From Pseudooceanicola endophyticus (lineage in GTDB: Bacteria; Pseudomonadota; Alphaproteobacteria; Rhodobacterales; Rhodobacteraceae), in the NCBI RefSeq assembly GCF_018760365.1, contig NZ_JAHIAB010000001.1, positions 575,813-639,812 of the forward strand: a DNA stretch of 64,000 nt, read 5' to 3'. The notes below the pieces were generated by a model. That model did no database searches and had not been told where the DNA came from. It saw nothing but the letters and a program-made list of their open reading frames with translations. The translations under genes were made by a program, and so were the position numbers. Numbering within the stretch: position 1 is the first letter of the stretch; each line of letters opens with the position of its first letter. Of this stretch, positions 1 to 64,000 are shown in pieces.

Positions 1-30
1 GCCGTCCAGCTTGATCACGTCGAGTTTCAT
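1..30 (-). CDS. rplD: 50S ribosomal protein L4, N-terminal fragment (cut by window edge)
   Basis: Only the first ten codons are inside the window; they read [10 protein letters not shown], the usual alphaproteobacterial L4 start. The ATG overlaps the stop of rplC by four bases (ATGA), the normal S10-operon arrangement and a sign of translational coupling. The protein would be a large-subunit protein lining the exit tunnel; nothing else of it can be judged here. Confidence 0.85.
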
Positions 31-752
31 GCGTCGCCTTCCTTCTGCTCAGCCGCGGGCGCTTCGACAGCGGCGGCGGTTTTCAGAGCTGCCGGCAGAA
101 CGGCGTTCTCGGGGAACGGCTTCTTGACGGCATCCTTGACGGTGACCCAGCCACCCTTGGAACCGGGGACGGCACCCTTGATGAAGACCAGGCCGCGCTC
201 TGCGTCGGTCTTGACGACCTGCAGGTTCTGCGTGGTCACACGGACGGCACCCATGTGGCCGGCCATTTTCTTGCCCTTGAACACCTTGCCCGGGTCCTGG
301 CACTGGCCGGTCGAACCGTGCGAACGGTGCGAGATCGACACACCGTGCGAGGCGCGCAGACCGCCGAAGTTGTGGCGTTTCATGCCACCGGCGAAGCCCT
401 TACCGATCGAGGTACCGGCGACGTCGACGTACTGACCTGCGAAGTAGTGGTCGGCGGAGATTTCCGCGCCAACTTCGATCAGTGCCTCGGGGTCGACGCG
501 GAATTCGGCGACCTTGCGCTTGGGCTCGACGTTTGCAGCGGCGAAGTGGCCGCGCATGGCTTTCGAGGTGCGTTTTGCCTTGGCAGTGCCGGCGCCCAGC
601 TGGACGGCGGTGTAGCCATTGGCGTCGACGGTGCGCTGAGCAACAACCTGCAGGTTGTCGAGTTGCAGCACGGTCACGGGGATCTGCTTGCCGTCTTCCA
701 TGAAGAGACGGGTCATGCCGACCTTTTTAGCGATGATACCGGAACGCAGCAT
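27..752 (-). CDS. rplC: 50S ribosomal protein L3
   Basis: Encodes 241 residues recognisable as ribosomal protein L3, which binds 23S rRNA near the peptidyl-transferase centre and acts early in large-subunit assembly. The N-terminus [14 protein letters not shown] and the loop [13 protein letters not shown], followed by [16 protein letters not shown], are hallmark L3 segments. The C-terminal tail is Ala/Glu-rich and slightly longer than in enteric L3 (about 209 aa), as is common in alphaproteobacteria. It lies 14 nt downstream of rpsJ and overlaps rplD by 4 nt, so the three are co-transcribed as the start of the S10 operon. Confidence 0.97.
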
Positions 753-766
753 ATCCGTTGCCTCCC

Positions 767-1072
767 TTACACCTTGATCTCGACGTCGACACCGGCAGCC
801 AGGTCGAGCTTCATCAGCGCGTCCACGGTCTGGGGGGTCGGGTCGACGATGTCGAGCAGACGCTTGTGCGTGCGGATCTCGAACTGATCGCGGGATTTCT
901 TGTCGACGTGAGGACCACGGAGAACCGTGAACTTCTCGATCTTGTTGGGCAGCGGGATCGGGCCACGGACCTGAGCGCCGGTGCGCTTGGCCGTGTTGAG
1001 GATTTCCTGGGTGCTGGCGTCCAGAACCCGGAAATCAAATGCCTTCAGCCGGATGCGAATGGTTTGGCTCAT
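767..1072 (-). CDS. rpsJ: 30S ribosomal protein S10
   Basis: Encodes 101 residues beginning [18 protein letters not shown], the canonical S10 start. S10 sits in the small-subunit head and also partners NusB in antitermination complexes. The length matches the family (about 102 aa). It is the first gene of the S10 operon: a terminator and a promoter-like sequence separate it from tuf upstream, and rplC follows after 14 nt. A purine-rich stretch lies just before the ATG. Confidence 0.97.
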
Positions 1073-1184
1073 TGTGTCAGCCTTTCGCGGCGTAGGAGTT
1101 GATAGGACGAACAGAGCTCACCTCTGTCCCTCGTCGAACCCAGCGGCGGACCCTAGGGGCAACCCGCCGTCTTGGAATTGGCGC

Positions 1185-1213
1185 GGGATACTCGGGACGG
1201 ACGCAGTTGTCCA
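1185..1213 (-). promoter_or_regulatory. Candidate sigma-70 promoter of the S10 operon
   Basis: On the minus strand TGGACA (1208-1213) and TATCCC (1185-1190) are separated by exactly 17 nt. The site is about 115 nt upstream of rpsJ and just downstream of the tuf terminator. The -35 matches consensus at five of six positions; the -10 is weaker. Confidence 0.5.
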
Positions 1214-1244
1214 GCCCCTAATTTCCCTTTCTGCGGGATGAAAG

Positions 1245-1266
1245 ACGGCCGGGTTTCCCCGGCCGT
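1245..1266 (-). terminator. Terminator after tuf copy 1
   Basis: A perfect 9-bp stem ACGGCCGGG/CCCGGCCGT closes a GAAA loop and is followed on the minus strand by CTTTC. It lies 56 nt past the tuf stop and separates the str operon from the S10 operon. The short U-tract makes partial read-through possible. Confidence 0.7.
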
Positions 1267-1321
1267 TTCAACCCGTATCGGTCAGTCGACCAGGAGCCCC
1301 CGAAAGGGCCCCTGCCCGGCA

Positions 1322-2497
1322 TCACTCGATGATTTTCGAGACGACGCCGGAGCCGACGGTGCGGCCGCCTTCACGGATAGCGAAGCGCAGCTTCTCTTCC
1401 ATGGCGATCGGCGCGATCAGCTCGACGGTGAACTTCAGGTTGTCGCCGGGCATGACCATCTCGGTGCCCTCGGGCAGTTCGACGGTGCCGGTGACGTCCG
1501 TGGTCCGGAAGTAGAACTGCGGGCGGTAGTTCGCGAAGAACGGCGTGTGACGGCCACCCTCTTCCTTGGTCAGGATGTAGGCTTCGGCTTCGAACTTGGT
1601 GTGCGGCTTGACCGAACCCGGCTTGCAGAGCACCTGGCCACGTTCCACGCCTTCACGGTCGATGCCGCGCAGCAGGGCGCCGATGTTGTCGCCGGCTTCC
1701 CCGCGATCCAGCAGCTTGCGGAACATTTCCACGCCGGTGCAGGTGGTTTTCTTGGTGGCCTTGATGCCGACGATTTCGAGTTCGTCGCCAACGTTGACCA
1801 CACCACGCTCGACGCGGCCGGTGACCACGGTGCCGCGGCCCGAGATCGAGAACACGTCTTCGATCGGCATCAGGAACGGCTGGTCGACAGCGCGTGCCGG
1901 CTGCGGGATGTACGCGTCAACGGCGGCCATCAGTTCGCGGATCTTGTTCTCGCCGATCTCGGGATCACGGCCTTCCAGTGCGGCCAGAGCCGAACCTGCG
2001 ATGACGGGGATGTCGTCGCCGGGGAAGTCGTAGGCGGACAGCAGTTCGCGCACTTCCATCTCGACGAGCTCCAGCAGCTCCTCGTCGTCGACCTGGTCGA
2101 CCTTGTTCATGAACACGACCATGGCGGGGATACCCACCTGGCGGCCCAGCAGGATGTGCTCGCGGGTCTGCGGCATCGGGCCGTCAGCTGCGTTCACGAC
2201 CAGGATCGCGCCGTCCATCTGGGCGGCACCGGTGATCATGTTCTTCACGTAGTCGGCGTGGCCGGGGCAGTCGACGTGCGCGTAGTGACGGGCTTCGGTC
2301 TCGTATTCCACGTGTGCGGTCGAGATCGTGATGCCACGGGCCTTCTCTTCGGGCGCGCCGTCGATCTGGTCGTAGGCCTTGAAGTCACCGAAGTACTTCG
2401 TGATCGCCGCCGTCAGCGTCGTCTTGCCGTGGTCAACGTGACCGATCGTGCCGATGTTGCAGTGCGGTTTGCCGCGCTCAAACTTTTCCTTTGCCAT
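1322..2497 (-). CDS. tuf: Elongation factor Tu, copy 1 (str operon)
   Basis: Encodes a 391-residue EF-Tu, the GTPase that delivers aminoacyl-tRNA to the ribosome. The G1 loop GHVDHGKT, G3 DCPGHADY and G4 NKVD are intact, and the protein ends in [10 protein letters not shown]. The start is the ATG at 2497 ([12 protein letters not shown]), preceded by AAGGAGG; an in-frame ATG further upstream would add 15 unrelated residues. It follows fusA in the str operon. A second copy at 22566-23741 gives the same protein and, by eye, differs at a single synonymous position (1403 versus 22647), while the sequences immediately outside the coding regions differ completely, indicating gene conversion limited to the ORF. 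Confidence 0.98.
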
Positions 2498-2578
2498 GAT
2501 GGCCTCCTTGCATTGGCGGTCGGCGGGCATGTGGCCCGCCAAGCGTGGAATGCCGGCGGGGTCACCCCCGCCTGGCGC

Positions 2579-4702
2579 TTATGCGTATTTCGCCTGGATC
2601 TCTTCCGAGATGTTCGACGGAACCGGATCGTAGTGGTCGAACTGCATCGTGAACTGCGCGCGGCCCGAGGACATGGAGCGCAGGTTGTTGATGTAGCCGA
2701 ACATGTTCGCCAGCGGCACGAAGGCCTGGATCGCAACGGCGTTGCCGCGCGGTTCCTGGCCGGAGACCTGGCCACGACGGGACGTCAGGTCGCCGATGAT
2801 CGAACCGGTGTATTCTTCCGGGGTGATCACTTCGACCTTCATCATCGGCTCGAGCAGCTTGGCGCCTGCCTTGCGGAGGCCTTCACGCATGCACATACGA
2901 GCAGCGATTTCGAACGCGAGGACCGAGGAGTCGACGTCGTGGAACTTACCGTCCAGCAGCGCGACCTTGAAGTCGATCACCGGGAAGCCTGCCAGCGGAC
3001 CGGAGTCCATGACCGACTTGATGCCTTTTTCGACACCCGGGATGTATTCCTTCGGAACCGCACCACCGACGATCTTGCTCTCGAACGAGTAGCCTTCGCC
3101 CGCTTCGGTCGGGCTGATGACCAGCTTGACCTCTGCGAACTGACCCGAACCACCCGACTGTTTCTTGTGGGTGTAGGAGTGCTCGACCTCGTGACCGATG
3201 GTCTCGCGGTAGGCCACCTGCGGCGCACCGATGTTCGCCTCGACCTTGAATTCGCGCTTCAGACGATCAACGAGGATGTCGAGGTGAAGTTCGCCCATGC
3301 CCTTCATGATGGTCTGACCGGACTCGAGGTCGGTCTCCACGCGGAAGGAGGGGTCTTCAGCCGCCAGACGCTGCAGGCCTGCAGACATCTTTTCCTGGTC
3401 GTTCTTGGTCTTCGGCTCGATCGCGATCTCGATCACCGGATCCGGGAAGGTCATGGTTTCCAGCACGACCGGGGCGTTCTGCGCGCAGAGCGTGTCACCG
3501 GTGGTGGTTTCCTTCAGACCTGCCAGGGCGATGATGTCGCCGGCGAATGCCTCTTCGATCTCTTCACGATCGTTCGAGTGCATCATCATCATACGACCAA
3601 CGCGTTCTTTCTTGCCTTTGGTCGAGTTGAGGATGCTGTCGCCCTTCTTCATCACGCCGGAGTAGATCCGGGTGAAGGTCAGGGAGCCGACGAACGGGTC
3701 GTTCATGATCTTGAACGCGAGGCCCGAGAGGGGCTCTTCGTCCGAAGCGTGACGGGCGATGTTGCGCTCTTCGGTCTCGTCGTCCGGGCTGAAGCCCATG
3801 TACGGCGGAACGTCGAGCGGACCCGGCAGGAAGTCGATCACGGCGTTCAGGAGGGGCTGGACGCCCTTGTTCTTGAACGCGGAGCCGGCCAGGACGGGAA
3901 CGAAGGTCAGCGTCAGGCAGCCCTGGCGGATCAGTTTCCGCAGGGTGTCGACGTCGGGCTCGTTGCCTTCCAGGTACGCTTCCATCGCGTCGTCGTCCAT
4001 TTCGACGGCGTTCTCGATCATGGTCGCGCGCCATTCTTCGGCGAGGTCCTGCAGATCTTCACGGATCGGCTGACGCACCCAGGCAGCGCCCAGGTCTTCA
4101 CCCTTCCAGACCCACTCTTCCATCATGATCAGGTCGATGATGCCTTCCAGCTGATCCTCGGCACCGATGGGCAGAGCCACGGGAACGGGGGTCGCGCCGG
4201 TACGGTCCTTGATCATCTTCACGCAGTTGAAGAAGTCGGCACCGATCTTGTCCATCTTGTTGACGAACACGATCCGCGGAACCTTGTAACGGTCGGCCTG
4301 GCGCCAGACGGTTTCCGTCTGGGGCTCAACGCCGGCGTTACCGTCAAGAAGGCAGACCGCGCCGTCGAGAACGGCGAGCGAACGCTCGACTTCGATGGTG
4401 AAGTCGACGTGTCCGGGGGTGTCGATGATGTTGAAGCGGAACTTCGTGTCATCGGTACCTTCGAGCGTCGGATCTTCCTGGCGCTGCCAGAAAGTGGTCG
4501 TGGCAGCCGAAGTGATCGTGATGCCGCGTTCCTGTTCCTGCTCCATCCAGTCCATGGTGGCGGCGCCGTCGTGGACTTCGCCGATCTTGTGGGACTTGCC
4601 GGTGTAGTAGAGGATACGCTCGGTGGTCGTGGTCTTGCCGGCATCGATGTGGGCCATGATGCCGAAGTTACGATACCGGGTCAGCGGATATGCGCGTGCC
4701 AT
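2579..4702 (-). CDS. fusA: Elongation factor G
   Basis: Encodes a 707-residue EF-G, the translocation GTPase that also helps recycle ribosomes. The GTPase motifs [15 protein letters not shown] (G1), DTPGHVDF (G3) and NKMDK (G4) are present, and the length fits the family (about 690-710 aa). The C-terminal domains IV-V include [18 protein letters not shown]. The start [12 protein letters not shown] is typical for alphaproteobacteria. It lies 21 nt downstream of rpsG and 81 nt upstream of tuf, so it is an internal gene of the str operon. I see no second fusA in the window. Confidence 0.98.
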
Positions 4703-4723
4703 GGGGCCTGCCTTCCTGAAAGA

Positions 4724-5206
<483 letters not shown>

Positions 5207-5578
5207 TTACTTCGGACGCTTCGCGCCGTATTTGGAGCGGCGCTGCTTACGATCTTTGACGCCATGGGTATCCAGCACACCGCGCAGGATGTGGTAACGG
5301 ACACCCGGAAGGTCTTTCACACGGCCGCCGCGGATCAGGACAACAGAGTGCTCCTGAAGGTTGTGCGATTCACCGGGGATGTAGGAGATGACCTCGAAGC
5401 CGTTGGTCAGGCGAACCTTCGCAACTTTCCGCATTGCGGAGTTCGGTTTCTTCGGGGTCGTCGTGTAAACGCGAGTGCAAACGCCACGCTTCTGGGGGCA
5501 TTGCTCCAGGTGCATCGACTTCGAGCGTTTCACTTTGGGCTGCCGCGGCTTGCGGATCAGCTGCTGGATCGTAGGCAT
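5207..5578 (-). CDS. rpsL: 30S ribosomal protein S12
   Basis: Encodes the 123-residue S12, a decoding-centre protein needed for translational accuracy. [15 protein letters not shown] is the standard start. The lysines in [11 protein letters not shown] and in [13 protein letters not shown], whose substitution gives streptomycin resistance in other bacteria, are wild type. It is the first gene of rpsL-rpsG-fusA-tuf. A candidate promoter lies about 310 nt upstream, with an intrinsic terminator in between. Confidence 0.97.
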
Positions 5579-5598
5579 AGGGTTATATTCCCGTCTCT

Positions 5599-5610
5599 AA
5601 CACTAGTGTT
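5599..5610. other. 12-bp perfect palindrome upstream of rpsL
   Basis: AACACTAGTGTT is its own reverse complement and ends about 20 nt before the rpsL ATG; the minus strand then reads GGGAATATAACCCT before the start codon. It could be an operator or an RNA hairpin near the ribosome-binding site. Function unknown. Confidence 0.4.
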
Positions 5611-5754
5611 GCATGAGGGGCCGTGTCCCCATGCGTTTTCCTTCCAAATGGTCCTCGGCGCGTCCGCCGGGTCCGGTTGCTCCCCGCACCTTGCGGCGCG
5701 GATCTCGTGTGGGGACCGAGGTCCCCAAATGGTCCGTCACACTTGCGCGCAACG

Positions 5755-5798
5755 TAAAAAACCGCATCCGACCCCACGCTCACGGGGATCGACGCGGT
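5755..5798 (-). terminator. Intrinsic terminator/attenuator in the rpsL leader
   Basis: Read on the minus strand, ACCGCGUC pairs with the UGCGGU-side arm (8 bp including one G-U). It encloses a second GAUCCC/GGGGUC stem and is followed by a run of six U. The structure lies between the candidate promoter at 5890-5918 and rpsL, so it should attenuate the operon or end a short RNA. Confidence 0.65.
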
Positions 5799-5889
5799 GG
5801 GTTTTCCAGAGGATCGGGGCGGTGGACCCGGATCTTGACCACTTCATTCTGGAAGGCCAAGGGGCGGCCCCCTCGCCTGATTGGAGGCG

Positions 5890-5918
5890 CGTATAGGGGG
5901 AGTCGGAAGGGTTGTCAA
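5890..5918 (-). promoter_or_regulatory. Strong sigma-70 promoter upstream of rpsL
   Basis: TTGACA (5913-5918) and TATACG (5890-5895) are spaced by exactly 17 nt on the minus strand, directly after the rhamnosyltransferase gene. The -35 is a perfect consensus match. The predicted start near 5883 would give a leader of about 305 nt to rpsL, or an RNA of about 125 nt if transcription stops at 5755-5798. Confidence 0.75.
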
Positions 5919-5978
5919 CAAGCGCTGAACGCAGCGTCCGCGTCATCGCCCTTCCCTGCTTGCCCCGATACGCCTTTT

Positions 5979-6812
5979 TCAGCGCATGTCCCGGGCGTTC
6001 CAAGCCTTTTCCAGCAGTTGCCGGTCAAGCCCGAAGCGGCGCTGCAACAGGGCAGCGGACGTCTCGTGTCCGGGCGGTTCGCGGGGGATCATCCCCGAGA
6101 CCCGGCTGTCGTTCGCACCATGGACGCCGCGCAGGTACATCGGAGGGGCGGGCAAGGTCAATGTCGGAATCCGGCTCCAGACGCGACGGTGATTGAAATC
6201 CTGCACGCAGCGGCTGCTGCCGGGACGGCAGAACAGCGTCAGCCCGGCCGCCCATTGCGGCGCATGGACCGGATGCAGGCGGATGCCCTGCCCCGCCTCG
6301 ACGATCAGCCCGGCGTTGTAATCCAGCGCCGCGCGCCCGGCTTCCCGCCAGAGCGGTGCCAGATGGGCGAAATCGGCACGGCTGCGGGCCACGTGATCGC
6401 AGGCCAGCCCGTCGTCGTCGTCCAGGGTGAATTCCCCGACCACCCGGGCGCCGGGATCGCGGGCCTGGCACAGGGCAGCCCGGCACAGTGCCCGGTGCCC
6501 CTGCCCCTCTGGCGCGGACCAGAGGCGGATCTGCGGCACGCAGGCACAGAGCGTCTCCAGGCGGGCCCTCCAGGGGGCAGGCAGCCCGTCGCCATGCACC
6601 AGGACCAGCGTGAAGTCCGGGTCGTCCTGGGCCCTCAGGGAGGGCAGGCAGAGCTGTTCGAAGAACCAGAAGCGCAACGCCAGCCGGGCCGGATCGTACA
6701 GCCGCGCCCGATTGGTCTGCAGATCCCGGTCGGCATGGGCGAAGCCATCGCCCAGCGTCGGGTAGGAAAACCGGCAGAGGCCCAGGATCTGGATCCCCGC
6801 CCGGCAGGTCAC
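5979..6812 (-). CDS. Putative rhamnosyltransferase family protein (glycosyltransferase-like)
   Basis: Encodes 277 residues. The N-terminal segment GLCRFSYPTLGDGF and the acidic cluster FTLDDDDGL resemble the bacterial 'putative rhamnosyl transferase' family (PF11316), with DDD as the likely metal/sugar-nucleotide site. No signal peptide or membrane segment is visible, so a cytoplasmic enzyme acting on a surface polysaccharide or small molecule is likely. I start it at the GTG at 6812, which overlaps the stop of the transporter gene by four bases (GTGA); upstream in-frame codons lie inside the transporter. It forms a two-gene unit with that transporter, inserted between rpoC and rpsL. Acceptor and donor sugar are unknown. 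Confidence 0.7.
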   Translation of the reverse strand: MTCRAGIQILGLCRFSYPTLGDGFAHADRDLQTNRARLYDPARLALRFWFFEQLCLPSLRAQDDPDFTLVLVHGDGLPAPWRARLETLCACVPQIRLWSAPEGQGHRALCRAALCQARDPGARVVGEFTLDDDDGLACDHVARSRADFAHLAPLWREAGRAALDYNAGLIVEAGQGIRLHPVHAPQWAAGLTLFCRPGSSRCVQDFNHRRVWSRIPTLTLPAPPMYLRGVHGANDSRVSGMIPREPPGHETSAALLQRRFGLDRQLLEKAWNARDMR

Positions 6813-7711
6813 GGACGCATCTCCGGGCCGACCGCGGCTGCCACCGGGCGCCGGCGTCCGGCGCGGGCCTCCCGATAAAGGGTGAACAGCCCCGAGGCGA
6901 CGATCACCGCCGCCCCGGCCAGGGTCATCAGGCGCGGCCATTCGCCGAACAGCATCAACCCGGCGATCAGCGCCCAGATCAGGCTGGTGTAGCGGAACGG
7001 CGACACGAAGGAGATCTCTCCGCGCCGCATCGCCTCGATGATCGCCAGGTAGGACAGCAGCACCAGGCCCGCCGTCAGCGCCACGAGGGTCAGCAGGCCG
7101 GGGCTCGCAGGTTGCCAGGGGTCCGCCCCGCTGGTCACCGCGAAGACCGCCATCACCGCCGCCGCCGAGATCGTCGTCACCGTAAGCGAGGACACCCCCG
7201 CAGAGAGCCGCCGCGTGCACAGGTCGCGCAGCGCCACGAACAGCACCGAGATCAGCACGTAGATCGCCGAGACGTCGAAGGCATCGGTGCCCGGGCGCAC
7301 GATCATCAGCACCCCCAGGAACCCCGCCAGGATCGCCAGCAGGCGCCGCCAGCCCACCGCCTCCCCGAGGAAGAGCGCAGCGCCCAGCGTCACCACCAGC
7401 GGCGTCGATTGCAGCACCGCCACCACGTTGGCGAAGGGCATCCGCACCAAAGCGTAAAGATAGAACCAGGCGGCGCCGATTTCCCCCACCGCGCGCAGCA
7501 GCACCAGCGACCAGTCGCGCCGGCTCATCTGCCAGGCGGCGCGGCGGCGGGCCAGCACGGCCAGCAGCGCCAGCACGATCAGCCCATTGCGCAGGACGAT
7601 GATCTGGCTCAGCGGCAGGCTGACCGAGATGAGCTTGATGATCGCGTCGCTGATCGTCAGCAGCAGCAGCGCCACCGTCATCATCCCGGCCGCGCGCAGA
7701 TTGTCCGTCAT
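6809..7711 (-). CDS. DMT-superfamily (EamA) transporter
   Basis: Encodes a 300-residue integral membrane protein with about ten hydrophobic segments arranged as two EamA-like halves; examples are MMTVALLLLTISDAIIKLI near the start and LMTLAGAAVIVASGLFTLY near the end. The loop IVLRNGLIVL and the FANVVAVLQSTPLVV segment are typical of drug/metabolite exporters. The ATG at 7711 is chosen because GGAGG lies 8 nt upstream; an alternative start would add 15 residues. Located 146 nt after rpoC across a terminator and overlapping the rhamnosyltransferase gene by 4 nt. The substrate cannot be inferred. Confidence 0.85.
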   Translation of the reverse strand: MTDNLRAAGMMTVALLLLTISDAIIKLISVSLPLSQIIVLRNGLIVLALLAVLARRRAAWQMSRRDWSLVLLRAVGEIGAAWFYLYALVRMPFANVVAVLQSTPLVVTLGAALFLGEAVGWRRLLAILAGFLGVLMIVRPGTDAFDVSAIYVLISVLFVALRDLCTRRLSAGVSSLTVTTISAAAVMAVFAVTSGADPWQPASPGLLTLVALTAGLVLLSYLAIIEAMRRGEISFVSPFRYTSLIWALIAGLMLFGEWPRLMTLAGAAVIVASGLFTLYREARAGRRRPVAAAVGPEMRP

Positions 7712-7802
7712 GAAACCTCCGGCGGGTCCGAAACGGACCCCTGCCCCGTTCATGCCCGCAGGACCGCGGCTTGCCCAGCCCCTTTTCCGGATCCCGGAAC
7801 GC

Positions 7803-7830
7803 AAAAGGGGCCCCCGTTGCCGGGAGCCCC
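7803..7830 (-). terminator. Terminator of the rpoBC operon
   Basis: On the minus strand a 10-bp stem GGGGCUCCCG/CGGGGGCCCC with a GCAA tetraloop is followed directly by UUUU. It begins 28 nt after the rpoC stop. This is the best-formed intrinsic terminator in the window. Confidence 0.88.
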
Positions 7831-7857
7831 CTGTTCTCAGTCCCTTTCGGGAAACGC

Positions 7858-12090
<4,233 letters not shown>

Positions 12091-12165
12091 GTCGTTTTCC
12101 TAGATAGACAGGTCGGGGAGTGAGGGTGGGGCGACATCACGCCGCCCCGGAGCAAGCGGTGGGGC

Positions 12166-16302
<4,137 letters not shown>

Positions 16303-16477
16303 GACGGGTCTCACCTTTCGTTTCTCTACGGGTCGCGCGCCGTCGGGCCCCGGCGCAACGCCCAATCGAGACAGGGGGTTCGGATCCATGCCTGGCCACC
16401 GTCCCAATGGTGACCTCCCGATCCGCGAACCTCGCCTTAGGCAGGACTTTCAGAAAAGCCCTCTCTGAGACAGGTTC

Positions 16478-16507
16478 GGCTGAACGCGGGTATCCCCGCG
16501 TCCAGCC
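16478..16507 (-). promoter_or_regulatory. Stem-loop between rplL and rpoB (attenuator or processing site)
   Basis: The minus strand reads GGCUGGACGCGGG-GAUA-CCCGCGUUCAGCC, a 13-bp stem with one G-U pair and no U-tract after it. In other bacteria the rplL-rpoB spacer holds a partial attenuator and an RNase III site; this structure is in the equivalent position. The rest of the 245-nt spacer shows nothing clear. Confidence 0.55.
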
Positions 16508-16547
16508 TTGGAAATCCTTGCATCCGGGACAGGCCCGGAAAGCCGGA

Positions 16548-16925
16548 TTACTTGATTTCGATCTCGGCGCCAGCTGCTTCCAGCTTGCCCTTGATGTCTT
16601 CGGCTTCTTCTTTCGAAACGCCTTCTTTGACAGCCTTGCCGCCGGCTTCGACCAGCTCTTTGGCTTCTTTGAGGCCCAGGCCGGTGATGCCGCGGACTTC
16701 TTTGATGACGTTGATTTTGGAAGCGCCGGCCGACTTCAGGATGACGTCGAACTCGGTTTTCTCTTCTTCGGCTGCGCCAGCGTCGGCTGCCGGACCTGCG
16801 ACCATGACGGCGCCGCCAGCTGCGGGCTCGATGCCGTACTCGTCCTTCAGGATGGTTTTCAGTTCTTGTGCTTCGAGAAGCGTCAGACCAACGATCTCTT
16901 CTGCCAGTTTCTTCAGATCAGCCAT
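16548..16925 (-). CDS. rplL: 50S ribosomal protein L7/L12
   Basis: Encodes 125 residues starting [20 protein letters not shown], the N-terminal dimerisation domain of L7/L12. An Ala-rich hinge ([13 protein letters not shown]) follows, then the C-terminal factor-binding domain with [20 protein letters not shown]. It is the stalk protein that recruits EF-Tu, EF-G and other GTPases and binds L10. It lies 74 nt downstream of rplJ in the same transcription unit. Confidence 0.97.
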
Positions 16926-16999
16926 TTTGTGACTCTTTCCGTATCTCTAGATGTGTTCCAACGTTGGGGCTTAGGACCCTACGCCAGTCGCAAGGTTGC

Positions 17000-17524
17000 T
17001 TACGCCGCCTTGTCCTCGAACTTTTCTTCGATCGTGGACAGGATGGAGGCGATATTCGAAGCAGGAGCGCCAATGGCACCGGCGATGTTCGAGGCGGGTG
17101 CGCCGATGCACGACACGATCTGAGCAATGAGCTCTTCGCGCGAGGGCATCTTCGACACGGCTTCGACACCGGCACGGTCCAGTGCGGTTTCACCCATTGC
17201 GCCGCCGAGAATTTCGAACTTCTTGTTCTCTTTGGCGAAATCTTCCGCGACCTTCGCTGCTGCGACAGGGTCTTCGGAGTAGGTGAGCACCGTCATGCCC
17301 GTGAGAAGATCGGCCATGCTTGCGCAGGGCTTGCCTTCCAGGGCGATCTTGGCGAGCCTGTTCTTGGCGACACGCACGCTACCACCGGCCTCACGGGCCT
17401 TGGCGCGCAGCGACTGCATGTCTGCAACCGTGAGACCGGTGTAGTGGGCAACCACCACAACGCCAGAGCTTTCGAAGATCTGGCCGAGTTCGTCGACCAC
17501 TTTCTCTTTCTGGGCTCTATCCAC
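17000..17524 (-). CDS. rplJ: 50S ribosomal protein L10
   Basis: Encodes 174 residues. The start codon is GTG (17522-17524, GTGGATAGA), matching the MDRAQKEK start usual in this group, with GGAG upstream. L10 anchors L7/L12 dimers to the ribosomal stalk base. Conserved segments include [16 protein letters not shown] and [12 protein letters not shown]. It is the first gene of rplJL and is preceded by a long structured leader, consistent with the known L10-L12 autoregulation of this operon. Upstream, a head-on gene separates it from rplKA, so it needs its own promoter. Confidence 0.96.
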
Positions 17525-17526
17525 AG

Positions 17527-17640
17527 TTTCACTCCAAGTAGGGAGGTGTGACCCTCCGGCTCATTTCTGCCGGAACGAACGTCCCGGCATGCGGGTCCGT
17601 AAACGGGTCCGTCCAAGGTCGCCCCGGGGAGCCGCATGCG
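17527..17640 (-). promoter_or_regulatory. Putative L10 leader (rplJ 5' UTR)
   Basis: On the minus strand just before rplJ there are consecutive small stem-loops: CCGG-loop-CCGG and GGAGG-GUCACA-CCUCC, then CUUGGAGUGAAACUGUG containing the ribosome-binding site. Farther up, GGACCCG repeats and a GC-rich segment can also pair. Position and form match the L10 leader class, where the L10(L12)4 complex represses translation. I infer this from position and foldability, not from a covariance search. Confidence 0.5.
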
Positions 17641-17762
17641 CGGGCCCGAAGAAATCTGGTTCTTTCCCGTCTCAGGCAGGAATTATGGCCCACATGCGCG
17701 AACCACCCGCCGTCTCGGACGAATCGTCGGGCCAACCGAATCCGGACGACCTGACCAGAGGG

Positions 17763-17791
17763 CTTCTAAGCCTTCCGGAAGCGGATGTGAA
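17763..17791 (-). promoter_or_regulatory. Candidate promoter of rplJL
   Basis: TTCACA (17786-17791) and TAGAAG (17763-17768) are 17 nt apart on the minus strand, matching consensus at 5/6 and 4/6. It lies about 240 nt upstream of rplJ, in the region between the divergently oriented rplJ and the YkgJ-type gene. Confidence 0.45.
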
Positions 17792-17953
17792 GAGCAAAAT
17801 AAACGTGAACAGGCCGCACGTCGGAACGGCGGCACTTTTCGGCGGGCCAGTGCCGGTCCGGGGACCCGCTGGCACCATGATCCCGGATCTTATACGCTTG
17901 AAGGCGGCCCTGTGCCAGTGATCCCTTCAGATTGGAAGCGAAAGACCCACCCC

Positions 17954-18703
17954 ATGAGCAAATCTGCCCGCGCCGCACTCGATTATCCCGCGCTGCGCCG
18001 CAAGCTGACGAAGGCCCGCGCCCGGGGGATGCCCGACTTCCTGGAGGACCGCGGTCGCCGCCTGCTGGATGCCTGGCTGGCCACCAGCGCGTCCGAGGCC
18101 CGCCCCCTGCCCCGCACCCTGGCGCGACTCGCCTCGGGCGATGCCGCCCGCGAGATCGGAGAGATCACCGGCGCGCAGATCCGCGCCGAGCAGCCCGAGG
18201 TGCTGACAAATGCCGCCTGTGCCGCCGGCTGCGCCTTCTGCTGCATCCTGCTGGAGGGCGACGGCGGCCTGATCGGCGAGGCCGAGGCCACCGCCCTGCA
18301 CGGCGCCCTGGCGCCCTTCGCAGGGCAACCCGACGGCCGCGCCTGGCACGCCCATGCCTGCGCCGCGCTTGATCCCGAGACGCGCCAGTGCCGCGCCTAC
18401 GAGGCCCGCCCCACGGTCTGCCGCAGCTTCCTCTCGGTCGATGCCGAGGCCTGCCGCGAGAATGCCGAGGGCGGTGACGAGGACGGATCGGGGATGCTGG
18501 GCAACCACCTCGATTACCTGACCGTGCTGGCGCTCTCGCGCGAGGTGATGCGGGGCACGGCGCTGCTGCACACCTACAGCCTGGAGGCGCTGGCGCAGGC
18601 GGCCTGCGACGGTGCGCCGCTGGATGCCGCGCTGAAGGCCGCGCGCCATCCGACCTCGGAACTGGAGGAGACCTGCGAGGACATCGGCAACTCGCCCTCC
18701 TGA
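17954..18703 (+). CDS. YkgJ-type cysteine-cluster protein
   Basis: Encodes 249 residues. The centre carries CAAGCAFCC, a Cys-x3-Cys-x2-Cys-Cys cluster, with further cysteines in CAALDPETRQCRAYEARP and in TVCRSF. This pattern defines the YkgJ/Fli-B-like zinc- or iron-binding family, whose biochemical role is not established. The ATG at 17954 follows a purine-rich stretch; no membrane segment is visible. It is encoded head-on between rplA and rplJ, interrupting the usual rplKAJL order, and is followed by two stem-loops before the convergent rplA. Confidence 0.75.
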   Translation: MSKSARAALDYPALRRKLTKARARGMPDFLEDRGRRLLDAWLATSASEARPLPRTLARLASGDAAREIGEITGAQIRAEQPEVLTNAACAAGCAFCCILLEGDGGLIGEAEATALHGALAPFAGQPDGRAWHAHACAALDPETRQCRAYEARPTVCRSFLSVDAEACRENAEGGDEDGSGMLGNHLDYLTVLALSREVMRGTALLHTYSLEALAQAACDGAPLDAALKAARHPTSELEETCEDIGNSPS

Positions 18704-18728
18704 CGCCCCTGCCCTGCCCGGGTCCCGA

Positions 18729-18784
18729 GGGGCCCGGAAACGGGGCCCCGAAATGCGAAAGGGCGGACCGAAGCCCGCCCTTTC
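18729..18784. terminator. Two adjacent stem-loops between the YkgJ gene and rplA (bidirectional terminator)
   Basis: The first hairpin pairs GGGGCCC with GGGCCCC (18729-18749). The second pairs GAAAGGGCGG with CCGCCCTTTC (18757-18784), a perfect 10-bp stem with an 8-nt loop and short U-runs in either direction. They serve the convergent YkgJ gene and rplA. Confidence 0.7.
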
Positions 18785-18806
18785 AGAATGTCACCGATCG
18801 GAACGA

Positions 18807-19505
18807 TCAGTTGCCGGTTGCGCTTTCGACAGCGACCGAGACGCCCGGGCCCATGGTCGAGCTCAGCGAGATGCCCTTCATGTAGGTGCCTTTGGCGCCT
18901 GCGGGCTTCGCGCGGGAAACTGCTTCCACGAAAGCGCGGATGTTCTCGACCAGCTTGGCTTCGTCGAAGGAGACCTTGCCGACGCCGGCGTGCACGACGC
19001 CTGCTTTTTCGACCTTGAACTGCACTTCGCCGCCCTTGGCTGCTTCCACGGCCGCTTTCACGTCCATGGTCACGGTGCCGACCTTGGGGTTCGGCATCAG
19101 GTTGCGCGGGCCGAGGATCTTGCCCAGACGGCCGACGATCGGCATCATGTCCGGGGTCGCGATGCAACGGTCGAAGTCGATGGTGCCGCCCTGGATGGAT
19201 TCCATCAGGTCTTCTGCACCGACGACGTCCGCACCGGCTTCCTTGGCTTCGTCAGCCTTGGCGCCACGGGCGAAGACGGCAACGCGCACGTCCTTGCCGG
19301 TGCCGTTGGGCAGGCCGACGACGCCGCGGACCATCTGGTCTGCGTGACGGGGATCGACGCCGAGGTTCACGGCGATCTCGACGGTCTCGTCGAACTTGGC
19401 CTTTGCGTTGGCCTTGATCAGCGTGACCGCTTCTTCGATCGAGATGTTTTCCTTGCCGGCGAAGGCTTCGCGGGCGGCGCGGGTACGTTTACCGAGCTTA
19501 GCCAT
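18807..19505 (-). CDS. rplA: 50S ribosomal protein L1
   Basis: Encodes 232 residues from the ATG at 19505 ([15 protein letters not shown]), which overlaps the rplK stop by one base (TGATG); a GTG one codon earlier is the only alternative. The signature segment [20 protein letters not shown] is intact. L1 forms the mobile stalk at the E site and in many bacteria represses rplKA translation. The transcript ends at the stem-loops 18729-18784. Confidence 0.97.
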
Positions 19506-19930
19506 CACTTCACCTCGATGCCCATGGAGCGGGCGGAGCCCAGGATGATCTGCATCGCCGCTTCGATATCGTTGGCATTCAGATCTTTCATCTTCGCTTC
19601 AGCGATTTCCTTGACCTGAGCAACGGTCACCGTACCTGCGGTGGCCTTGCCGGGGGTCTTGGAACCGGACTGCAGCTTGGCGGCCTTCTTCAGGTAATAA
19701 GACGCGGGGGGCGTCTTGATTTCCATCGTGAAGGACTTGTCCTGGTAGTAGGTGATGACGGTCGGGCAGGGTGCGCCAACTTCCATGTCCTGCGTCTTGG
19801 CGTTGAACGCCTTGCAGAATTCCATGATGTTGATGCCGCGCTGACCCAGTGCGGGGCCGACCGGCGGGGACGGGTTGGCTTTGCCAGCCGGGACTTGCAG
19901 CTTGAGGCTGCCGATCAGTTTCTTGGCCAT
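19505..19930 (-). CDS. rplK: 50S ribosomal protein L11
   Basis: Encodes 141 residues starting [20 protein letters not shown], with the proline-rich N-terminus ([19 protein letters not shown]) that contacts thiopeptides and the GTPase-associated rRNA. The C-terminal rRNA-binding domain contains [15 protein letters not shown]. It is coupled to rplA by a one-base overlap. AAGGAG precedes the start, and a perfect stem-loop lies just upstream. Confidence 0.97.
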
Positions 19931-19951
19931 TGGCCTTCTCCTTGGTTCACC

Positions 19952-19971
19952 GGCACATCCTTCGATGTGCC
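19952..19971 (-). promoter_or_regulatory. Stem-loop next to the rplK ribosome-binding site
   Basis: Read on the minus strand, GGCACAUC-GAAG-GAUGUGCC is a perfect 8-bp stem with a 4-nt loop, about 20 nt before the rplK ATG. It may be the L1 autoregulatory site; no match to the L1-binding motif was verified. Confidence 0.4.
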
Positions 19972-20101
19972 CTGGCGGATCACGACGCGTCGCGCCCGCC
20001 TGTCAGCGTGGTCTGGTCCGAAGCGCGCGCGCCCCTCGCCTCCCACGAATGAATGCCGGCCCTGCCCCGGCGGACGCGCCCGAAGGCGCGCGTGACCCGG
20101 G

Positions 20102-20635
20102 TCAGCCCTGCTTGGTGACCTGGGTGAATTCCAGCTCGACCGGGGTTTCCCGACCGAAGATCGAGACCGAGACCTTGAGGCGCTGGTTGTCCTCGTCGAC
20201 CTCCTCGATCATGCCATCGAAGTCCTCGAACGGACCGTCGTTGACCTTGACCTTCTCGCCCACCTCGAAGTGGATGAGCGTGCGCGGCGCTTCTTCGCCT
20301 TCCTGGACGCGGCCCAGGATGCCCTGCACCTCCGCGTCACGCATCGGCATCGGACGGCCCTGCGGACCGAGGAAGCCGGTGACGCGGTTGATCGAGTTCA
20401 CCAGGTGATAACCCTCGTCCGACATTTCCATGTGGACCAGCACGTAGCCGGGCATGAAACGGCGTTCGGTCGAGACCTTCTTGCCCCGACGGATCTCGAT
20501 CACTTCCTCGGTCGGCACGAGCACCTCGTCGATCTGGTCCTGAAGACCCTTCTCTTCGACGCTCTGCCGGATCTGCTCGGCGATCTTCTTCTCGAAGTTC
20601 GAGAGGACCGAGACCGAGTACCACCGTTTCGCCAT
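20102..20635 (-). CDS. nusG: Transcription termination/antitermination protein NusG
   Basis: Encodes 177 residues from the ATG at 20635 ([22 protein letters not shown]). The NGN domain is followed by a C-terminal KOW domain containing [19 protein letters not shown]. NusG binds RNA polymerase, suppresses pausing and links to Rho or S10. A longer reading frame upstream adds 19 unlikely residues and is not used. It follows secE after 227 nt, an unusually long spacer for this pair, which holds a GGGGCCGAGU/ACUCAGCCCC hairpin (20804-20828). Confidence 0.96.
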
Positions 20636-20862
20636 GTCGCAACGACCCTTGCTAGTTCCACTCAATGCCGCGGGGTGCCCTCGGGCACACACGACCGAAA
20701 TTTCCGTCGGACCTTCGCGGCGTTCCCGGGGAACGCGAAAGGCCCTTCCCCCATAGAAAACCGGCGCGGGGCCGAATCGCCACGCGCCAGATCAGGGGGA
20801 ACGGGGGCTGAGTACAAAACTCGGCCCCGATGTGCAAGTCCCGGGGTGCCCCGGGGCCCGGC

Positions 20863-21054
20863 TCAGCTGAAGAGGCTGAGGATGCCCTGCAGACCCGAGC
20901 GGATGCCGAGGTCGACGAGCGCGAAGAACACGGCGGTCAGGGCGGCCATGACCAGCACCATGACGGTGGTCAGCGCGACTTCGCGACGCGTGGGCCATGC
21001 GACCTTGCCGATCTCGGTACGGGTCTGCTGGATGAACTGGAGCGGGTTCGCCAT
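20863..21054 (-). CDS. secE: Preprotein translocase subunit SecE
   Basis: Encodes 63 residues, the short single-span form of SecE. An amphipathic N-terminus (MANPLQFIQQTRTEIGKVAW, then PTRREV) precedes one transmembrane segment, TTVMVLVMAALTAVFFALVD. SecE clamps SecY in the inner membrane and is essential for protein export. It lies 159 nt downstream of tRNA-Trp and upstream of nusG, its standard position. Confidence 0.95.
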   Translation of the reverse strand: MANPLQFIQQTRTEIGKVAWPTRREVALTTVMVLVMAALTAVFFALVDLGIRSGLQGILSLFS

Positions 21055-21212
21055 GGCGGGATCCTCACCTGGATGTCTCTGGGCAGGGCCCGACGGGCCC
21101 CTGCGGGTGCTCTCCCTTACGCGGATGCGCAGGGATTATCAACCCGTTCGCATCACGCCGGAAGAGCCCGAAATGGGCTGGCGGACCGTGCTGGCGATGT
21201 CGTGATGGAAAC

Positions 21213-21288
21213 TGGCAGGGGCAGCAGGACTCGAACCCGCGACCCTCGGTTTTGGAGACCGATGCTCTACCAACTGAGCTATACCCCT
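21213..21288 (-). tRNA. tRNA-Trp (anticodon CCA)
   Basis: 76 nt including an encoded 3' CCA. The acceptor arm AGGGGUA pairs with UGCCCCU, the D-arm reads UAGCUCAGUUGGUAGAGCA, the anticodon loop is CUCCAAA and the T-arm contains GGGUUCGAGUCCU. It lies between tuf copy 2/zntB and secE, the classical tuf-tRNA-Trp-secE neighbourhood. Confidence 0.97.
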
Positions 21289-21304
21289 ATGCCGTAGGGC
21301 GGTG

Positions 21305-21331
21305 ATTATGGCAGGGCGCGCAGAAGATCAA
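21305..21331 (-). promoter_or_regulatory. Candidate promoter of tRNA-Trp
   Basis: Minus strand TTGATC (21326-21331) and CATAAT (21305-21310) lie 17 nt upstream of the tRNA. The 15-nt spacer is short for sigma-70, but the -10 matches at 5/6 positions. Confidence 0.4.
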
Positions 21332-21388
21332 GGGAGAGTTTCGGGCCGTGGAGAGATTTCCCGCCTGTCCTTGCGGCAGGGGGCGGGA

Positions 21389-21448
21389 GGGGGCGCTGCC
21401 CCCGTCGCCCCGAGGGGCGACTCCCCCGGGATATTTCCGACCAGATGA
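21389..21448 (+). repeat. Structured intergenic repeat, copy A
   Basis: The element consists of a GGGGGC-GCT-GCCCCC hairpin, a second GC hairpin GTCGCCCCGAGGGGCGAC, and the tail CTCCCCCGGGATATTTCC...CCAGATGA. The same architecture and tail recur at 31142-31198, with an inverted copy at 31222-31268. It lies between tRNA-Trp and zntB. Confidence 0.7.
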
Positions 21449-21461
21449 CGGGGAGCGGCGC

Positions 21462-22433
21462 CTAGAGCCAGCGGAAACCGCGCAGGATGGCCAGGACGAG
21501 AGCCACCAGGGCGATCAGCAGGCCGGTGAAGACCCAGAAGGCATGCGGATCCCCTGCCCCGGGCATGCCGCCCACGTTTATGCCGAAAAGCCCGGTCAGG
21601 AAGCCCAGCGGCAGGAAGATGCCCGAGATGATCGCCAGCACGTACATGTGGCTGTTGAGCCGGTCCGCCAGCAGCCCGGCCAGTTCGTCGCGCAGGACGC
21701 CGAGATTGTCGCGCAGCTCGTCGAGGTTTTCCGAGACCCGGGTCAGCCGGTCGTGATTCTCCTGCAGCTCGCGCAGGTCATGCTCGGAAAAGAGGGGGGA
21801 CTTCGAGCCTGCCAGCAGCTTCAGCGCGTCGCGCTGCGGCGGCATGTGGCGGCGCAGCTCCACCACGGAGAGCCGCAGCGCGACGATTCGGCGGCGCAGA
21901 TCCTTGGAGGGGGACTGGATGATCTCGGTCTCCAGCCCGTCGACATCGCTGTCGAGCTCGGTCACGAAGGGTTCGATGCGGTCGGTCAGCCGGTCCGCCA
22001 GCATGGCGATGAATTCCCCGGCGGTGGCCGGTCCCGCGCCGGCGTCGATCTCCGCGGCGATGTCCTCCAGCGCGCGGACCCGCTGGCGCGACAGCGTCAC
22101 GATGCGGTGGGCATCGGCCCAGAGCCGCACCGCCACCATGTCCTCCCGGTCCTTGCCGGGGTTGAGGTTGACTCCCCTGAGGATCACCAGGAGCCCCTCT
22201 CCGATCGCCGTGGCGCGGGGGCGGGTCTCGGTCTGGGTCAGGGCCTCGGTCACCGTGTCGTCGAGATAGGAGAGATGCGCCGCCACCCAGTCCTGGGCAT
22301 CGTCATGGGTGGCATCGAGATGCGCCCAGGCCAGGGTCGGCGACAGCAGCATGTCCTGCACGTCGTGCCCCGCCAGGCGCTGGCAGCGCGCGGGACCGTC
22401 GAGGACATAGGCGAAATGGATCGGATGGGTCAT
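21462..22433 (-). CDS. zntB: CorA-family metal transporter, ZntB-like
   Basis: Encodes 323 residues from the ATG at 22433 (MTHPIHFAYVLDG). A long cytoplasmic alpha/beta and helical domain is followed by two C-terminal transmembrane helices (YVLAIISGIFLPLGFLTGLF and AFWVFTGLLIALVALVLAIL). The selectivity loop reads GINVGGMPG, the ZntB-type variant of the CorA GMN motif. The family forms pentameric zinc or divalent-cation channels in the inner membrane. The start has no strong Shine-Dalgarno, and an upstream in-frame ATG would add 35 residues overlapping the tuf terminator. It lies 132 nt past tuf copy 2. Confidence 0.85.
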   Translation of the reverse strand: MTHPIHFAYVLDGPARCQRLAGHDVQDMLLSPTLAWAHLDATHDDAQDWVAAHLSYLDDTVTEALTQTETRPRATAIGEGLLVILRGVNLNPGKDREDMVAVRLWADAHRIVTLSRQRVRALEDIAAEIDAGAGPATAGEFIAMLADRLTDRIEPFVTELDSDVDGLETEIIQSPSKDLRRRIVALRLSVVELRRHMPPQRDALKLLAGSKSPLFSEHDLRELQENHDRLTRVSENLDELRDNLGVLRDELAGLLADRLNSHMYVLAIISGIFLPLGFLTGLFGINVGGMPGAGDPHAFWVFTGLLIALVALVLAILRGFRWL

Positions 22434-22496
22434 GGCGGCGATGATAGGCGGGCGCCCCGAAAGGTCCAGCGCCGCGACATCGCCCTGCCGCAACGG

Positions 22497-22526
22497 GAAA
22501 CGGCGGAGGAGATCCCCCGCCGTTTC
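22497..22526 (-). terminator. Terminator after tuf copy 2
   Basis: A 10-bp stem GAAACGGCGG/CCGCCGUUUC with a 10-nt loop, 40 nt beyond the tuf stop. It resembles the terminator after tuf copy 1 in stem sequence (GAAACGGC) but is not identical to it. Confidence 0.7.
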
Positions 22527-22565
22527 GAAGTCTGGCATCAGCGGGTCACCCCGCGGAAGCGTCGA

Positions 22566-23741
22566 TCACTCGATGATTTTCGAGACGACGCCGGAGCCGA
22601 CGGTGCGGCCGCCTTCACGGATAGCGAAGCGCAGCTTCTCTTCCATTGCGATCGGCGCGATCAGCTCGACGGTGAACTTCAGGTTGTCGCCGGGCATGAC
22701 CATCTCGGTGCCCTCGGGCAGTTCGACGGTGCCGGTGACGTCCGTGGTCCGGAAGTAGAACTGCGGGCGGTAGTTCGCGAAGAACGGCGTGTGACGGCCA
22801 CCCTCTTCCTTGGTCAGGATGTAGGCTTCGGCTTCGAACTTGGTGTGCGGCTTGACCGAACCCGGCTTGCAGAGCACCTGGCCACGTTCCACGCCTTCAC
22901 GGTCGATGCCGCGCAGCAGGGCGCCGATGTTGTCGCCGGCTTCCCCGCGATCCAGCAGCTTGCGGAACATTTCCACGCCGGTGCAGGTGGTTTTCTTGGT
23001 GGCCTTGATGCCGACGATTTCGAGTTCGTCGCCAACGTTGACCACACCACGCTCGACGCGGCCGGTGACCACGGTGCCGCGGCCCGAGATCGAGAACACG
23101 TCTTCGATCGGCATCAGGAACGGCTGGTCGACAGCGCGTGCCGGCTGCGGGATGTACGCGTCAACGGCGGCCATCAGTTCGCGGATCTTGTTCTCGCCGA
23201 TCTCGGGATCACGGCCTTCCAGTGCGGCCAGAGCCGAACCTGCGATGACGGGGATGTCGTCGCCGGGGAAGTCGTAGGCGGACAGCAGTTCGCGCACTTC
23301 CATCTCGACGAGCTCCAGCAGCTCCTCGTCGTCGACCTGGTCGACCTTGTTCATGAACACGACCATGGCGGGGATACCCACCTGGCGGCCCAGCAGGATG
23401 TGCTCGCGGGTCTGCGGCATCGGGCCGTCAGCTGCGTTCACGACCAGGATCGCGCCGTCCATCTGGGCGGCACCGGTGATCATGTTCTTCACGTAGTCGG
23501 CGTGGCCGGGGCAGTCGACGTGCGCGTAGTGACGGGCTTCGGTCTCGTATTCCACGTGTGCGGTCGAGATCGTGATGCCACGGGCCTTCTCTTCGGGCGC
23601 GCCGTCGATCTGGTCGTAGGCCTTGAAGTCACCGAAGTACTTCGTGATCGCCGCCGTCAGCGTCGTCTTGCCGTGGTCAACGTGACCGATCGTGCCGATG
23701 TTGCAGTGCGGTTTGCCGCGCTCAAACTTTTCCTTTGCCAT
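22566..23741 (-). CDS. tuf: Elongation factor Tu, copy 2 (upstream of tRNA-Trp/secE)
   Basis: Encodes the same 391-residue EF-Tu as copy 1. Reading both copies base by base, I see one difference, at 22647 (GCA versus GCC alanine in the codon before MEEK). The ATG at 23741 has a different upstream region from copy 1 and its own promoter-like sequence. Two tuf genes at these two loci are common in proteobacteria and are kept alike by gene conversion. This copy occupies the tufB position. Confidence 0.98.
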
Positions 23742-23796
23742 CGTCAGGCGCCTCTGTGGTTTGGGGGCCAACCCGGCCCGATTTCACTGGGGCCGC

Positions 23797-23825
23797 GATT
23801 TATTTTGTCCCGAAGGGAAAATCAA
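23797..23825 (-). promoter_or_regulatory. Candidate promoter of tuf copy 2
   Basis: TTGATT (23820-23825) and TAAATC (23797-23802) are 17 nt apart on the minus strand in an AT-rich island, about 56 nt upstream of the tuf ATG. The rest of the 237-nt spacer is GC-rich with no further clear signal. Confidence 0.45.
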
Positions 23826-23978
23826 GCGCCACTTCGGCAACAGCGCCCTGCTGTCACATCGGCGAAACGCCCCCGGGATGCGCCCCGTCACGCGCCTGTC
23901 GCGAAAGCGTCACGCAGATGCCGCAACCCGCCCGCGACCCGGGGTCGCGGGACAGGGTCCGACGGTGGTCAGGCGGGC

Positions 23979-24569
23979 TCAGGAACCGGAGGGTTTCGCG
24001 GCCGGGGCGGTGCTGTCGTGCTTGGCGAACCAGGCCGGGTTGTCGGCCAGCCAGTCCTCGATCTTCTGGGCGGCGCGGTCGGCCAGCTGGTCGATCTGCT
24101 CTTCCCGGGTCATCGTGAACCCGGTGCCGATCAGGCTCTGGGCGCCGAATTTCTCCATCACCACGATCAGCTTCGGCTCCTCGTTGATCTTGCCGCCCTT
24201 GGCGTCGTCCCAGACCGTGACCTTGATCATCAGGATCGACTTCGGCGCGAAGATCAGCGGAATGCCGGGCGCGGCCAGCACGTACCCCTCGACCGAGATC
24301 CCCAGATGATAGAGCTGGTCGCCGTCATAGGGCCGCAGGCGCTTCTCGACCGAGGCCTTGATGGCATTCTGGAACTCTTCCGGCGAGGCCTCCCGCGACA
24401 GCGGGCCCTGGCGCATCTTCGAGGCCACCACGACATCCCAGCCCAGCTTGAAATGGCCGAGGTCGGGATGCTGGTCCGCCTTCTGGCTTGAGGCGCAACC
24501 GCCGAGCATCAGCAGCGCCGTCAGGCCCAGGGCGGGCACCAGGCGGCGTGAAAGGATCTGGGCGGTCAT
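23979..24569 (-). CDS. Putative lipoprotein of unknown function
   Basis: Encodes 196 residues. The N-terminus MTAQILSRRLVPALGLTALL plus LGGC forms a lipoprotein signal with the lipobox cysteine at residue 25, so the protein is probably anchored to a membrane facing the periplasm. The mature part is mixed alpha/beta with no motif I recognise; residues such as DQLYHLGISVEGYVLAAPGI suggest a small globular domain. Divergent from the P450 gene by 156 nt. Lipidation is well supported; no function is proposed. Confidence 0.7.
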   Translation of the reverse strand: MTAQILSRRLVPALGLTALLMLGGCASSQKADQHPDLGHFKLGWDVVVASKMRQGPLSREASPEEFQNAIKASVEKRLRPYDGDQLYHLGISVEGYVLAAPGIPLIFAPKSILMIKVTVWDDAKGGKINEEPKLIVVMEKFGAQSLIGTGFTMTREEQIDQLADRAAQKIEDWLADNPAWFAKHDSTAPAAKPSGS

Positions 24570-24651
24570 GCGGCCTCCTCGGGCAGATCTGGATCCTTTC
24601 CCCGATAGCGGATCGGCCCGGGCGTTTCAATTATCGCGGGACCGGGCGGGG

Positions 24652-24679
24652 TTCCGGCTGCCCGCCATAGTGATATGAT
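24652..24679 (+). promoter_or_regulatory. Possible promoter of the P450 gene
   Basis: TTCCGG (24652-24657) and TATGAT (24674-24679) are 16 nt apart, ending 47 nt before the chosen P450 ATG. Only the -10 is a good match. Confidence 0.3.
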
Positions 24680-24725
24680 CCCCACAATGCGGGCCCGGCA
24701 CGGGGCCCGCCCGGCGGAGACCCCG

Positions 24726-26099
24726 ATGCCCGACGACCAGAGCCCCCCTCCTGCCCTGCCGGTGCGCGTCCCGCTGGTGACCGCGCCGCTGGGGATGCTC
24801 GGCTCGCTGCGCGCGGCGCGGCGCAACGTCCTCGAGATCCTGCCGGAGCTTGCGGTGAAGCAGCCCATCGTCTCGGGCAGGATGGGGATCCGCTGGCACA
24901 TGCTGATGGATCCCGCCGCGATCCGGCGGGTGCTGCTGGAACGGGTCGAGGATTACCCCAAGAGCGGGGTGACGAAGAACCTGCTGCGCCCGGTGATCGG
25001 GCATTCGCTGTTCATCGCCGAGGGGGCGCACTGGCGCTGGCAACGCCGCGCGGTGGCGCCGGTCTTCTCGCACCGCCACGTCACCGGCCTCGGCCCGGTG
25101 ATGAGCGCAGCCGCAGATCACGCCTGCGCCCGCGTGGCCGCCGCCGGCCCCGGTGCGGTCGACATGGCCGACGAGATGGTCCGCGCCACCTTCGAGGTGA
25201 TCTCCGAAATCACCTTCTCGGGCGGCAAGAGCTTCGATCGCGACGCGGTGCACCGCGCCATCGACGGCTACATCGCGGCGGCGGCCCGGGTCTCGATCCT
25301 CGACATGCTGGGCGCGCCCGACTGGATCCCGCGCCCGGCGCGGGCGCTCTCCGGTCCGGTGGTGAAGCGCATGAAGGCGGTGGCGGACGATGCCATCGCC
25401 TCGCGCCGGGCCAGCGGCCAGCGCGGCCCGGCCCCGGATCTGCTCGACCTTCTGCTGGCCGCCGAGGACCCCGAGGAGCACCGCCGCATGAGCGACGCGG
25501 AGCTGGCGGACAACCTGCTGACCTTCATCGTCGCCGGCCACGAGACAACGGCGCTGACGCTGGGCTGGGCGCTGTACCTCTGCGCCTTCGACCCCGCGGT
25601 CCAGGACCGCGCCCGCGCCGAGGCCCGCGCCGCCCTGGGCGAGCGGACCGCGACCGCCGCGGACCTGCCGCAGCTGCCCTACCTGCGGGCGATCATCGAC
25701 GAGGCCCTCCGCCTCTACCCGCCCGCCGCGATCATCTCGCGGACCGCGCAGGTGCCCGACAGGCTGTGTGGAAGGGAGGTGCGCGCCGGCGATACGGTGA
25801 TGCTGCCGATCTACGCGCTGCACCGCAACCGCCTGCTCTGGGACCGGCCCGACGCCTTCGATCCGGACCGTTTCACCGACCGCAAGGCGGTGCCCCGCTA
25901 TGCCTACCTGCCGTTCGGGGACGGCCCGCGGGTCTGCATCGGCGCCAGCTTCGCCGTGCAGGAGGCGGTGATCATCCTGGCCACGTTACTGGCCCGTTTC
26001 CGGTTCACCCCGATCCCTGGCCGCAATCCGCGCCCGGTGATGATCCTGACACTGCGCCCCGAAGGTGGCATCTGGCTGCGGGCCGAAGCACTTTCCTGA
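24726..26099 (+). CDS. Cytochrome P450
   Basis: Encodes 457 residues with all P450 hallmarks: the C-helix WRWQRR (103-108), the oxygen-activating I-helix AGHETT (270-275), the K-helix ExxR as EALR (326-329) and the heme-binding loop FGDGPRVCIGASFA with the thiolate Cys404. It has no membrane anchor, so it is a soluble class I-type enzyme that needs external ferredoxin and reductase; none is encoded nearby. I start at the ATG at 24726, after CGGAGA; another ATG 17 codons upstream is possible. Its substrate cannot be predicted from context; it is a stand-alone gene convergent with parC. Confidence 0.92.
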   Translation: MPDDQSPPPALPVRVPLVTAPLGMLGSLRAARRNVLEILPELAVKQPIVSGRMGIRWHMLMDPAAIRRVLLERVEDYPKSGVTKNLLRPVIGHSLFIAEGAHWRWQRRAVAPVFSHRHVTGLGPVMSAAADHACARVAAAGPGAVDMADEMVRATFEVISEITFSGGKSFDRDAVHRAIDGYIAAAARVSILDMLGAPDWIPRPARALSGPVVKRMKAVADDAIASRRASGQRGPAPDLLDLLLAAEDPEEHRRMSDAELADNLLTFIVAGHETTALTLGWALYLCAFDPAVQDRARAEARAALGERTATAADLPQLPYLRAIIDEALRLYPPAAIISRTAQVPDRLCGREVRAGDTVMLPIYALHRNRLLWDRPDAFDPDRFTDRKAVPRYAYLPFGDGPRVCIGASFAVQEAVIILATLLARFRFTPIPGRNPRPVMILTLRPEGGIWLRAEALS

Positions 26100-26101
26100 C
26101 C

Positions 26102-26215
26102 CATTTTCTTGTTCCAAATACCTTCGCCGAAGGCTTCGTTCCGCAGGAACGAAATCGCCCCGGACCTGTGGTCCGGGGCGACGCTCCGCGGGAGGTATTT
26201 GAGAACAAGAAAATG
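26102..26215. repeat. Long imperfect inverted repeat between P450 and parC
   Basis: Arms 26102-26123 and 26193-26215 are complementary over 22 bp with a single-base bulge (TTTTCTTGTTC...AAATACCT). They enclose two further hairpins: CGTTCC-GCA-GGAACG and CGCCCCGGACC-TGT-GGTCCGGGGCG. The element can terminate both convergent genes. Its hairpin plus TATTTG...ATGA layout resembles the repeats at 21389 and 31142-31268. Confidence 0.75.
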
Positions 26216-26228
26216 AGACAGGTCGCTC

Positions 26229-28553
26229 TCAGTTGAACTTGTTGTCGCGGGGGAAACCGCGCGGCGCCATGCGGCCCGTGGAGGCGCGCTTCGCGAGCCA
26301 TTCCGCGAGATTGCTTTCGGTGCGGGTGCGCCCTGCCGGGTCGTGCCAGGACAGGCCATCGGCCAGCACGAAGGTGGTCAGATCCGAAAGACCGCCGTCC
26401 TTGAACTTCTGCAGGCGCACGCCCTTGCCTCGGGACATCTCGGGCAGTTCCTCGATCGGGAAGACCAGCACCTTGCGGTTCTCGCCCACCACGGCGACGT
26501 GATCGCCCCAGATCGGCTTGACCAGCAGCGCGCGGACATCGTCCTTGACGTTCAGTACCTGCTTGCCGCTTCGGGTCTGGGCCAGCACCTCGTCCTCGGG
26601 GACGATGAAACCATCGCCCGCCGTCGAGGCCACGATCAGCTTCTCGCCGGCGCGGTAGATGCGCATGTCGATGATCTCTGCCTCATTGGGCAGGTCGACC
26701 ATCAGGCGCAGCGGTTCGCCCATGCCGCGCCCGCCGGGCAGGTTCGCCGCCTGCACCGTGTAGAAGCGTCCGTTGGAGCCGAAGATCAGGATCTTGTCCG
26801 TCGTCTCGGCATGGAAGGCGAAGCGGCCCTCGTCGCCATCCTTGAACTTCAGCTTGTCGCCCTGGCCGAGGTCGATATGGCCCTTCATCGCCCGGATCCA
26901 GCCCATCTTCGAGCAGACCACCGTGATCGGCTCGCGCTCGATCATGGCTTCCAGGGGAACCTCCTCGACCTCGCCCGCGGCCTCGATCAGCGTGCGGCGG
27001 GCGCCGCCCGCGTAATCCTTGCCGAAGGTCTTGCGGGTCTCGCGGATCTGGTCGGCGACACGGCTCCACTGCAGTTCGGGATGGGCCAGCAGATCCTCGA
27101 GACCGGCGCGCTCCTCCATCAGGGCGTCGCGCTCGCGCAGCAGCTCCATCTCTTCCAGGCGCCGCAAGCTGCGCAGGCGCATGTTCAGGATCGACTCGGC
27201 CTGAAGCTCGCTCAGCTCGCCCTCATCGCCCTGCGAAAGCGGCGAGACATAGGCGGCCTCGCTGGCCGCACGGGGACGCTTCTTCGACCAGTCCTCGGCC
27301 ATCAGGGCGGCCTTGGGATCCTCGTCGTAGCGGATGATGTCGATCACGCGATCAAGGTTCAGGAAGGCGATCACCAGGCCTTCCAGCACTTCCAGCCGGT
27401 GGTCGATCTTTTCCAGGCGGAAGACCGAGCGGCGTTCGAGCACCTCGCGGCGGTGGTCGAGGAAGGCGCGCAGCACCTCCTTGAGCGAGCAGACCTTGGG
27501 CGTCACGCCGTCGATCAGCACGTTCATGTTCAGCGCGAAGCGCACCTCGAGGTCCGAGTTGCGGAACAGCATGTTCATCAGCACATCGGGATCGACGTTC
27601 TTCGAGCGCGGCTCCAGCACCATGCGGATGTCATCGGCGCTTTCGTCGCGGATGTCGGCCAGGATCGGGATCTTCTTGGTCTGGATCAGCTCGGCGATAC
27701 GCTCGACCAGCTTGGATTTCTGCACCTGGTAGGGGATCTCGGTGACGACGATCTGCCAGGTGCCGCGGCCCAGATCCTCGACCGCCCACTTGGCGCGCAG
27801 GCGGAAGCCGCCGCGCCCGGTGGCATAGGCGCGGGCGATGTTTTCCGGGCTTTCCACCAGCACACCGCCGGTGGGGAAATCGGGCCCCGGGATGTATTTC
27901 AGCAGCGTGTCGTCATGGGCGTCGGGCGACTTGATCAGATGCAGGCAGGCATTGCACAGCTCGACGATGTTGTGCGGCGCGATATTGGTCGCCATGCCCA
28001 CCGCGATCCCCGAAGAGCCATTGGCCAGCAGGTTGGGGAAGGCCGCCGGCAACACCACCGGTTCCTGCAGCGTGCCATCGTAGTTGTCGCGGAAATCGAC
28101 GGCGTTCTCGTTCAGGCCTTCCATCATGGCCTCGGCCACGGCGGTCAGGCGCGCCTCGGTGTAGCGCGAGGCCGCCGGGTTGTCGCCGTCGATATTGCCG
28201 AAGTTGCCCTGGCCGTCGACCAGCGGGTAGCGGACGTTGAAGTCCTGCGCCAGGCGCGCCATGGCGTCGTAGATCGCCGTGTCGCCGTGCGGGTGGTAGT
28301 TGCCCATCACGTCGCCCGAGATCTTCGAGGACTTGCGGAACCGCGATGCCGGGCCCAGGCGCAGTTCGCGCATCGCGTAAAGGATGCGGCGGTGCACCGG
28401 CTTCAGCCCGTCGCGGGCATCCGGCAGGGCGCGGTTCATGATCGTGGAAAGCGCGTAGGTCAGGTATCGCTCACCTATCGCGCGGCGCAGCGGCTCGGCC
28501 AGCATGGTGCCGCCGGCCGGGAGATCTGGGGTATCTTCGGGCGTATCCGTCAT
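26229..28553 (-). CDS. parC: DNA topoisomerase IV subunit A
   Basis: Encodes 774 residues matching the ParC type: N-terminal breakage-reunion domain (RYLTYALSTIMNRALPDARD, then GLKPVHRRILYAMREL) with the catalytic tyrosine in NPAASRYTEARLT, followed by a beta-pinwheel C-terminal domain. The protein is shorter than GyrA (about 900 aa) and I find no GyrA-box QRRGGKG, so ParC is the better call. It decatenates daughter chromosomes together with ParE, which is not in this window. It is a single-gene unit convergent with the P450 gene. Confidence 0.92.
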   Translation of the reverse strand: MTDTPEDTPDLPAGGTMLAEPLRRAIGERYLTYALSTIMNRALPDARDGLKPVHRRILYAMRELRLGPASRFRKSSKISGDVMGNYHPHGDTAIYDAMARLAQDFNVRYPLVDGQGNFGNIDGDNPAASRYTEARLTAVAEAMMEGLNENAVDFRDNYDGTLQEPVVLPAAFPNLLANGSSGIAVGMATNIAPHNIVELCNACLHLIKSPDAHDDTLLKYIPGPDFPTGGVLVESPENIARAYATGRGGFRLRAKWAVEDLGRGTWQIVVTEIPYQVQKSKLVERIAELIQTKKIPILADIRDESADDIRMVLEPRSKNVDPDVLMNMLFRNSDLEVRFALNMNVLIDGVTPKVCSLKEVLRAFLDHRREVLERRSVFRLEKIDHRLEVLEGLVIAFLNLDRVIDIIRYDEDPKAALMAEDWSKKRPRAASEAAYVSPLSQGDEGELSELQAESILNMRLRSLRRLEEMELLRERDALMEERAGLEDLLAHPELQWSRVADQIRETRKTFGKDYAGGARRTLIEAAGEVEEVPLEAMIEREPITVVCSKMGWIRAMKGHIDLGQGDKLKFKDGDEGRFAFHAETTDKILIFGSNGRFYTVQAANLPGGRGMGEPLRLMVDLPNEAEIIDMRIYRAGEKLIVASTAGDGFIVPEDEVLAQTRSGKQVLNVKDDVRALLVKPIWGDHVAVVGENRKVLVFPIEELPEMSRGKGVRLQKFKDGGLSDLTTFVLADGLSWHDPAGRTRTESNLAEWLAKRASTGRMAPRGFPRDNKFN

Positions 28554-28703
28554 GGATCAGGTGATAGCCGTCCCCCGCGTCCCGGTAAAGCGGCAGCTTG
28601 CGCGCCTCGCATCGGTTTTCGGCGGAAATCCGGGAACCCGGGCGGGGGTTCGCCTGTTCCATTGACAAGCCATCTGCCAGCGCCAGCACCGGGGGAAAGC
28701 ACC

Positions 28704-29354
28704 ATGTTCCGATTCCTGTTCATCGCCACGACCAGCTTCCTGCTGTTCCTCACCTTCTTCCAGATGAGCGGCGGCTTCGACTTCCAGCCCCTGAGCCCTC
28801 GCAAGGCGGACCAGGAGATTGCCCGGAATTCGGGCGCCCGGCTGGCCGAGATCGACCCCGACCTGGCGCCCGCCGACCAGACGCAGCGCCAGGCCGACCG
28901 CTCCGCGCAAGCCTCGGGCGGCACGGTGCAGCTGGCCTCGGCGGAGACCGAGAGCGACGCCGTGGACCCTGCCGCCGCCGATCTGTCGATCGCCACGATC
29001 AGCAAGGCCGCGCTGCCCGCCCCCGCCCCGACCGGCGCGCCGAAGACACCGGGCAGCCGCGCCTCGGCCAGCTCCGACCAGGTCGACGGGGTGCGCCAGG
29101 ACGAGGCCCGCGCCATCGCGGCCGCCATGGCACCGCAGGGCACCACGCCCGGCGCCGACATCCGCGAGGTCTCGGGCAATGTCGTCAACATGCGCAGCGG
29201 CCCCGGCACCGGTTACGGCGTGGTCGACCAGCTGAACGAAGGCACCCGGGTCGAGGTGCTGGATCAGAAGGGCGGCTGGCTGAAGCTGCGCGCCACCAGC
29301 GGCAACAGCGCCACGGGCTGGATGTATTCGGGCCTGCTGACCGCCTCGAACTGA
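28704..29354 (+). CDS. SH3-domain protein with N-terminal membrane anchor
   Basis: Encodes 216 residues. A hydrophobic N-terminus (MFRFLFIATTSFLLFLTFF) acts as a signal or anchor. A long Ala/Asp-rich low-complexity linker (about 40-140) leads to a C-terminal bacterial SH3 domain (about 150-216) with VVNMRSGPGTGYGVVDQL and GGWLKL. Such domains usually bind cell-wall peptides in the periplasm. GGGGGAAAG precedes the ATG at 28704. Stand-alone gene divergent from parC. A second SH3 protein lies at 32359-33021 but is not closely similar. Confidence 0.8.
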   Translation: MFRFLFIATTSFLLFLTFFQMSGGFDFQPLSPRKADQEIARNSGARLAEIDPDLAPADQTQRQADRSAQASGGTVQLASAETESDAVDPAAADLSIATISKAALPAPAPTGAPKTPGSRASASSDQVDGVRQDEARAIAAAMAPQGTTPGADIREVSGNVVNMRSGPGTGYGVVDQLNEGTRVEVLDQKGGWLKLRATSGNSATGWMYSGLLTASN

Positions 29355-29444
29355 GGCCGCCCTGAAGCCGGGGCGCCCGATGCCGGCCACCGAAGCATGG
29401 CACCGGGGCTTGCGGCCCCGCCCGCGCTTCGCCACAGTCCCGGC

Positions 29445-30284
29445 ATGATCCGAAACATCCTCATCACCGGCTGTTCCTCCGGCATCGGCTACGATGCCGC
29501 CCACGGGCTGAAGGCCCGGGGCTGGCGCGTCTTCGCCTCGGCCCGCAAGCCCGATGACGTGGCCCGCCTGCGCGACGAGGGGCTGGAGGCGCTGCATCTC
29601 GACTATGCCGACCAGGCCAGCATCGAGGCTGCGGTCGCCGCCATGCAGGCCGCCACCGGCGGACGGATCGACGCGATCTTCAACAACGGCGCCTTCGCCG
29701 TGCCCGGCCCCGTCGAGGACATTCCCCGCGACGCCCTGCGCGCCAATTTCGAGGCTAACCTCTTCGGCCCCCATGCCCTGACCCGCGCCGTGCTGCCGCA
29801 GATGCGCGCCCAGGGATTCGGGCGCATCGTCAACTGCTCCTCGGTGCTGGGGCTGGTCGCGGCGCCCTGGCGGGGCAGCTACAATGCCACGAAATTCGCT
29901 CTCGAAGGGCTGACCGACACCCTGCGCCTTGAGCTGAGGGGCAGCGGCATCGACGCCATCCTGATCGAACCCGGCCCGATCCGCACCGACTTCCGAAAGA
30001 ACGCCATCAAGGCCTTCGAGACCTGGGTTGACTGGGAAAGCTCGGCTCGGATCGAGGAATACCGCAACGGGCTGCTCGACAAGCTCTACAAGCGCGGCAC
30101 CCGCTCTGCCACCGAAGCCAGGTTCGAGCTGGGCCCGGAGGCGGTGACCGCCAGGCTGATCCGCGCGCTGGAGGATCCCCGCCCGAAACCGCGCTACTAC
30201 GTGACAACCCCCACCTACATGGCGGCGGCGATGCGGCGGCTGCTGCCGTCCCGGGCCATCGACCGACTGATGCGCGACGCCTGA
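29445..30284 (+). CDS. Short-chain dehydrogenase/reductase (SDR)
   Basis: Encodes 279 residues of a classical SDR. The cofactor motif TGCSSGIG, the NNGA segment, the catalytic serine in NCSSVLG and the YNATK active site are all in order. With SARKPDD after the second strand, NADP(H) is plausible. The C-terminus is longer than minimal SDRs, as in the group acting on steroid- or lipid-like substrates. The ATG at 29445 (MIRNILITG) is preferred because an upstream in-frame ATG adds 16 residues before the Rossmann start. The substrate is unknown; no obvious operon partner. Confidence 0.87.
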   Translation: MIRNILITGCSSGIGYDAAHGLKARGWRVFASARKPDDVARLRDEGLEALHLDYADQASIEAAVAAMQAATGGRIDAIFNNGAFAVPGPVEDIPRDALRANFEANLFGPHALTRAVLPQMRAQGFGRIVNCSSVLGLVAAPWRGSYNATKFALEGLTDTLRLELRGSGIDAILIEPGPIRTDFRKNAIKAFETWVDWESSARIEEYRNGLLDKLYKRGTRSATEARFELGPEAVTARLIRALEDPRPKPRYYVTTPTYMAAAMRRLLPSRAIDRLMRDA

Positions 30285-30354
30285 CAGGGCAATCCGCAAT
30301 GGCTTTTTTTGCGCCAGGGGCGTATCCAGAGCAAAAGCACATGGAGGAGAGATC

Positions 30355-30552
30355 ATGGCCGGCAACCCGATGTTCTTCATCGCCACGGTGGCGGTGCTGA
30401 TCGTGGCGGTGATCCTGGTGAAGGGCATCGCCAACTTCGCCCGCGCGGGCGATGCGCGCAAATCCAACAAGCTGATGCAATGGCGCATCATGGCCCAGCT
30501 GGTGGCCGTGCTGCTGATCGCGCTGGCTGCGATGATCACCAGGGGACACTGA
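30355..30552 (+). CDS. Twin transmembrane (HIG1-like) small protein
   Basis: Encodes 65 residues with two transmembrane helices (MFFIATVAVLIVAVILVKGI and MAQLVAVLLIALAAMI) joined by a basic loop FARAGDARKSNKLMQWR. The layout matches the bacterial twin-transmembrane/HIG1-type proteins, relatives of respiratory supercomplex factors. GGAGAG lies 7 nt before the ATG. It ends one base before the adenosyltransferase ATG, so the two are co-translated. A role in respiratory-complex assembly is by analogy only. Confidence 0.75.
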   Translation: MAGNPMFFIATVAVLIVAVILVKGIANFARAGDARKSNKLMQWRIMAQLVAVLLIALAAMITRGH

Positions 30553-30553
30553 G

Positions 30554-31132
30554 ATGGTCGTGCTTTCGAAGATCTACACCCGCACAGGAGACGCGGGCGA
30601 AACCGCCCTGGGCGACGGAACGCGGGTGCCCAAACCCTCCCTCCGGGTCGAGGCCTACGGCACGGTGGACGAGACCAATGCCACCATCGGTCTCGCGCGC
30701 CTCTCTTCCGAGGGCGAGATGGACGCGGCCCTGGCCCGGATCCAGAACGATCTCTTCGATCTTGGGGCCGACCTGTGCCGCCCTCACATGGAGCGCGACG
30801 AAGAGGCCCCCTACGTGCCGCTGCGCATCCTCGCCGCGCAGGTGACGCGGCTGGAAACCGAAATCGATGCGATGAACGCGGACCTGGCGCCGCTGCGCAG
30901 CTTCGTGCTGCCCGGCGGCACGCCACTCGCCGCACATCTGCACCTCTGCCGCACCGTCTCGCGCCGGGCCGAACGCCTTGCCGTCGCGCTGATGGCCGAA
31001 GAAGGCTGCAATCCGGATGCCGTGCGCTACCTGAACCGGTTGTCGGACTGGTTCTTCGTGGCCTCCCGCACCGCCAACCGCAACGGCGCCGGAGACGTGC
31101 TCTGGGTCCCCGGAGCCACGCGCAACGACTGA
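30554..31132 (+). CDS. ATP:cob(I)alamin adenosyltransferase, PduO type
   Basis: Encodes 192 residues. The N-terminal motif KIYTRTGDAGETALGDG and the conserved CRTVSRRAER plus VRYLNRLSDWFFVASR blocks define PduO-type enzymes, which transfer the adenosyl group of ATP to cob(I)alamin to make coenzyme B12. The protein is a soluble trimer in characterised members. It starts one base after the HIG1-like gene. No B12-dependent enzyme or cobalamin riboswitch is visible near it. Its 3' end is followed by structured repeat copy B. Confidence 0.93.
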   Translation: MVVLSKIYTRTGDAGETALGDGTRVPKPSLRVEAYGTVDETNATIGLARLSSEGEMDAALARIQNDLFDLGADLCRPHMERDEEAPYVPLRILAAQVTRLETEIDAMNADLAPLRSFVLPGGTPLAAHLHLCRTVSRRAERLAVALMAEEGCNPDAVRYLNRLSDWFFVASRTANRNGAGDVLWVPGATRND

Positions 31133-31141
31133 GCGCGCAAG

Positions 31142-31198
31142 GGGGGCTCTGCCCCCGGCGGCTGCGCCGCCTCCCCCGGGATATTTCCAGCCAGATGA
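31142..31198 (+). repeat. Structured intergenic repeat, copy B
   Basis: GGGGGC-TCT-GCCCCC hairpin, then GGCGGC-TGC-GCCGCC hairpin, then CTCCCCCGGGATATTTCC...CCAGATGA. The tail is nearly identical to copy A (21421-21448), while the two hairpins differ in sequence but keep pairing. It begins 10 nt after the adenosyltransferase stop. Confidence 0.75.
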
Positions 31199-31221
31199 TA
31201 AAAAGAGCCACCCAGGCTCTC

Positions 31222-31268
31222 TCATCTGGCCCCAAATATCCCCGCCGGAGGCCTGCGCCGCGGGCGCA
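31222..31268 (-). repeat. Structured intergenic repeat, copy C (inverted)
   Basis: On the minus strand: a CTGCGCC-CGC-GGCGCAG hairpin, then CTCCGGCGGGGATATTTGG...CCAGATGA. It faces copy B, and the two tails can pair across the AGAGCC-ACCCA-GGCTCT spacer. It immediately follows the stop of the 2-hydroxyacid dehydrogenase gene. Confidence 0.7.
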
Positions 31269-31272
31269 GTTT

Positions 31273-32262
31273 CTAGAGCATGCCCGGGAGCACCAGATCC
31301 GGCGGGCGATGTCCATCAGCATAGGTCTTGATGTTGATGATCACCTTCTCGCCCATCTCGAGGCGCGCCTCGTAGGTGGCCGAGGCCATGTGCGGCAGCA
31401 GGATCACGTTGTCGAGTTCGCGCAGGCGGGGATTGCCCTCGGCCTCGGGCGTCACGACATCGAGGGCCGCACCGGCGATATCCCCGGCACGCAACAGGCG
31501 GGTCAGGGCGTTCTGGTCCACGACCTCGCCGCGCGAAGTGTTCACAATCACCGCCTCGGGCTTCATCAGTTTGAGGCGACGGGCATTCATCAGGTGGAAG
31601 GTCGCCGGCGTATGCGGACAGGTGACCGCCAGAACGTCGGAGCGCGCCACCATCTGGTCCAGGCTTTCCCAGTAGCGCGCCTTCAGATCCTCTTCGGTCT
31701 CGCTGCGCAGGCGGCGTCGGTTATGGTAGTTGATCTGCATGCCGAAGGCCGCCGCCCGGCGCGCCAGGGCCTGGCCGATCCGCCCCATGCCCAACACCCC
31801 CAGCCGCTTGCCGGCAATACGCGAGCCGCACATGCCGGTGGGGCTCCAGCCTTCCCAGGCCGCATCGCCCTTCATCAGTGCCATGCCCTCGGGCATGCGG
31901 CGCAGCAGCGCCAGGATCAGCGCCATGGTCATGTCGGCGGTGTCCTCGGTCAGCACGTCGGGCGTGTTGCTCACCAGGATGCCGCGATGGCGCGCGGTCG
32001 CCACGTCGATATGGTCCACCCCCATGCCGTAATTCGCGATCAGCCCCAGCCGATCCCCGGCCCGGGCCAAAAGCGCCTGGTCGATCCGGTCGCGCAGGTT
32101 CGGCACCAGCACATCCGCGCCCGGTAACAAGGACGCGATCTCATCGGCGGACATCGGCGCATCGGCGGGGCCGAAATGGCAGTCGAAAAGCTCTGCCATG
32201 CGGGCTTCGACCCGCTCCGGCAGCCGTCGCGTGACAACAACACTCAGACGACGTGGTGGCAT
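31273..32262 (-). CDS. D-2-hydroxyacid dehydrogenase (glyoxylate/hydroxypyruvate reductase-like)
   Basis: Encodes 329 residues of the D-isomer-specific 2-hydroxyacid dehydrogenase family. The Rossmann motif GMGRIGQALARR, the catalytic Arg in NTSRGEVVDQNAL, the Glu in VTPEAEGNP and the His in LPHMASAT are present. The close-packed sequence NYGMGVDHIDVATARHRGI resembles glyoxylate or hydroxypyruvate reductases, so that substrate class is likely. Stand-alone gene, convergent with the adenosyltransferase and divergent from the SH3 gene at 32359. Not closely similar to the family member at 54418-55401. Confidence 0.88.
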   Translation of the reverse strand: MPPRRLSVVVTRRLPERVEARMAELFDCHFGPADAPMSADEIASLLPGADVLVPNLRDRIDQALLARAGDRLGLIANYGMGVDHIDVATARHRGILVSNTPDVLTEDTADMTMALILALLRRMPEGMALMKGDAAWEGWSPTGMCGSRIAGKRLGVLGMGRIGQALARRAAAFGMQINYHNRRRLRSETEEDLKARYWESLDQMVARSDVLAVTCPHTPATFHLMNARRLKLMKPEAVIVNTSRGEVVDQNALTRLLRAGDIAGAALDVVTPEAEGNPRLRELDNVILLPHMASATYEARLEMGEKVIINIKTYADGHRPPDLVLPGML

Positions 32263-32358
32263 GCGGATCCTCCTGCGGCTTCCCTTTCCGGGCGAACGGC
32301 GTCAGGGTGACGCAAAGCGATCTCCGGCACAAGAACCGGGGCGCTTTCCCGAGGCAGT

Positions 32359-33021
32359 ATGAGGCACGAGCAGATGAGACTCCTGCATTGGCGCACGGGT
32401 GCCATTCTCCTTTTCCTGAGCGGTGTCGGCGGTGTCGCTGCCCAGGAGGCCGGCACCGCCGTCCAGTTCGACCTGGGCGGAGATGTCGCAGCCGCGACCC
32501 TGGCCGCGACCGGCACCGACACCAGCACGCTTCCGCCCCCGGCCCCGCCGGCGGCCACCCCGACCGAGCTTCCCGACACCGCGCCGGCCCATACGGTGGG
32601 GCCGGTGACCGGGCTGCCCCTGCCCCGCTTCGTCTCGATGAAATCGAGCCGGGCGAATGTCCGGCGCGGCCCCTCGACCACCAACAAGATCGACTGGGAA
32701 TTCCTGCGCCGCGGCATGCCGGTGGAGGTGATTGCGGAATATGGTCACTGGCGGCAGATCCGCGACCATGACGGCGCCGGCGGCTGGGTGCACTACGCGC
32801 TGATCTCGGGCAACCGGACGGCGCTGATCGAACAGGACATGCTGGAGCTGCACGCCCGCGCCGACAGCGAGTCGCGCGTGGTCGCCAAGCTGCAGCAGGG
32901 CGTGATCGCGGACCTGGGTGACTGCACCCAGGACTGGTGCGAACTCTCGGTCAGCGGCTACAGCGGCTGGGCCCCGAAAACCACCTTCTGGGGCGCCGGC
33001 CCGGACGAAATCCGCAACTGA
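32359..33021 (+). CDS. Secreted SH3-domain protein
   Basis: Encodes 220 residues. The N-terminus WRTGAILLFLSGVGGVAAQE looks like a signal peptide. A Pro/Thr-rich linker follows, then two SH3-like modules: ANVRRGPSTTNKIDWEFLRR...GWVHYALI (about 95-150) and LELHARADSESRVVAKLQQG...GWAPKTTF (about 160-212). This matches the bacterial SH3_4/DUF1058 family of periplasmic proteins. GAGG precedes the ATG; a second ATG five codons later is possible. The function of the family is unknown. Confidence 0.8.
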   Translation: MRHEQMRLLHWRTGAILLFLSGVGGVAAQEAGTAVQFDLGGDVAAATLAATGTDTSTLPPPAPPAATPTELPDTAPAHTVGPVTGLPLPRFVSMKSSRANVRRGPSTTNKIDWEFLRRGMPVEVIAEYGHWRQIRDHDGAGGWVHYALISGNRTALIEQDMLELHARADSESRVVAKLQQGVIADLGDCTQDWCELSVSGYSGWAPKTTFWGAGPDEIRN

Positions 33022-33097
33022 TCCGCGCCGTCGGCGGGTGCCGTAGGGTTCCCTCCGGCGGACCGGTGCAGAGGTCGAAAATTCTCTTCGAAAGGGC

Positions 33098-33126
33098 TTG
33101 CGCCCCCCGAAGCATACCATTAGAGA
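33098..33126 (+). promoter_or_regulatory. Candidate promoter of tRNA-Gln
   Basis: TTGCGC (33098-33103) and TAGAGA (33121-33126) are 17 nt apart and end 12 nt before the tRNA. Position and spacing fit a tRNA promoter. Confidence 0.5.
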
Positions 33127-33138
33127 ACGCCTCACGGA

Positions 33139-33213
33139 TGGGGCGTAGCCAAGTGGTAAGGCACCGGTTTTTGGTACCGCGCACCGTAGGTTCGAATCCT
33201 ACCGCCCCAGCCA
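33139..33213 (+). tRNA. tRNA-Gln (anticodon TTG)
   Basis: 75 nt with an encoded CCA. The acceptor arm UGGGGCG pairs with CGCCCCA, the D-arm is UAGCCAAGUGGUAAGGCA, the anticodon loop UUUUGGU carries UUG, and the T-arm has GGUUCGAAUCC. It lies between the SH3 gene and a 1.27-kb region without recognisable genes. Confidence 0.97.
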
Positions 33214-34486
33214 TTCCCCCTTTCTTCCGATGTCAGAATGTGCTCTCGCCCTGCGGGTCACATTCCAGTCTGCCCGTTCGGCAGGGTTTTCCCAAGCCCT
33301 TCCTTTGGCCCCCCGCAGATCGTTGCAATGGAACACCAATGCCTTCAGCGCGCCAGCAAAGGGCGCGAAGACCCCGGAAGACAACGGAGGGGCCAGAAAA
33401 TAAGGCTCTGAGGGGATCGGCGATGGCGTCGCGCAATGTCCTGCCTTGCCGCGAGAGTTGCCAGAGGATGCGGGAGGACCGCCCCGGACATGCCAGCTGG
33501 TCGACGCTTGTTCAGATCAGGAAAGACAATGGGTTAAGCCGTATCCGGGCCCTCAGCGCCTCCGACTGAGGGGATCGGAACATGCAACTTGGTGCGCACC
33601 TTGCCGGACCGGCCTGCATGTTGGGTAACTCTTTTATTTCCAAATACATGTCTCTCATCATGGCGCCGTGCCATCGCCTCCGGACATGCCCGCGTTTCCG
33701 TGACGGTGCGTTGTTCGACCCGTCCAGGTTCAGGGGCATGGCTTTCTTCAACCGGGGTCGTCCGGGGGCCGCCAGGCAGCCGGACCTGCGTTTCCAGGAA
33801 CGAGCCCATTGCCGTGGATCCTCCCGGAGCCGTTGGGTGCCAGCGCTTCCTCATTGGCGAAGGGGCAGGTTTTGCCCGGGTGTCAGACCGGGAGCCCTCT
33901 GCCGCCCCCGGGGGGTCTTCCCCATTGATCGTCAGTCAATGCGGATTGCCGAACCTCCCTGTCGCCCGGCGCGCCCGGTGTCCGACGCACCCGATATGGC
34001 CGCAATCGCCAACACCGTGGCGCTCGGCCATGGGCGCGATGACCTTCCACCGCGGCGACGCCGGCGGCAGGGTTGATGCCCGCAGGATCGCCCCCCTTCC
34101 TGCACCTCGCCGACGGATAACCCTGCGCGGCGTGATCCCCGCTAAGGCCCGCGACCCCGGCACCTGCCTTGGCAACCCGGGCTGCGTGCATTCCGGCGCC
34201 ACGGGCACCGGCTGGCGCGATCTGTCCTGATATCAGGACAGCCCCCCCCGGCGGCGGCGCAGCTGGCGGCGCTGGTGCAGCGGCTGAAGCGGCACGCGCG
34301 GGTCCAGAAGGGGCTGATCTGCCTGCTGGGGCGGCCCGAGGCGACCTCGAAGCTCGCGCACTGCGGCGTCCGGTGTCGCGCACCGACGCAATCGCCGCCC
34401 ATGCCGCCGGAGGCCCGGTTTCGTGCCTGCCCCGGGACGGCCCGGCACCGGGTGCCTGCAGCGCAGCCTCCCCAATGTTGCCAGCT
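33214..34486. other. 1.27-kb region with no recognisable gene
   Basis: Between tRNA-Gln and the histidine kinase gene I find no reading frame with a credible ribosome-binding site, known motif or family resemblance. The frames present are 60-230 residues, rich in Arg/Pro/Ala and overlapping in several registers, as expected by chance at this GC content. A short coding-like stretch near 34255-34380 (ALVQRLKRHARVQKG) lacks a start. The region contains one perfect 20-bp palindrome. It may be decayed accessory DNA. Confidence 0.6.
34222..34241. other. Perfect 20-bp palindrome
   Basis: CTGTCCTGATATCAGGACAG is exactly self-complementary and is followed by eight C residues. The form suits an operator for a dimeric regulator or an RNA hairpin, but no gene start lies near it on the plus strand, and the two-component genes on the minus strand end 245 nt away. 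Confidence 0.5.
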
Positions 34487-35746
34487 TCAGAGGCCGCCGG
34501 ACGCCGGCGGGACCGGCGGCGCGGATACCGCGATGGCCGAGAAATCGAGCCGCGCCGTGGCCAGCCCTGCGGCGACATCGAACCCGGTCACGATGCCGTT
34601 CTGCCCGGCAATCGCCTCGACGATGCTGAGGCCCAGCCCGGTGCCGGAAGAGCCCGCGCCCTTCTCGAACCGGCCCGGGTGGAAGGCCGCCCCCCGCGCC
34701 ACGGGATTGCGGATGCAGACCCGGGGGCCCGGGGCCAGGCCGATCTCGACCCGGCCGGTGCCATGGGTGCGCGCATTGCCGATCAGGTTGCCCAGCAGGA
34801 TGCCCAGCAGGTCGCCATCCATTGCCACCCAGGCGCCCTCGATGTCGCCGTCGTCGAAGACCACCTGCCCCGCCCCGACCTCTGAAACCAGCAGCCGCAG
34901 CACGGTGACCAGATCGGCCCGCGCCCGGTCATCGCCAAGGCCCGCCTCGGCCCGGGCCAGCTGCAGCAGCCGTTCGACCGTGGCAGCCAGCCGCCCCAGA
35001 ACCGGCTCCAGCCGCGCGGCCATTTCCGGCTGGCCGCTTTCCAGAGCCACCGCCTGCACCTCGGCGCGGGCGGCGGCAATCGGGGTGCGCAGCTCGTGGG
35101 CGGCATGGCCCACGAAGGCGCGTTCGGCGGCGATCAGCACCTCGATCCGGGCCAGGTACTGATTCAGCGCCTGCGGGATCGGCTGCAGCTCCCGCGGGAG
35201 GTCGGTATCCTCGATCCGCGACAGGTCACGGGCATCGCGCCCCGCCAGCCGGTCGGCAAAGCGGGTCGCCGGGGCCGCGCCCCGGGTCAGCGTCAGCCAG
35301 GAGACCAGCAGGACCAGCGCCAGGAAGGGCAGCATCAGCAGCGCGAAGGCGCGCGCGCTCTCGAACATCTCATTCCGGCGCATGGCGCTTGGCTGGCCGA
35401 TCTCGATGCTGCGCTCGCCCTGGCTCAGCCGCAGCACGTGCCAGCCCTCGGCCTCGCGGTAGCCATCGGCGGCCAGCGGCGACCAGGGCGCATCGGTCAG
35501 GACCCTGTCGCCCAGCACGATCCGCGTCCGCTCGCCCTGTGCCAGCGGCAGGGAGGGCGCGTCCTCTCGGGTGGCCAGCAGCTCAAGCACCAGCTTGGCC
35601 TCGCCCTTCATTGCCGCGTTCAGCAGTTCGTTCATGTCATGGGCGATCACCAGCGCCCCGATGAAGACCACCGCCAGCCAGCCGCCGGTGATGCTCAGTG
35701 CCAGCCGCCGGGTCAGGCGACCGGTCAGCGACCAGCCCCGGCTCAT
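34487..35746 (-). CDS. Sensor histidine kinase (QseC/TctE-like)
   Basis: Encodes 419 residues. A first transmembrane helix (about 14-36), a short periplasmic sensor region (about 37-130) and a second helix (about 133-153) precede a HAMP-like linker. The HisKA dimerisation domain carries HAAHELRTP with the phosphorylated His217, and the HATPase domain has GNLIGNARTHG and GTGLGLSIVEA. The start ATG at 35746 overlaps the regulator's stop (ATGA). The organisation matches QseC/PmrB/TctE-type sensors; the signal is unknown. Confidence 0.9.
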   Translation of the reverse strand: MSRGWSLTGRLTRRLALSITGGWLAVVFIGALVIAHDMNELLNAAMKGEAKLVLELLATREDAPSLPLAQGERTRIVLGDRVLTDAPWSPLAADGYREAEGWHVLRLSQGERSIEIGQPSAMRRNEMFESARAFALLMLPFLALVLLVSWLTLTRGAAPATRFADRLAGRDARDLSRIEDTDLPRELQPIPQALNQYLARIEVLIAAERAFVGHAAHELRTPIAAARAEVQAVALESGQPEMAARLEPVLGRLAATVERLLQLARAEAGLGDDRARADLVTVLRLLVSEVGAGQVVFDDGDIEGAWVAMDGDLLGILLGNLIGNARTHGTGRVEIGLAPGPRVCIRNPVARGAAFHPGRFEKGAGSSGTGLGLSIVEAIAGQNGIVTGFDVAAGLATARLDFSAIAVSAPPVPPASGGL

Positions 35747-36396
35747 GGCACCAGGTATCCAAGGCCGCGGCGGGTCTCGATCACGCCGGGGCCCAGCTTG
35801 GAGCGCAGCCGAGAGATGTAGACCTCGACCGCGTTGCCGGCGATCTCGGCGTTGAAATCGTAAAGCCGCTCCTCGAGCTGGGCACGAGAGAGCACGCGGC
35901 CGCGCGCCGCCAGCAGCGCATCGAACACCGCCCATTCGCGCGAGGTCAGCTGGATCTCGGCGCCGTCGCGGCGCACCCGGGCGCGGGCGCGGTCGATGCC
36001 CAGCCCTGCCAGCGCGATCTCGGAGGCGGGATCGCCGCCGGCGCGGCGGGCATGGGCGCGCAGCCTTGCCGCCAGTTCCAGCGTGTCGAAGGGCTTGACC
36101 ACGTAATCGTCCGCCCCGGCATCCAGCCCTGCGATCCGGTCGCTGATCTGGTCCTGGGCCGTAGCCACCAGGACCGGCGTGCGATCACCACGCCGGCGCA
36201 TCCCGCGCAGCAGGTCCAGCCCCGATCCGTCCGGCAGCCCGAGGTCCAGCACGATGGCGTCGTAACGGGCCACGGCCAGCGCGGTCTCGGCCAGCGCGCA
36301 GGTGGCGGCGGTATCGACGGCATGCCCCTCGGCACGCAGGGCCCGGGCCACGGCATCGGCAAGTTCGGCGGTATCTTCGATCAGCAGAAGGCGCAT
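35743..36396 (-). CDS. OmpR-family response regulator (QseB/TctD-like)
   Basis: Encodes 217 residues. The receiver domain (1-115) has the acidic pair ED at 7-8, the phosphoacceptor Asp51 in VLDLGLPDG and Lys101 in YVVKPFD. The C-terminal winged-helix domain contains LTSREWAVFDALLAARGRVL and VEVYISRLRSKLG. It is first in a two-gene unit with the kinase. Directly repeated AAGCTT hexamers 11 bp apart upstream are a possible autoregulatory site. The -10-like TATAGG about 20 nt upstream of the ATG lacks a good -35, as is usual for activated promoters. Confidence 0.92.
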   Translation of the reverse strand: MRLLLIEDTAELADAVARALRAEGHAVDTAATCALAETALAVARYDAIVLDLGLPDGSGLDLLRGMRRRGDRTPVLVATAQDQISDRIAGLDAGADDYVVKPFDTLELAARLRAHARRAGGDPASEIALAGLGIDRARARVRRDGAEIQLTSREWAVFDALLAARGRVLSRAQLEERLYDFNAEIAGNAVEVYISRLRSKLGPGVIETRRGLGYLVP

Positions 36397-36462
36397 GTAG
36401 CGATCCTATAGGCGCTCTGCCGGGGCATCGCGACAAAAGTTTCCGGCATGCGGGGCGATCGT

Positions 36463-36479
36463 AAGCTTTTTGCAAGCTT
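36463..36479. promoter_or_regulatory. Candidate response-regulator binding site
   Basis: AAGCTT occurs at 36463-36468 and 36474-36479, an 11-bp period (one helical turn), in the 119-bp region between the divergent response regulator and phosphatase genes. OmpR-family regulators bind such tandem half-sites. Each hexamer is also palindromic, so orientation is ambiguous. Confidence 0.4.
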
Positions 36480-36515
36480 GGTGCGCGAGGCCGGGGAAAC
36501 CCCTGACCGTCCGAG

Positions 36516-37130
36516 GTGCCCATGCCCATCGACATGCCGATTCCCTATGTCCCGCAAAGCCGTCCGCGCGTGGTGCTGCGCGGCCTGGCCCGGCTGGCTG
36601 CCGCCGGCGGGATCGTCGTCTTCCTGCTGGCCGCCTGGGCCGGCTGGCTGCAACTGACCGGCAACGTCCACACCACCCTGCCCGGAGAGCTGTATCGTTC
36701 GGCCCAGCCCGACCGCGCCGCCCTGACCCGTGCGGTGGAAACCCACGGCATCCGCAGCGTGCTGAACCTGCGCGGCCCGAATCCCGGCAAGGACTGGTAC
36801 GACAGAGAGATCGACGCCTCGAACGACCTTGGCCTTGTCCATGCCGATTTCGCCCTTTCGGCCCGGAGAGAGCCCGACGCCCAGAGGATGGCCGATCTGA
36901 TCGCGCTGATGAAAAGCCTGCCGAAGCCGCTGCTGATCCATTGCCGCAGCGGCGCCGACCGCACCGGACTGGCCGCCGCGCTCTACCTCGCCGCGCTGAA
37001 GGACGTCCCCGAGGCGCAGGCGGCGGGGCAGCTGTCCTTCGCCTTCGGCCATGTCTCGGCCGCCTGGCTGTCGAAGGCCGCGGCCATGGACCGCGCCTTC
37101 GCCGACTGGACCGCAGAACGCCCGAGCTGA
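36516..37130 (+). CDS. Membrane-anchored protein tyrosine/dual-specificity phosphatase
   Basis: Encodes 204 residues. One transmembrane segment (about 27-48, AAAGGIVVFLLAAWAGWLQL) precedes a DSP-like catalytic domain. GELYRSAQP and IRSVLNLRG lead to the signature HCRSGADRTG with nucleophile Cys143 and Arg149. The general acid is probably one of the aspartates near residues 100-111. It is divergent from the response regulator and converges with the LuxR-type regulator 12 nt away. The first ATG is used; ATGs at codons 3 and 7 are alternatives. Substrate unknown. Confidence 0.85.
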   Translation: MPMPIDMPIPYVPQSRPRVVLRGLARLAAAGGIVVFLLAAWAGWLQLTGNVHTTLPGELYRSAQPDRAALTRAVETHGIRSVLNLRGPNPGKDWYDREIDASNDLGLVHADFALSARREPDAQRMADLIALMKSLPKPLLIHCRSGADRTGLAAALYLAALKDVPEAQAAGQLSFAFGHVSAAWLSKAAAMDRAFADWTAERPS

Positions 37131-37142
37131 CCGCCCGCGACG

Positions 37143-39506
37143 CTACAGCCAGCCCAGGGCCCGGGCCGACTGGATGGCATCGCTGCGCCGGCGCACGCCC
37201 AGCTTGGCGTAAAGCCTTGAAAGGTGGAACTTCACCGTCGGCTCGGCAATGTGCAGCGTCTGGGCGATCCGCTTGTTCGGATAGCCCCCCGCGATCAGCT
37301 GCAACAGCTGGGCCTCGCGCTCGGTCAAGCCGCCGGCCCGCGCCTTCGCCCGCGGAGACGAGATCGAGCCGGCATAGATCGACAGCGTGGCGCGAATGTC
37401 GGGCGCCGTTTCCAGGTACTGGCGCATCCGCTTTTCACGCAGCAGCGGCGCCAGGAACAGGCGCTGTTCCGACAGCACCCCGAAACAGCCCAGCCTTGAG
37501 ACCGAGGTCAGCGCGGCCTCAAGGTGGCGCCGCGTCGCGCCGCTGTCGCGGCGCCGGTGCGCCAGATGGGCCCGCCAGATCTTCAGGGCGACCATCTCGC
37601 GCAGGGTGGTCCTGGCATTGCCTTCCAGCGCGGTGATCAGCCGGTCGATCGCGGGCCCCGGCGCGGGGTCCTCGACCATGCAGCGCAGCCGCGCCAGGGA
37701 CAGCGCGATATCGTCGCGCAGCCGCAGCTGCGCCAGATGCTCCGGCGTCATCGCCAGGGCGGCGCCCTCCAGCCCCTGAAGCATCAGCTCCGCCTCGGAA
37801 ATCCGCCCCTCGTTCTGGTAGGCGGTGGCGGTGCGGATCTGCACCGTTGCCAGCAGGTTCATCCGTTCCGCCAGATGCAGCCACAGCCCGTCGAGGAACC
37901 CGGGCCGAATGCTGGCGGGGTAGTGATCCATCACCGCCTGGGAACTGTACTGGATCGCGAAGTGGAACAGGCTGGGCCAGATCTCGGCGCGGGCGAAGGC
38001 ATCGAACTCCTGTTGCACGAAGGTCACCAGCTTCTGAGGCTGGCCGTTTTCATAGGCCAGCGCGGCCTCGACCAGATGCAGCATCCGGTATTCCTGCACC
38101 ACGGGATGGGTGACGCAGCCCAGCTTGTCGCGGGCGGTCTGCGCGGCGGTGCGAGCCAGGCGCGCATCGCCATTGGTCAGGTGCAGCACGGTCAGGTGCA
38201 GGTGGATGAAGAATTCCAGCAGGGGATGGCCGCCGATCTTGCGGAAATAGAGCAGCGCCCGGGCAGCGGCCGCCTCGGCCTCGCGGAAATTGCGGCGGCG
38301 GATCTCGAACTCCAGCAGGGCGTTGTAGAAGGCCGCCCATTTCTGCCCGTCGCCGACCGGGTAATCGGCCATGAACTCGCCCAGCCGCTGCAACATCGCA
38401 TCCGAGGGGGTCATGTCCTCGCTGATCATCATGTTCAGCCGGAACCGCCGCGCCGCGAAGGAGAACCGCGTGCCCCGCGCCAGCACCTTCAGCGGATCGA
38501 GGTAGTCGGACCCCAGGTGCTTGGCGGTCAGCTGGCGCACCCTTTGCAGCTCTCCCTGCTTCATCAGCGTGCGGGTGATGGCGAACAGCACCGTCTCGTT
38601 GGTGGCGATGATGTCCTGGGAAAAGCGCAGGATGGTGCGGCTGAAATCCTCAAGGTCGGAATCGTAGATCAGCTCCAGCCCGCGCGACTGGCTGAGGACC
38701 TGGGCGGCATGGGCCTCGTGGCCGTGATCCAGCAGCAGCTCCATCGCCGCAAGGGGCCGGTGCGCGGCCTCAAGCGCCTGGGCGACCTCGGTCACGGCGC
38801 CGGTGTCGGAAAAGCCCCGCAGCCGCGCGCGCACCGCCTGATGCAGCGCCGAAAGCAGCGCCGTGGGCGCGCCGGGTTCGGTGCACAGGCAAGGCGGCAG
38901 GGCATCGCACCAGTCTTCCTGCGGATCGGGCACCGGCGCCTCCAGCCAGAGCGAGAGCCGCGTCGTCGGCCCCGGCGACATCTGGCTGAGGAAGGTTTCC
39001 CCGATATAGGCCGCCAGCAGATCGGGATCGGGGTCCCGGGCCATCGGCAGGAAGGCCGGCCAGCCGGCATAGTCCTGCAACAGGCGCCGTTTCACCGCCG
39101 CCGGCAGGGCCGTGCCGATCTCTTCGGCGTCAAAGGCGAGGGCCGCGGCATCGAAGGTGTGCGCCCCGCCATGCAGAAGGCGCCGGGCCAGCCCGGTGAT
39201 CTTCTGCCCGGGCCGCTGGGCGATCACCAGATGGGTGACCGTCTCGGCCACATGGGCGGACAGCCGGGCGCTGCGCGCCGATCCCGGCACGTTCCAGAAC
39301 AGCCAGCCCGCCTGCACATCGCTGAGCCGGGGATGCTGGAGATCGCAGACGCTCACCCCCATCCGGGCGGCGGCGGCACGCATCAGGCAGGTCTTTCCGG
39401 CCCCGGCGGGGGCGCGCAGGAACACCGTGCCGCCCGGCGCGCCAAGCAGGCGGTCAAGCAGCGCGGGACGGGGCAGAAGGGTCTGGGCAGAGGGCGGCAG
39501 GGACAT
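37143..39506 (-). CDS. MalT-like ATPase transcriptional regulator (LuxR-type HTH)
   Basis: Encodes 787 residues. The N-terminus carries a P-loop APAGAGKT (32-39) in a STAND-type ATPase domain, the middle is helical and repeat-like (TPR-type), and the C-terminus ends in a LuxR/GerE helix-turn-helix (GLTEREAQLLQLIAGG, PNKRIAQTLHIAEPTVKFHL). This is the MalT architecture, in which an inducer and ATP drive oligomerisation on direct repeats. ATG 39506 is chosen over the preceding TTG. It is divergent from the ABC importer operon with 108 bp between them, so it most likely controls that operon. Confidence 0.88.
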   Translation of the reverse strand: MSLPPSAQTLLPRPALLDRLLGAPGGTVFLRAPAGAGKTCLMRAAAARMGVSVCDLQHPRLSDVQAGWLFWNVPGSARSARLSAHVAETVTHLVIAQRPGQKITGLARRLLHGGAHTFDAAALAFDAEEIGTALPAAVKRRLLQDYAGWPAFLPMARDPDPDLLAAYIGETFLSQMSPGPTTRLSLWLEAPVPDPQEDWCDALPPCLCTEPGAPTALLSALHQAVRARLRGFSDTGAVTEVAQALEAAHRPLAAMELLLDHGHEAHAAQVLSQSRGLELIYDSDLEDFSRTILRFSQDIIATNETVLFAITRTLMKQGELQRVRQLTAKHLGSDYLDPLKVLARGTRFSFAARRFRLNMMISEDMTPSDAMLQRLGEFMADYPVGDGQKWAAFYNALLEFEIRRRNFREAEAAAARALLYFRKIGGHPLLEFFIHLHLTVLHLTNGDARLARTAAQTARDKLGCVTHPVVQEYRMLHLVEAALAYENGQPQKLVTFVQQEFDAFARAEIWPSLFHFAIQYSSQAVMDHYPASIRPGFLDGLWLHLAERMNLLATVQIRTATAYQNEGRISEAELMLQGLEGAALAMTPEHLAQLRLRDDIALSLARLRCMVEDPAPGPAIDRLITALEGNARTTLREMVALKIWRAHLAHRRRDSGATRRHLEAALTSVSRLGCFGVLSEQRLFLAPLLREKRMRQYLETAPDIRATLSIYAGSISSPRAKARAGGLTEREAQLLQLIAGGYPNKRIAQTLHIAEPTVKFHLSRLYAKLGVRRRSDAIQSARALGWL

Positions 39507-39510
39507 CAAA

Positions 39511-39543
39511 AACCTATACCATTTTTTTCAAAACCCATACCAT
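39511..39543. promoter_or_regulatory. Direct-repeat operator candidate between regulator and ABC operon
   Basis: AACCTATACCAT (39511-39522) and AACCCATACCAT (39532-39543) match at 11 of 12 positions and start 21 bp apart, two helical turns. Direct repeats on one face of the helix are what MalT-type activators bind. A TTGTTT/AATAGT pair with 17-nt spacing downstream (39551-39579) could be the operon promoter. Confidence 0.5.
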
Positions 39544-39614
39544 CCGGAAATTGTTTGGCGCCCGGCGCTGCAGAATAGTCTCCGGAACGTGACCAACCCG
39601 GAGGTTTCCGGCTG

Positions 39615-40643
39615 ATGCAGCAAAATCCGTTCCTCGCGATTCTCACCCGGCTCGGCACCTTCGTGCTGGTCATGATCGTGCTTTCGATCATGATCTTCGT
39701 GCTGGCCCGGGTCGTGCCCGGCGACCCCGCGCGCATGGCGCTTGGCCCCACCGCCACCCCCGAGCAGGTCAGTGCCCTGCGCACCGAAATGGGCCTCGAT
39801 CTGCCGCTGCCGGTGCAATACCTCAGCTACATGGGCCGCGCCCTGCACGGGGATCTGGGCATGTCGCTGCTCTCGCAGCGCCCGGTGACCGCCGATCTGG
39901 CCCAGACCGTGCCTGCCACGGTCGAGCTGGTGCTGGCCGCCGTCATCATCATGTTCGCCATCGCCATTCCGCTGGGCGTGATGACCGCGCATTTCCGCGA
40001 CCTCTGGATCGACCACGTCGGCCGGCTGGTGTCGTTGGTGGGCGTGACCATCCCCAGCTTCCTCTTCGCGATCTCGCTTCAGCTGATCGCGGCGCGCTAT
40101 TTCGGCGACTGGCCGATCATCGGGCGGATGGATCACGGGCTGGGCTTTACCGGCGGACCCACCGGGCTGATGCTGGTCGACAGCCTGCTGGCCGGGCGCC
40201 TTGATGTCTTCCTGAGCGCGCTTCAGCACCTCGCGCTGCCGGCGATCGCGCTGTCGATGGCGGGCATCGGCCAGATCACCCGCATCACCCGCTCTGCCAT
40301 GCTGGAAAACCGCCGCAAGGACCATGTGCTGACCCTGCAAAGCTTCGGCGTGCCCGAGCGCGTGATCATCTTCCGCTACCTGCTCAAGCTGTCCTCCATT
40401 GCGCCGCTGACCATCATGGGGCTCGAGTTCGCCTCGCTGATCGGCAATGCCTTCGTGATCGAAATGGTCTTCTCCTGGGGCGGCTTCGCCTCCTACGGCC
40501 TGAACGCGATCCTCCAGAAGGACCTGAACGCGGTGACCGCCGTGGTGCTGGTCTCGGGGCTGTTCTTCATCGTCGCCAACCTGATCGTCGACATCCTGAT
40601 CTCGATCATCGACCCCCGCATGCGCCGAAAGGAGGCCCGCTGA
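39615..40643 (+). CDS. Peptide-type ABC transporter permease (DppB-like)
   Basis: Encodes 342 residues with about six transmembrane helices. The N-terminal pattern VLARVVPGDPARMALGPTAT and GLDLPLPVQYLSYMGRALHG are standard for DppB/OppB/GsiC permeases, and the coupling segment reads LQSFGVPERVIIFRYLL. GGAGG is 9 nt upstream of the ATG. It is the first gene of the operon and overlaps the second permease by one base. With that permease and the double ATPase it forms an inner-membrane importer for peptides or peptide-like compounds. Confidence 0.92.
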   Translation: MQQNPFLAILTRLGTFVLVMIVLSIMIFVLARVVPGDPARMALGPTATPEQVSALRTEMGLDLPLPVQYLSYMGRALHGDLGMSLLSQRPVTADLAQTVPATVELVLAAVIIMFAIAIPLGVMTAHFRDLWIDHVGRLVSLVGVTIPSFLFAISLQLIAARYFGDWPIIGRMDHGLGFTGGPTGLMLVDSLLAGRLDVFLSALQHLALPAIALSMAGIGQITRITRSAMLENRRKDHVLTLQSFGVPERVIIFRYLLKLSSIAPLTIMGLEFASLIGNAFVIEMVFSWGGFASYGLNAILQKDLNAVTAVVLVSGLFFIVANLIVDILISIIDPRMRRKEAR

Positions 40644-41527
40644 TGGCCCAGATCAAGATGGCCCTGGACGGCGCCGACAAGGACCTGAGCGCGGGCTACA
40701 TGATGTGGTACCGCTTCAGCCGGAACCCGGCGGCGGTGATTGGCACGCTGATCGTGCTGTCTGCGGTGATCTGCGCCCTGCTGGCGCCCTGGATCACGCC
40801 GCGCCCGCAGGACGTGGGCGCCGTGGTGAACTTCCGCGCCCGTCACCTGCCCCCCGATGCCCAGCACTGGTTCGGCACCGACAAGGTGGGCCGCGACATC
40901 TTCTCGCGCGCGATCTTCGGGCTGCGGATCTCACTGCTGCTGGTGATCGGCGTGCTGGGGATCTCCGTGCCGATCGGCACGGTGCTGGGGCTGGTCGCGG
41001 GCTATGCCGGCGGCTGGACCGAGCGGCTGATCACCGGGCTGACCAATGTCATGCTGGCCATGCCGCCGCTGGTGATGGCACTTGCCGTGTCGAACCTGCT
41101 GCAACCCACGCTGATGAACGCGATGATCGCGATCACCCTGCTGTGGTGGACCTGGCATGCCCGGCTGATCTACGCGGTGTCGAAATCCGTGGCCTCCGAG
41201 GATTACATCGAGGCCGCCCGCATCGCCGGCGCCGGGCCGCTGCACATCCTGTTCCGGGAAATCCTGCCGAACTGCATCTCGGTCATCTCGGTCAAGACGA
41301 CGCTGGATGCGGCCTTCGTGATCCTGTTCGGCGCAACGCTCAGCTTCCTCGGCTTCGGCGTGAAGCCCCCGACCCCGGACCTGGGCTCCATGGTGGCCGA
41401 CGGGCGCCAGTTCATGCCCGATTTCTGGTGGGAGGTCCTCTGCCCCGGCGCGGTGATCCTCTACGTCACCCTCGGCTTCAACCTGCTGGGCGACGGCCTG
41501 CGCGACATGTTCGATATGGAGGGCTGA
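40643..41527 (+). CDS. Peptide-type ABC transporter permease (DppC-like)
   Basis: Encodes 294 residues. The cytoplasmic N-terminus and first helix (VIGTLIVLSAVICALLAPWI) are followed by HWFGTDKVGRDIFSRAIFGL, a hallmark of DppC/OppC proteins. The coupling loop is AARIAGAGPLHILFREILPN. Start and stop of neighbouring genes touch (TGATG upstream, 1-nt gap downstream), indicating translational coupling. It pairs with the DppB-like permease. Confidence 0.92.
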   Translation: MAQIKMALDGADKDLSAGYMMWYRFSRNPAAVIGTLIVLSAVICALLAPWITPRPQDVGAVVNFRARHLPPDAQHWFGTDKVGRDIFSRAIFGLRISLLLVIGVLGISVPIGTVLGLVAGYAGGWTERLITGLTNVMLAMPPLVMALAVSNLLQPTLMNAMIAITLLWWTWHARLIYAVSKSVASEDYIEAARIAGAGPLHILFREILPNCISVISVKTTLDAAFVILFGATLSFLGFGVKPPTPDLGSMVADGRQFMPDFWWEVLCPGAVILYVTLGFNLLGDGLRDMFDMEG

Positions 41528-41528
41528 G

Positions 41529-43175
41529 ATGAGCGATCCGCTTCTGAAGGTCGAAGGCCTCGACGTTCTCTTCACCGCCTACGGCCAGACCCGCCAGGTG
41601 CTGCGCGACATCTCCTTCACGGTCGGTGCCGGTGAACGTGTCGCCCTGATCGGAGAGACCGGCTCTGGCAAGTCGGTCACCGCCAAGGCGATCCTGGGCA
41701 CCCTGCCCCGCAACGCCACCGTCAGCGCCGGCCGGATCGAGGTCGAGGGCCGCAACGTGCTGGATCTGCCGCGCAGCGCCCGCGACGCGCTGAAGGGCCA
41801 GGCGTTTTCGCTGATCATGCAGGACCCGCTGTCGTCCTTCAATCCGGTCTTCAAGATCGGCAGCCACCTGGATGACGTGCTGCGCTATGCCGACCGTCGC
41901 GCCGGGGTCCGCGCCAGCACGTCAGAGCGTCGCGCCCGCATCGCCGCCGTGCTGCGCCGCGTCCAGCTGGCCGATCCCGAGCGGGTGATGAACGCCTATC
42001 CCTCCGAACTGTCGGGGGGCATGCGCCAGCGCGTGCTGATCGGTCTGGCGCTGCTGCACCAGCCGAAACTGCTGATCGCGGACGAGCCGGGCACCGCGCT
42101 CGACGTCACCACCCAGGACGAGATCCTGAACCTGATCAACACCCTGGTCGCCGAAGAGGGCATGGCGCTGCTGATGATCACCCACAACCTTGGGGTCGTG
42201 CGCAAGGTCGCCGACCGCGTGGTGGTGATGCGCCACGGCGATATCGTCGAAACCGGCCCCTGCACCCAGATCCTCCATGCCCCCGCGCATGATTATACCA
42301 AGGGCCTGCTGGACGCCGTGCCACCGCTTTATGGCGCGCGCGTGCAGACCCAGGAGCTGAGCGAGAAGCCTGCCATCGTCAGCGCCAATGCGCTGTACAA
42401 GGAATTCGGCCGCGGAGCGCGCCGCTTCCAGGCGGTCAGGGACGTCACAGTCACCCTGCGAGAGGGCGAGATCTTCGGCCTTGCGGGGGAATCCGGGTCC
42501 GGCAAGACGACGGTGGCGCGGATGATGATGGGCCTCGCGCGGCCCACCACCGGCACCGTCACGGTCGAGGGCACGCCCAACCCGGGCCGCCCGCTGGCGC
42601 AGATCGTCTACCAGAACCCCGGCACCTCTCTGAACCCGAAACGGACGGTGAAGCAGAGCCTGTCGCTGCCGCTGAAACGTGCAGGCCTTGCGGGCGCTGC
42701 CCGCGACGCCCGCCTGGCCGAGCTGATGGGCCTTGTCCGCCTGCCGGTCTCCTATCTGGCGAAATACCCGCACGAGCTGTCGGGCGGGCAGAAGCAGCGC
42801 GTCGCCATCGCCCGCGCCCTGGCCGCCGATCCCAAGGTGCTGATCCTGGACGAGCCCACCGCCGCTCTGGACGTGTCGGTGCAGAAGACGGTGATCGAGC
42901 TGCTGCTGCAACTGCGCGCAGAGCTGGGCCTGACCTATTTCATGATCTCCCACGACCTGTCGCTGATGCGCAACTTCTGCTCGCGCCTCGCTATCATGCT
43001 GCGCGGAGAGATCGTCGAGGAAGGCCCCACGCCGCAGGTCTTCGCCGCCCCCCAACACCCCTATACCCGCGCGCTGATCGCCGCGATCCCGGTCGTCACC
43101 GATGCCGAGGAACGCCTGAAGCCCGCGGTCACCCCGGAAGAGCGTCAGGCCTTCCTGGTGACAACCACTGACTGA
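41529..43175 (+). CDS. Fused double ATP-binding ABC protein (DppD-DppF type)
   Basis: Encodes 548 residues with two complete nucleotide-binding domains in one chain. Domain 1: Walker A GETGSGKS (42-49), signature LSGGM (161-165), Walker B LLIADEP. Domain 2: Walker A GESGSGKT (320-327), signature LSGGQ, Walker B LILDEP. Both resemble peptide-importer ATPases, normally separate DppD and DppF; fusions like this are common in alphaproteobacteria (GsiA-like). It follows the DppC-like gene after one base and precedes the first hydantoinase-like gene by 12 nt. Confidence 0.94.
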   Translation: MSDPLLKVEGLDVLFTAYGQTRQVLRDISFTVGAGERVALIGETGSGKSVTAKAILGTLPRNATVSAGRIEVEGRNVLDLPRSARDALKGQAFSLIMQDPLSSFNPVFKIGSHLDDVLRYADRRAGVRASTSERRARIAAVLRRVQLADPERVMNAYPSELSGGMRQRVLIGLALLHQPKLLIADEPGTALDVTTQDEILNLINTLVAEEGMALLMITHNLGVVRKVADRVVVMRHGDIVETGPCTQILHAPAHDYTKGLLDAVPPLYGARVQTQELSEKPAIVSANALYKEFGRGARRFQAVRDVTVTLREGEIFGLAGESGSGKTTVARMMMGLARPTTGTVTVEGTPNPGRPLAQIVYQNPGTSLNPKRTVKQSLSLPLKRAGLAGAARDARLAELMGLVRLPVSYLAKYPHELSGGQKQRVAIARALAADPKVLILDEPTAALDVSVQKTVIELLLQLRAELGLTYFMISHDLSLMRNFCSRLAIMLRGEIVEEGPTPQVFAAPQHPYTRALIAAIPVVTDAEERLKPAVTPEERQAFLVTTTD

Positions 43176-43187
43176 AAGGACCCGCAG

Positions 43188-44762
43188 GTGTATCGCGTAG
43201 GAATTGACGTAGGCGGCACGAATACCGACGCCGTGGTGCTGCAGGGCAAGACCGTCCTGGCAGGGATCAAGGCTTCGACCACCGAGGACGTGACCTCGGG
43301 CGTGTTCGACGCGCTGGAACAGGTCATCGCGGCCTCGGGCATCGACCGGGCCCGCATCGGCGCCGTGATGATCGGCACCACCCATTTCACCAATGCGGTG
43401 ATCGAACGGCGCCACCTGGACCCGGTTGCGGCGATCCGGCTGGGCCTGCCCGCCGGCGCCGGCCTGCCGCCGATGGTCGACTGGCCCGAGGACATCCGTG
43501 CCATCGTCGGCAACCACGGCTATCAGGTGAAGGGCGGCTACGAATTCGACGGCCGCATCCTGTCGCCCCTCGACGAAGACGAAATCCGCCGCATCGCCGC
43601 CGAGATCCGCGCGAAGGGCATCCGTGCCGCCGCCGTCACCTGCATCTTCTCGGGCGTCAACGACGCGATGGAGCTGCGCACCCGCGAGATCCTGCAGGAG
43701 GAATGCCCGGAGCTGTCCGTCGTGCTGTCGCGCGACATCGGTCGCCATGGCCTGCTGGCGCGCGAAAGTGCCGCGATCATGAACGCCTCGCTGCTGCGGC
43801 TGGCCGACAAGACCGTGCAGGCCTTTGGCCATGCGCTGCAACAGGCGGGCGTCACCGCGCCCTTCTACATCACCCAGAACGACGGCACGCTGATGGCCGC
43901 CGACACGGTGCGCGCCTTCCCGGTGCTGACCTTTGCCTCCGGCCCCACCAACTCCATGCGCGGCGCCGCCTTCCTGACGGGCCTGGCCGAGGCCATCGTG
44001 GTCGATGTGGGCGGCACCACCTCGGATGTGGGCGCGCTCTCGCACGGGTTCCCGCGCCAGGCCTCGACCTCGGTCGACATTGGCGGCGTTCGCACCAACT
44101 TCCGCATGCCCGATGTCTTCTCGATCGGGCTGGGCGGCGGATCGCTGGTGCAGGGCAGCCCCGAGGCGCTGACCATCGGCCCGCAATCCGTGGGCTACCG
44201 TGTCCGCCAGGAGGCGCTGGTCTTTGGCGGCCAGACCCTGACCACCACCGATATCGCGGTCGCGACCGGCAAGGCCGAGATCGGCGACAAGGCCCTGCTG
44301 GCCGGGCTTTCGCCCGAGCTGGTGAGCGCCGCCGCCGCCAAGATCGAACAGATGTTCGAAGCCTGCGTCGAGCGCGCCCGCATCTCGGCCGAGCCGGTGC
44401 CGGTGATCGCGGTCGGCGGCGGCTCGGTGCTGATGCCCGACCGGATCGGTGACCTGCAGGTCATCCGCCCCGAGAACTTTGCCGTCGCCAATGCCGTCGG
44501 CGCCGCCATCGCCCAGGTCTCGGGCGAGACGGACCGGATCTTCAGCCTGACCGACGGGGTGACCCGCGACAGCGCCCTGGCCGAAGCCGAGGCCGAGGCC
44601 CGCGCCCAGGCCATCGCCGCCGGCGCGCTGGAAGAGACGCTCGAGGTGATCGAACGCGAAGACATGCCGCTGGCGTATCTGCCCGGCAACGCCACCCGCA
44701 TCCACGTCAAGGTCGTGGGCGAAATGGGGGCCCTTGCAGAAATGGAAGTCCAGAATGCCTGA
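43188..44762 (+). CDS. Hydantoinase/oxoprolinase-family protein, paralog 1
   Basis: Encodes 524 residues and starts with GTG (43188) after AAAGGA. The N-terminal ASKHA-type phosphate loop GIDVGGTNTDAV (5-16) and later FASGPTNSMRG and VVDVGGTTSDVG define the HyuA/oxoprolinase A-subunit family, which uses ATP to open hydantoin or 5-oxoproline-like rings. No HyuB-type partner is present; instead it overlaps a DUF917 gene by 8 nt. Fungal and some bacterial proteins fuse these two modules, as I recall, so the pair probably acts as one enzyme. Substrate unknown. Confidence 0.85.
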   Translation: MYRVGIDVGGTNTDAVVLQGKTVLAGIKASTTEDVTSGVFDALEQVIAASGIDRARIGAVMIGTTHFTNAVIERRHLDPVAAIRLGLPAGAGLPPMVDWPEDIRAIVGNHGYQVKGGYEFDGRILSPLDEDEIRRIAAEIRAKGIRAAAVTCIFSGVNDAMELRTREILQEECPELSVVLSRDIGRHGLLARESAAIMNASLLRLADKTVQAFGHALQQAGVTAPFYITQNDGTLMAADTVRAFPVLTFASGPTNSMRGAAFLTGLAEAIVVDVGGTTSDVGALSHGFPRQASTSVDIGGVRTNFRMPDVFSIGLGGGSLVQGSPEALTIGPQSVGYRVRQEALVFGGQTLTTTDIAVATGKAEIGDKALLAGLSPELVSAAAAKIEQMFEACVERARISAEPVPVIAVGGGSVLMPDRIGDLQVIRPENFAVANAVGAAIAQVSGETDRIFSLTDGVTRDSALAEAEAEARAQAIAAGALEETLEVIEREDMPLAYLPGNATRIHVKVVGEMGALAEMEVQNA

Positions 44763-45885
44763 AGCCCGTGAACTGAGCTACGATCCCGCCGACCTGTGGG
44801 AACTGACGCCGGAGGATCTGGAGGCGCTGGAAGTGGGCGCCGGGATCCTCGGCACCGGGGGCGGCGGCAACCCCTACCAGGGCAAGCTCTTGACCCGCGA
44901 GGTGATGCGGGCCGGTCACAAGATGACGATCCTTGCGACCGACAAGATCGCCGACGAGGCGCTGTGCATGTCGATCGGCGGCATCGGCGCGCCGGTGGTG
45001 GGCACCGAACGCATCCGCGAGGGCCGCGAGGGCTATCGCTGCCTTCAGGGCATGGAAGAGCTGACGGGCCGCAAGATGGACGCCATCGTCTGCGAGGAGA
45101 TCGGCGGCGCCAACTCCATGAACCCGCTGGTGACGGCGGCGCTTGGCGGGCTGCCGGTGCTGGATTGCGACGGCATGGGCCGCGCCTTCCCCGAGATGCA
45201 GATGACCACCTTCTCGATCTACGGTCACAGCTCCACCCCCTCGGTGATGTGCGACCTGCATGGCAACCGCGTGGTGTTCCAGCACGCCGTGTCGGAAGTG
45301 TTCCACGAACGCATGGCGCGGGCCTGCGTGGTCAGCCAGGGCGGGGCCGCGATGCTGGCCACCGCGCCGATGCAGGCCAGCTTCGTGCGCCAGAACGCGA
45401 TCCCCTCCAGCTACACCCAGGCGATCCGTCTGGGCCGTGCGGTGCTGGATGCGCGCCGCAACGGTGACGATCCGGTCGCCACGGTCTGCGCGCTGGAAAA
45501 CGGGCGTCATGTCTTCACCGGCAAGGTCACCGACCTCAAGCGGCACCTGCGCGGCGGCTTCGCCGTGGGCGAGCTGGAGCTGGCGGGCTTCGATGCCTTC
45601 CAGGGCGAGACCGCCGGCATCGACATCCAGAACGAATTCCTGATCTTCCGCCGCGACGGCCAGGTCGAGGTGACGGTGCCCGACCTGATCATCGTGCTCG
45701 ATGTCGACACCGGCTACCCGATCACCACCGAGATGCTGCGCTACGGCCAGCGCATCGCGGTGCTGGCGGTGCCCTGCCACGACCTGCTGCGCAGCGCCCG
45801 GGCGCTCGCCGTCGTCGGCCCCGCCGCCTTCGGCTATGCCGAGATCCCCTTCACGCCCCTGCCCCGCCCGGGTCAGGCCGCCTGA
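44755..45885 (+). CDS. DUF917 (S-Me-THD family) protein, paralog 1
   Basis: Encodes 376 residues from the ATG at 44755, which overlaps the preceding stop by 8 nt and has GGAAG upstream; an ATG 7 codons earlier is possible. The glycine-rich start ILGTGGGGNPYQG, EEIGGANSMNP and DCDGMGRAFPEMQMT are family signatures. From memory, this Pfam family was renamed after S-methyl-thiohydantoin desulfurase of ergothioneine-related catabolism, where it acts on a hydantoin-type ring. No transmembrane segment is visible. It is paired with hydantoinase paralog 1. Confidence 0.82.
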   Translation: MPEARELSYDPADLWELTPEDLEALEVGAGILGTGGGGNPYQGKLLTREVMRAGHKMTILATDKIADEALCMSIGGIGAPVVGTERIREGREGYRCLQGMEELTGRKMDAIVCEEIGGANSMNPLVTAALGGLPVLDCDGMGRAFPEMQMTTFSIYGHSSTPSVMCDLHGNRVVFQHAVSEVFHERMARACVVSQGGAAMLATAPMQASFVRQNAIPSSYTQAIRLGRAVLDARRNGDDPVATVCALENGRHVFTGKVTDLKRHLRGGFAVGELELAGFDAFQGETAGIDIQNEFLIFRRDGQVEVTVPDLIIVLDVDTGYPITTEMLRYGQRIAVLAVPCHDLLRSARALAVVGPAAFGYAEIPFTPLPRPGQAA

Positions 45886-45912
45886 GCATAAAAGACCAAC
45901 AGGAGAAAACAG

Positions 45913-47502
45913 ATGACCTTCCCCTCCAAGACGTTCGGGCTTTCCGCCCTTGCCCTTGCGGCGGCCTTCGGGCTGGCCGCGCCGGCCGCCCAGGCCCAGG
46001 ACCCGGTGTCGACCGTCGTCAACACCATGCAGATCTTCAGCTCGCTCGATCCGGCGAAGGTCACCGACTACACCGGCTACATGGCCGTGGTGAACATGTA
46101 TGACGGCCTGACCACCGTCGCCCCCTCCGGCCAGATCGTGCCGCACCTCGCCAAGTCCTGGGAAATCTCGGACGACGGGCTGACCTATACCTTCCACCTG
46201 CGCGATGACGTGAAGTTCCAGGACGGCACGCCGCTGACCTCGGCCGATGCCGTCTGGTCGATCCAGCGCCTGATCAAGATCAACAAGGGCCCGTCGAACC
46301 TGCTTGTCGGCCTGATCAAGCCCGAGAACGTCACCGCCCCCGACGCCACCACCGTCGTCATCAAGCTGGACCGCCCGTTCTCGCCCTTCCTGGCCTCCAC
46401 CCCGATCCTGATGGTGCTGAACAAGTCCCTGATCGAGGCCAACGCGACCACCGACGATCCCCTGGGCGAAGCCTATGTGGGCGAGCATTCCTCGGGCTCG
46501 GGCCCCTATGCGCTGGTCAGCTACAACCGCTCTGCCGACATGGTGATCAAGCGCAACCCGGACTACTTCCTGGGCTGGGACAAGGGCACGCCGATCGACG
46601 AAGTGCGCTTCGTGCAGACCTCGGATGACGCGACCGTGCGCGCGCTGGCCGAAAAGGGCGAACTGGGCCTGTCGTCCCACGGCCTGGGCAACGACACCTT
46701 CGAGGCGATCTCGAAGATGCCGGGCTACAAGCTGATCCAGACCCGCACCGCCGGCGGTTTCCAGATCAAGCTGAACACCAAGGTCTATCCGACCGACGAC
46801 ATCCATGTCCGCCGCGCCATCGCCTATGCGACCGACTACGACACGATCCAGCAGATCATCTACCCGGGCGTCGCCATGCACGGGCCGCTGTCGGACACCT
46901 TCAAGGATGCCTTCAACACCGACATCCCGGCAGGCGAATACAACCTCGAGAAAGCCAAGGAAGAGCTGGCGAAATCCAAATACGCCGGCCAGAAGATCAC
47001 GCTGGTCAACAGCTACGTCGCCTCGCTGGCCTTCGAGCAGGAAGTGGCGCTGCTGATGCAGGCCAACCTGGAGCAGATCGGCATCACGCTGGACATCCGC
47101 CCCGAGCCCTGGAACCGCATCGTCGAGCTGTCCTCCAAGCCCGACACCACCCCGGCCTCGACCCAGGTGAACGTCAGCCCCAGCTATCCTTCGCCGGATT
47201 CGATGTTCTTCAACCAGTACCACTCCAAGGCCTCCGGGACCTGGTGGTCGATGGAATGGCTGCAGGACCCCGAGATCGACGCCCTGATCGACAAGTCGCG
47301 CGCCCAGACGGACCCGACCGAGATCAACGCGACCTACAAGGACCTGCAACAGAAGCTCTATGACCTGCAGCCCGATGTCTGGGCCGTGGCCCCGATGCGT
47401 CGCTACGCGGCCAACGCCTGCCTACAGGGCTATGAGTTCATCCCGATGCAGAGCTGGGATCTGAACTTCTGGAACTTCACCTGGGACTGCCCGGCCAAGT
47501 GA
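45913..47502 (+). CDS. ABC transporter periplasmic binding protein (peptide/SBP_bac_5 family)
   Basis: Encodes 529 residues. A signal peptide ends at AAQA (residue 28-29 region), followed by a mature family-5 solute-binding protein with HLAKSWEISDDGLTYTFHLR and DVKFQDGTPLTSADAVWSI, the family motif. It binds the ligand for the DppBC-like permeases encoded upstream. It sits between the two enzyme pairs. A 10- to 12-bp hairpin immediately follows the gene and probably stabilises its transcript. Confidence 0.94.
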   Translation: MTFPSKTFGLSALALAAAFGLAAPAAQAQDPVSTVVNTMQIFSSLDPAKVTDYTGYMAVVNMYDGLTTVAPSGQIVPHLAKSWEISDDGLTYTFHLRDDVKFQDGTPLTSADAVWSIQRLIKINKGPSNLLVGLIKPENVTAPDATTVVIKLDRPFSPFLASTPILMVLNKSLIEANATTDDPLGEAYVGEHSSGSGPYALVSYNRSADMVIKRNPDYFLGWDKGTPIDEVRFVQTSDDATVRALAEKGELGLSSHGLGNDTFEAISKMPGYKLIQTRTAGGFQIKLNTKVYPTDDIHVRRAIAYATDYDTIQQIIYPGVAMHGPLSDTFKDAFNTDIPAGEYNLEKAKEELAKSKYAGQKITLVNSYVASLAFEQEVALLMQANLEQIGITLDIRPEPWNRIVELSSKPDTTPASTQVNVSPSYPSPDSMFFNQYHSKASGTWWSMEWLQDPEIDALIDKSRAQTDPTEINATYKDLQQKLYDLQPDVWAVAPMRRYAANACLQGYEFIPMQSWDLNFWNFTWDCPAK

Positions 47503-47524
47503 TCGGCGCCCGCTTCTGAAACAG

Positions 47525-47549
47525 GCCGGTCCCGCGTCGCGGGGCCGGC
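47525..47549 (+). other. Hairpin after the binding-protein gene
   Basis: GCCGGTCCCGCG pairs with CGCGGGGCCGGC (one G-U) and has no U-tract. It is 22 nt past the stop and inside the operon, typical of 3' stabilising structures that raise binding-protein expression over that of neighbours. Confidence 0.55.
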
Positions 47550-47572
47550 ACCGAAAGACCCAAGGTGGACAG

Positions 47573-48649
47573 ATGCTCCAGGAATTTCCGGAAGAGAATA
47601 TCGAATCCCTCGCAACCGGCGCGTGGATTCTGGGAACGGGCGGCGGTGGCAACCCCTACCTGTCAACGCTGAACCTGCGCCGGCTTTATGCCGATGGCGC
47701 AAGGGTGCAGGTGATGCAGCCCGAGGACCTGGCCGATGACGACATGGTCGCCGTGGTCTCCGGCATGGGCGCGCCGCTGGTCGGGCAGGAACGCCTGAAG
47801 GACCCGGCCCACATGGCCCGCGCGGTCGAGCTGATGGAAGATTACCTGGGCCGTCCGTTCCGCGCCATCATGGCGCTGGAAATCGGCGGGGCCAATGCGC
47901 TCTCGCCCTTCCTGGCCGCCGCGCTGCTGGGCCGCCCGGTGGTCAATGCCGATTGCATGGGCCGCGCCTACCCGGAGGCGCAGATGACCTCCTTCGCGAT
48001 CGGCGGGCTGTCGATGTTCCCGCTCTCTCTGGTGGATGTGCGCGACAACGAGGTGATCGTTGCCCGCGCCGAAAGCTGGAAATGGATGGAGAAGATCTCG
48101 CGTTCGGTCTGCACCGCCGTGGGGTCCACCGCCGCGACCTGCAAGGCGCCGCGCACGGGGCGCGAGGTGAAGGACTGGGGCATTCACAACACCATCACCC
48201 AGGCGACCGACCTGGGCCGCGTGGTGCTGGAAGCCCGTGCCCGCCACGCCGATCCCGTTGCCGCCGTGCTGGCGCACGCGAAGGGTCAGCAGGTCTTCCG
48301 TGGCAAGGTCGTGGACGTCGACCGCACCACGACGGGCGGCTTCCTGCGGGGCCGCACCGTGATCGAGGGCATCGACGCCGACCGTGGCGCGACGCTGGAA
48401 CTGGCGTTCCAGAACGAATGGGCCGTCGCCTTCCGCAACGGCGAACCCGTCGCCATGACCCCGGACCTGATCTGCCTGCTCGACAGCGTGTCGGGCAGCG
48501 CCATCGGCACCGAGGCCGTGCGCTATGGCCAGCGCGTCAGCGTCATCGCCCTGCCCGCCCCCGAGATCCTGACCACGCCCGCGGGCGTGGCCGCCGTGGG
48601 CCCGCGCGCTTTCGGCTATGACATTGACTTCAAATCGGTATTCCAATGA
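47573..48649 (+). CDS. DUF917 (S-Me-THD family) protein, paralog 2
   Basis: Encodes 358 residues similar to paralog 1: ILGTGGGGNPYLS, LEIGGANALSP, NADCMGRAYPEAQMT, and near the end RYGQRVSVIALPAPEIL versus RYGQRIAVLAVPCHDLL. It lacks the N-terminal extension of about 20 residues seen in paralog 1. It precedes and overlaps hydantoinase paralog 2 by four bases (ATGA), so gene order here is DUF917 then hydantoinase, the reverse of the first pair. Soluble and presumably cytoplasmic; probably a different ring substrate or a different step. Confidence 0.82.
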   Translation: MLQEFPEENIESLATGAWILGTGGGGNPYLSTLNLRRLYADGARVQVMQPEDLADDDMVAVVSGMGAPLVGQERLKDPAHMARAVELMEDYLGRPFRAIMALEIGGANALSPFLAAALLGRPVVNADCMGRAYPEAQMTSFAIGGLSMFPLSLVDVRDNEVIVARAESWKWMEKISRSVCTAVGSTAATCKAPRTGREVKDWGIHNTITQATDLGRVVLEARARHADPVAAVLAHAKGQQVFRGKVVDVDRTTTGGFLRGRTVIEGIDADRGATLELAFQNEWAVAFRNGEPVAMTPDLICLLDSVSGSAIGTEAVRYGQRVSVIALPAPEILTTPAGVAAVGPRAFGYDIDFKSVFQ

Positions 48650-50184
48650 AGCGTATTGGCATTGACGTTGGCGGCACCAATACGGATGCCGTGCTGATCG
48701 ACGGCGACAGCATCATCGCCTCGATCAAGGTTCCCACCACCCAGGACGTGATGTCGGGCGTGAAGGCCGCGCTGGCCCATGTCGCCGCCCATATCGGCGA
48801 CAGCCCGCGCCGCCTTGATGCGGTGATGATCGGCACCACCCATTTCACCAATGCGGTGGTCGAACGCGCCCGGCTGGAGCGCGTCGCCGCGATCCGCATC
48901 GCCCTGCCCACCGGCGCCTCGCTGCCGCCGATGTGCGACTGGCCCGAGGATCTGTATCGCGCCGTCGATCCGATGATCTTCATGGTCCATGGCGGCCATG
49001 AATACGATGGCAGCCCGCTGGTGCCGCTGCGCGAGGACGAGATCCGCGAAGCCGCGATGAAGATCCGCGATGCCGGCATCACCTCGGTCGCGATCTCGGC
49101 CACCTTCTCTCCGCTGACCACCGAATGCGAGGACCGCGCCGCCGAGATCGTCCGCCAGATCCTGCCCGAGGCGCGCATCACCCTGTCGCATACCCTGGGC
49201 CGTATCGGCCTGCTGGAGCGTGAGAACGTCGCCCTGCTGAACGCCGCGCTGCAATCGCTGGGGCGCACCACCGTGCAGGCCTTCAAGACCGCCCTCGCCG
49301 AGGTCGGCCTGAACGTGCCCTTCTTCCTGACCCAGAACGACGGCACCGTGGCGCTGGCCGATGTGGCCGCCGCCAATCCGGTGTTCAGCTTTGCCTCCGG
49401 CCCCACCAATTCGATGCGCGGCGCGGCCTTCCTGACCGGGCTGACAGACGCCATGGTCGTCGATGTGGGCGGCACCACCTCGGATATCGGCTGTCTGGTG
49501 GGGGGCTTCCCGCGCGAGGCGAACAACGTCGTCCATATCGGCGGCGTGCGCACCCTGTTCCGGATGCCCGACCTGCTGCCCATCGCCCTTGGCGGCGGCA
49601 CCGTGGTCGATCCTGAAACCGGCGCCATCGGGCCGCGCTCGGTCGGCTACCGCATCCTTCAGGAGGCCCGCGTTTTCGGCGGCCAGACCCTGACCACCTC
49701 CGACATCGCGGTCGCCGCCGGGATGATCGAGATGGGCGATCCCGAGAAGGTCCGCGATCTGGATCCGGCCTTCGTGCAGGCGACGCTGGCGACGATGCGC
49801 GCCATGGTGGCCGAGAACTTCGACCAGATGAAGACCTCGGCCGAGGACGTGCCGCTGATCGCGGTGGGCGGCGGGGCCTTCCTGATCCCTGACCAGGTAC
49901 CCGGCGCCTCCGAGGTGCTGCGGGTGGAAAACGCGGGCGTCGCCAATGCGCTTGGCGCGGCCATGGCACAGGTCTCGGGCGAGGTCGATCAGGTCTTCTC
50001 GGACATGTCGCGCGAGGCCGCGCTGGCCGAGGCCGAGGCGCAGGCGCGTGCCGCTGCTATTGCCTCGGGGGCCGCGTCGGATAGCCTGAAGGTGCTGGAG
50101 GTCGAGGACATTCCCATCGCCTACCTGCCCGGCGGCGCGCGTCGCGTGCGTGTCCGGGTGATCGGTGATATCCATTTTGACTGA
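48646..50184 (+). CDS. Hydantoinase/oxoprolinase-family protein, paralog 2
   Basis: Encodes 512 residues. GIDVGGTNTDAVLIDG at the start, IGTTHFTNAV, LTQNDGTVALAD, FASGPTNSMRG and VVDVGGTTSDIG parallel paralog 1. Divergence is spread along the length, so this is an old duplication, not a recent copy. It is translationally coupled to DUF917 paralog 2. No HyuB homologue occurs anywhere in the operon. A strong hairpin follows the gene. Confidence 0.85.
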   Translation: MKRIGIDVGGTNTDAVLIDGDSIIASIKVPTTQDVMSGVKAALAHVAAHIGDSPRRLDAVMIGTTHFTNAVVERARLERVAAIRIALPTGASLPPMCDWPEDLYRAVDPMIFMVHGGHEYDGSPLVPLREDEIREAAMKIRDAGITSVAISATFSPLTTECEDRAAEIVRQILPEARITLSHTLGRIGLLERENVALLNAALQSLGRTTVQAFKTALAEVGLNVPFFLTQNDGTVALADVAAANPVFSFASGPTNSMRGAAFLTGLTDAMVVDVGGTTSDIGCLVGGFPREANNVVHIGGVRTLFRMPDLLPIALGGGTVVDPETGAIGPRSVGYRILQEARVFGGQTLTTSDIAVAAGMIEMGDPEKVRDLDPAFVQATLATMRAMVAENFDQMKTSAEDVPLIAVGGGAFLIPDQVPGASEVLRVENAGVANALGAAMAQVSGEVDQVFSDMSREAALAEAEAQARAAAIASGAASDSLKVLEVEDIPIAYLPGGARRVRVRVIGDIHFD

Positions 50185-50189
50185 AGACA

Positions 50190-50216
50190 GAAACGTCCCG
50201 ACCCCCGGGGCGTTTC
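50190..50216 (+). terminator. Terminator-like hairpin after hydantoinase paralog 2
   Basis: GAAACGUCCCG pairs with CGGGGCGUUUC (11 bp, one G-U) around a 5-nt loop, with UUUC closing the 3' arm. It lies 5 nt past the stop and 23 nt before the asparaginase gene, so it may only partially terminate. Confidence 0.5.
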
Positions 50217-50238
50217 CGCGTGACGACAGGAAACCAAG

Positions 50239-51195
50239 ATGACGATTGCACTTGCGATTCACGGTGGTTGCGGCGTTCTGCCCCTCGACAGCATGAGCGC
50301 CGAAGACTGGGCCGAAGCCCGGCAGGATCTGGGCCGTTCCCTTGCGGCGGGCTGGGCGGTTCTAAAGGCGGGCGGCAGCGCCGTCGATGCGGTCGAGGCC
50401 GCCGTCGTCGTCATGGAGGACAGCGCGCATTTCAACGCCGGTCACGGCGCCGCGCTGAACGAGAACGGCGAGCACGAGCTTGACGCCTCGATCATGGACG
50501 GCGCCACGCTTGAGGCCGGTGCGGTCAGCGCCGCGCGCGGCATCCGCAACCCGGTGCGCGCCGCCCATGCGCTGATGAAGGACGGTCGCGCGGTCTTCCT
50601 GACCGGCGCCGCCGCCGATGCCTTTGCCGAAAGCGCCGGTCTGCCGGTGATGGAACAGGGCTATTTCACCACCGCCAAGCGGATCGAGGCGCTGGCCGCG
50701 ATGAAGGCCCATGCCGCCGCCGGGACCGAGGCGACCGAGAACGAAAAGCACGGCACCGTCGGCGCCGTGGCGCTGGATCAGGCCGGGCACCTGGCCGCCG
50801 CGACCTCGACCGGGGGCTATACCAACAAGCCCGCGGGCCGCGTCGGTGACAGCCCGGTGATCGGGGCGGGCACCTATGCCCGCGATGGCGTCTGCGCGGT
50901 CTCGGGCACCGGCAAGGGCGAATTCTTCATCCGCCACGTGGTTGGTCACGAGATCGCCGCCCGCATCGCCTATCTGGGCGAAACTCTGCCCCAGGCCGCC
51001 GAACATGTCGTGCATGTCGATTTGGCGGGCTCTTCACAGACCACCGGGATCATCGGCGCCGGGCTGGTGGCGATCGATGCCACGGGTCAGGTCAGCGCCC
51101 CCTTCAACACCGCCGGCATGTTCCGCGGCTGGGTCACGCCCGAGGGCCGCGCCTTCGTCGCCACCCATGCCGAGATCCACGAGGTGGCGCTGTGA
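50239..51195 (+). CDS. Plant-type L-asparaginase / isoaspartyl peptidase
   Basis: Encodes 318 residues of the Ntn-hydrolase asparaginase-2 family. The self-cleavage site is HG|TVGAVALD with catalytic Thr173. FNAGHGAALNENGEHELDAS, then IMDG, and the substrate loop GRVGDSPVIGAGTYA are conserved. The precursor would split into alpha and beta chains and hydrolyse L-asparagine or beta-aspartyl (isoaspartyl) dipeptides. There is no signal peptide, so it is cytoplasmic. It overlaps the dipeptidase gene by 4 nt, and together they suggest that beta-aspartyl peptides, or amides made by the ring-opening steps, are intermediates. Confidence 0.9.
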   Translation: MTIALAIHGGCGVLPLDSMSAEDWAEARQDLGRSLAAGWAVLKAGGSAVDAVEAAVVVMEDSAHFNAGHGAALNENGEHELDASIMDGATLEAGAVSAARGIRNPVRAAHALMKDGRAVFLTGAAADAFAESAGLPVMEQGYFTTAKRIEALAAMKAHAAAGTEATENEKHGTVGAVALDQAGHLAAATSTGGYTNKPAGRVGDSPVIGAGTYARDGVCAVSGTGKGEFFIRHVVGHEIAARIAYLGETLPQAAEHVVHVDLAGSSQTTGIIGAGLVAIDATGQVSAPFNTAGMFRGWVTPEGRAFVATHAEIHEVAL

Positions 51196-52223
51196 GCCCG
51201 CAGATCCCCGTCTTCGACGGCCACAACGACGTCCTGTCGAAACTCCTGCACCAGCGCGACGGCGCCGAGCACCGCTTCCTGACCGGCGCGCCGGGAATGC
51301 AGATCGACCTGCCGCGCGCCCAGGCCGCAGGCTTTGCCGGGGGGCTTTGCGCGATCTGGGTCAGCACCGAGGACACGACGCTGGATGCCAATGGCGACCT
51401 GCCGCCGGTGCCGCAGGCTTCGGCGCTGGAGCAGACCATCGCGCAAGCCGCGCTGCTGCAACGTATCGTGCGCCGCTCTGATGGCGCCGTCGCGCTGTGC
51501 CGCAGCGCCGCCGAGATCCGCGCCGCCATGGCCGAGGGACGCTTTGCCGCCGTCTTCCACATCGAGGGGATCGAGGCCGCGACCCGCGATCTGGATCTGC
51601 TGCACGTACTGCACGCAGCCGGTCTGCGCACCCTCGGCCCGGTCTGGAGCCGCCCGAACCAATTCGCTCATGGCGTGCCCTTCGTGATGAACCATGGCCC
51701 CGATTTCGGCCCCGGCCTTTCCGATGCGGGCCGCGATCTGGTCCGGCTCTGCAACGAGCTGCGCATCATGATCGACCTGTCGCACATGAACGAGGCCGGC
51801 TTCTGGGACATCGCCAAGCTCTCGGATGCGCCGCTGGTCGCCTCGCATTCCAATGCCTTCGCGATCTGCCCGCACAGCCGCAATGCCACCGACCGCCAGC
51901 TGGATGCGATCCGCGACACCGGCGGTCTGATCGGGCTGAACTTCGGCGTCCGCTTCCTGCACCCCGAGGGGATCCGCGATCCCGACATGGGGATGGAGGT
52001 CATGGTGCGCCATATCGACTATCTGGTCGAACGGGTCGGCATCGACCACGTCGCGCTCGGCTCGGATTTCGACGGCACCTTCATGTCGCGACAAATGCAG
52101 GACGTCTCGGGCGTGCAGCTGCTGCTGGAGGCGCTGCGTCAGGCCGGCTACGACGAGGCCGAGCTGACCAAGATCGCCCATGGCAACTGGATCGCCACGC
52201 TGGAGCGCAGCTGGGGCGGCTGA
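51192..52223 (+). CDS. Membrane dipeptidase family (M19) peptidase
   Basis: Encodes 343 residues and starts with GTG (51192), overlapping the asparaginase stop as GTGA. The zinc ligands His11 and Asp13 (FDGHNDVL), bridging Glu125 (FHIEGIEA), and histidines in DLSHMNEAGFWD and VASHSNAF match the renal-dipeptidase family. Like most bacterial members it lacks a signal peptide. It cleaves dipeptides, often with D-residues or unusual bonds. It is the last gene of the operon, followed by a stem-loop. Confidence 0.9.
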   Translation: MSPQIPVFDGHNDVLSKLLHQRDGAEHRFLTGAPGMQIDLPRAQAAGFAGGLCAIWVSTEDTTLDANGDLPPVPQASALEQTIAQAALLQRIVRRSDGAVALCRSAAEIRAAMAEGRFAAVFHIEGIEAATRDLDLLHVLHAAGLRTLGPVWSRPNQFAHGVPFVMNHGPDFGPGLSDAGRDLVRLCNELRIMIDLSHMNEAGFWDIAKLSDAPLVASHSNAFAICPHSRNATDRQLDAIRDTGGLIGLNFGVRFLHPEGIRDPDMGMEVMVRHIDYLVERVGIDHVALGSDFDGTFMSRQMQDVSGVQLLLEALRQAGYDEAELTKIAHGNWIATLERSWGG

Positions 52224-52234
52224 GCCGTCCCCGG

Positions 52235-52263
52235 TCCCGGACCGCAGCGCTGGCGCTCCGGGA
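52235..52263 (+). terminator. Stem-loop ending the peptide/hydantoin operon
   Basis: TCCCGGA pairs with TCCGGGA, with an inner CGC/GCG stem. It starts 12 nt beyond the dipeptidase stop; there is no clear U-tract, so Rho dependence or mRNA protection is possible. The rest of the 146-bp gap to the DUF2076 gene shows only a weak TTGATC...TAAATG promoter-like pair. Confidence 0.5.
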
Positions 52264-52369
52264 TCTCGCAATCGTGTAGCCGTCCCGTCTTTGATCTGCG
52301 CCGGGGCTGTCTAAATGCTCTGGACGACCGGCTTTTCCGCCCTGCGGGGCCGGTCCGAAGGAGAGTGAC

Positions 52370-53047
52370 ATGGACACCAACGACAAGACCGCCATCCAGA
52401 CCCTGTTCGACAAGCTTGCCGAGGTGGAGCGCCGCTTCCCCGCCCGTGACGGCGAGGCAGAGCGTTTCATTTCAGAGCAGGCCGCGCGCCATCCCGGTGC
52501 GCTTTATTACCTGGCCCAGACCGTGATCACCCAGGAACATGCGCTGAAGCTGGCCGAAGAAAAGCTGCGCCAGGCCGAGGCCGACCTGGCCGCCGCCCGC
52601 CAGTCCGACAATCGCGGCACCGGCTCCTTCCTGTCCGGCCTGTTCGGGGCCGGCCCGCGCGAAGAGCCCGCGCCGCGCAGCTACGGCGCCGTGCCTTCGG
52701 TGCCGCGCGGCGGGGCCGCACCGGCTGCCGCCCCCGCGGCCACCGGTTGGCAGCAGCAACCCCAGCAGGCCCCGCAGCAGCGCAGCTTCCTGGGCGGCGC
52801 CGCGCAGACCGCGCTTGGCGTCGCCGGCGGCGTGATGCTGGGCGAGGTCGTCGGCAGCATGTTCGGCCACCATGGCGGGCTGGGCGGCTTCGGCGGACCC
52901 GAGGAAGTCATCGTCGAACGCGAGGAGATCCTTCAGGATCCCACGGGCGCAGCCGCCAACCAGGCTCCGCAATTCGACAATACCGGTTTCGACAGCACCG
53001 GCTTCGATGACGCCGGCGGCTTCGACGACAGCGACGACTGGACCTGA
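52370..53047 (+). CDS. DUF2076 domain-containing protein
   Basis: Encodes 225 residues. The N-terminal half (DKTAIQTLFDKLAEVERRFP...LKLAEEKLRQAEADLAAAR) is a helical domain ending in a coiled coil, as in DUF2076. A Pro/Ala/Gln-rich linker, a Gly-rich segment (TALGVAGGVMLGEVVGSMFG) and an acidic tail with GFDS/GFDD repeats follow. GAAGGAGAG precedes the ATG. No enzymatic residues are evident; members are thought of as periplasmic or membrane-associated ligands, but the function is unknown. Convergent with the methyltransferase gene after 16 nt. Confidence 0.83.
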   Translation: MDTNDKTAIQTLFDKLAEVERRFPARDGEAERFISEQAARHPGALYYLAQTVITQEHALKLAEEKLRQAEADLAAARQSDNRGTGSFLSGLFGAGPREEPAPRSYGAVPSVPRGGAAPAAAPAATGWQQQPQQAPQQRSFLGGAAQTALGVAGGVMLGEVVGSMFGHHGGLGGFGGPEEVIVEREEILQDPTGAAANQAPQFDNTGFDSTGFDDAGGFDDSDDWT

Positions 53048-53063
53048 TCCGGCAGGCCCGGGG

Positions 53064-54176
53064 TCAGGCCCGGGCCGCCGCGCGGGGCGACGGACAGGCC
53101 ACCGGACCGCTCGCGCCGCCCTCTTCCTCTACCAGAAGGCTCAGCTGCGCGGCGTCGTGCTGCGCGCAGATGCGCAGGGCGCTGCCCGGCACCACCGGCA
53201 TCGGGCGGCGCAGCAGGAAGGCCGTGCGGCCCCAGTGGCCGCCGTCTTCCAGGCCATTGCCCAGCACGATCCCCTCGGCCAGCTGCAGGGTGAAGGACAC
53301 CAGAACCGCGTGGGCCAGGCCGGCCTGCGTGCAGGTCAGCGCGGTGTCGCAGCGCCCGGCGGCCAGGTCGGGCCGGGTGAAATCGAAGGTGAACAGCGCC
53401 TGCGGCGGGGCCAGAGGCCTGAGCGCCGTCGCCGCAAGATCGTTCGGGGTCAGCCGGGCCAGCCCGGCAAAGCCGTGAAAGGCGGATAGGTCGAACCCCT
53501 CGGCCCGGGCGGGCCGCCACAGGTCCCACAATGCGCCCCCCTGCACCGGCTGCGCGGTCAGCCCGCCCCAGTCCGGCACCGTGCGCGCGCCCGGACGGGC
53601 CAGCGCCCTCATGGCATGGACCAGCGTCGCCAGCGCCCCCTCGCCCAGCAGCACGGTATCGACGATCTCAGAGATCACCACGTCGGCGGGTTCGGGCAGG
53701 TCCTCACCGAGGATCAGCGCATGGGACATCTTCGGGATCACCGTGATGCGGTCCGACAGCCCGTTGGCCGCGATCACCGCCTCGGCCGCCCGGGCGATCA
53801 GCGGCGTCTGTTCGCAGCTGTAGACATGGCGCGCCCCCGCCCGCGCCGCCAGCATCGCCGTCAGCCCGGCCCCACAGCCGATGTCCAGAACGATGTCCCC
53901 GGGCCGCACCCTGGCGGCGATCGCCTCTGCATAGGCCCGGTTGCGCACCGCATCGGCCAGCATCGGGAAATGCCAGCGCGGCACGGTCATCTGGTGCAGA
54001 CGCTCCCTCAGGATCTGCGCCTCATGATGGCGGGGATCGCGCTCCAGCGCCTGCTCCAGCAGGTCCGCGGTGCGCAGGCCGCCATCGGTCATCGGGGTCA
54101 GCCGGGCGCGCCGGACCAGCGTGTCGGGATCGCAGGGCGGCGGGGCGTCGATACGGGGCGCATGGGCATTTGCCAT
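53064..54176 (-). CDS. PRMT7-like protein arginine methyltransferase homologue
   Basis: Encodes 370 residues from the ATG at 54176 (AGAGGA upstream; a TTG precedes it). WHFPMLADAVRNRAYAEAI, the SAM motif VLDIGCGAGLTAMLAARAG (about 96-114), acidic Glu122 and the double-E loop SEIVDTVLLGEG (169-180) follow the order of eukaryotic-type PRMT7. An N-terminal helical extension with ALERDPRHHEAQILRERL resembles a TPR-like helix pair. Such enzymes are uncommon in bacteria and their substrates there are mostly unknown. Stand-alone gene; the family call is good, the arginine specificity is inferred. Confidence 0.75.
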   Translation of the reverse strand: MANAHAPRIDAPPPCDPDTLVRRARLTPMTDGGLRTADLLEQALERDPRHHEAQILRERLHQMTVPRWHFPMLADAVRNRAYAEAIAARVRPGDIVLDIGCGAGLTAMLAARAGARHVYSCEQTPLIARAAEAVIAANGLSDRITVIPKMSHALILGEDLPEPADVVISEIVDTVLLGEGALATLVHAMRALARPGARTVPDWGGLTAQPVQGGALWDLWRPARAEGFDLSAFHGFAGLARLTPNDLAATALRPLAPPQALFTFDFTRPDLAAGRCDTALTCTQAGLAHAVLVSFTLQLAEGIVLGNGLEDGGHWGRTAFLLRRPMPVVPGSALRICAQHDAAQLSLLVEEEGGASGPVACPSPRAAARA

Positions 54177-54417
54177 CAAGGGTCCTCTTTCTAAGGCAGT
54201 GCGCCCCCGGCTTAGCCGCAGTCCCTGTAGATCGGGTAAAGGCGCACCGCCCCGCGCAAGCGCCCGTTTTCCGGGCCCCGGAACCGGGTTTGCCGGACGC
54301 GCCCCCCGCCCCGCAGGCCCTGCCGGGCACGGACGGGCTTTCCCTGCGCCTCACAACCCCTAGTCTGGCCCCGGACAGCCGGCGCGCCCGGCCCCCCAGA
54401 CCGACAGGACAGACCCG

Positions 54418-55401
54418 ATGACCCAGACTGCCCCGCTGCCGCCCCGCGACAGCCTGAAGATCCTCTTTGCCCACAACGCCTACGACATGAAACCGGTCTT
54501 CGATGCCCGGGGCCTCGGCATCACCAGCCGGCAGGTCACCACCCGCGAGGCCCTGGCCGAGGCCCTGCCGGAAGCCGATGTGCTGGTCGCCTCGGGCTTC
54601 TGGAAAAACGAGCTGCTGGCGCTGGCGCCGAGGCTGCGCTTCATCCAGTCGGTCAGCTCGGGCACCAACCAGTACGACCGCGATGCGCTGGCGGCGCGCG
54701 GCATCCGGCTGGCCTCGGGTCAGGGGGTGAATGTCAACGCGGTCTCAGAACATGCGCTCGGGCTGCTGCTGTCGCTGACCCGGCAGCTGGCGCTGGCGCG
54801 CGACAACCAGACCCGGGGCTACTGGCGCCCCGAGATCCCCGATGCCGCGATCCGCGAGGACGAGCTGCCCGGCAAGACCATGGTCATCGTCGGGACCGGC
54901 GGCATCGGCGACCGCATCGCCCGGCTGGCCCGGGCCTTCGACATGCGGGTGATCGGGGTGCGCCGCGATCCCACGAAGGGGGCAGGCCATGCCGATGCGG
55001 TGCATGGGCTGGCCGACCTGCCCCAGCTTTTGCCCGAGGCCGACGTGGTGGTCCTCAGCTGCCCGCTGACCGAGGAGACCGCCGGGCTGATCGGCCCCGC
55101 CGCCCTTGCGGCGATGAAGCCCACCGCGCTGCTGGTCAACGTGGCGCGCGGCGGCTGCGTCGATGAACCGGCGCTGATCGCGGCACTGAACGAAGGCCGG
55201 ATCGCCGGCGCCGGGCTGGACGTCACCGCGACCGAGCCGCTGCCCGCCGACAGCCCGCTCTGGTCCATGAAGAACGTCGTTCTGACCTCTCATGCGGCGG
55301 GGGAAACCCGGCGCTACGAGGCCAATGTGGTCGATCTTCTGGTGCGCAACCTCGACCGGCTCTGGGCCGGAGAGACGGCGCTGGTCAACCAGATCGTCTG
55401 A
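54418..55401 (+). CDS. D-2-hydroxyacid dehydrogenase family protein
   Basis: Encodes 327 residues. Family features are the cofactor motif GTGGIGDRIARLARAF, the catalytic Arg in NVARGGCVDEPAL, and the final catalytic His in VLTSHAAGET. The sequence FIQSVSSGTNQYDRDALAARGI is typical of GhrA-like or general 2-hydroxyacid dehydrogenases, so reduction of glyoxylate or another 2-keto acid is likely. It lies 118 nt upstream of the Ugp-like operon, but the PHO-box-like promoter region between them suggests separate transcription. It is distinct in sequence from the family member at 31273. Confidence 0.87.
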   Translation: MTQTAPLPPRDSLKILFAHNAYDMKPVFDARGLGITSRQVTTREALAEALPEADVLVASGFWKNELLALAPRLRFIQSVSSGTNQYDRDALAARGIRLASGQGVNVNAVSEHALGLLLSLTRQLALARDNQTRGYWRPEIPDAAIREDELPGKTMVIVGTGGIGDRIARLARAFDMRVIGVRRDPTKGAGHADAVHGLADLPQLLPEADVVVLSCPLTEETAGLIGPAALAAMKPTALLVNVARGGCVDEPALIAALNEGRIAGAGLDVTATEPLPADSPLWSMKNVVLTSHAAGETRRYEANVVDLLVRNLDRLWAGETALVNQIV

Positions 55402-55432
55402 TCCGCCGCCCCTGCCCCAAGGTCCGGCCCCG

Positions 55433-55475
55433 GCGCCATGAAACTTTCATGTCCCTGTCGCCGGACCTTTACCAT
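55433..55475 (+). promoter_or_regulatory. PHO-box-like promoter of the Ugp-like operon
   Basis: CTTTCAT (55444-55450) and CTGTCGC (55455-55461) are 11 bp apart and resemble the PhoB half-site CTGTCAT; a weaker third unit GCGCCAT lies 11 bp upstream. A -10-like TACCAT follows at 55470-55475, the spacing expected when a PHO box replaces the -35. The overlapping dyad CATGAAA-C-TTTCATG (55437-55451) is an alternative operator. Confidence 0.5.
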
Positions 55476-55519
55476 CGGGCGCCAAAGCCCTGCGGGTGAA
55501 GACATCCGCAGGAGGCCCC

Positions 55520-56649
<1,130 letters not shown>

Positions 56650-56653
<4 letters not shown>

Positions 56654-57567
56654 GCGTGACCGACATGGCCGACATGGCCCCCGCCGCCCGTCCCCGCAGC
56701 CTTGAGGACCGCCGCCTGCGCAAGGGGATCCTCTTTGCCCTGCCCGCCGGCCTGCTGCTGCTGGCGATCTACATCGTCCCGCTGCTGGTGCTGGGGGGCT
56801 TCTCGCTGACCGATTACCGGCTGGGCGCGCTGAACTGGCACTTCATCGGGCTGGAAAACTTTGCCCATGCCTTCGCCGATCCGGTCTTCCTGCGGGCGCT
56901 GCGCAACACGGTCCTTTATGCCGCGATCGTCATCCCCTGCGGGATCTTCCTCGGGCTTGGCGTGGCGCTTCTGGTGCATGGGCGCAAGCGCACGCGGGGG
57001 TTCTGGGAATTCGCCTATTTCCTGCCCGTGACCGCCACGCTGGTCGCCATGGCGACCGTCTGGCAGTTCCTGCTGCACCCGACGCTGGGCCCGGTCAATG
57101 CCGCGATCACCTTCCTGGGCTTCGATCCGGTTTCCTTCCTCGGGAACCCGAAGCTGCTGATCCCGACGCTGGCGCTGATCGGCACCTGGCAGGTGGTGGG
57201 CTTCAACATGGTGCTGTTCCTCGCGGGGCTGACCGCGATCCCGAAGGACCTGCTGGAGGCCGCCCGGCTGGACGGCGCGAAATCCCCCATCGACCGCTTC
57301 CTGACCGTGACCTGGCCGATGCTGGGGCCGACGACGATGTTCGTCACCGTCACCACCTCGATCACCGCCTTCAAGGTCTTCGAGACCGTCGCCGTGCTGA
57401 CCAAGGGCCGCGCCGGATCGGAAACGCTGCTCTATGCGCTCTACCTCGAAGGGTTCGACTATTCCAACACCGGCTATGCGGCGGCGCTGACGCTGATCTT
57501 CCTCGCCATCGTGCTGGTGCTGTCCATCGGGCAGACGCTGAAGCTTGAAAAGAAGGTGCATTACTGA
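56650..57567 (+). CDS. CUT1-type ABC transporter permease (UgpA/MalF-like)
   Basis: Encodes 305 residues with six transmembrane segments, beginning ILFALPAGLLLLAIYIVPLL. The cytoplasmic coupling loop LEAARLDGAKSPIDRFLTVT is the EAA motif of binding-protein-dependent permeases. It overlaps the ATPase gene by 4 nt and the second permease by one base, so the set is translated together. The family is that of UgpA/MalF/LacF transporters. Confidence 0.93.
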
Positions 57568-58382
57568 TGCTGCGCCGATACCTGCCCCATCTTGTGCTGG
57601 CGCTTGGCGCCGTGGTGATGCTGCTGCCCTTCTACTGGATGGGCCTGACCGCGATCCGCCCCCCGGCCGAGGTCTTCGACATCTCGCTCTGGCCGATCCC
57701 GAAGCATTTCGCCGGGGTCGAGAACTTCACCCAGGCTGCGACCTCCGTGCCCATGGCGCGCTTCATGCTGAACGGGGTGATCGTCTGCGGCGGCATCCTG
57801 ATCGTGCAGGTCGCAACCGCCGTGCCCTGCGCCTATGCGCTGGCCAAGCTGCGCTTTCCGGGCCGCCGGATCCTGCTGTCGATGGTCATTGCCGCGCTTT
57901 GCGTGCCGATGCAGGCCCTCGCGCTGCCGCTTTTCGTGGGGCTGGCCAAGACGCATATGCTCAACACCTATTTCGCGATGATGGCGCCGTTCTTCCTGTC
58001 GGTCTTCGCGATCTTCCTGTTCTACCAGTCCTTCCGCTCCTACCCCGACGAGATCCTGGAAGCCGCCCGCATGGATGGCTTCTCCGAGATGGAGATCTGC
58101 TGGGGCCTGGTGCTGCGCGCCTCGCTGCCCGCACTGGCCGCCTTCGCGGTCTTCTCGATCGTGGCGCACTGGAACGACCTCTACTGGCCGATGATCGTCG
58201 TCACCAAGACCGAGCTCGCGCCGCCGCCGCTGGGGATGCTGTTCTTCTCAGACGCGGAAACCGGCGCCAACTACGGCGCGCTGATGGCGGGCGCCACGCT
58301 GATCACGGCGCCCATCGTCATCTGCTTCCTCCTGGCCCGCAAGCAATTCATCGCGGGCATCACCATGACCGGCGTCAAGTGA
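57567..58382 (+). CDS. CUT1-type ABC transporter permease (UgpE/MalG-like)
   Basis: Encodes 271 residues with six transmembrane segments, starting LPHLVLALGAVVMLLPFYWM. The EAA loop reads LEAARMDGFSEMEICWGLVL. The start ATG shares a base with the preceding TGA. It is the partner permease of the UgpA-like protein and is followed 41 nt later by the binding-protein gene. Confidence 0.93.
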   Translation: MLRRYLPHLVLALGAVVMLLPFYWMGLTAIRPPAEVFDISLWPIPKHFAGVENFTQAATSVPMARFMLNGVIVCGGILIVQVATAVPCAYALAKLRFPGRRILLSMVIAALCVPMQALALPLFVGLAKTHMLNTYFAMMAPFFLSVFAIFLFYQSFRSYPDEILEAARMDGFSEMEICWGLVLRASLPALAAFAVFSIVAHWNDLYWPMIVVTKTELAPPPLGMLFFSDAETGANYGALMAGATLITAPIVICFLLARKQFIAGITMTGVK

Positions 58383-58423
58383 CGCCGCCTTTCGCAACCT
58401 CCCTGCAAACCCCGGAGATCACG

Positions 58424-59716
58424 ATGAAACCGAACCGTCGTTCCCTGCTGCGCGGCCTGAGCGCGGGCGTCGCCCTGATGGGCCTTGCCGTTCCCGCCAT
58501 GGCCAAGGACGTCACCCTGAACGTCCTCTACAACATGCCCGGCTTCACCAAGTTCCATCAGCCGCTGGCGGAAGAGTTCGAAAAGAACAATCCCGGCGTG
58601 AAGATCAACTTCCTGGCGCCCGCCGCCAACTACACCGACGGCCAGGCGCAGGTGCTGCGCTCGGCCGTGACGGGCGAGCTGCCGGATGTCTACTTCTCGG
58701 GCTACAACCTGACGGCCGAGCTGGTGCACACGCTGGCACCGCGCGGCCAGATCACCGATCTGGGGCCGTTCATTCAGGCCGATGGTGGCCAGGCTTTCCT
58801 GGATGCCAACTACACGCCCAACATGGCGGCGCTTGGCCAGATCGACGGCAAGCAGTACGGCCTGCCGGTCAATGCCTCCTCGCCGATCCTCTACATCAAC
58901 GCCGATCTGGTGAAGGAAGCGGGCGCCGATCCCGCCCATATGCCCGACACGATGCCGGGCCTCATCGCCCTCGGCAAGAAGATCCACGAGATGCACCCCG
59001 ATGTCGCCGGCATGGCCTATGACATCGCCGGCTGGCCCGATGACTGGCTGTGGCAGGCGCTGATCTTCGAACAGGGCGGTAAGCTGGTCGACGAAAAGAC
59101 CGGCAAGGTCGCCTTCGACAACGAGATCGGCCTGAACGCGCTGAAGATGATCCGCCAGATGGTGACCGAGGCCGGCGCCCCGACGCTGGACTGGGATCAG
59201 GCGCGTCAGCAGTTCGGCGCCGGCAAGACCGGCTTCATGGTCTCGACCCCCGCCCATGTGCAGACCATCGAAGGGCTGGTCGGCGATCGGTTCCAGCTGA
59301 CCACCGCGACCTTCCCGCTGGATGACAAGGCCAAGGGCGGCGTGCCGACGGGTGGCAACTCTGCCGTGATCCTGACCCAGGACAAGGACAAGCAGGCCGC
59401 CGCCTGGAAGTACCTGAAATGGATCACCGGCCCCGAGGCGCAGAACGTCATCGTGCGCATCACCGGCTACCTGCCGACCAACAAGAACGCCACCGGCGCC
59501 GACTACCTCGCGCCCTACTACGCCGAGCATCCGAACGTGAAGACCGCCTCCCTTCAGGCCGACAAGTCCCTGCCCTGGGCGGGCTATCCGGGCGGTGACT
59601 CGGTCCGGATCTGGCGCACGCAGCGCGACATCATCGGCACCGTCATGCGCGGCGAGGTCTCTCCCGAAGACGGGCTCGCGCAGATGGTCGAAGCGACCAA
59701 CGGCCTGATGAACTGA
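58424..59716 (+). CDS. ABC transporter extracellular solute-binding protein (family 1, UgpB-like)
   Basis: Encodes 430 residues. An RR-containing signal peptide (MKPNRRSLLRGLSAGVALMG...AMA) precedes a family-1 binding protein with FTKFHQPLAEEFEKNNPGVK and GKQYGLPVNASSPILYINAD. CGGAG lies upstream of the ATG. The RRSLLRG start could also be read as a Tat-like signal. It is the ligand-binding part of the importer; with the downstream phosphodiesterase and PHO-box-like promoter, a glycerophosphodiester or glycerol phosphate ligand is plausible but not proven. Confidence 0.9.
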   Translation: MKPNRRSLLRGLSAGVALMGLAVPAMAKDVTLNVLYNMPGFTKFHQPLAEEFEKNNPGVKINFLAPAANYTDGQAQVLRSAVTGELPDVYFSGYNLTAELVHTLAPRGQITDLGPFIQADGGQAFLDANYTPNMAALGQIDGKQYGLPVNASSPILYINADLVKEAGADPAHMPDTMPGLIALGKKIHEMHPDVAGMAYDIAGWPDDWLWQALIFEQGGKLVDEKTGKVAFDNEIGLNALKMIRQMVTEAGAPTLDWDQARQQFGAGKTGFMVSTPAHVQTIEGLVGDRFQLTTATFPLDDKAKGGVPTGGNSAVILTQDKDKQAAAWKYLKWITGPEAQNVIVRITGYLPTNKNATGADYLAPYYAEHPNVKTASLQADKSLPWAGYPGGDSVRIWRTQRDIIGTVMRGEVSPEDGLAQMVEATNGLMN

Positions 59717-59738
59717 GCCCGGGGCCAAGGCCCTGACC

Positions 59739-59768
59739 GGGATGCGGGAGGGGGCCCTTCCGCATCCC
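59739..59768 (+). other. Hairpin after the binding-protein gene
   Basis: GGGATGCGG pairs perfectly with CCGCATCCC, with an inner AGGG/CCCT stem. It starts 22 nt past the binding-protein stop and before the phosphodiesterase gene. Like the hairpin at 47525-47549, it likely protects the binding-protein mRNA or attenuates distal expression. Confidence 0.55.
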
Positions 59769-59787
59769 TTGCCGTTTCGAGGACACC

Positions 59788-60588
59788 ATGAAGATCATCC
59801 AGCTGACCGACACCCACCTGATGCCCCCGGGCAGCCCCGCCTACCACATGGACCCGGAGGCGCAGCTGCGCGCCGCCCTGGCCGACATCACCGCAAGGCA
59901 CGGCGATGCCGACCTGCTGGTGATCACCGGGGACCTGTGCAACCACGGCGACCCCGAGGCCTATGCCCTGCTGCGCGACCTGCTTGCGGACCTGCCCTTC
60001 CCGGTGCAGCTGCTGCTGGGCAACCACGACGACCGGCCGAATTTCATCGCCGCCTTCCCCAAGCATCCGCTGGATGCCAACGGCTATGTCCAGGACTGGC
60101 GCGACACGCCCTTCGGGCGGCTGATCTTCCTTGATACCCACGGCGCGGGCGTCATCGGCGGGATCTTCGACGCCGACCGGATGGAGTTCCTCGACGATGC
60201 GCTGCGCGGCGCCGGAGCGCTGCCGGTCACCGTCTTCGTGCATCATCCCCCGATCGGCGACGGCATCCGGCATTTCCGCGACATTTCCCTGCATGACGAG
60301 GGGCGCCTGATCGCCCGGCTGGCCGCCCATGGCCCCGGCGTGCGCCATATCGTCTTCGGCCATATCCACATCCCGATGGCGGGCACCTCTCCGGAAGGAA
60401 TCTCCTACAGCTCGGGTCAGGCCTGTTCGCACCGCTTCATCACCGACCTCGACAGCCCGACGCCGGACTGGACCGGCGGCAATCCCTGCTACCGCATCCT
60501 GATGCTGGACGAGCTGGGCCTGCGCGCCTTCATGGCCGAGGCCGGCCAGCCGGTGCTGTCGCGCGCCACGCTCTGCACCGGCCCCTGA
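59788..60588 (+). CDS. Metallophosphoesterase / cyclic or glycerophosphodiester phosphodiesterase
   Basis: Encodes 266 residues of the calcineurin-like family. Metal ligands appear in order: Asp8/His10 (LTDTHL), Asp49 ([10 protein letters not shown]), Asn79/His80 (LGNHDD), the HHPP histidines and the final GHIHIP motif. This is the CpdA/GpdQ arrangement of class III phosphodiesterases. No signal peptide, hence cytoplasmic. Last gene of the Ugp-like operon; GpdQ-type hydrolysis of an imported glycerophosphodiester would release glycerol 3-phosphate and fits the transporter. cAMP hydrolysis is an alternative. Confidence 0.88.
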
Positions 60589-60611
60589 AGCCGGCGCCTT
60601 CCCCCGGGGCC

Positions 60612-60655
60612 CCCGCCGGGCAGATCCCTCGCGTCTTCCGGATCTTCCCGGCGGG
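60612..60655 (+). terminator. Terminator of the Ugp-like operon
   Basis: CCCGCCGGG pairs with CCCGGCGGG and, inside it, AGATCC with GGATCT, giving a 15-bp stem with one mismatch and a 12-nt loop. It is 23 nt past the phosphodiesterase stop. A U-tract is nearly absent (TCTC), but the stem is one of the most stable in the window. Confidence 0.65.
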
Positions 60656-60772
60656 TCTCAACCACTGATTAAGGTCCCGGTCTTATCTCCTGCTGCGACG
60701 CCAAGGCGCCGCATCCGTCGGGTCGCTCCTGGCGTTCCGGCATGCCGGCCAACGCCCCGGGAGAACGATCAC

Positions 60773-62713
60773 ATGGCTCTTGTGAAGAAGCAGAATTCCA
60801 CCACCCCCGCCCCCCGCGAGGAGGCCCTGGATGCCGATTTCCAGGCCGCCGCAAGCGACCGCCGCCCCCGCGCCGCCGCCGACCAGAAGCGCCAGCGCGC
60901 CCGCACCCTGGCCCGCCAGCAGCAGGCCGCCGAACGCATCGCAGGGGCCTCGGCCGATCTCAACACCGGGGTCTCGCAGGCCAGCGCCGCAACCGAGGAA
61001 CTGTCCCAGGCGATGCAGCAGATTGCCAGCGGCGCCGAGGAGGCCGCCTCGGCGAGCGAGGAAAGCGCCGCCGCGATGACCCAGATCAGCCGCCGGGTCG
61101 GCCTGCAGCGGGAGATGGCGGAGACCTCACGCGATACCACCCAGAAGCTTCAGGCCTTGCTGGAGGAAACCAATACCAGCGTCGCCCTGATGATCGACAA
61201 CGTCGGCCGGGCCTCGCGCCGGCAGTCGGCCTCGGTCATGAAGATGGAAGAGCTGGAAAGCCAGGCCAAGGGCATCATCGAGGCCGTCAACCAGGTGATC
61301 CGGATCGCCGACCAGACCAACCTGCTGGCGCTGAATGCCGCGATCGAGGCGGCGCGGGCCGGCAAGCACGGCAAGGGGTTCGCCGTGGTCGCCGACACGG
61401 TGCGCACCCTGGCCGAGGCTTCGGAGAAGAACGCCACCAACATCGACACGCTGATCCGCCAGATCCAGACCGGCGCGCAGCAGATCTCGGACGGGGTGCG
61501 CCAGTCGGCGGAGGCCGCCGCGACCGAGGTCGAGAAGGGCCGCCGCGTCACCGCCCAGCTGGACGAGATCAAGGCCGACATGACGGAGATCATGGTCGGC
61601 GCGCGCGAACTGGCAGAGGCCGCGCTGGAGATGGGCACCGCCGCCGCCCAGGCCCAGAAGGGCGCCGAGGAGGTGGCCGCCGCCGCCGAGGAACAGTCCG
61701 CAGGCGCCCAGCAGGCCCGCAAGGCGGTGGACATGCAGGCCCAGGCCCTGGCCGAGGCCGAGCGCGCCGCCGCCGAACTGGACGATCTCTCGGACGAGCT
61801 GAAGACCTCCACCGACATTGCCAAGTCCTCCGAGGAGGTCGCCGCCGCCGCCGAGGAACTTTCCGCCTCCATCCAGGAGCTCAACCGCGCCAGCAGCCAG
61901 ATCATGGGCGCCATCCGCGAGATCGCCGATACCGCCTCGGCGCAGTCGGCAGCGGTGGAACAGGGCGTCGCCGGCATTGGCCAGATCGAGACCAACTCGG
62001 CGCTCGCGGAATCGCGTTCCTCTGCCGCGCTGGAGAAGGGCGAGGCGATCCGCACGCTGCTGGAAAGCAACAAGGCCAGCATCGACGCGATGATCACCGG
62101 CATTTCCGGCGCAATGGATGCGGCGCAGAAATCCGTCGAGGAGATCCAGGAGCTGGAGCTGATCAGCCGCAAGATCGACAAGATCGTCGATGCCATCGCC
62201 AATGTGGCGATCCAGACCAGCATGCTGGCGGTGAACGGCGCGGTGGAGGCCGCACGGGCGGGCGAATACGGCAAGGGCTTTGCCGTGGTCTCGACCGACA
62301 TCCAGAACCTGGCCAATGACGCTGCCGTCAATGCCGAGCAGATCAAGGACATGGTGAAGGGCATCCAGGACCAGATCGGGGTGGTGCGCTCGGATCTTCT
62401 GGCCACGGCCGAGGCCTCTCTGGCCGAGGTCGAGCGCGCCACGGTCACCACCACCCAGCTGGTCACCGTGGCCAGCGACATGACTTCGGTGATCGGCGGC
62501 AACCAGGAGATCCAGAACGCCTGCCTGGAAATCACCCGCGCCGTCGCCGATGCCAAGCGCGGGATGGAGCAGATCGCCTCGGCCGCCGAACAGGCGCGCA
62601 CCGCCGCCGAACAGGCCGCCGCCGCCGCCCGTCAGCAAAGCAACGGCGGAGAGGAATTGGCCACCACCATCGACAGCATCGCGGCCATCGCCGACGAACT
62701 TCAGAGCGCGTGA
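60773..62713 (+). CDS. Soluble methyl-accepting chemotaxis protein with two signalling tips
   Basis: Encodes 646 residues, almost entirely long heptad-type helices. No transmembrane segment and no recognisable ligand-binding domain are present; a short basic N-terminus leads directly into coiled coil. A canonical receptor tip lies at about 170-216 ([35 protein letters not shown]). A second, variant tip lies at about 470-516 ([36 protein letters not shown]). Each is flanked by its own descending and ascending helices, so the chain looks like two tandem MCP hairpins. It lies 42 nt upstream of a two-domain CheW gene. Confidence 0.88.
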
Positions 62714-62755
62714 GGCTCCGGTCCCGCGGACCCCGCCCAGGCAGGAGGACGACCC

Positions 62756-63856
62756 ATGACCCTGACCGATGACGTGCTGGAAGAGGATCCCGCCGCCGCG
62801 CTGACCGAGGAGGCAGAGGATCAGGCCACCCGCCAATACGTGACATTCTTCCTGCGCGGAGAGTGCTTTGCCTTCCCCATCGACATGGTGCAGGAGATCA
62901 TCCGCGTCCCCGATACCGTGGCCGTGCCGATGACTCCGCCGGCGCTGATCGGGCTGGCCAACCTGCGCGGCGTGGTGCTGCCGGTGGTTGATCTGCGCGG
63001 CGCGCTCGGCCTTCCGGTCCAGGCCCCGGAGGAAGCCTCCCGCGTGATCGTGGTGAATGCCGGCCAGTCGGTGGGCCTGCTGGTGGATCGCGTGGCCCGC
63101 GTCACCAATGTCTCCGAGGCGCAGATCGAACCGGCACGTCAGGTCGACAGGGCGGTACAGGTCGACATGCTGACCGGCGTGGTGAAAAGCCATGACGACA
63201 CCGAGCTGATCCAGATCCTCGACCCCGCCCTGGTGATCGCACAGCAATTCCCCGAGGCCGAGGCGCGGGGCGATCCGGCCCGTGTCGCGGCCCTCGCTGC
63301 GGTCCAGCCGCCGCCCGTGAACGAGGCGGAGGACGACACCGTCCAGCTGGTCAGCCTGATGATCGCCCAAGAGGAATATGCCTTCCCGATCGACAGCGTC
63401 GACGAGATCGTCCGCGTGCCCGAAAAGATCTCGGTCGTGCCGCGCAACGCGCCCCATGTGCTGGGGCTGATCACGCTGCGCGACCGGCTGCTGCCGCTGG
63501 TGTCGCTGCGCGGCATCTTCGGGTTGGCGGCGGGATCGCGCAGCGACAGCAACCGCGTGGTGGTGCTGCGCCTGGGCCAGAGCGCGGAGGAGGACCTGCG
63601 CGTCGGCGTGGTGGTCGACCAGGTCCGCGAGGTGCTGCGGGTCCCCGCTTCGGCCCGCGATCCGCTGCCGGGCGTGCTGCGGGGGGCCGAACGCCAGGAG
63701 ATCGAGGCGGTCTGCCAGCTCGACGGCGGCCAGCGGCTGGTCTCGGTTCTCTCGGGAAGCGCACTTTTCGACCTGCCAACGCTGCGCGACGTCGCCGCCC
63801 TGGCCCAGGGCACGCGGGAGGCCGGCTCGGACCCCGGAGAGGAGGAAACCGTCATG
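62756..63856 (+). CDS. Chemotaxis adaptor protein with two CheW domains
   Basis: Encodes 366 residues; I read the whole frame as open from the ATG at 62756 (GGAGG at 62744-62748) to TGA at 63854-63856. CheW domain 1 spans about 27-165 (TFFLRGECFAFPIDMVQEII, LANLRGVVLPVVDLRGALGL), CheW domain 2 about 195-345 (MIAQEEYAFPIDSVDEIVRV, LITLRDRLLPLVSLRGIFGL). CheW couples receptors to the CheA kinase. Two domains in one chain could link two receptor tips, and the upstream receptor has two tips. The stop overlaps the next ATG (ATGA). Confidence 0.9.
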
Positions 63857-64000
63857 AACACGGGCGAAACCGAGGAGACCCAGCTGGTGGTCTACCAGCT
63901 CGACACCCAGGAATTCGGGGTCGACATCCATTCCGTTCAGGAGATCATCCGCGTCCCCGAGACCCTGGCCCGCGTCCCGAAGGCGCCCGAGACGGTGGAG
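63853..64000 (+). CDS. CheW-domain protein, N-terminal fragment (cut by window edge)
   Basis: Forty-nine codons are inside the window: MNTGETEETQLVVYQLDTQE, then FGVDIHSVQEIIRVPETLAR. The second block matches the first strands of a CheW domain. The gene begins within the stop of the two-domain CheW gene (ATGA overlap), so it belongs to the same chemotaxis operon. It could be a single-domain CheW or a longer adaptor; its length cannot be seen. Confidence 0.85.

Follow-up and report, generated by a model that had tools for sequence, protein, structure and literature searches.

What would an operon achieve that joins a peptide importer to two hydantoinase-like subunits, two members of the DUF917 family and two peptidases? 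This question is raised by a locus in the window (the whole stretch of DNA analysed here, 64,000 nucleotides of Pseudooceanicola endophyticus), where ten same-strand genes occupy positions 39615-52223 (+). Our main reading, to which we give a probability of roughly 0.5, is that the operon serves the uptake of a small, ring-shaped, peptide-like molecule, whose ring two HyuA-DUF917 hydrolases open before peptidases finish the product. An earlier note on this DNA had described a ten-gene operon of these families starting at 39511. All ten genes are indeed present as open frames that match the named families in profile searches, but 39511 falls inside the divergent intergenic stretch and the first gene begins at 39615.

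The run opens with the Dpp-type importer: a DppB-like permease (39615..40643, +; BPD_transp_1, 118 bits), a DppC-like permease overlapping it by 1 nt (40643..41527, +; BPD_transp_1 and OppC_N) and, 1 nt further on, a fused double ATPase (DppD-DppF, GsiA/YejF-like; 41529..43175, +) with two ABC_tran stretches, two Walker A and two LSGG motifs. After 12 nt comes a first short HyuA (HyuA1; 43188..44762, +; 524 aa, GTG start), which overlaps the S-Me-THD-like DUF917-1 (44755..45885, +; 376 aa) by 8 nt. The start of DUF917-1 is best set at 44755, as in the protein database, where it is 376 aa long, and the annotated Alloyangia pacifica plasmid has the same 8-nt overlap. An SBP_bac_5 solute-binding protein with a signal-peptide-like N-terminus (45913..47502, +; 262.7 bits) follows after 27 nt, and 70 nt beyond it DUF917-2 (47573..48649, +; 358 aa) overlaps a second short HyuA (HyuA2; 48646..50184, +; 512 aa) by 4 nt. 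Both HyuA match Hydant_A_N and, partially, Hydantoinase_A. The last two genes, 54 nt downstream and overlapping each other by 4 nt, encode a plant-type asparaginase/isoaspartyl peptidase (50239..51195, +; PF01112, 299.9 bits) and an M19 dipeptidase (51192..52223, +; GTG start; PF01244, 326.8 bits). With computed gaps of -8 to +70 nt across the run, the short spacers and small overlaps noticed earlier are borne out. The neighbouring LuxR-type regulator (37143..39509, -; 788 aa; GerE, 62.9 bits) is divergent, as had been stated, and is so in 50/50 type I relatives (defined below). Its description as MalT-like did not hold, the likeness being restricted to the C-terminal LuxR helix-turn-helix (62.2 bits to the MalT model NF003420 over that stretch only, below the cut-off of 537).

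Conservation was assessed in the best 80 of 125 relatives, retrieved with DUF917-1 and over-representing Rhizobium and Agrobacterium; gene order was counted by tblastn, and genes were called with a simple codon-usage script that occasionally chooses the wrong strand. A nine-gene core, from the regulator through HyuA2, is syntenic (type I) in 50 of these 80 loci, and 27 others have a shortened form, with two DUF917 but a single HyuA. Type I synteny reaches past the window's own group, to Rhizobium, Agrobacterium, Ensifer, Nitratireductor, Kaistia and others. Because it recurs in 50 of 80 relatives (retrieved via DUF917-1), the gene order is beyond chance, and the co-occurrence that the earlier note had proposed to look for in other genomes is confirmed for the core. 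Its notion of an import-and-dismantle operon thus survives as far as conserved synteny is concerned, while that of all ten genes as a single fixed pathway does not, since both peptidases are accessory. The note had also thought the system undescribed, and no description of this operon was found in the open-access literature.

The firmest new point is the partner-like behaviour of short HyuA and DUF917. HyuA1 and HyuA2 are 56% identical and the two DUF917 41%, and HyuA2 falls in the other pair clade. Across 24 neighbouring pairs, HyuA and DUF917 lie in matching clades in all 24 (clade 2 support 0.996 for DUF917 and 0.86 for HyuA; DUF917 clade 1 is poorly supported as monophyletic, at 0.28), and their distances are correlated (r 0.845, reached in 0/5000 permutations). 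This genome also encodes five full-length HyuA (frames of 698-765 aa) and five HyuB, each HyuB match lying ~0.6 kb from a HyuA match. All five HyuB matches are on other contigs, none beside a short HyuA, and the genome's two DUF917 accompany its two short HyuA in place of HyuB. Each short HyuA-DUF917 pair may, by inference, form a complex. DUF917 can also be encountered with no HyuA found nearby (locus L112). The family is large (6316/8000 scored candidates match DUF917-1 at E 1e-10 or better), and finding it next to a distinct short HyuA, where HyuB would normally stand, gives a loosely annotated family the shape of a two-subunit enzyme that can be tested.

How would such an enzyme compare with the HyuA-HyuB lactamases (5-oxoprolinase, N-methylhydantoinase, CapAB)? 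Shared features are a kinase-like HyuA with the DxGGTxTD and DxGGT motifs, a conserved lysine and a two-gene unit. According to one article, which names the phosphate motifs of HyuA-type lactamases, caprolactamase needs these motifs, together with a metal site on its partner subunit, for ATP-driven lactam opening (PMC8453981). The phosphate 1 motif DxGGTxTD is present in 8/8 readable short HyuA (a ninth, at L054, was called too short for this motif) and the phosphate 2 motif DxGGT in 9/9, the window pair being included in both counts. In contrast to the lactamases, the short HyuA are ~505-525 aa long rather than ~690, and the adenosine motif GxxPGP is absent from 9/9 short HyuA inspected, being replaced in HyuA1. 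Among five readable full-length HyuA (two further own-genome frames, called on the wrong strand, were left out), PGP is kept in 5/5 and strict GxxPGP in 4/5. The predicted HyuA1 model (pLDDT 74.5) is nearest, by structure comparison, to chains of N-methylhydantoinase, acetone carboxylase, acetophenone carboxylase and caprolactamase.

A further difference is that DUF917 stands where the HyuB metal subunit would be expected. Both operon DUF917 match PF06032 and PF20906 (183-232 bits; cut-off, 27), and the predicted DUF917-1 model (pLDDT 90.5) has a single strong PDB match, 2o3i, which has no assigned function. No invariant His or Cys was seen in the alignment of DUF917 homologues, and therefore there is no HyuB-like Asp-His-Asp-His metal site. 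As of 2024, members of the family were called not experimentally characterized, in a study that found them enriched in cyclodipeptide-oxidase clusters that lack a CDPS and also encode peptidases and ABC transporters for dipeptides (PMC11055893). NCBIfam nevertheless labels two DUF917 equivalogs as desulfurases. The operon shares the DUF917, the transporter and the peptidases with those clusters but has no cyclodipeptide oxidase (neither CDOA, PF00881, nor CDOB, PF19585, among the ten genes at E 0.001 with Pfam), no racemase and no AroM.

Both peptidases have their expected residues intact. In the isoaspartyl peptidase, the genome's only Asparaginase_2 match, T173 aligns with the beta-subunit start of solved relatives, and T173, T191, R201, D204 and T224, which we take to be the autoprocessing threonine and its partner residues, are present and invariant in 36 aligned rows. 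The protein scores 237.3 bits with the E. coli beta-aspartyl-peptidase model NF007589, short of the cut-off of 567. The M19 dipeptidase (~344 bits to the solved 3fdg/3ly0) has H11xD13, E125, H198, H219 and D292, presumably its metal ligands.

The fused ATPase of the importer reaches 425 bits with NCBIfam GsiA (equivalog cut-off 1077) and its binding protein 114.5 bits with GsiB (cut-off 594). The closest described arrangement is E. coli iaaA-gsiABCD, in which an isoaspartyl peptidase, one long ATPase (a fused double ATPase there too), a periplasmic binding protein and two permeases form one run; unlike the present operon it has no HyuA, DUF917 or M19, and the operon proteins stay below the GsiA and E. 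coli peptidase equivalog cut-offs. The pairing of importer and isoaspartyl peptidase is thus already known.

On the best reading of these sequences, the peptide importer feeds two putative ATP-dependent ring-opening amidohydrolases. The compound, small, cyclic and peptide-like, would enter through the ATP-driven Dpp-type importer, and its ring or rings would be opened in the cytoplasm by the two ATP-dependent two-subunit hydrolases. The short HyuA, an ASKHA-fold, kinase-like subunit, would use ATP to activate the ring carbonyl, and DUF917, replacing the usual HyuB subunit, would put water on the activated carbon, a step that we take to open the ring; the reaction would then be a phosphorylation followed by a hydrolysis. 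In loci that have them, the isoaspartyl peptidase and M19 dipeptidase would then cut the product of ring opening, which would be dipeptide-like and contain Asp. Importer and peptidases narrow the compounds worth assaying to cyclic amides of peptide origin, among which a cyclic Asp-derived peptide or imide would fit best, if weakly. A far more specific version, rather unlikely as a whole, would have short HyuA and DUF917 represent an undescribed class of ATP-dependent ring-opening amidases, with DUF917 replacing HyuB. Two such enzymes, from anciently separate lineages, would act successively in this operon on a single substrate taken up by the cell, a cyclic Asp-derived dipeptide or imide, and leave an isoaspartyl dipeptide to both peptidases; the operon would then be a pathway dedicated to cyclic or succinimide-type remnants of peptides.

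Other substrates have to be weighed against this. The operon could degrade hydantoins or thiohydantoins, HyuA-DUF917 opening the ring to an N-carbamoyl amino acid. PMC11055893 indeed suggests, from sequence and structure comparisons, that DUF917 are hydantoinases yielding N-carbamoylated products. Moreover, more distant HyuA-DUF917 modules (L086, L088, L111) occur with Asp/Glu/hydantoin racemases, that of L088 lying ~3.5 kb from an annotated N-carbamoyl-beta-alanine amidohydrolase. We nonetheless hold this to be improbable: the importer is peptide-type, Pfam finds no racemase among the ten genes, and a plain hydantoin pathway is disfavoured because an N-carbamoyl product would be expected and there is no carbamoylase among them either. 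The thiohydantoin version, raised in the earlier note, has names in its favour (S-Me-THD-like in Pfam, (S-methyl-)thiohydantoin desulfurase for the two NCBIfam equivalogs), but it is weak because the desulfurase cut-offs are missed by >300 bits. The two DUF917 score 121.9 and 120.6 bits with the S-methyl-thiohydantoin desulfurase model (cut-off 450) and 116.8 and 90.5 bits with the thiohydantoin desulfurase model (cut-off 440); their resemblance to these desulfurases (NF058532/NF058529) thus ends at 90-122 bits, and each of them, unlike those, adjoins a short HyuA. A simple lactam (5-oxoproline, a gamma-glutamyl compound or an opine lactam) opened by 5-oxoprolinase-like pairs is likewise doubtful. 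It would suit the GsiA-like ATPase, a Ti plasmid cluster in which HyuA and HyuB adjoin an asparaginase, a peptide-type binding protein and FAD oxidoreductases, and the best solved relative of the binding protein, AgaA (6hlx, 122 bits), whose ligand is presumably agropinic acid, a pyroglutamate-type lactam. However, the Ti cluster is made of a classical HyuAB and an asparaginase of the unrelated family PF00710, and this genome already has its five HyuAB pairs. Agropinic acid itself, considered as the substrate, was demoted to a rival because AgaA leads the next solved binding protein by just ~11 bits.

A different objection is that the peptidases are passengers and the pathway consists of the importer and the two HyuA-DUF917 pairs, so that the substrate need not be peptide-like. 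Both peptidases are missing in 11/50 type I loci, and in the 27 shorter-form loci M19 has no match and the isoaspartyl peptidase two, one adjacent (L065) and one at a distance of ~6 kb on the opposite strand (L081). The isoaspartyl peptidase also occurs in other importer units (L116, L122, L126), much as in E. coli iaaA-gsiABCD. Against this, it directly follows HyuA2 in 36/50 type I loci, at 4-131 nt, and its distances track those of HyuA2 (r 0.70 over 36 rows and 0.94 over 15, window included; 0/2000 permutations), as expected of co-inheritance. In 199 Rhizobiaceae genomes it is found in 5/7 of those with a HyuA2-like HyuA (at least 69%, a threshold chosen with the list in view) against 15/192 of those without (p 1.2e-4, uncorrected for kinship), although the two genes are adjacent in just 1/7 and only 1 of the 7 isoaspartyl peptidases at 67% identity or more sits beside HyuA2; of four others fetched, 3/4 lie behind the binding protein of another importer. 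In 14/50 type I loci M19 is one of the two genes that come next, a homologue (59%) recurs near a DUF917-2-HyuA2 pair at L120, and a gene of the family lies near a HyuA1-DUF917-1 pair at L082. On balance, mere passengers seem unlikely. Least probable is that HyuA-DUF917 is an ATP-dependent carboxylase or has another ligase-like activity and hydrolyses no ring: the carboxylases among HyuA relatives and the altered adenosine motif would fit, but the ten genes hold no carboxylase partner subunit and distant modules adjoin racemases, AroM and peptidases.

Neighbouring genes in some relatives were weighed as well. At L082, in Chelativorans multitrophicus, which we take to be an EDTA degrader, the HyuA1-DUF917-1 pair lies beside a monooxygenase and a flavin reductase. 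EDTA or a ketopiperazine was rejected as substrate: the monooxygenase reaches 251 bits with EDTA monooxygenase 5dqp and 401 with its best chain, and the binding protein of that locus best matches a dipeptide-binding protein. An MR_MLE gene beside M19 and DUF917-2-HyuA2 at L120 was similarly dismissed as a dipeptide epimerase, its nearest PDB entries being a galactonate dehydratase and putative mandelate racemases. In favour of the main reading, by contrast, is L065, where a type II operon begins with the isoaspartyl peptidase next to a gene of the polysaccharide deacetylase family, identified at family level only (97 bits to peptidoglycan deacetylase, 79 to PuuE allantoinase). So are L122, L123 and L126, where isoaspartyl peptidase homologues cluster with an importer of the Dpp type and with a gene of the creatininase family, whose identification likewise stops at the family (67 bits with a creatinine amidohydrolase).

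The operon consists of ten co-directional genes (39615-52223), divergent from a regulator gene (37143-39509) and assigned by Pfam and NCBIfam to DppB, DppC, a fused double ATPase, SBP_bac_5 (the solute-binding protein, SBP), two HyuA-type proteins, two S-Me-THD-like (DUF917) proteins, Asparaginase_2 (an isoaspartyl peptidase) and Peptidase_M19 (M19). The very short spacers and several overlaps reported in the earlier note were borne out, with intergenic gaps of -8 to +70 nt and four overlapping pairs (DppB/DppC, HyuA1/DUF917-1, DUF917-2/HyuA2 and isoaspartyl peptidase/M19). Its description of the regulator as MalT-like holds for the LuxR helix-turn-helix, but the two have nothing else in common. 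The SBP starts with a signal-peptide-like stretch and none was seen by eye on the operon's enzymes, so the imported compound would reach the cytoplasm intact. The operon was not found described in the open-access literature on DUF917, hydantoinase, thiohydantoin, cyclic-dipeptide and lactamase topics or on combinations of the gene families. A DUF2076 gene (52370-53047, + strand) lies 146 bp past the operon end, and a Rhodo-rpoB RNA (RF03074; 16334-16424, - strand; 74.9 bits) is consistent with Rhodobacterales.

Among the genome's seven Hydantoinase_A matches, five are in frames of 698-765 aa, each with one of the five HyuB matches about 0.6 kb away, and two (518-528 aa) are in the operon, as are both DUF917 genes of the genome; none of the HyuB matches is. 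Trees of 33 DUF917 and 25 HyuA sequences, with one outgroup each, have a deep split in common. Clade 1 unites HyuA1/DUF917-1 with type II loci (a shorter form with one HyuA), R. johnstonii, Listeria, L116, L082 and L128b, and clade 2 unites HyuA2/DUF917-2 with Ketogulonicigenium, L110, L111, Neorhizobium, L118-L121 and L128a. Support in the HyuA tree is 1.0 for clade 1 and 0.86 for clade 2; in the DUF917 tree it is 0.996 for clade 2 and only 0.28 for clade 1, the unity of which thus depends on the distant root. Adjoining HyuA and DUF917 fall in matching clades in 24/24 pairs, and their distances correlate (r 0.845, equalled in 0/5000 permutations). The operon thus unites two old pair lineages. 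Both kinds of pair also occur, in a different order, in locus L128, next to a monooxygenase and a flavin reductase, a sign that they can act jointly outside this operon too. A luciferase-like monooxygenase and a flavin reductase directly precede genes of the HyuA1-DUF917-1 type in L128:3526-11998 and L082:5325-12174; the L082 monooxygenase is close to the nitrilotriacetate monooxygenase family, and the L128 cluster also contains a pair of the DUF917-2-HyuA2 type.

Most of the gene set singled out in the earlier note recurs in other genomes: by tblastn, the nine-gene core from regulator to HyuA2 is complete and in the same order (type I) in 50 of the 80 loci retained from a DUF917-1 scan (one genome per species, best 80 of 125), which, having been fetched by DUF917-1, are uninformative on its frequency. 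Hosts include Alloyangia, Salipiger, Acidimangrovimonas, Rhizobium, Agrobacterium and Neorhizobium. Type II, in which the importer precedes a single HyuA gene, a pair of DUF917 genes and finally the SBP, accounts for 27/80 (L054-L059, L061-L081), 26 of them with a regulator match; the other three are L021 (contig end), L034 (without the second pair) and L082 (different importer). Flanking genes beyond both the core and the peptidase pair are shared only among close relatives. PF06032 scored above cut-off in 6/200 genomes sampled from the phylum, including this one. In a family sample (149 genomes), short HyuA (49-72% to HyuA1) occurs in 11/148 other genomes. Of 12 such places, about three of them already in the first scan, seven have type II order (L098-L100, L102, L106-L108), three (L097, L101, L103) have SBP, permeases, split ATPases, HyuA and DUF917, and two (L104, L105) have neither order. 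In L097:8184-17015 the module and importer precede genes for OCD, a GMC oxidoreductase, MaoC, HpcH/HpaI and an M81 peptidase of the MlrC type. In a Shinella contig (L046:2309-13835), DppB and the regulator are each split into two gene calls, and both HyuA1 and DUF917-2 come out short, through either decay or sequencing frameshifts.

The isoaspartyl peptidase gene directly follows HyuA2 in 36/50 type I loci (spacing 4-131 nt) and M19 lies within the next two genes in 14/50; the two occur together, arranged as in the window, in 11/50, and 11/50 lack both. Type II loci gave no M19 match (0/27) and two isoaspartyl peptidase matches (2/27), adjacent in L065 only. Peptidase distances track those of HyuA2 (r 0.70, 36 rows; r 0.94, 15 rows; window counted in), neither correlation being equalled in 2000 permutations (0/2000). 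The isoaspartyl peptidase is the genome's sole Asparaginase_2 match, and relatives (E 1e-20) occur in 5/148 other genomes of the family sample. Among 199 Rhizobiaceae genomes, it was found (E 1e-40) in 5/7 with a HyuA2-like protein of at least 69% identity versus 15/192 without (Fisher p 1.2e-4, kinship ignored, 69% line set post hoc), and is adjacent in only 1/7. Two of the seven (G254, G345; L109, L117) are type I, four (L118-L121) have the DUF917-2-HyuA2 pair without HyuA1-DUF917-1 in the fetched stretches, and G529 was left out of the fetched loci.

Elsewhere, isoaspartyl peptidase homologues lie behind an SBP, next to Dpp-type importer genes (L116, L122, L126), a placement with an importer that resembles E. 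coli iaaA-gsiABCD. A HyuA-DUF917-DUF917 module lies about 12 kb away in L116. In L065 the peptidase gene, just ahead of the type II operon, is overlapped by a polysaccharide-deacetylase-family gene (solved relatives: polysaccharide deacetylase, 162 bits; peptidoglycan deacetylase, 97; PuuE allantoinase, 79). No ring hydrolase was found among the genes examined in L124, L125 and L127. Overall, the peptidase tends to accompany Dpp-type importers and sometimes possible ring-amide hydrolases of unrelated families, a pattern that is suggestive but falls short of proof. A creatininase-family gene clusters with the peptidase and a Dpp-type importer in L122:2994-7121, L126:3947-8039 and L123:6860-8605, a recurring set.

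Distant HyuA-DUF917 modules have racemases, AroM, AroM-LuxR regulators, and polyamine-type or peptide-type importers or cytosine permease alongside. According to PMC11055893, DUF917 is enriched in cyclodipeptide-oxidase clusters, which also contain dipeptide importers and peptidases, and DUF917 proteins are suggested to be hydantoinases. Together with the operon's own peptidases, these neighbours and clusters point to substrates that are cyclic amides derived from peptides or amino acids, perhaps differing from module to module. An AroM domain fused to a LuxR helix-turn-helix, apparently a racemase-like fold serving as sensor, lies by modules at L082:5325-6272, L084:12928-13842, L118:6304-7194, L119:10617-11564 and L128:6352-7224. 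On Ti plasmid pTi1D132 (L083:5732-13332), classical HyuA and HyuB adjoin an asparaginase of family PF00710, an SBP of the peptide type and FAD oxidoreductases, a cluster that perhaps serves an opine lactam.
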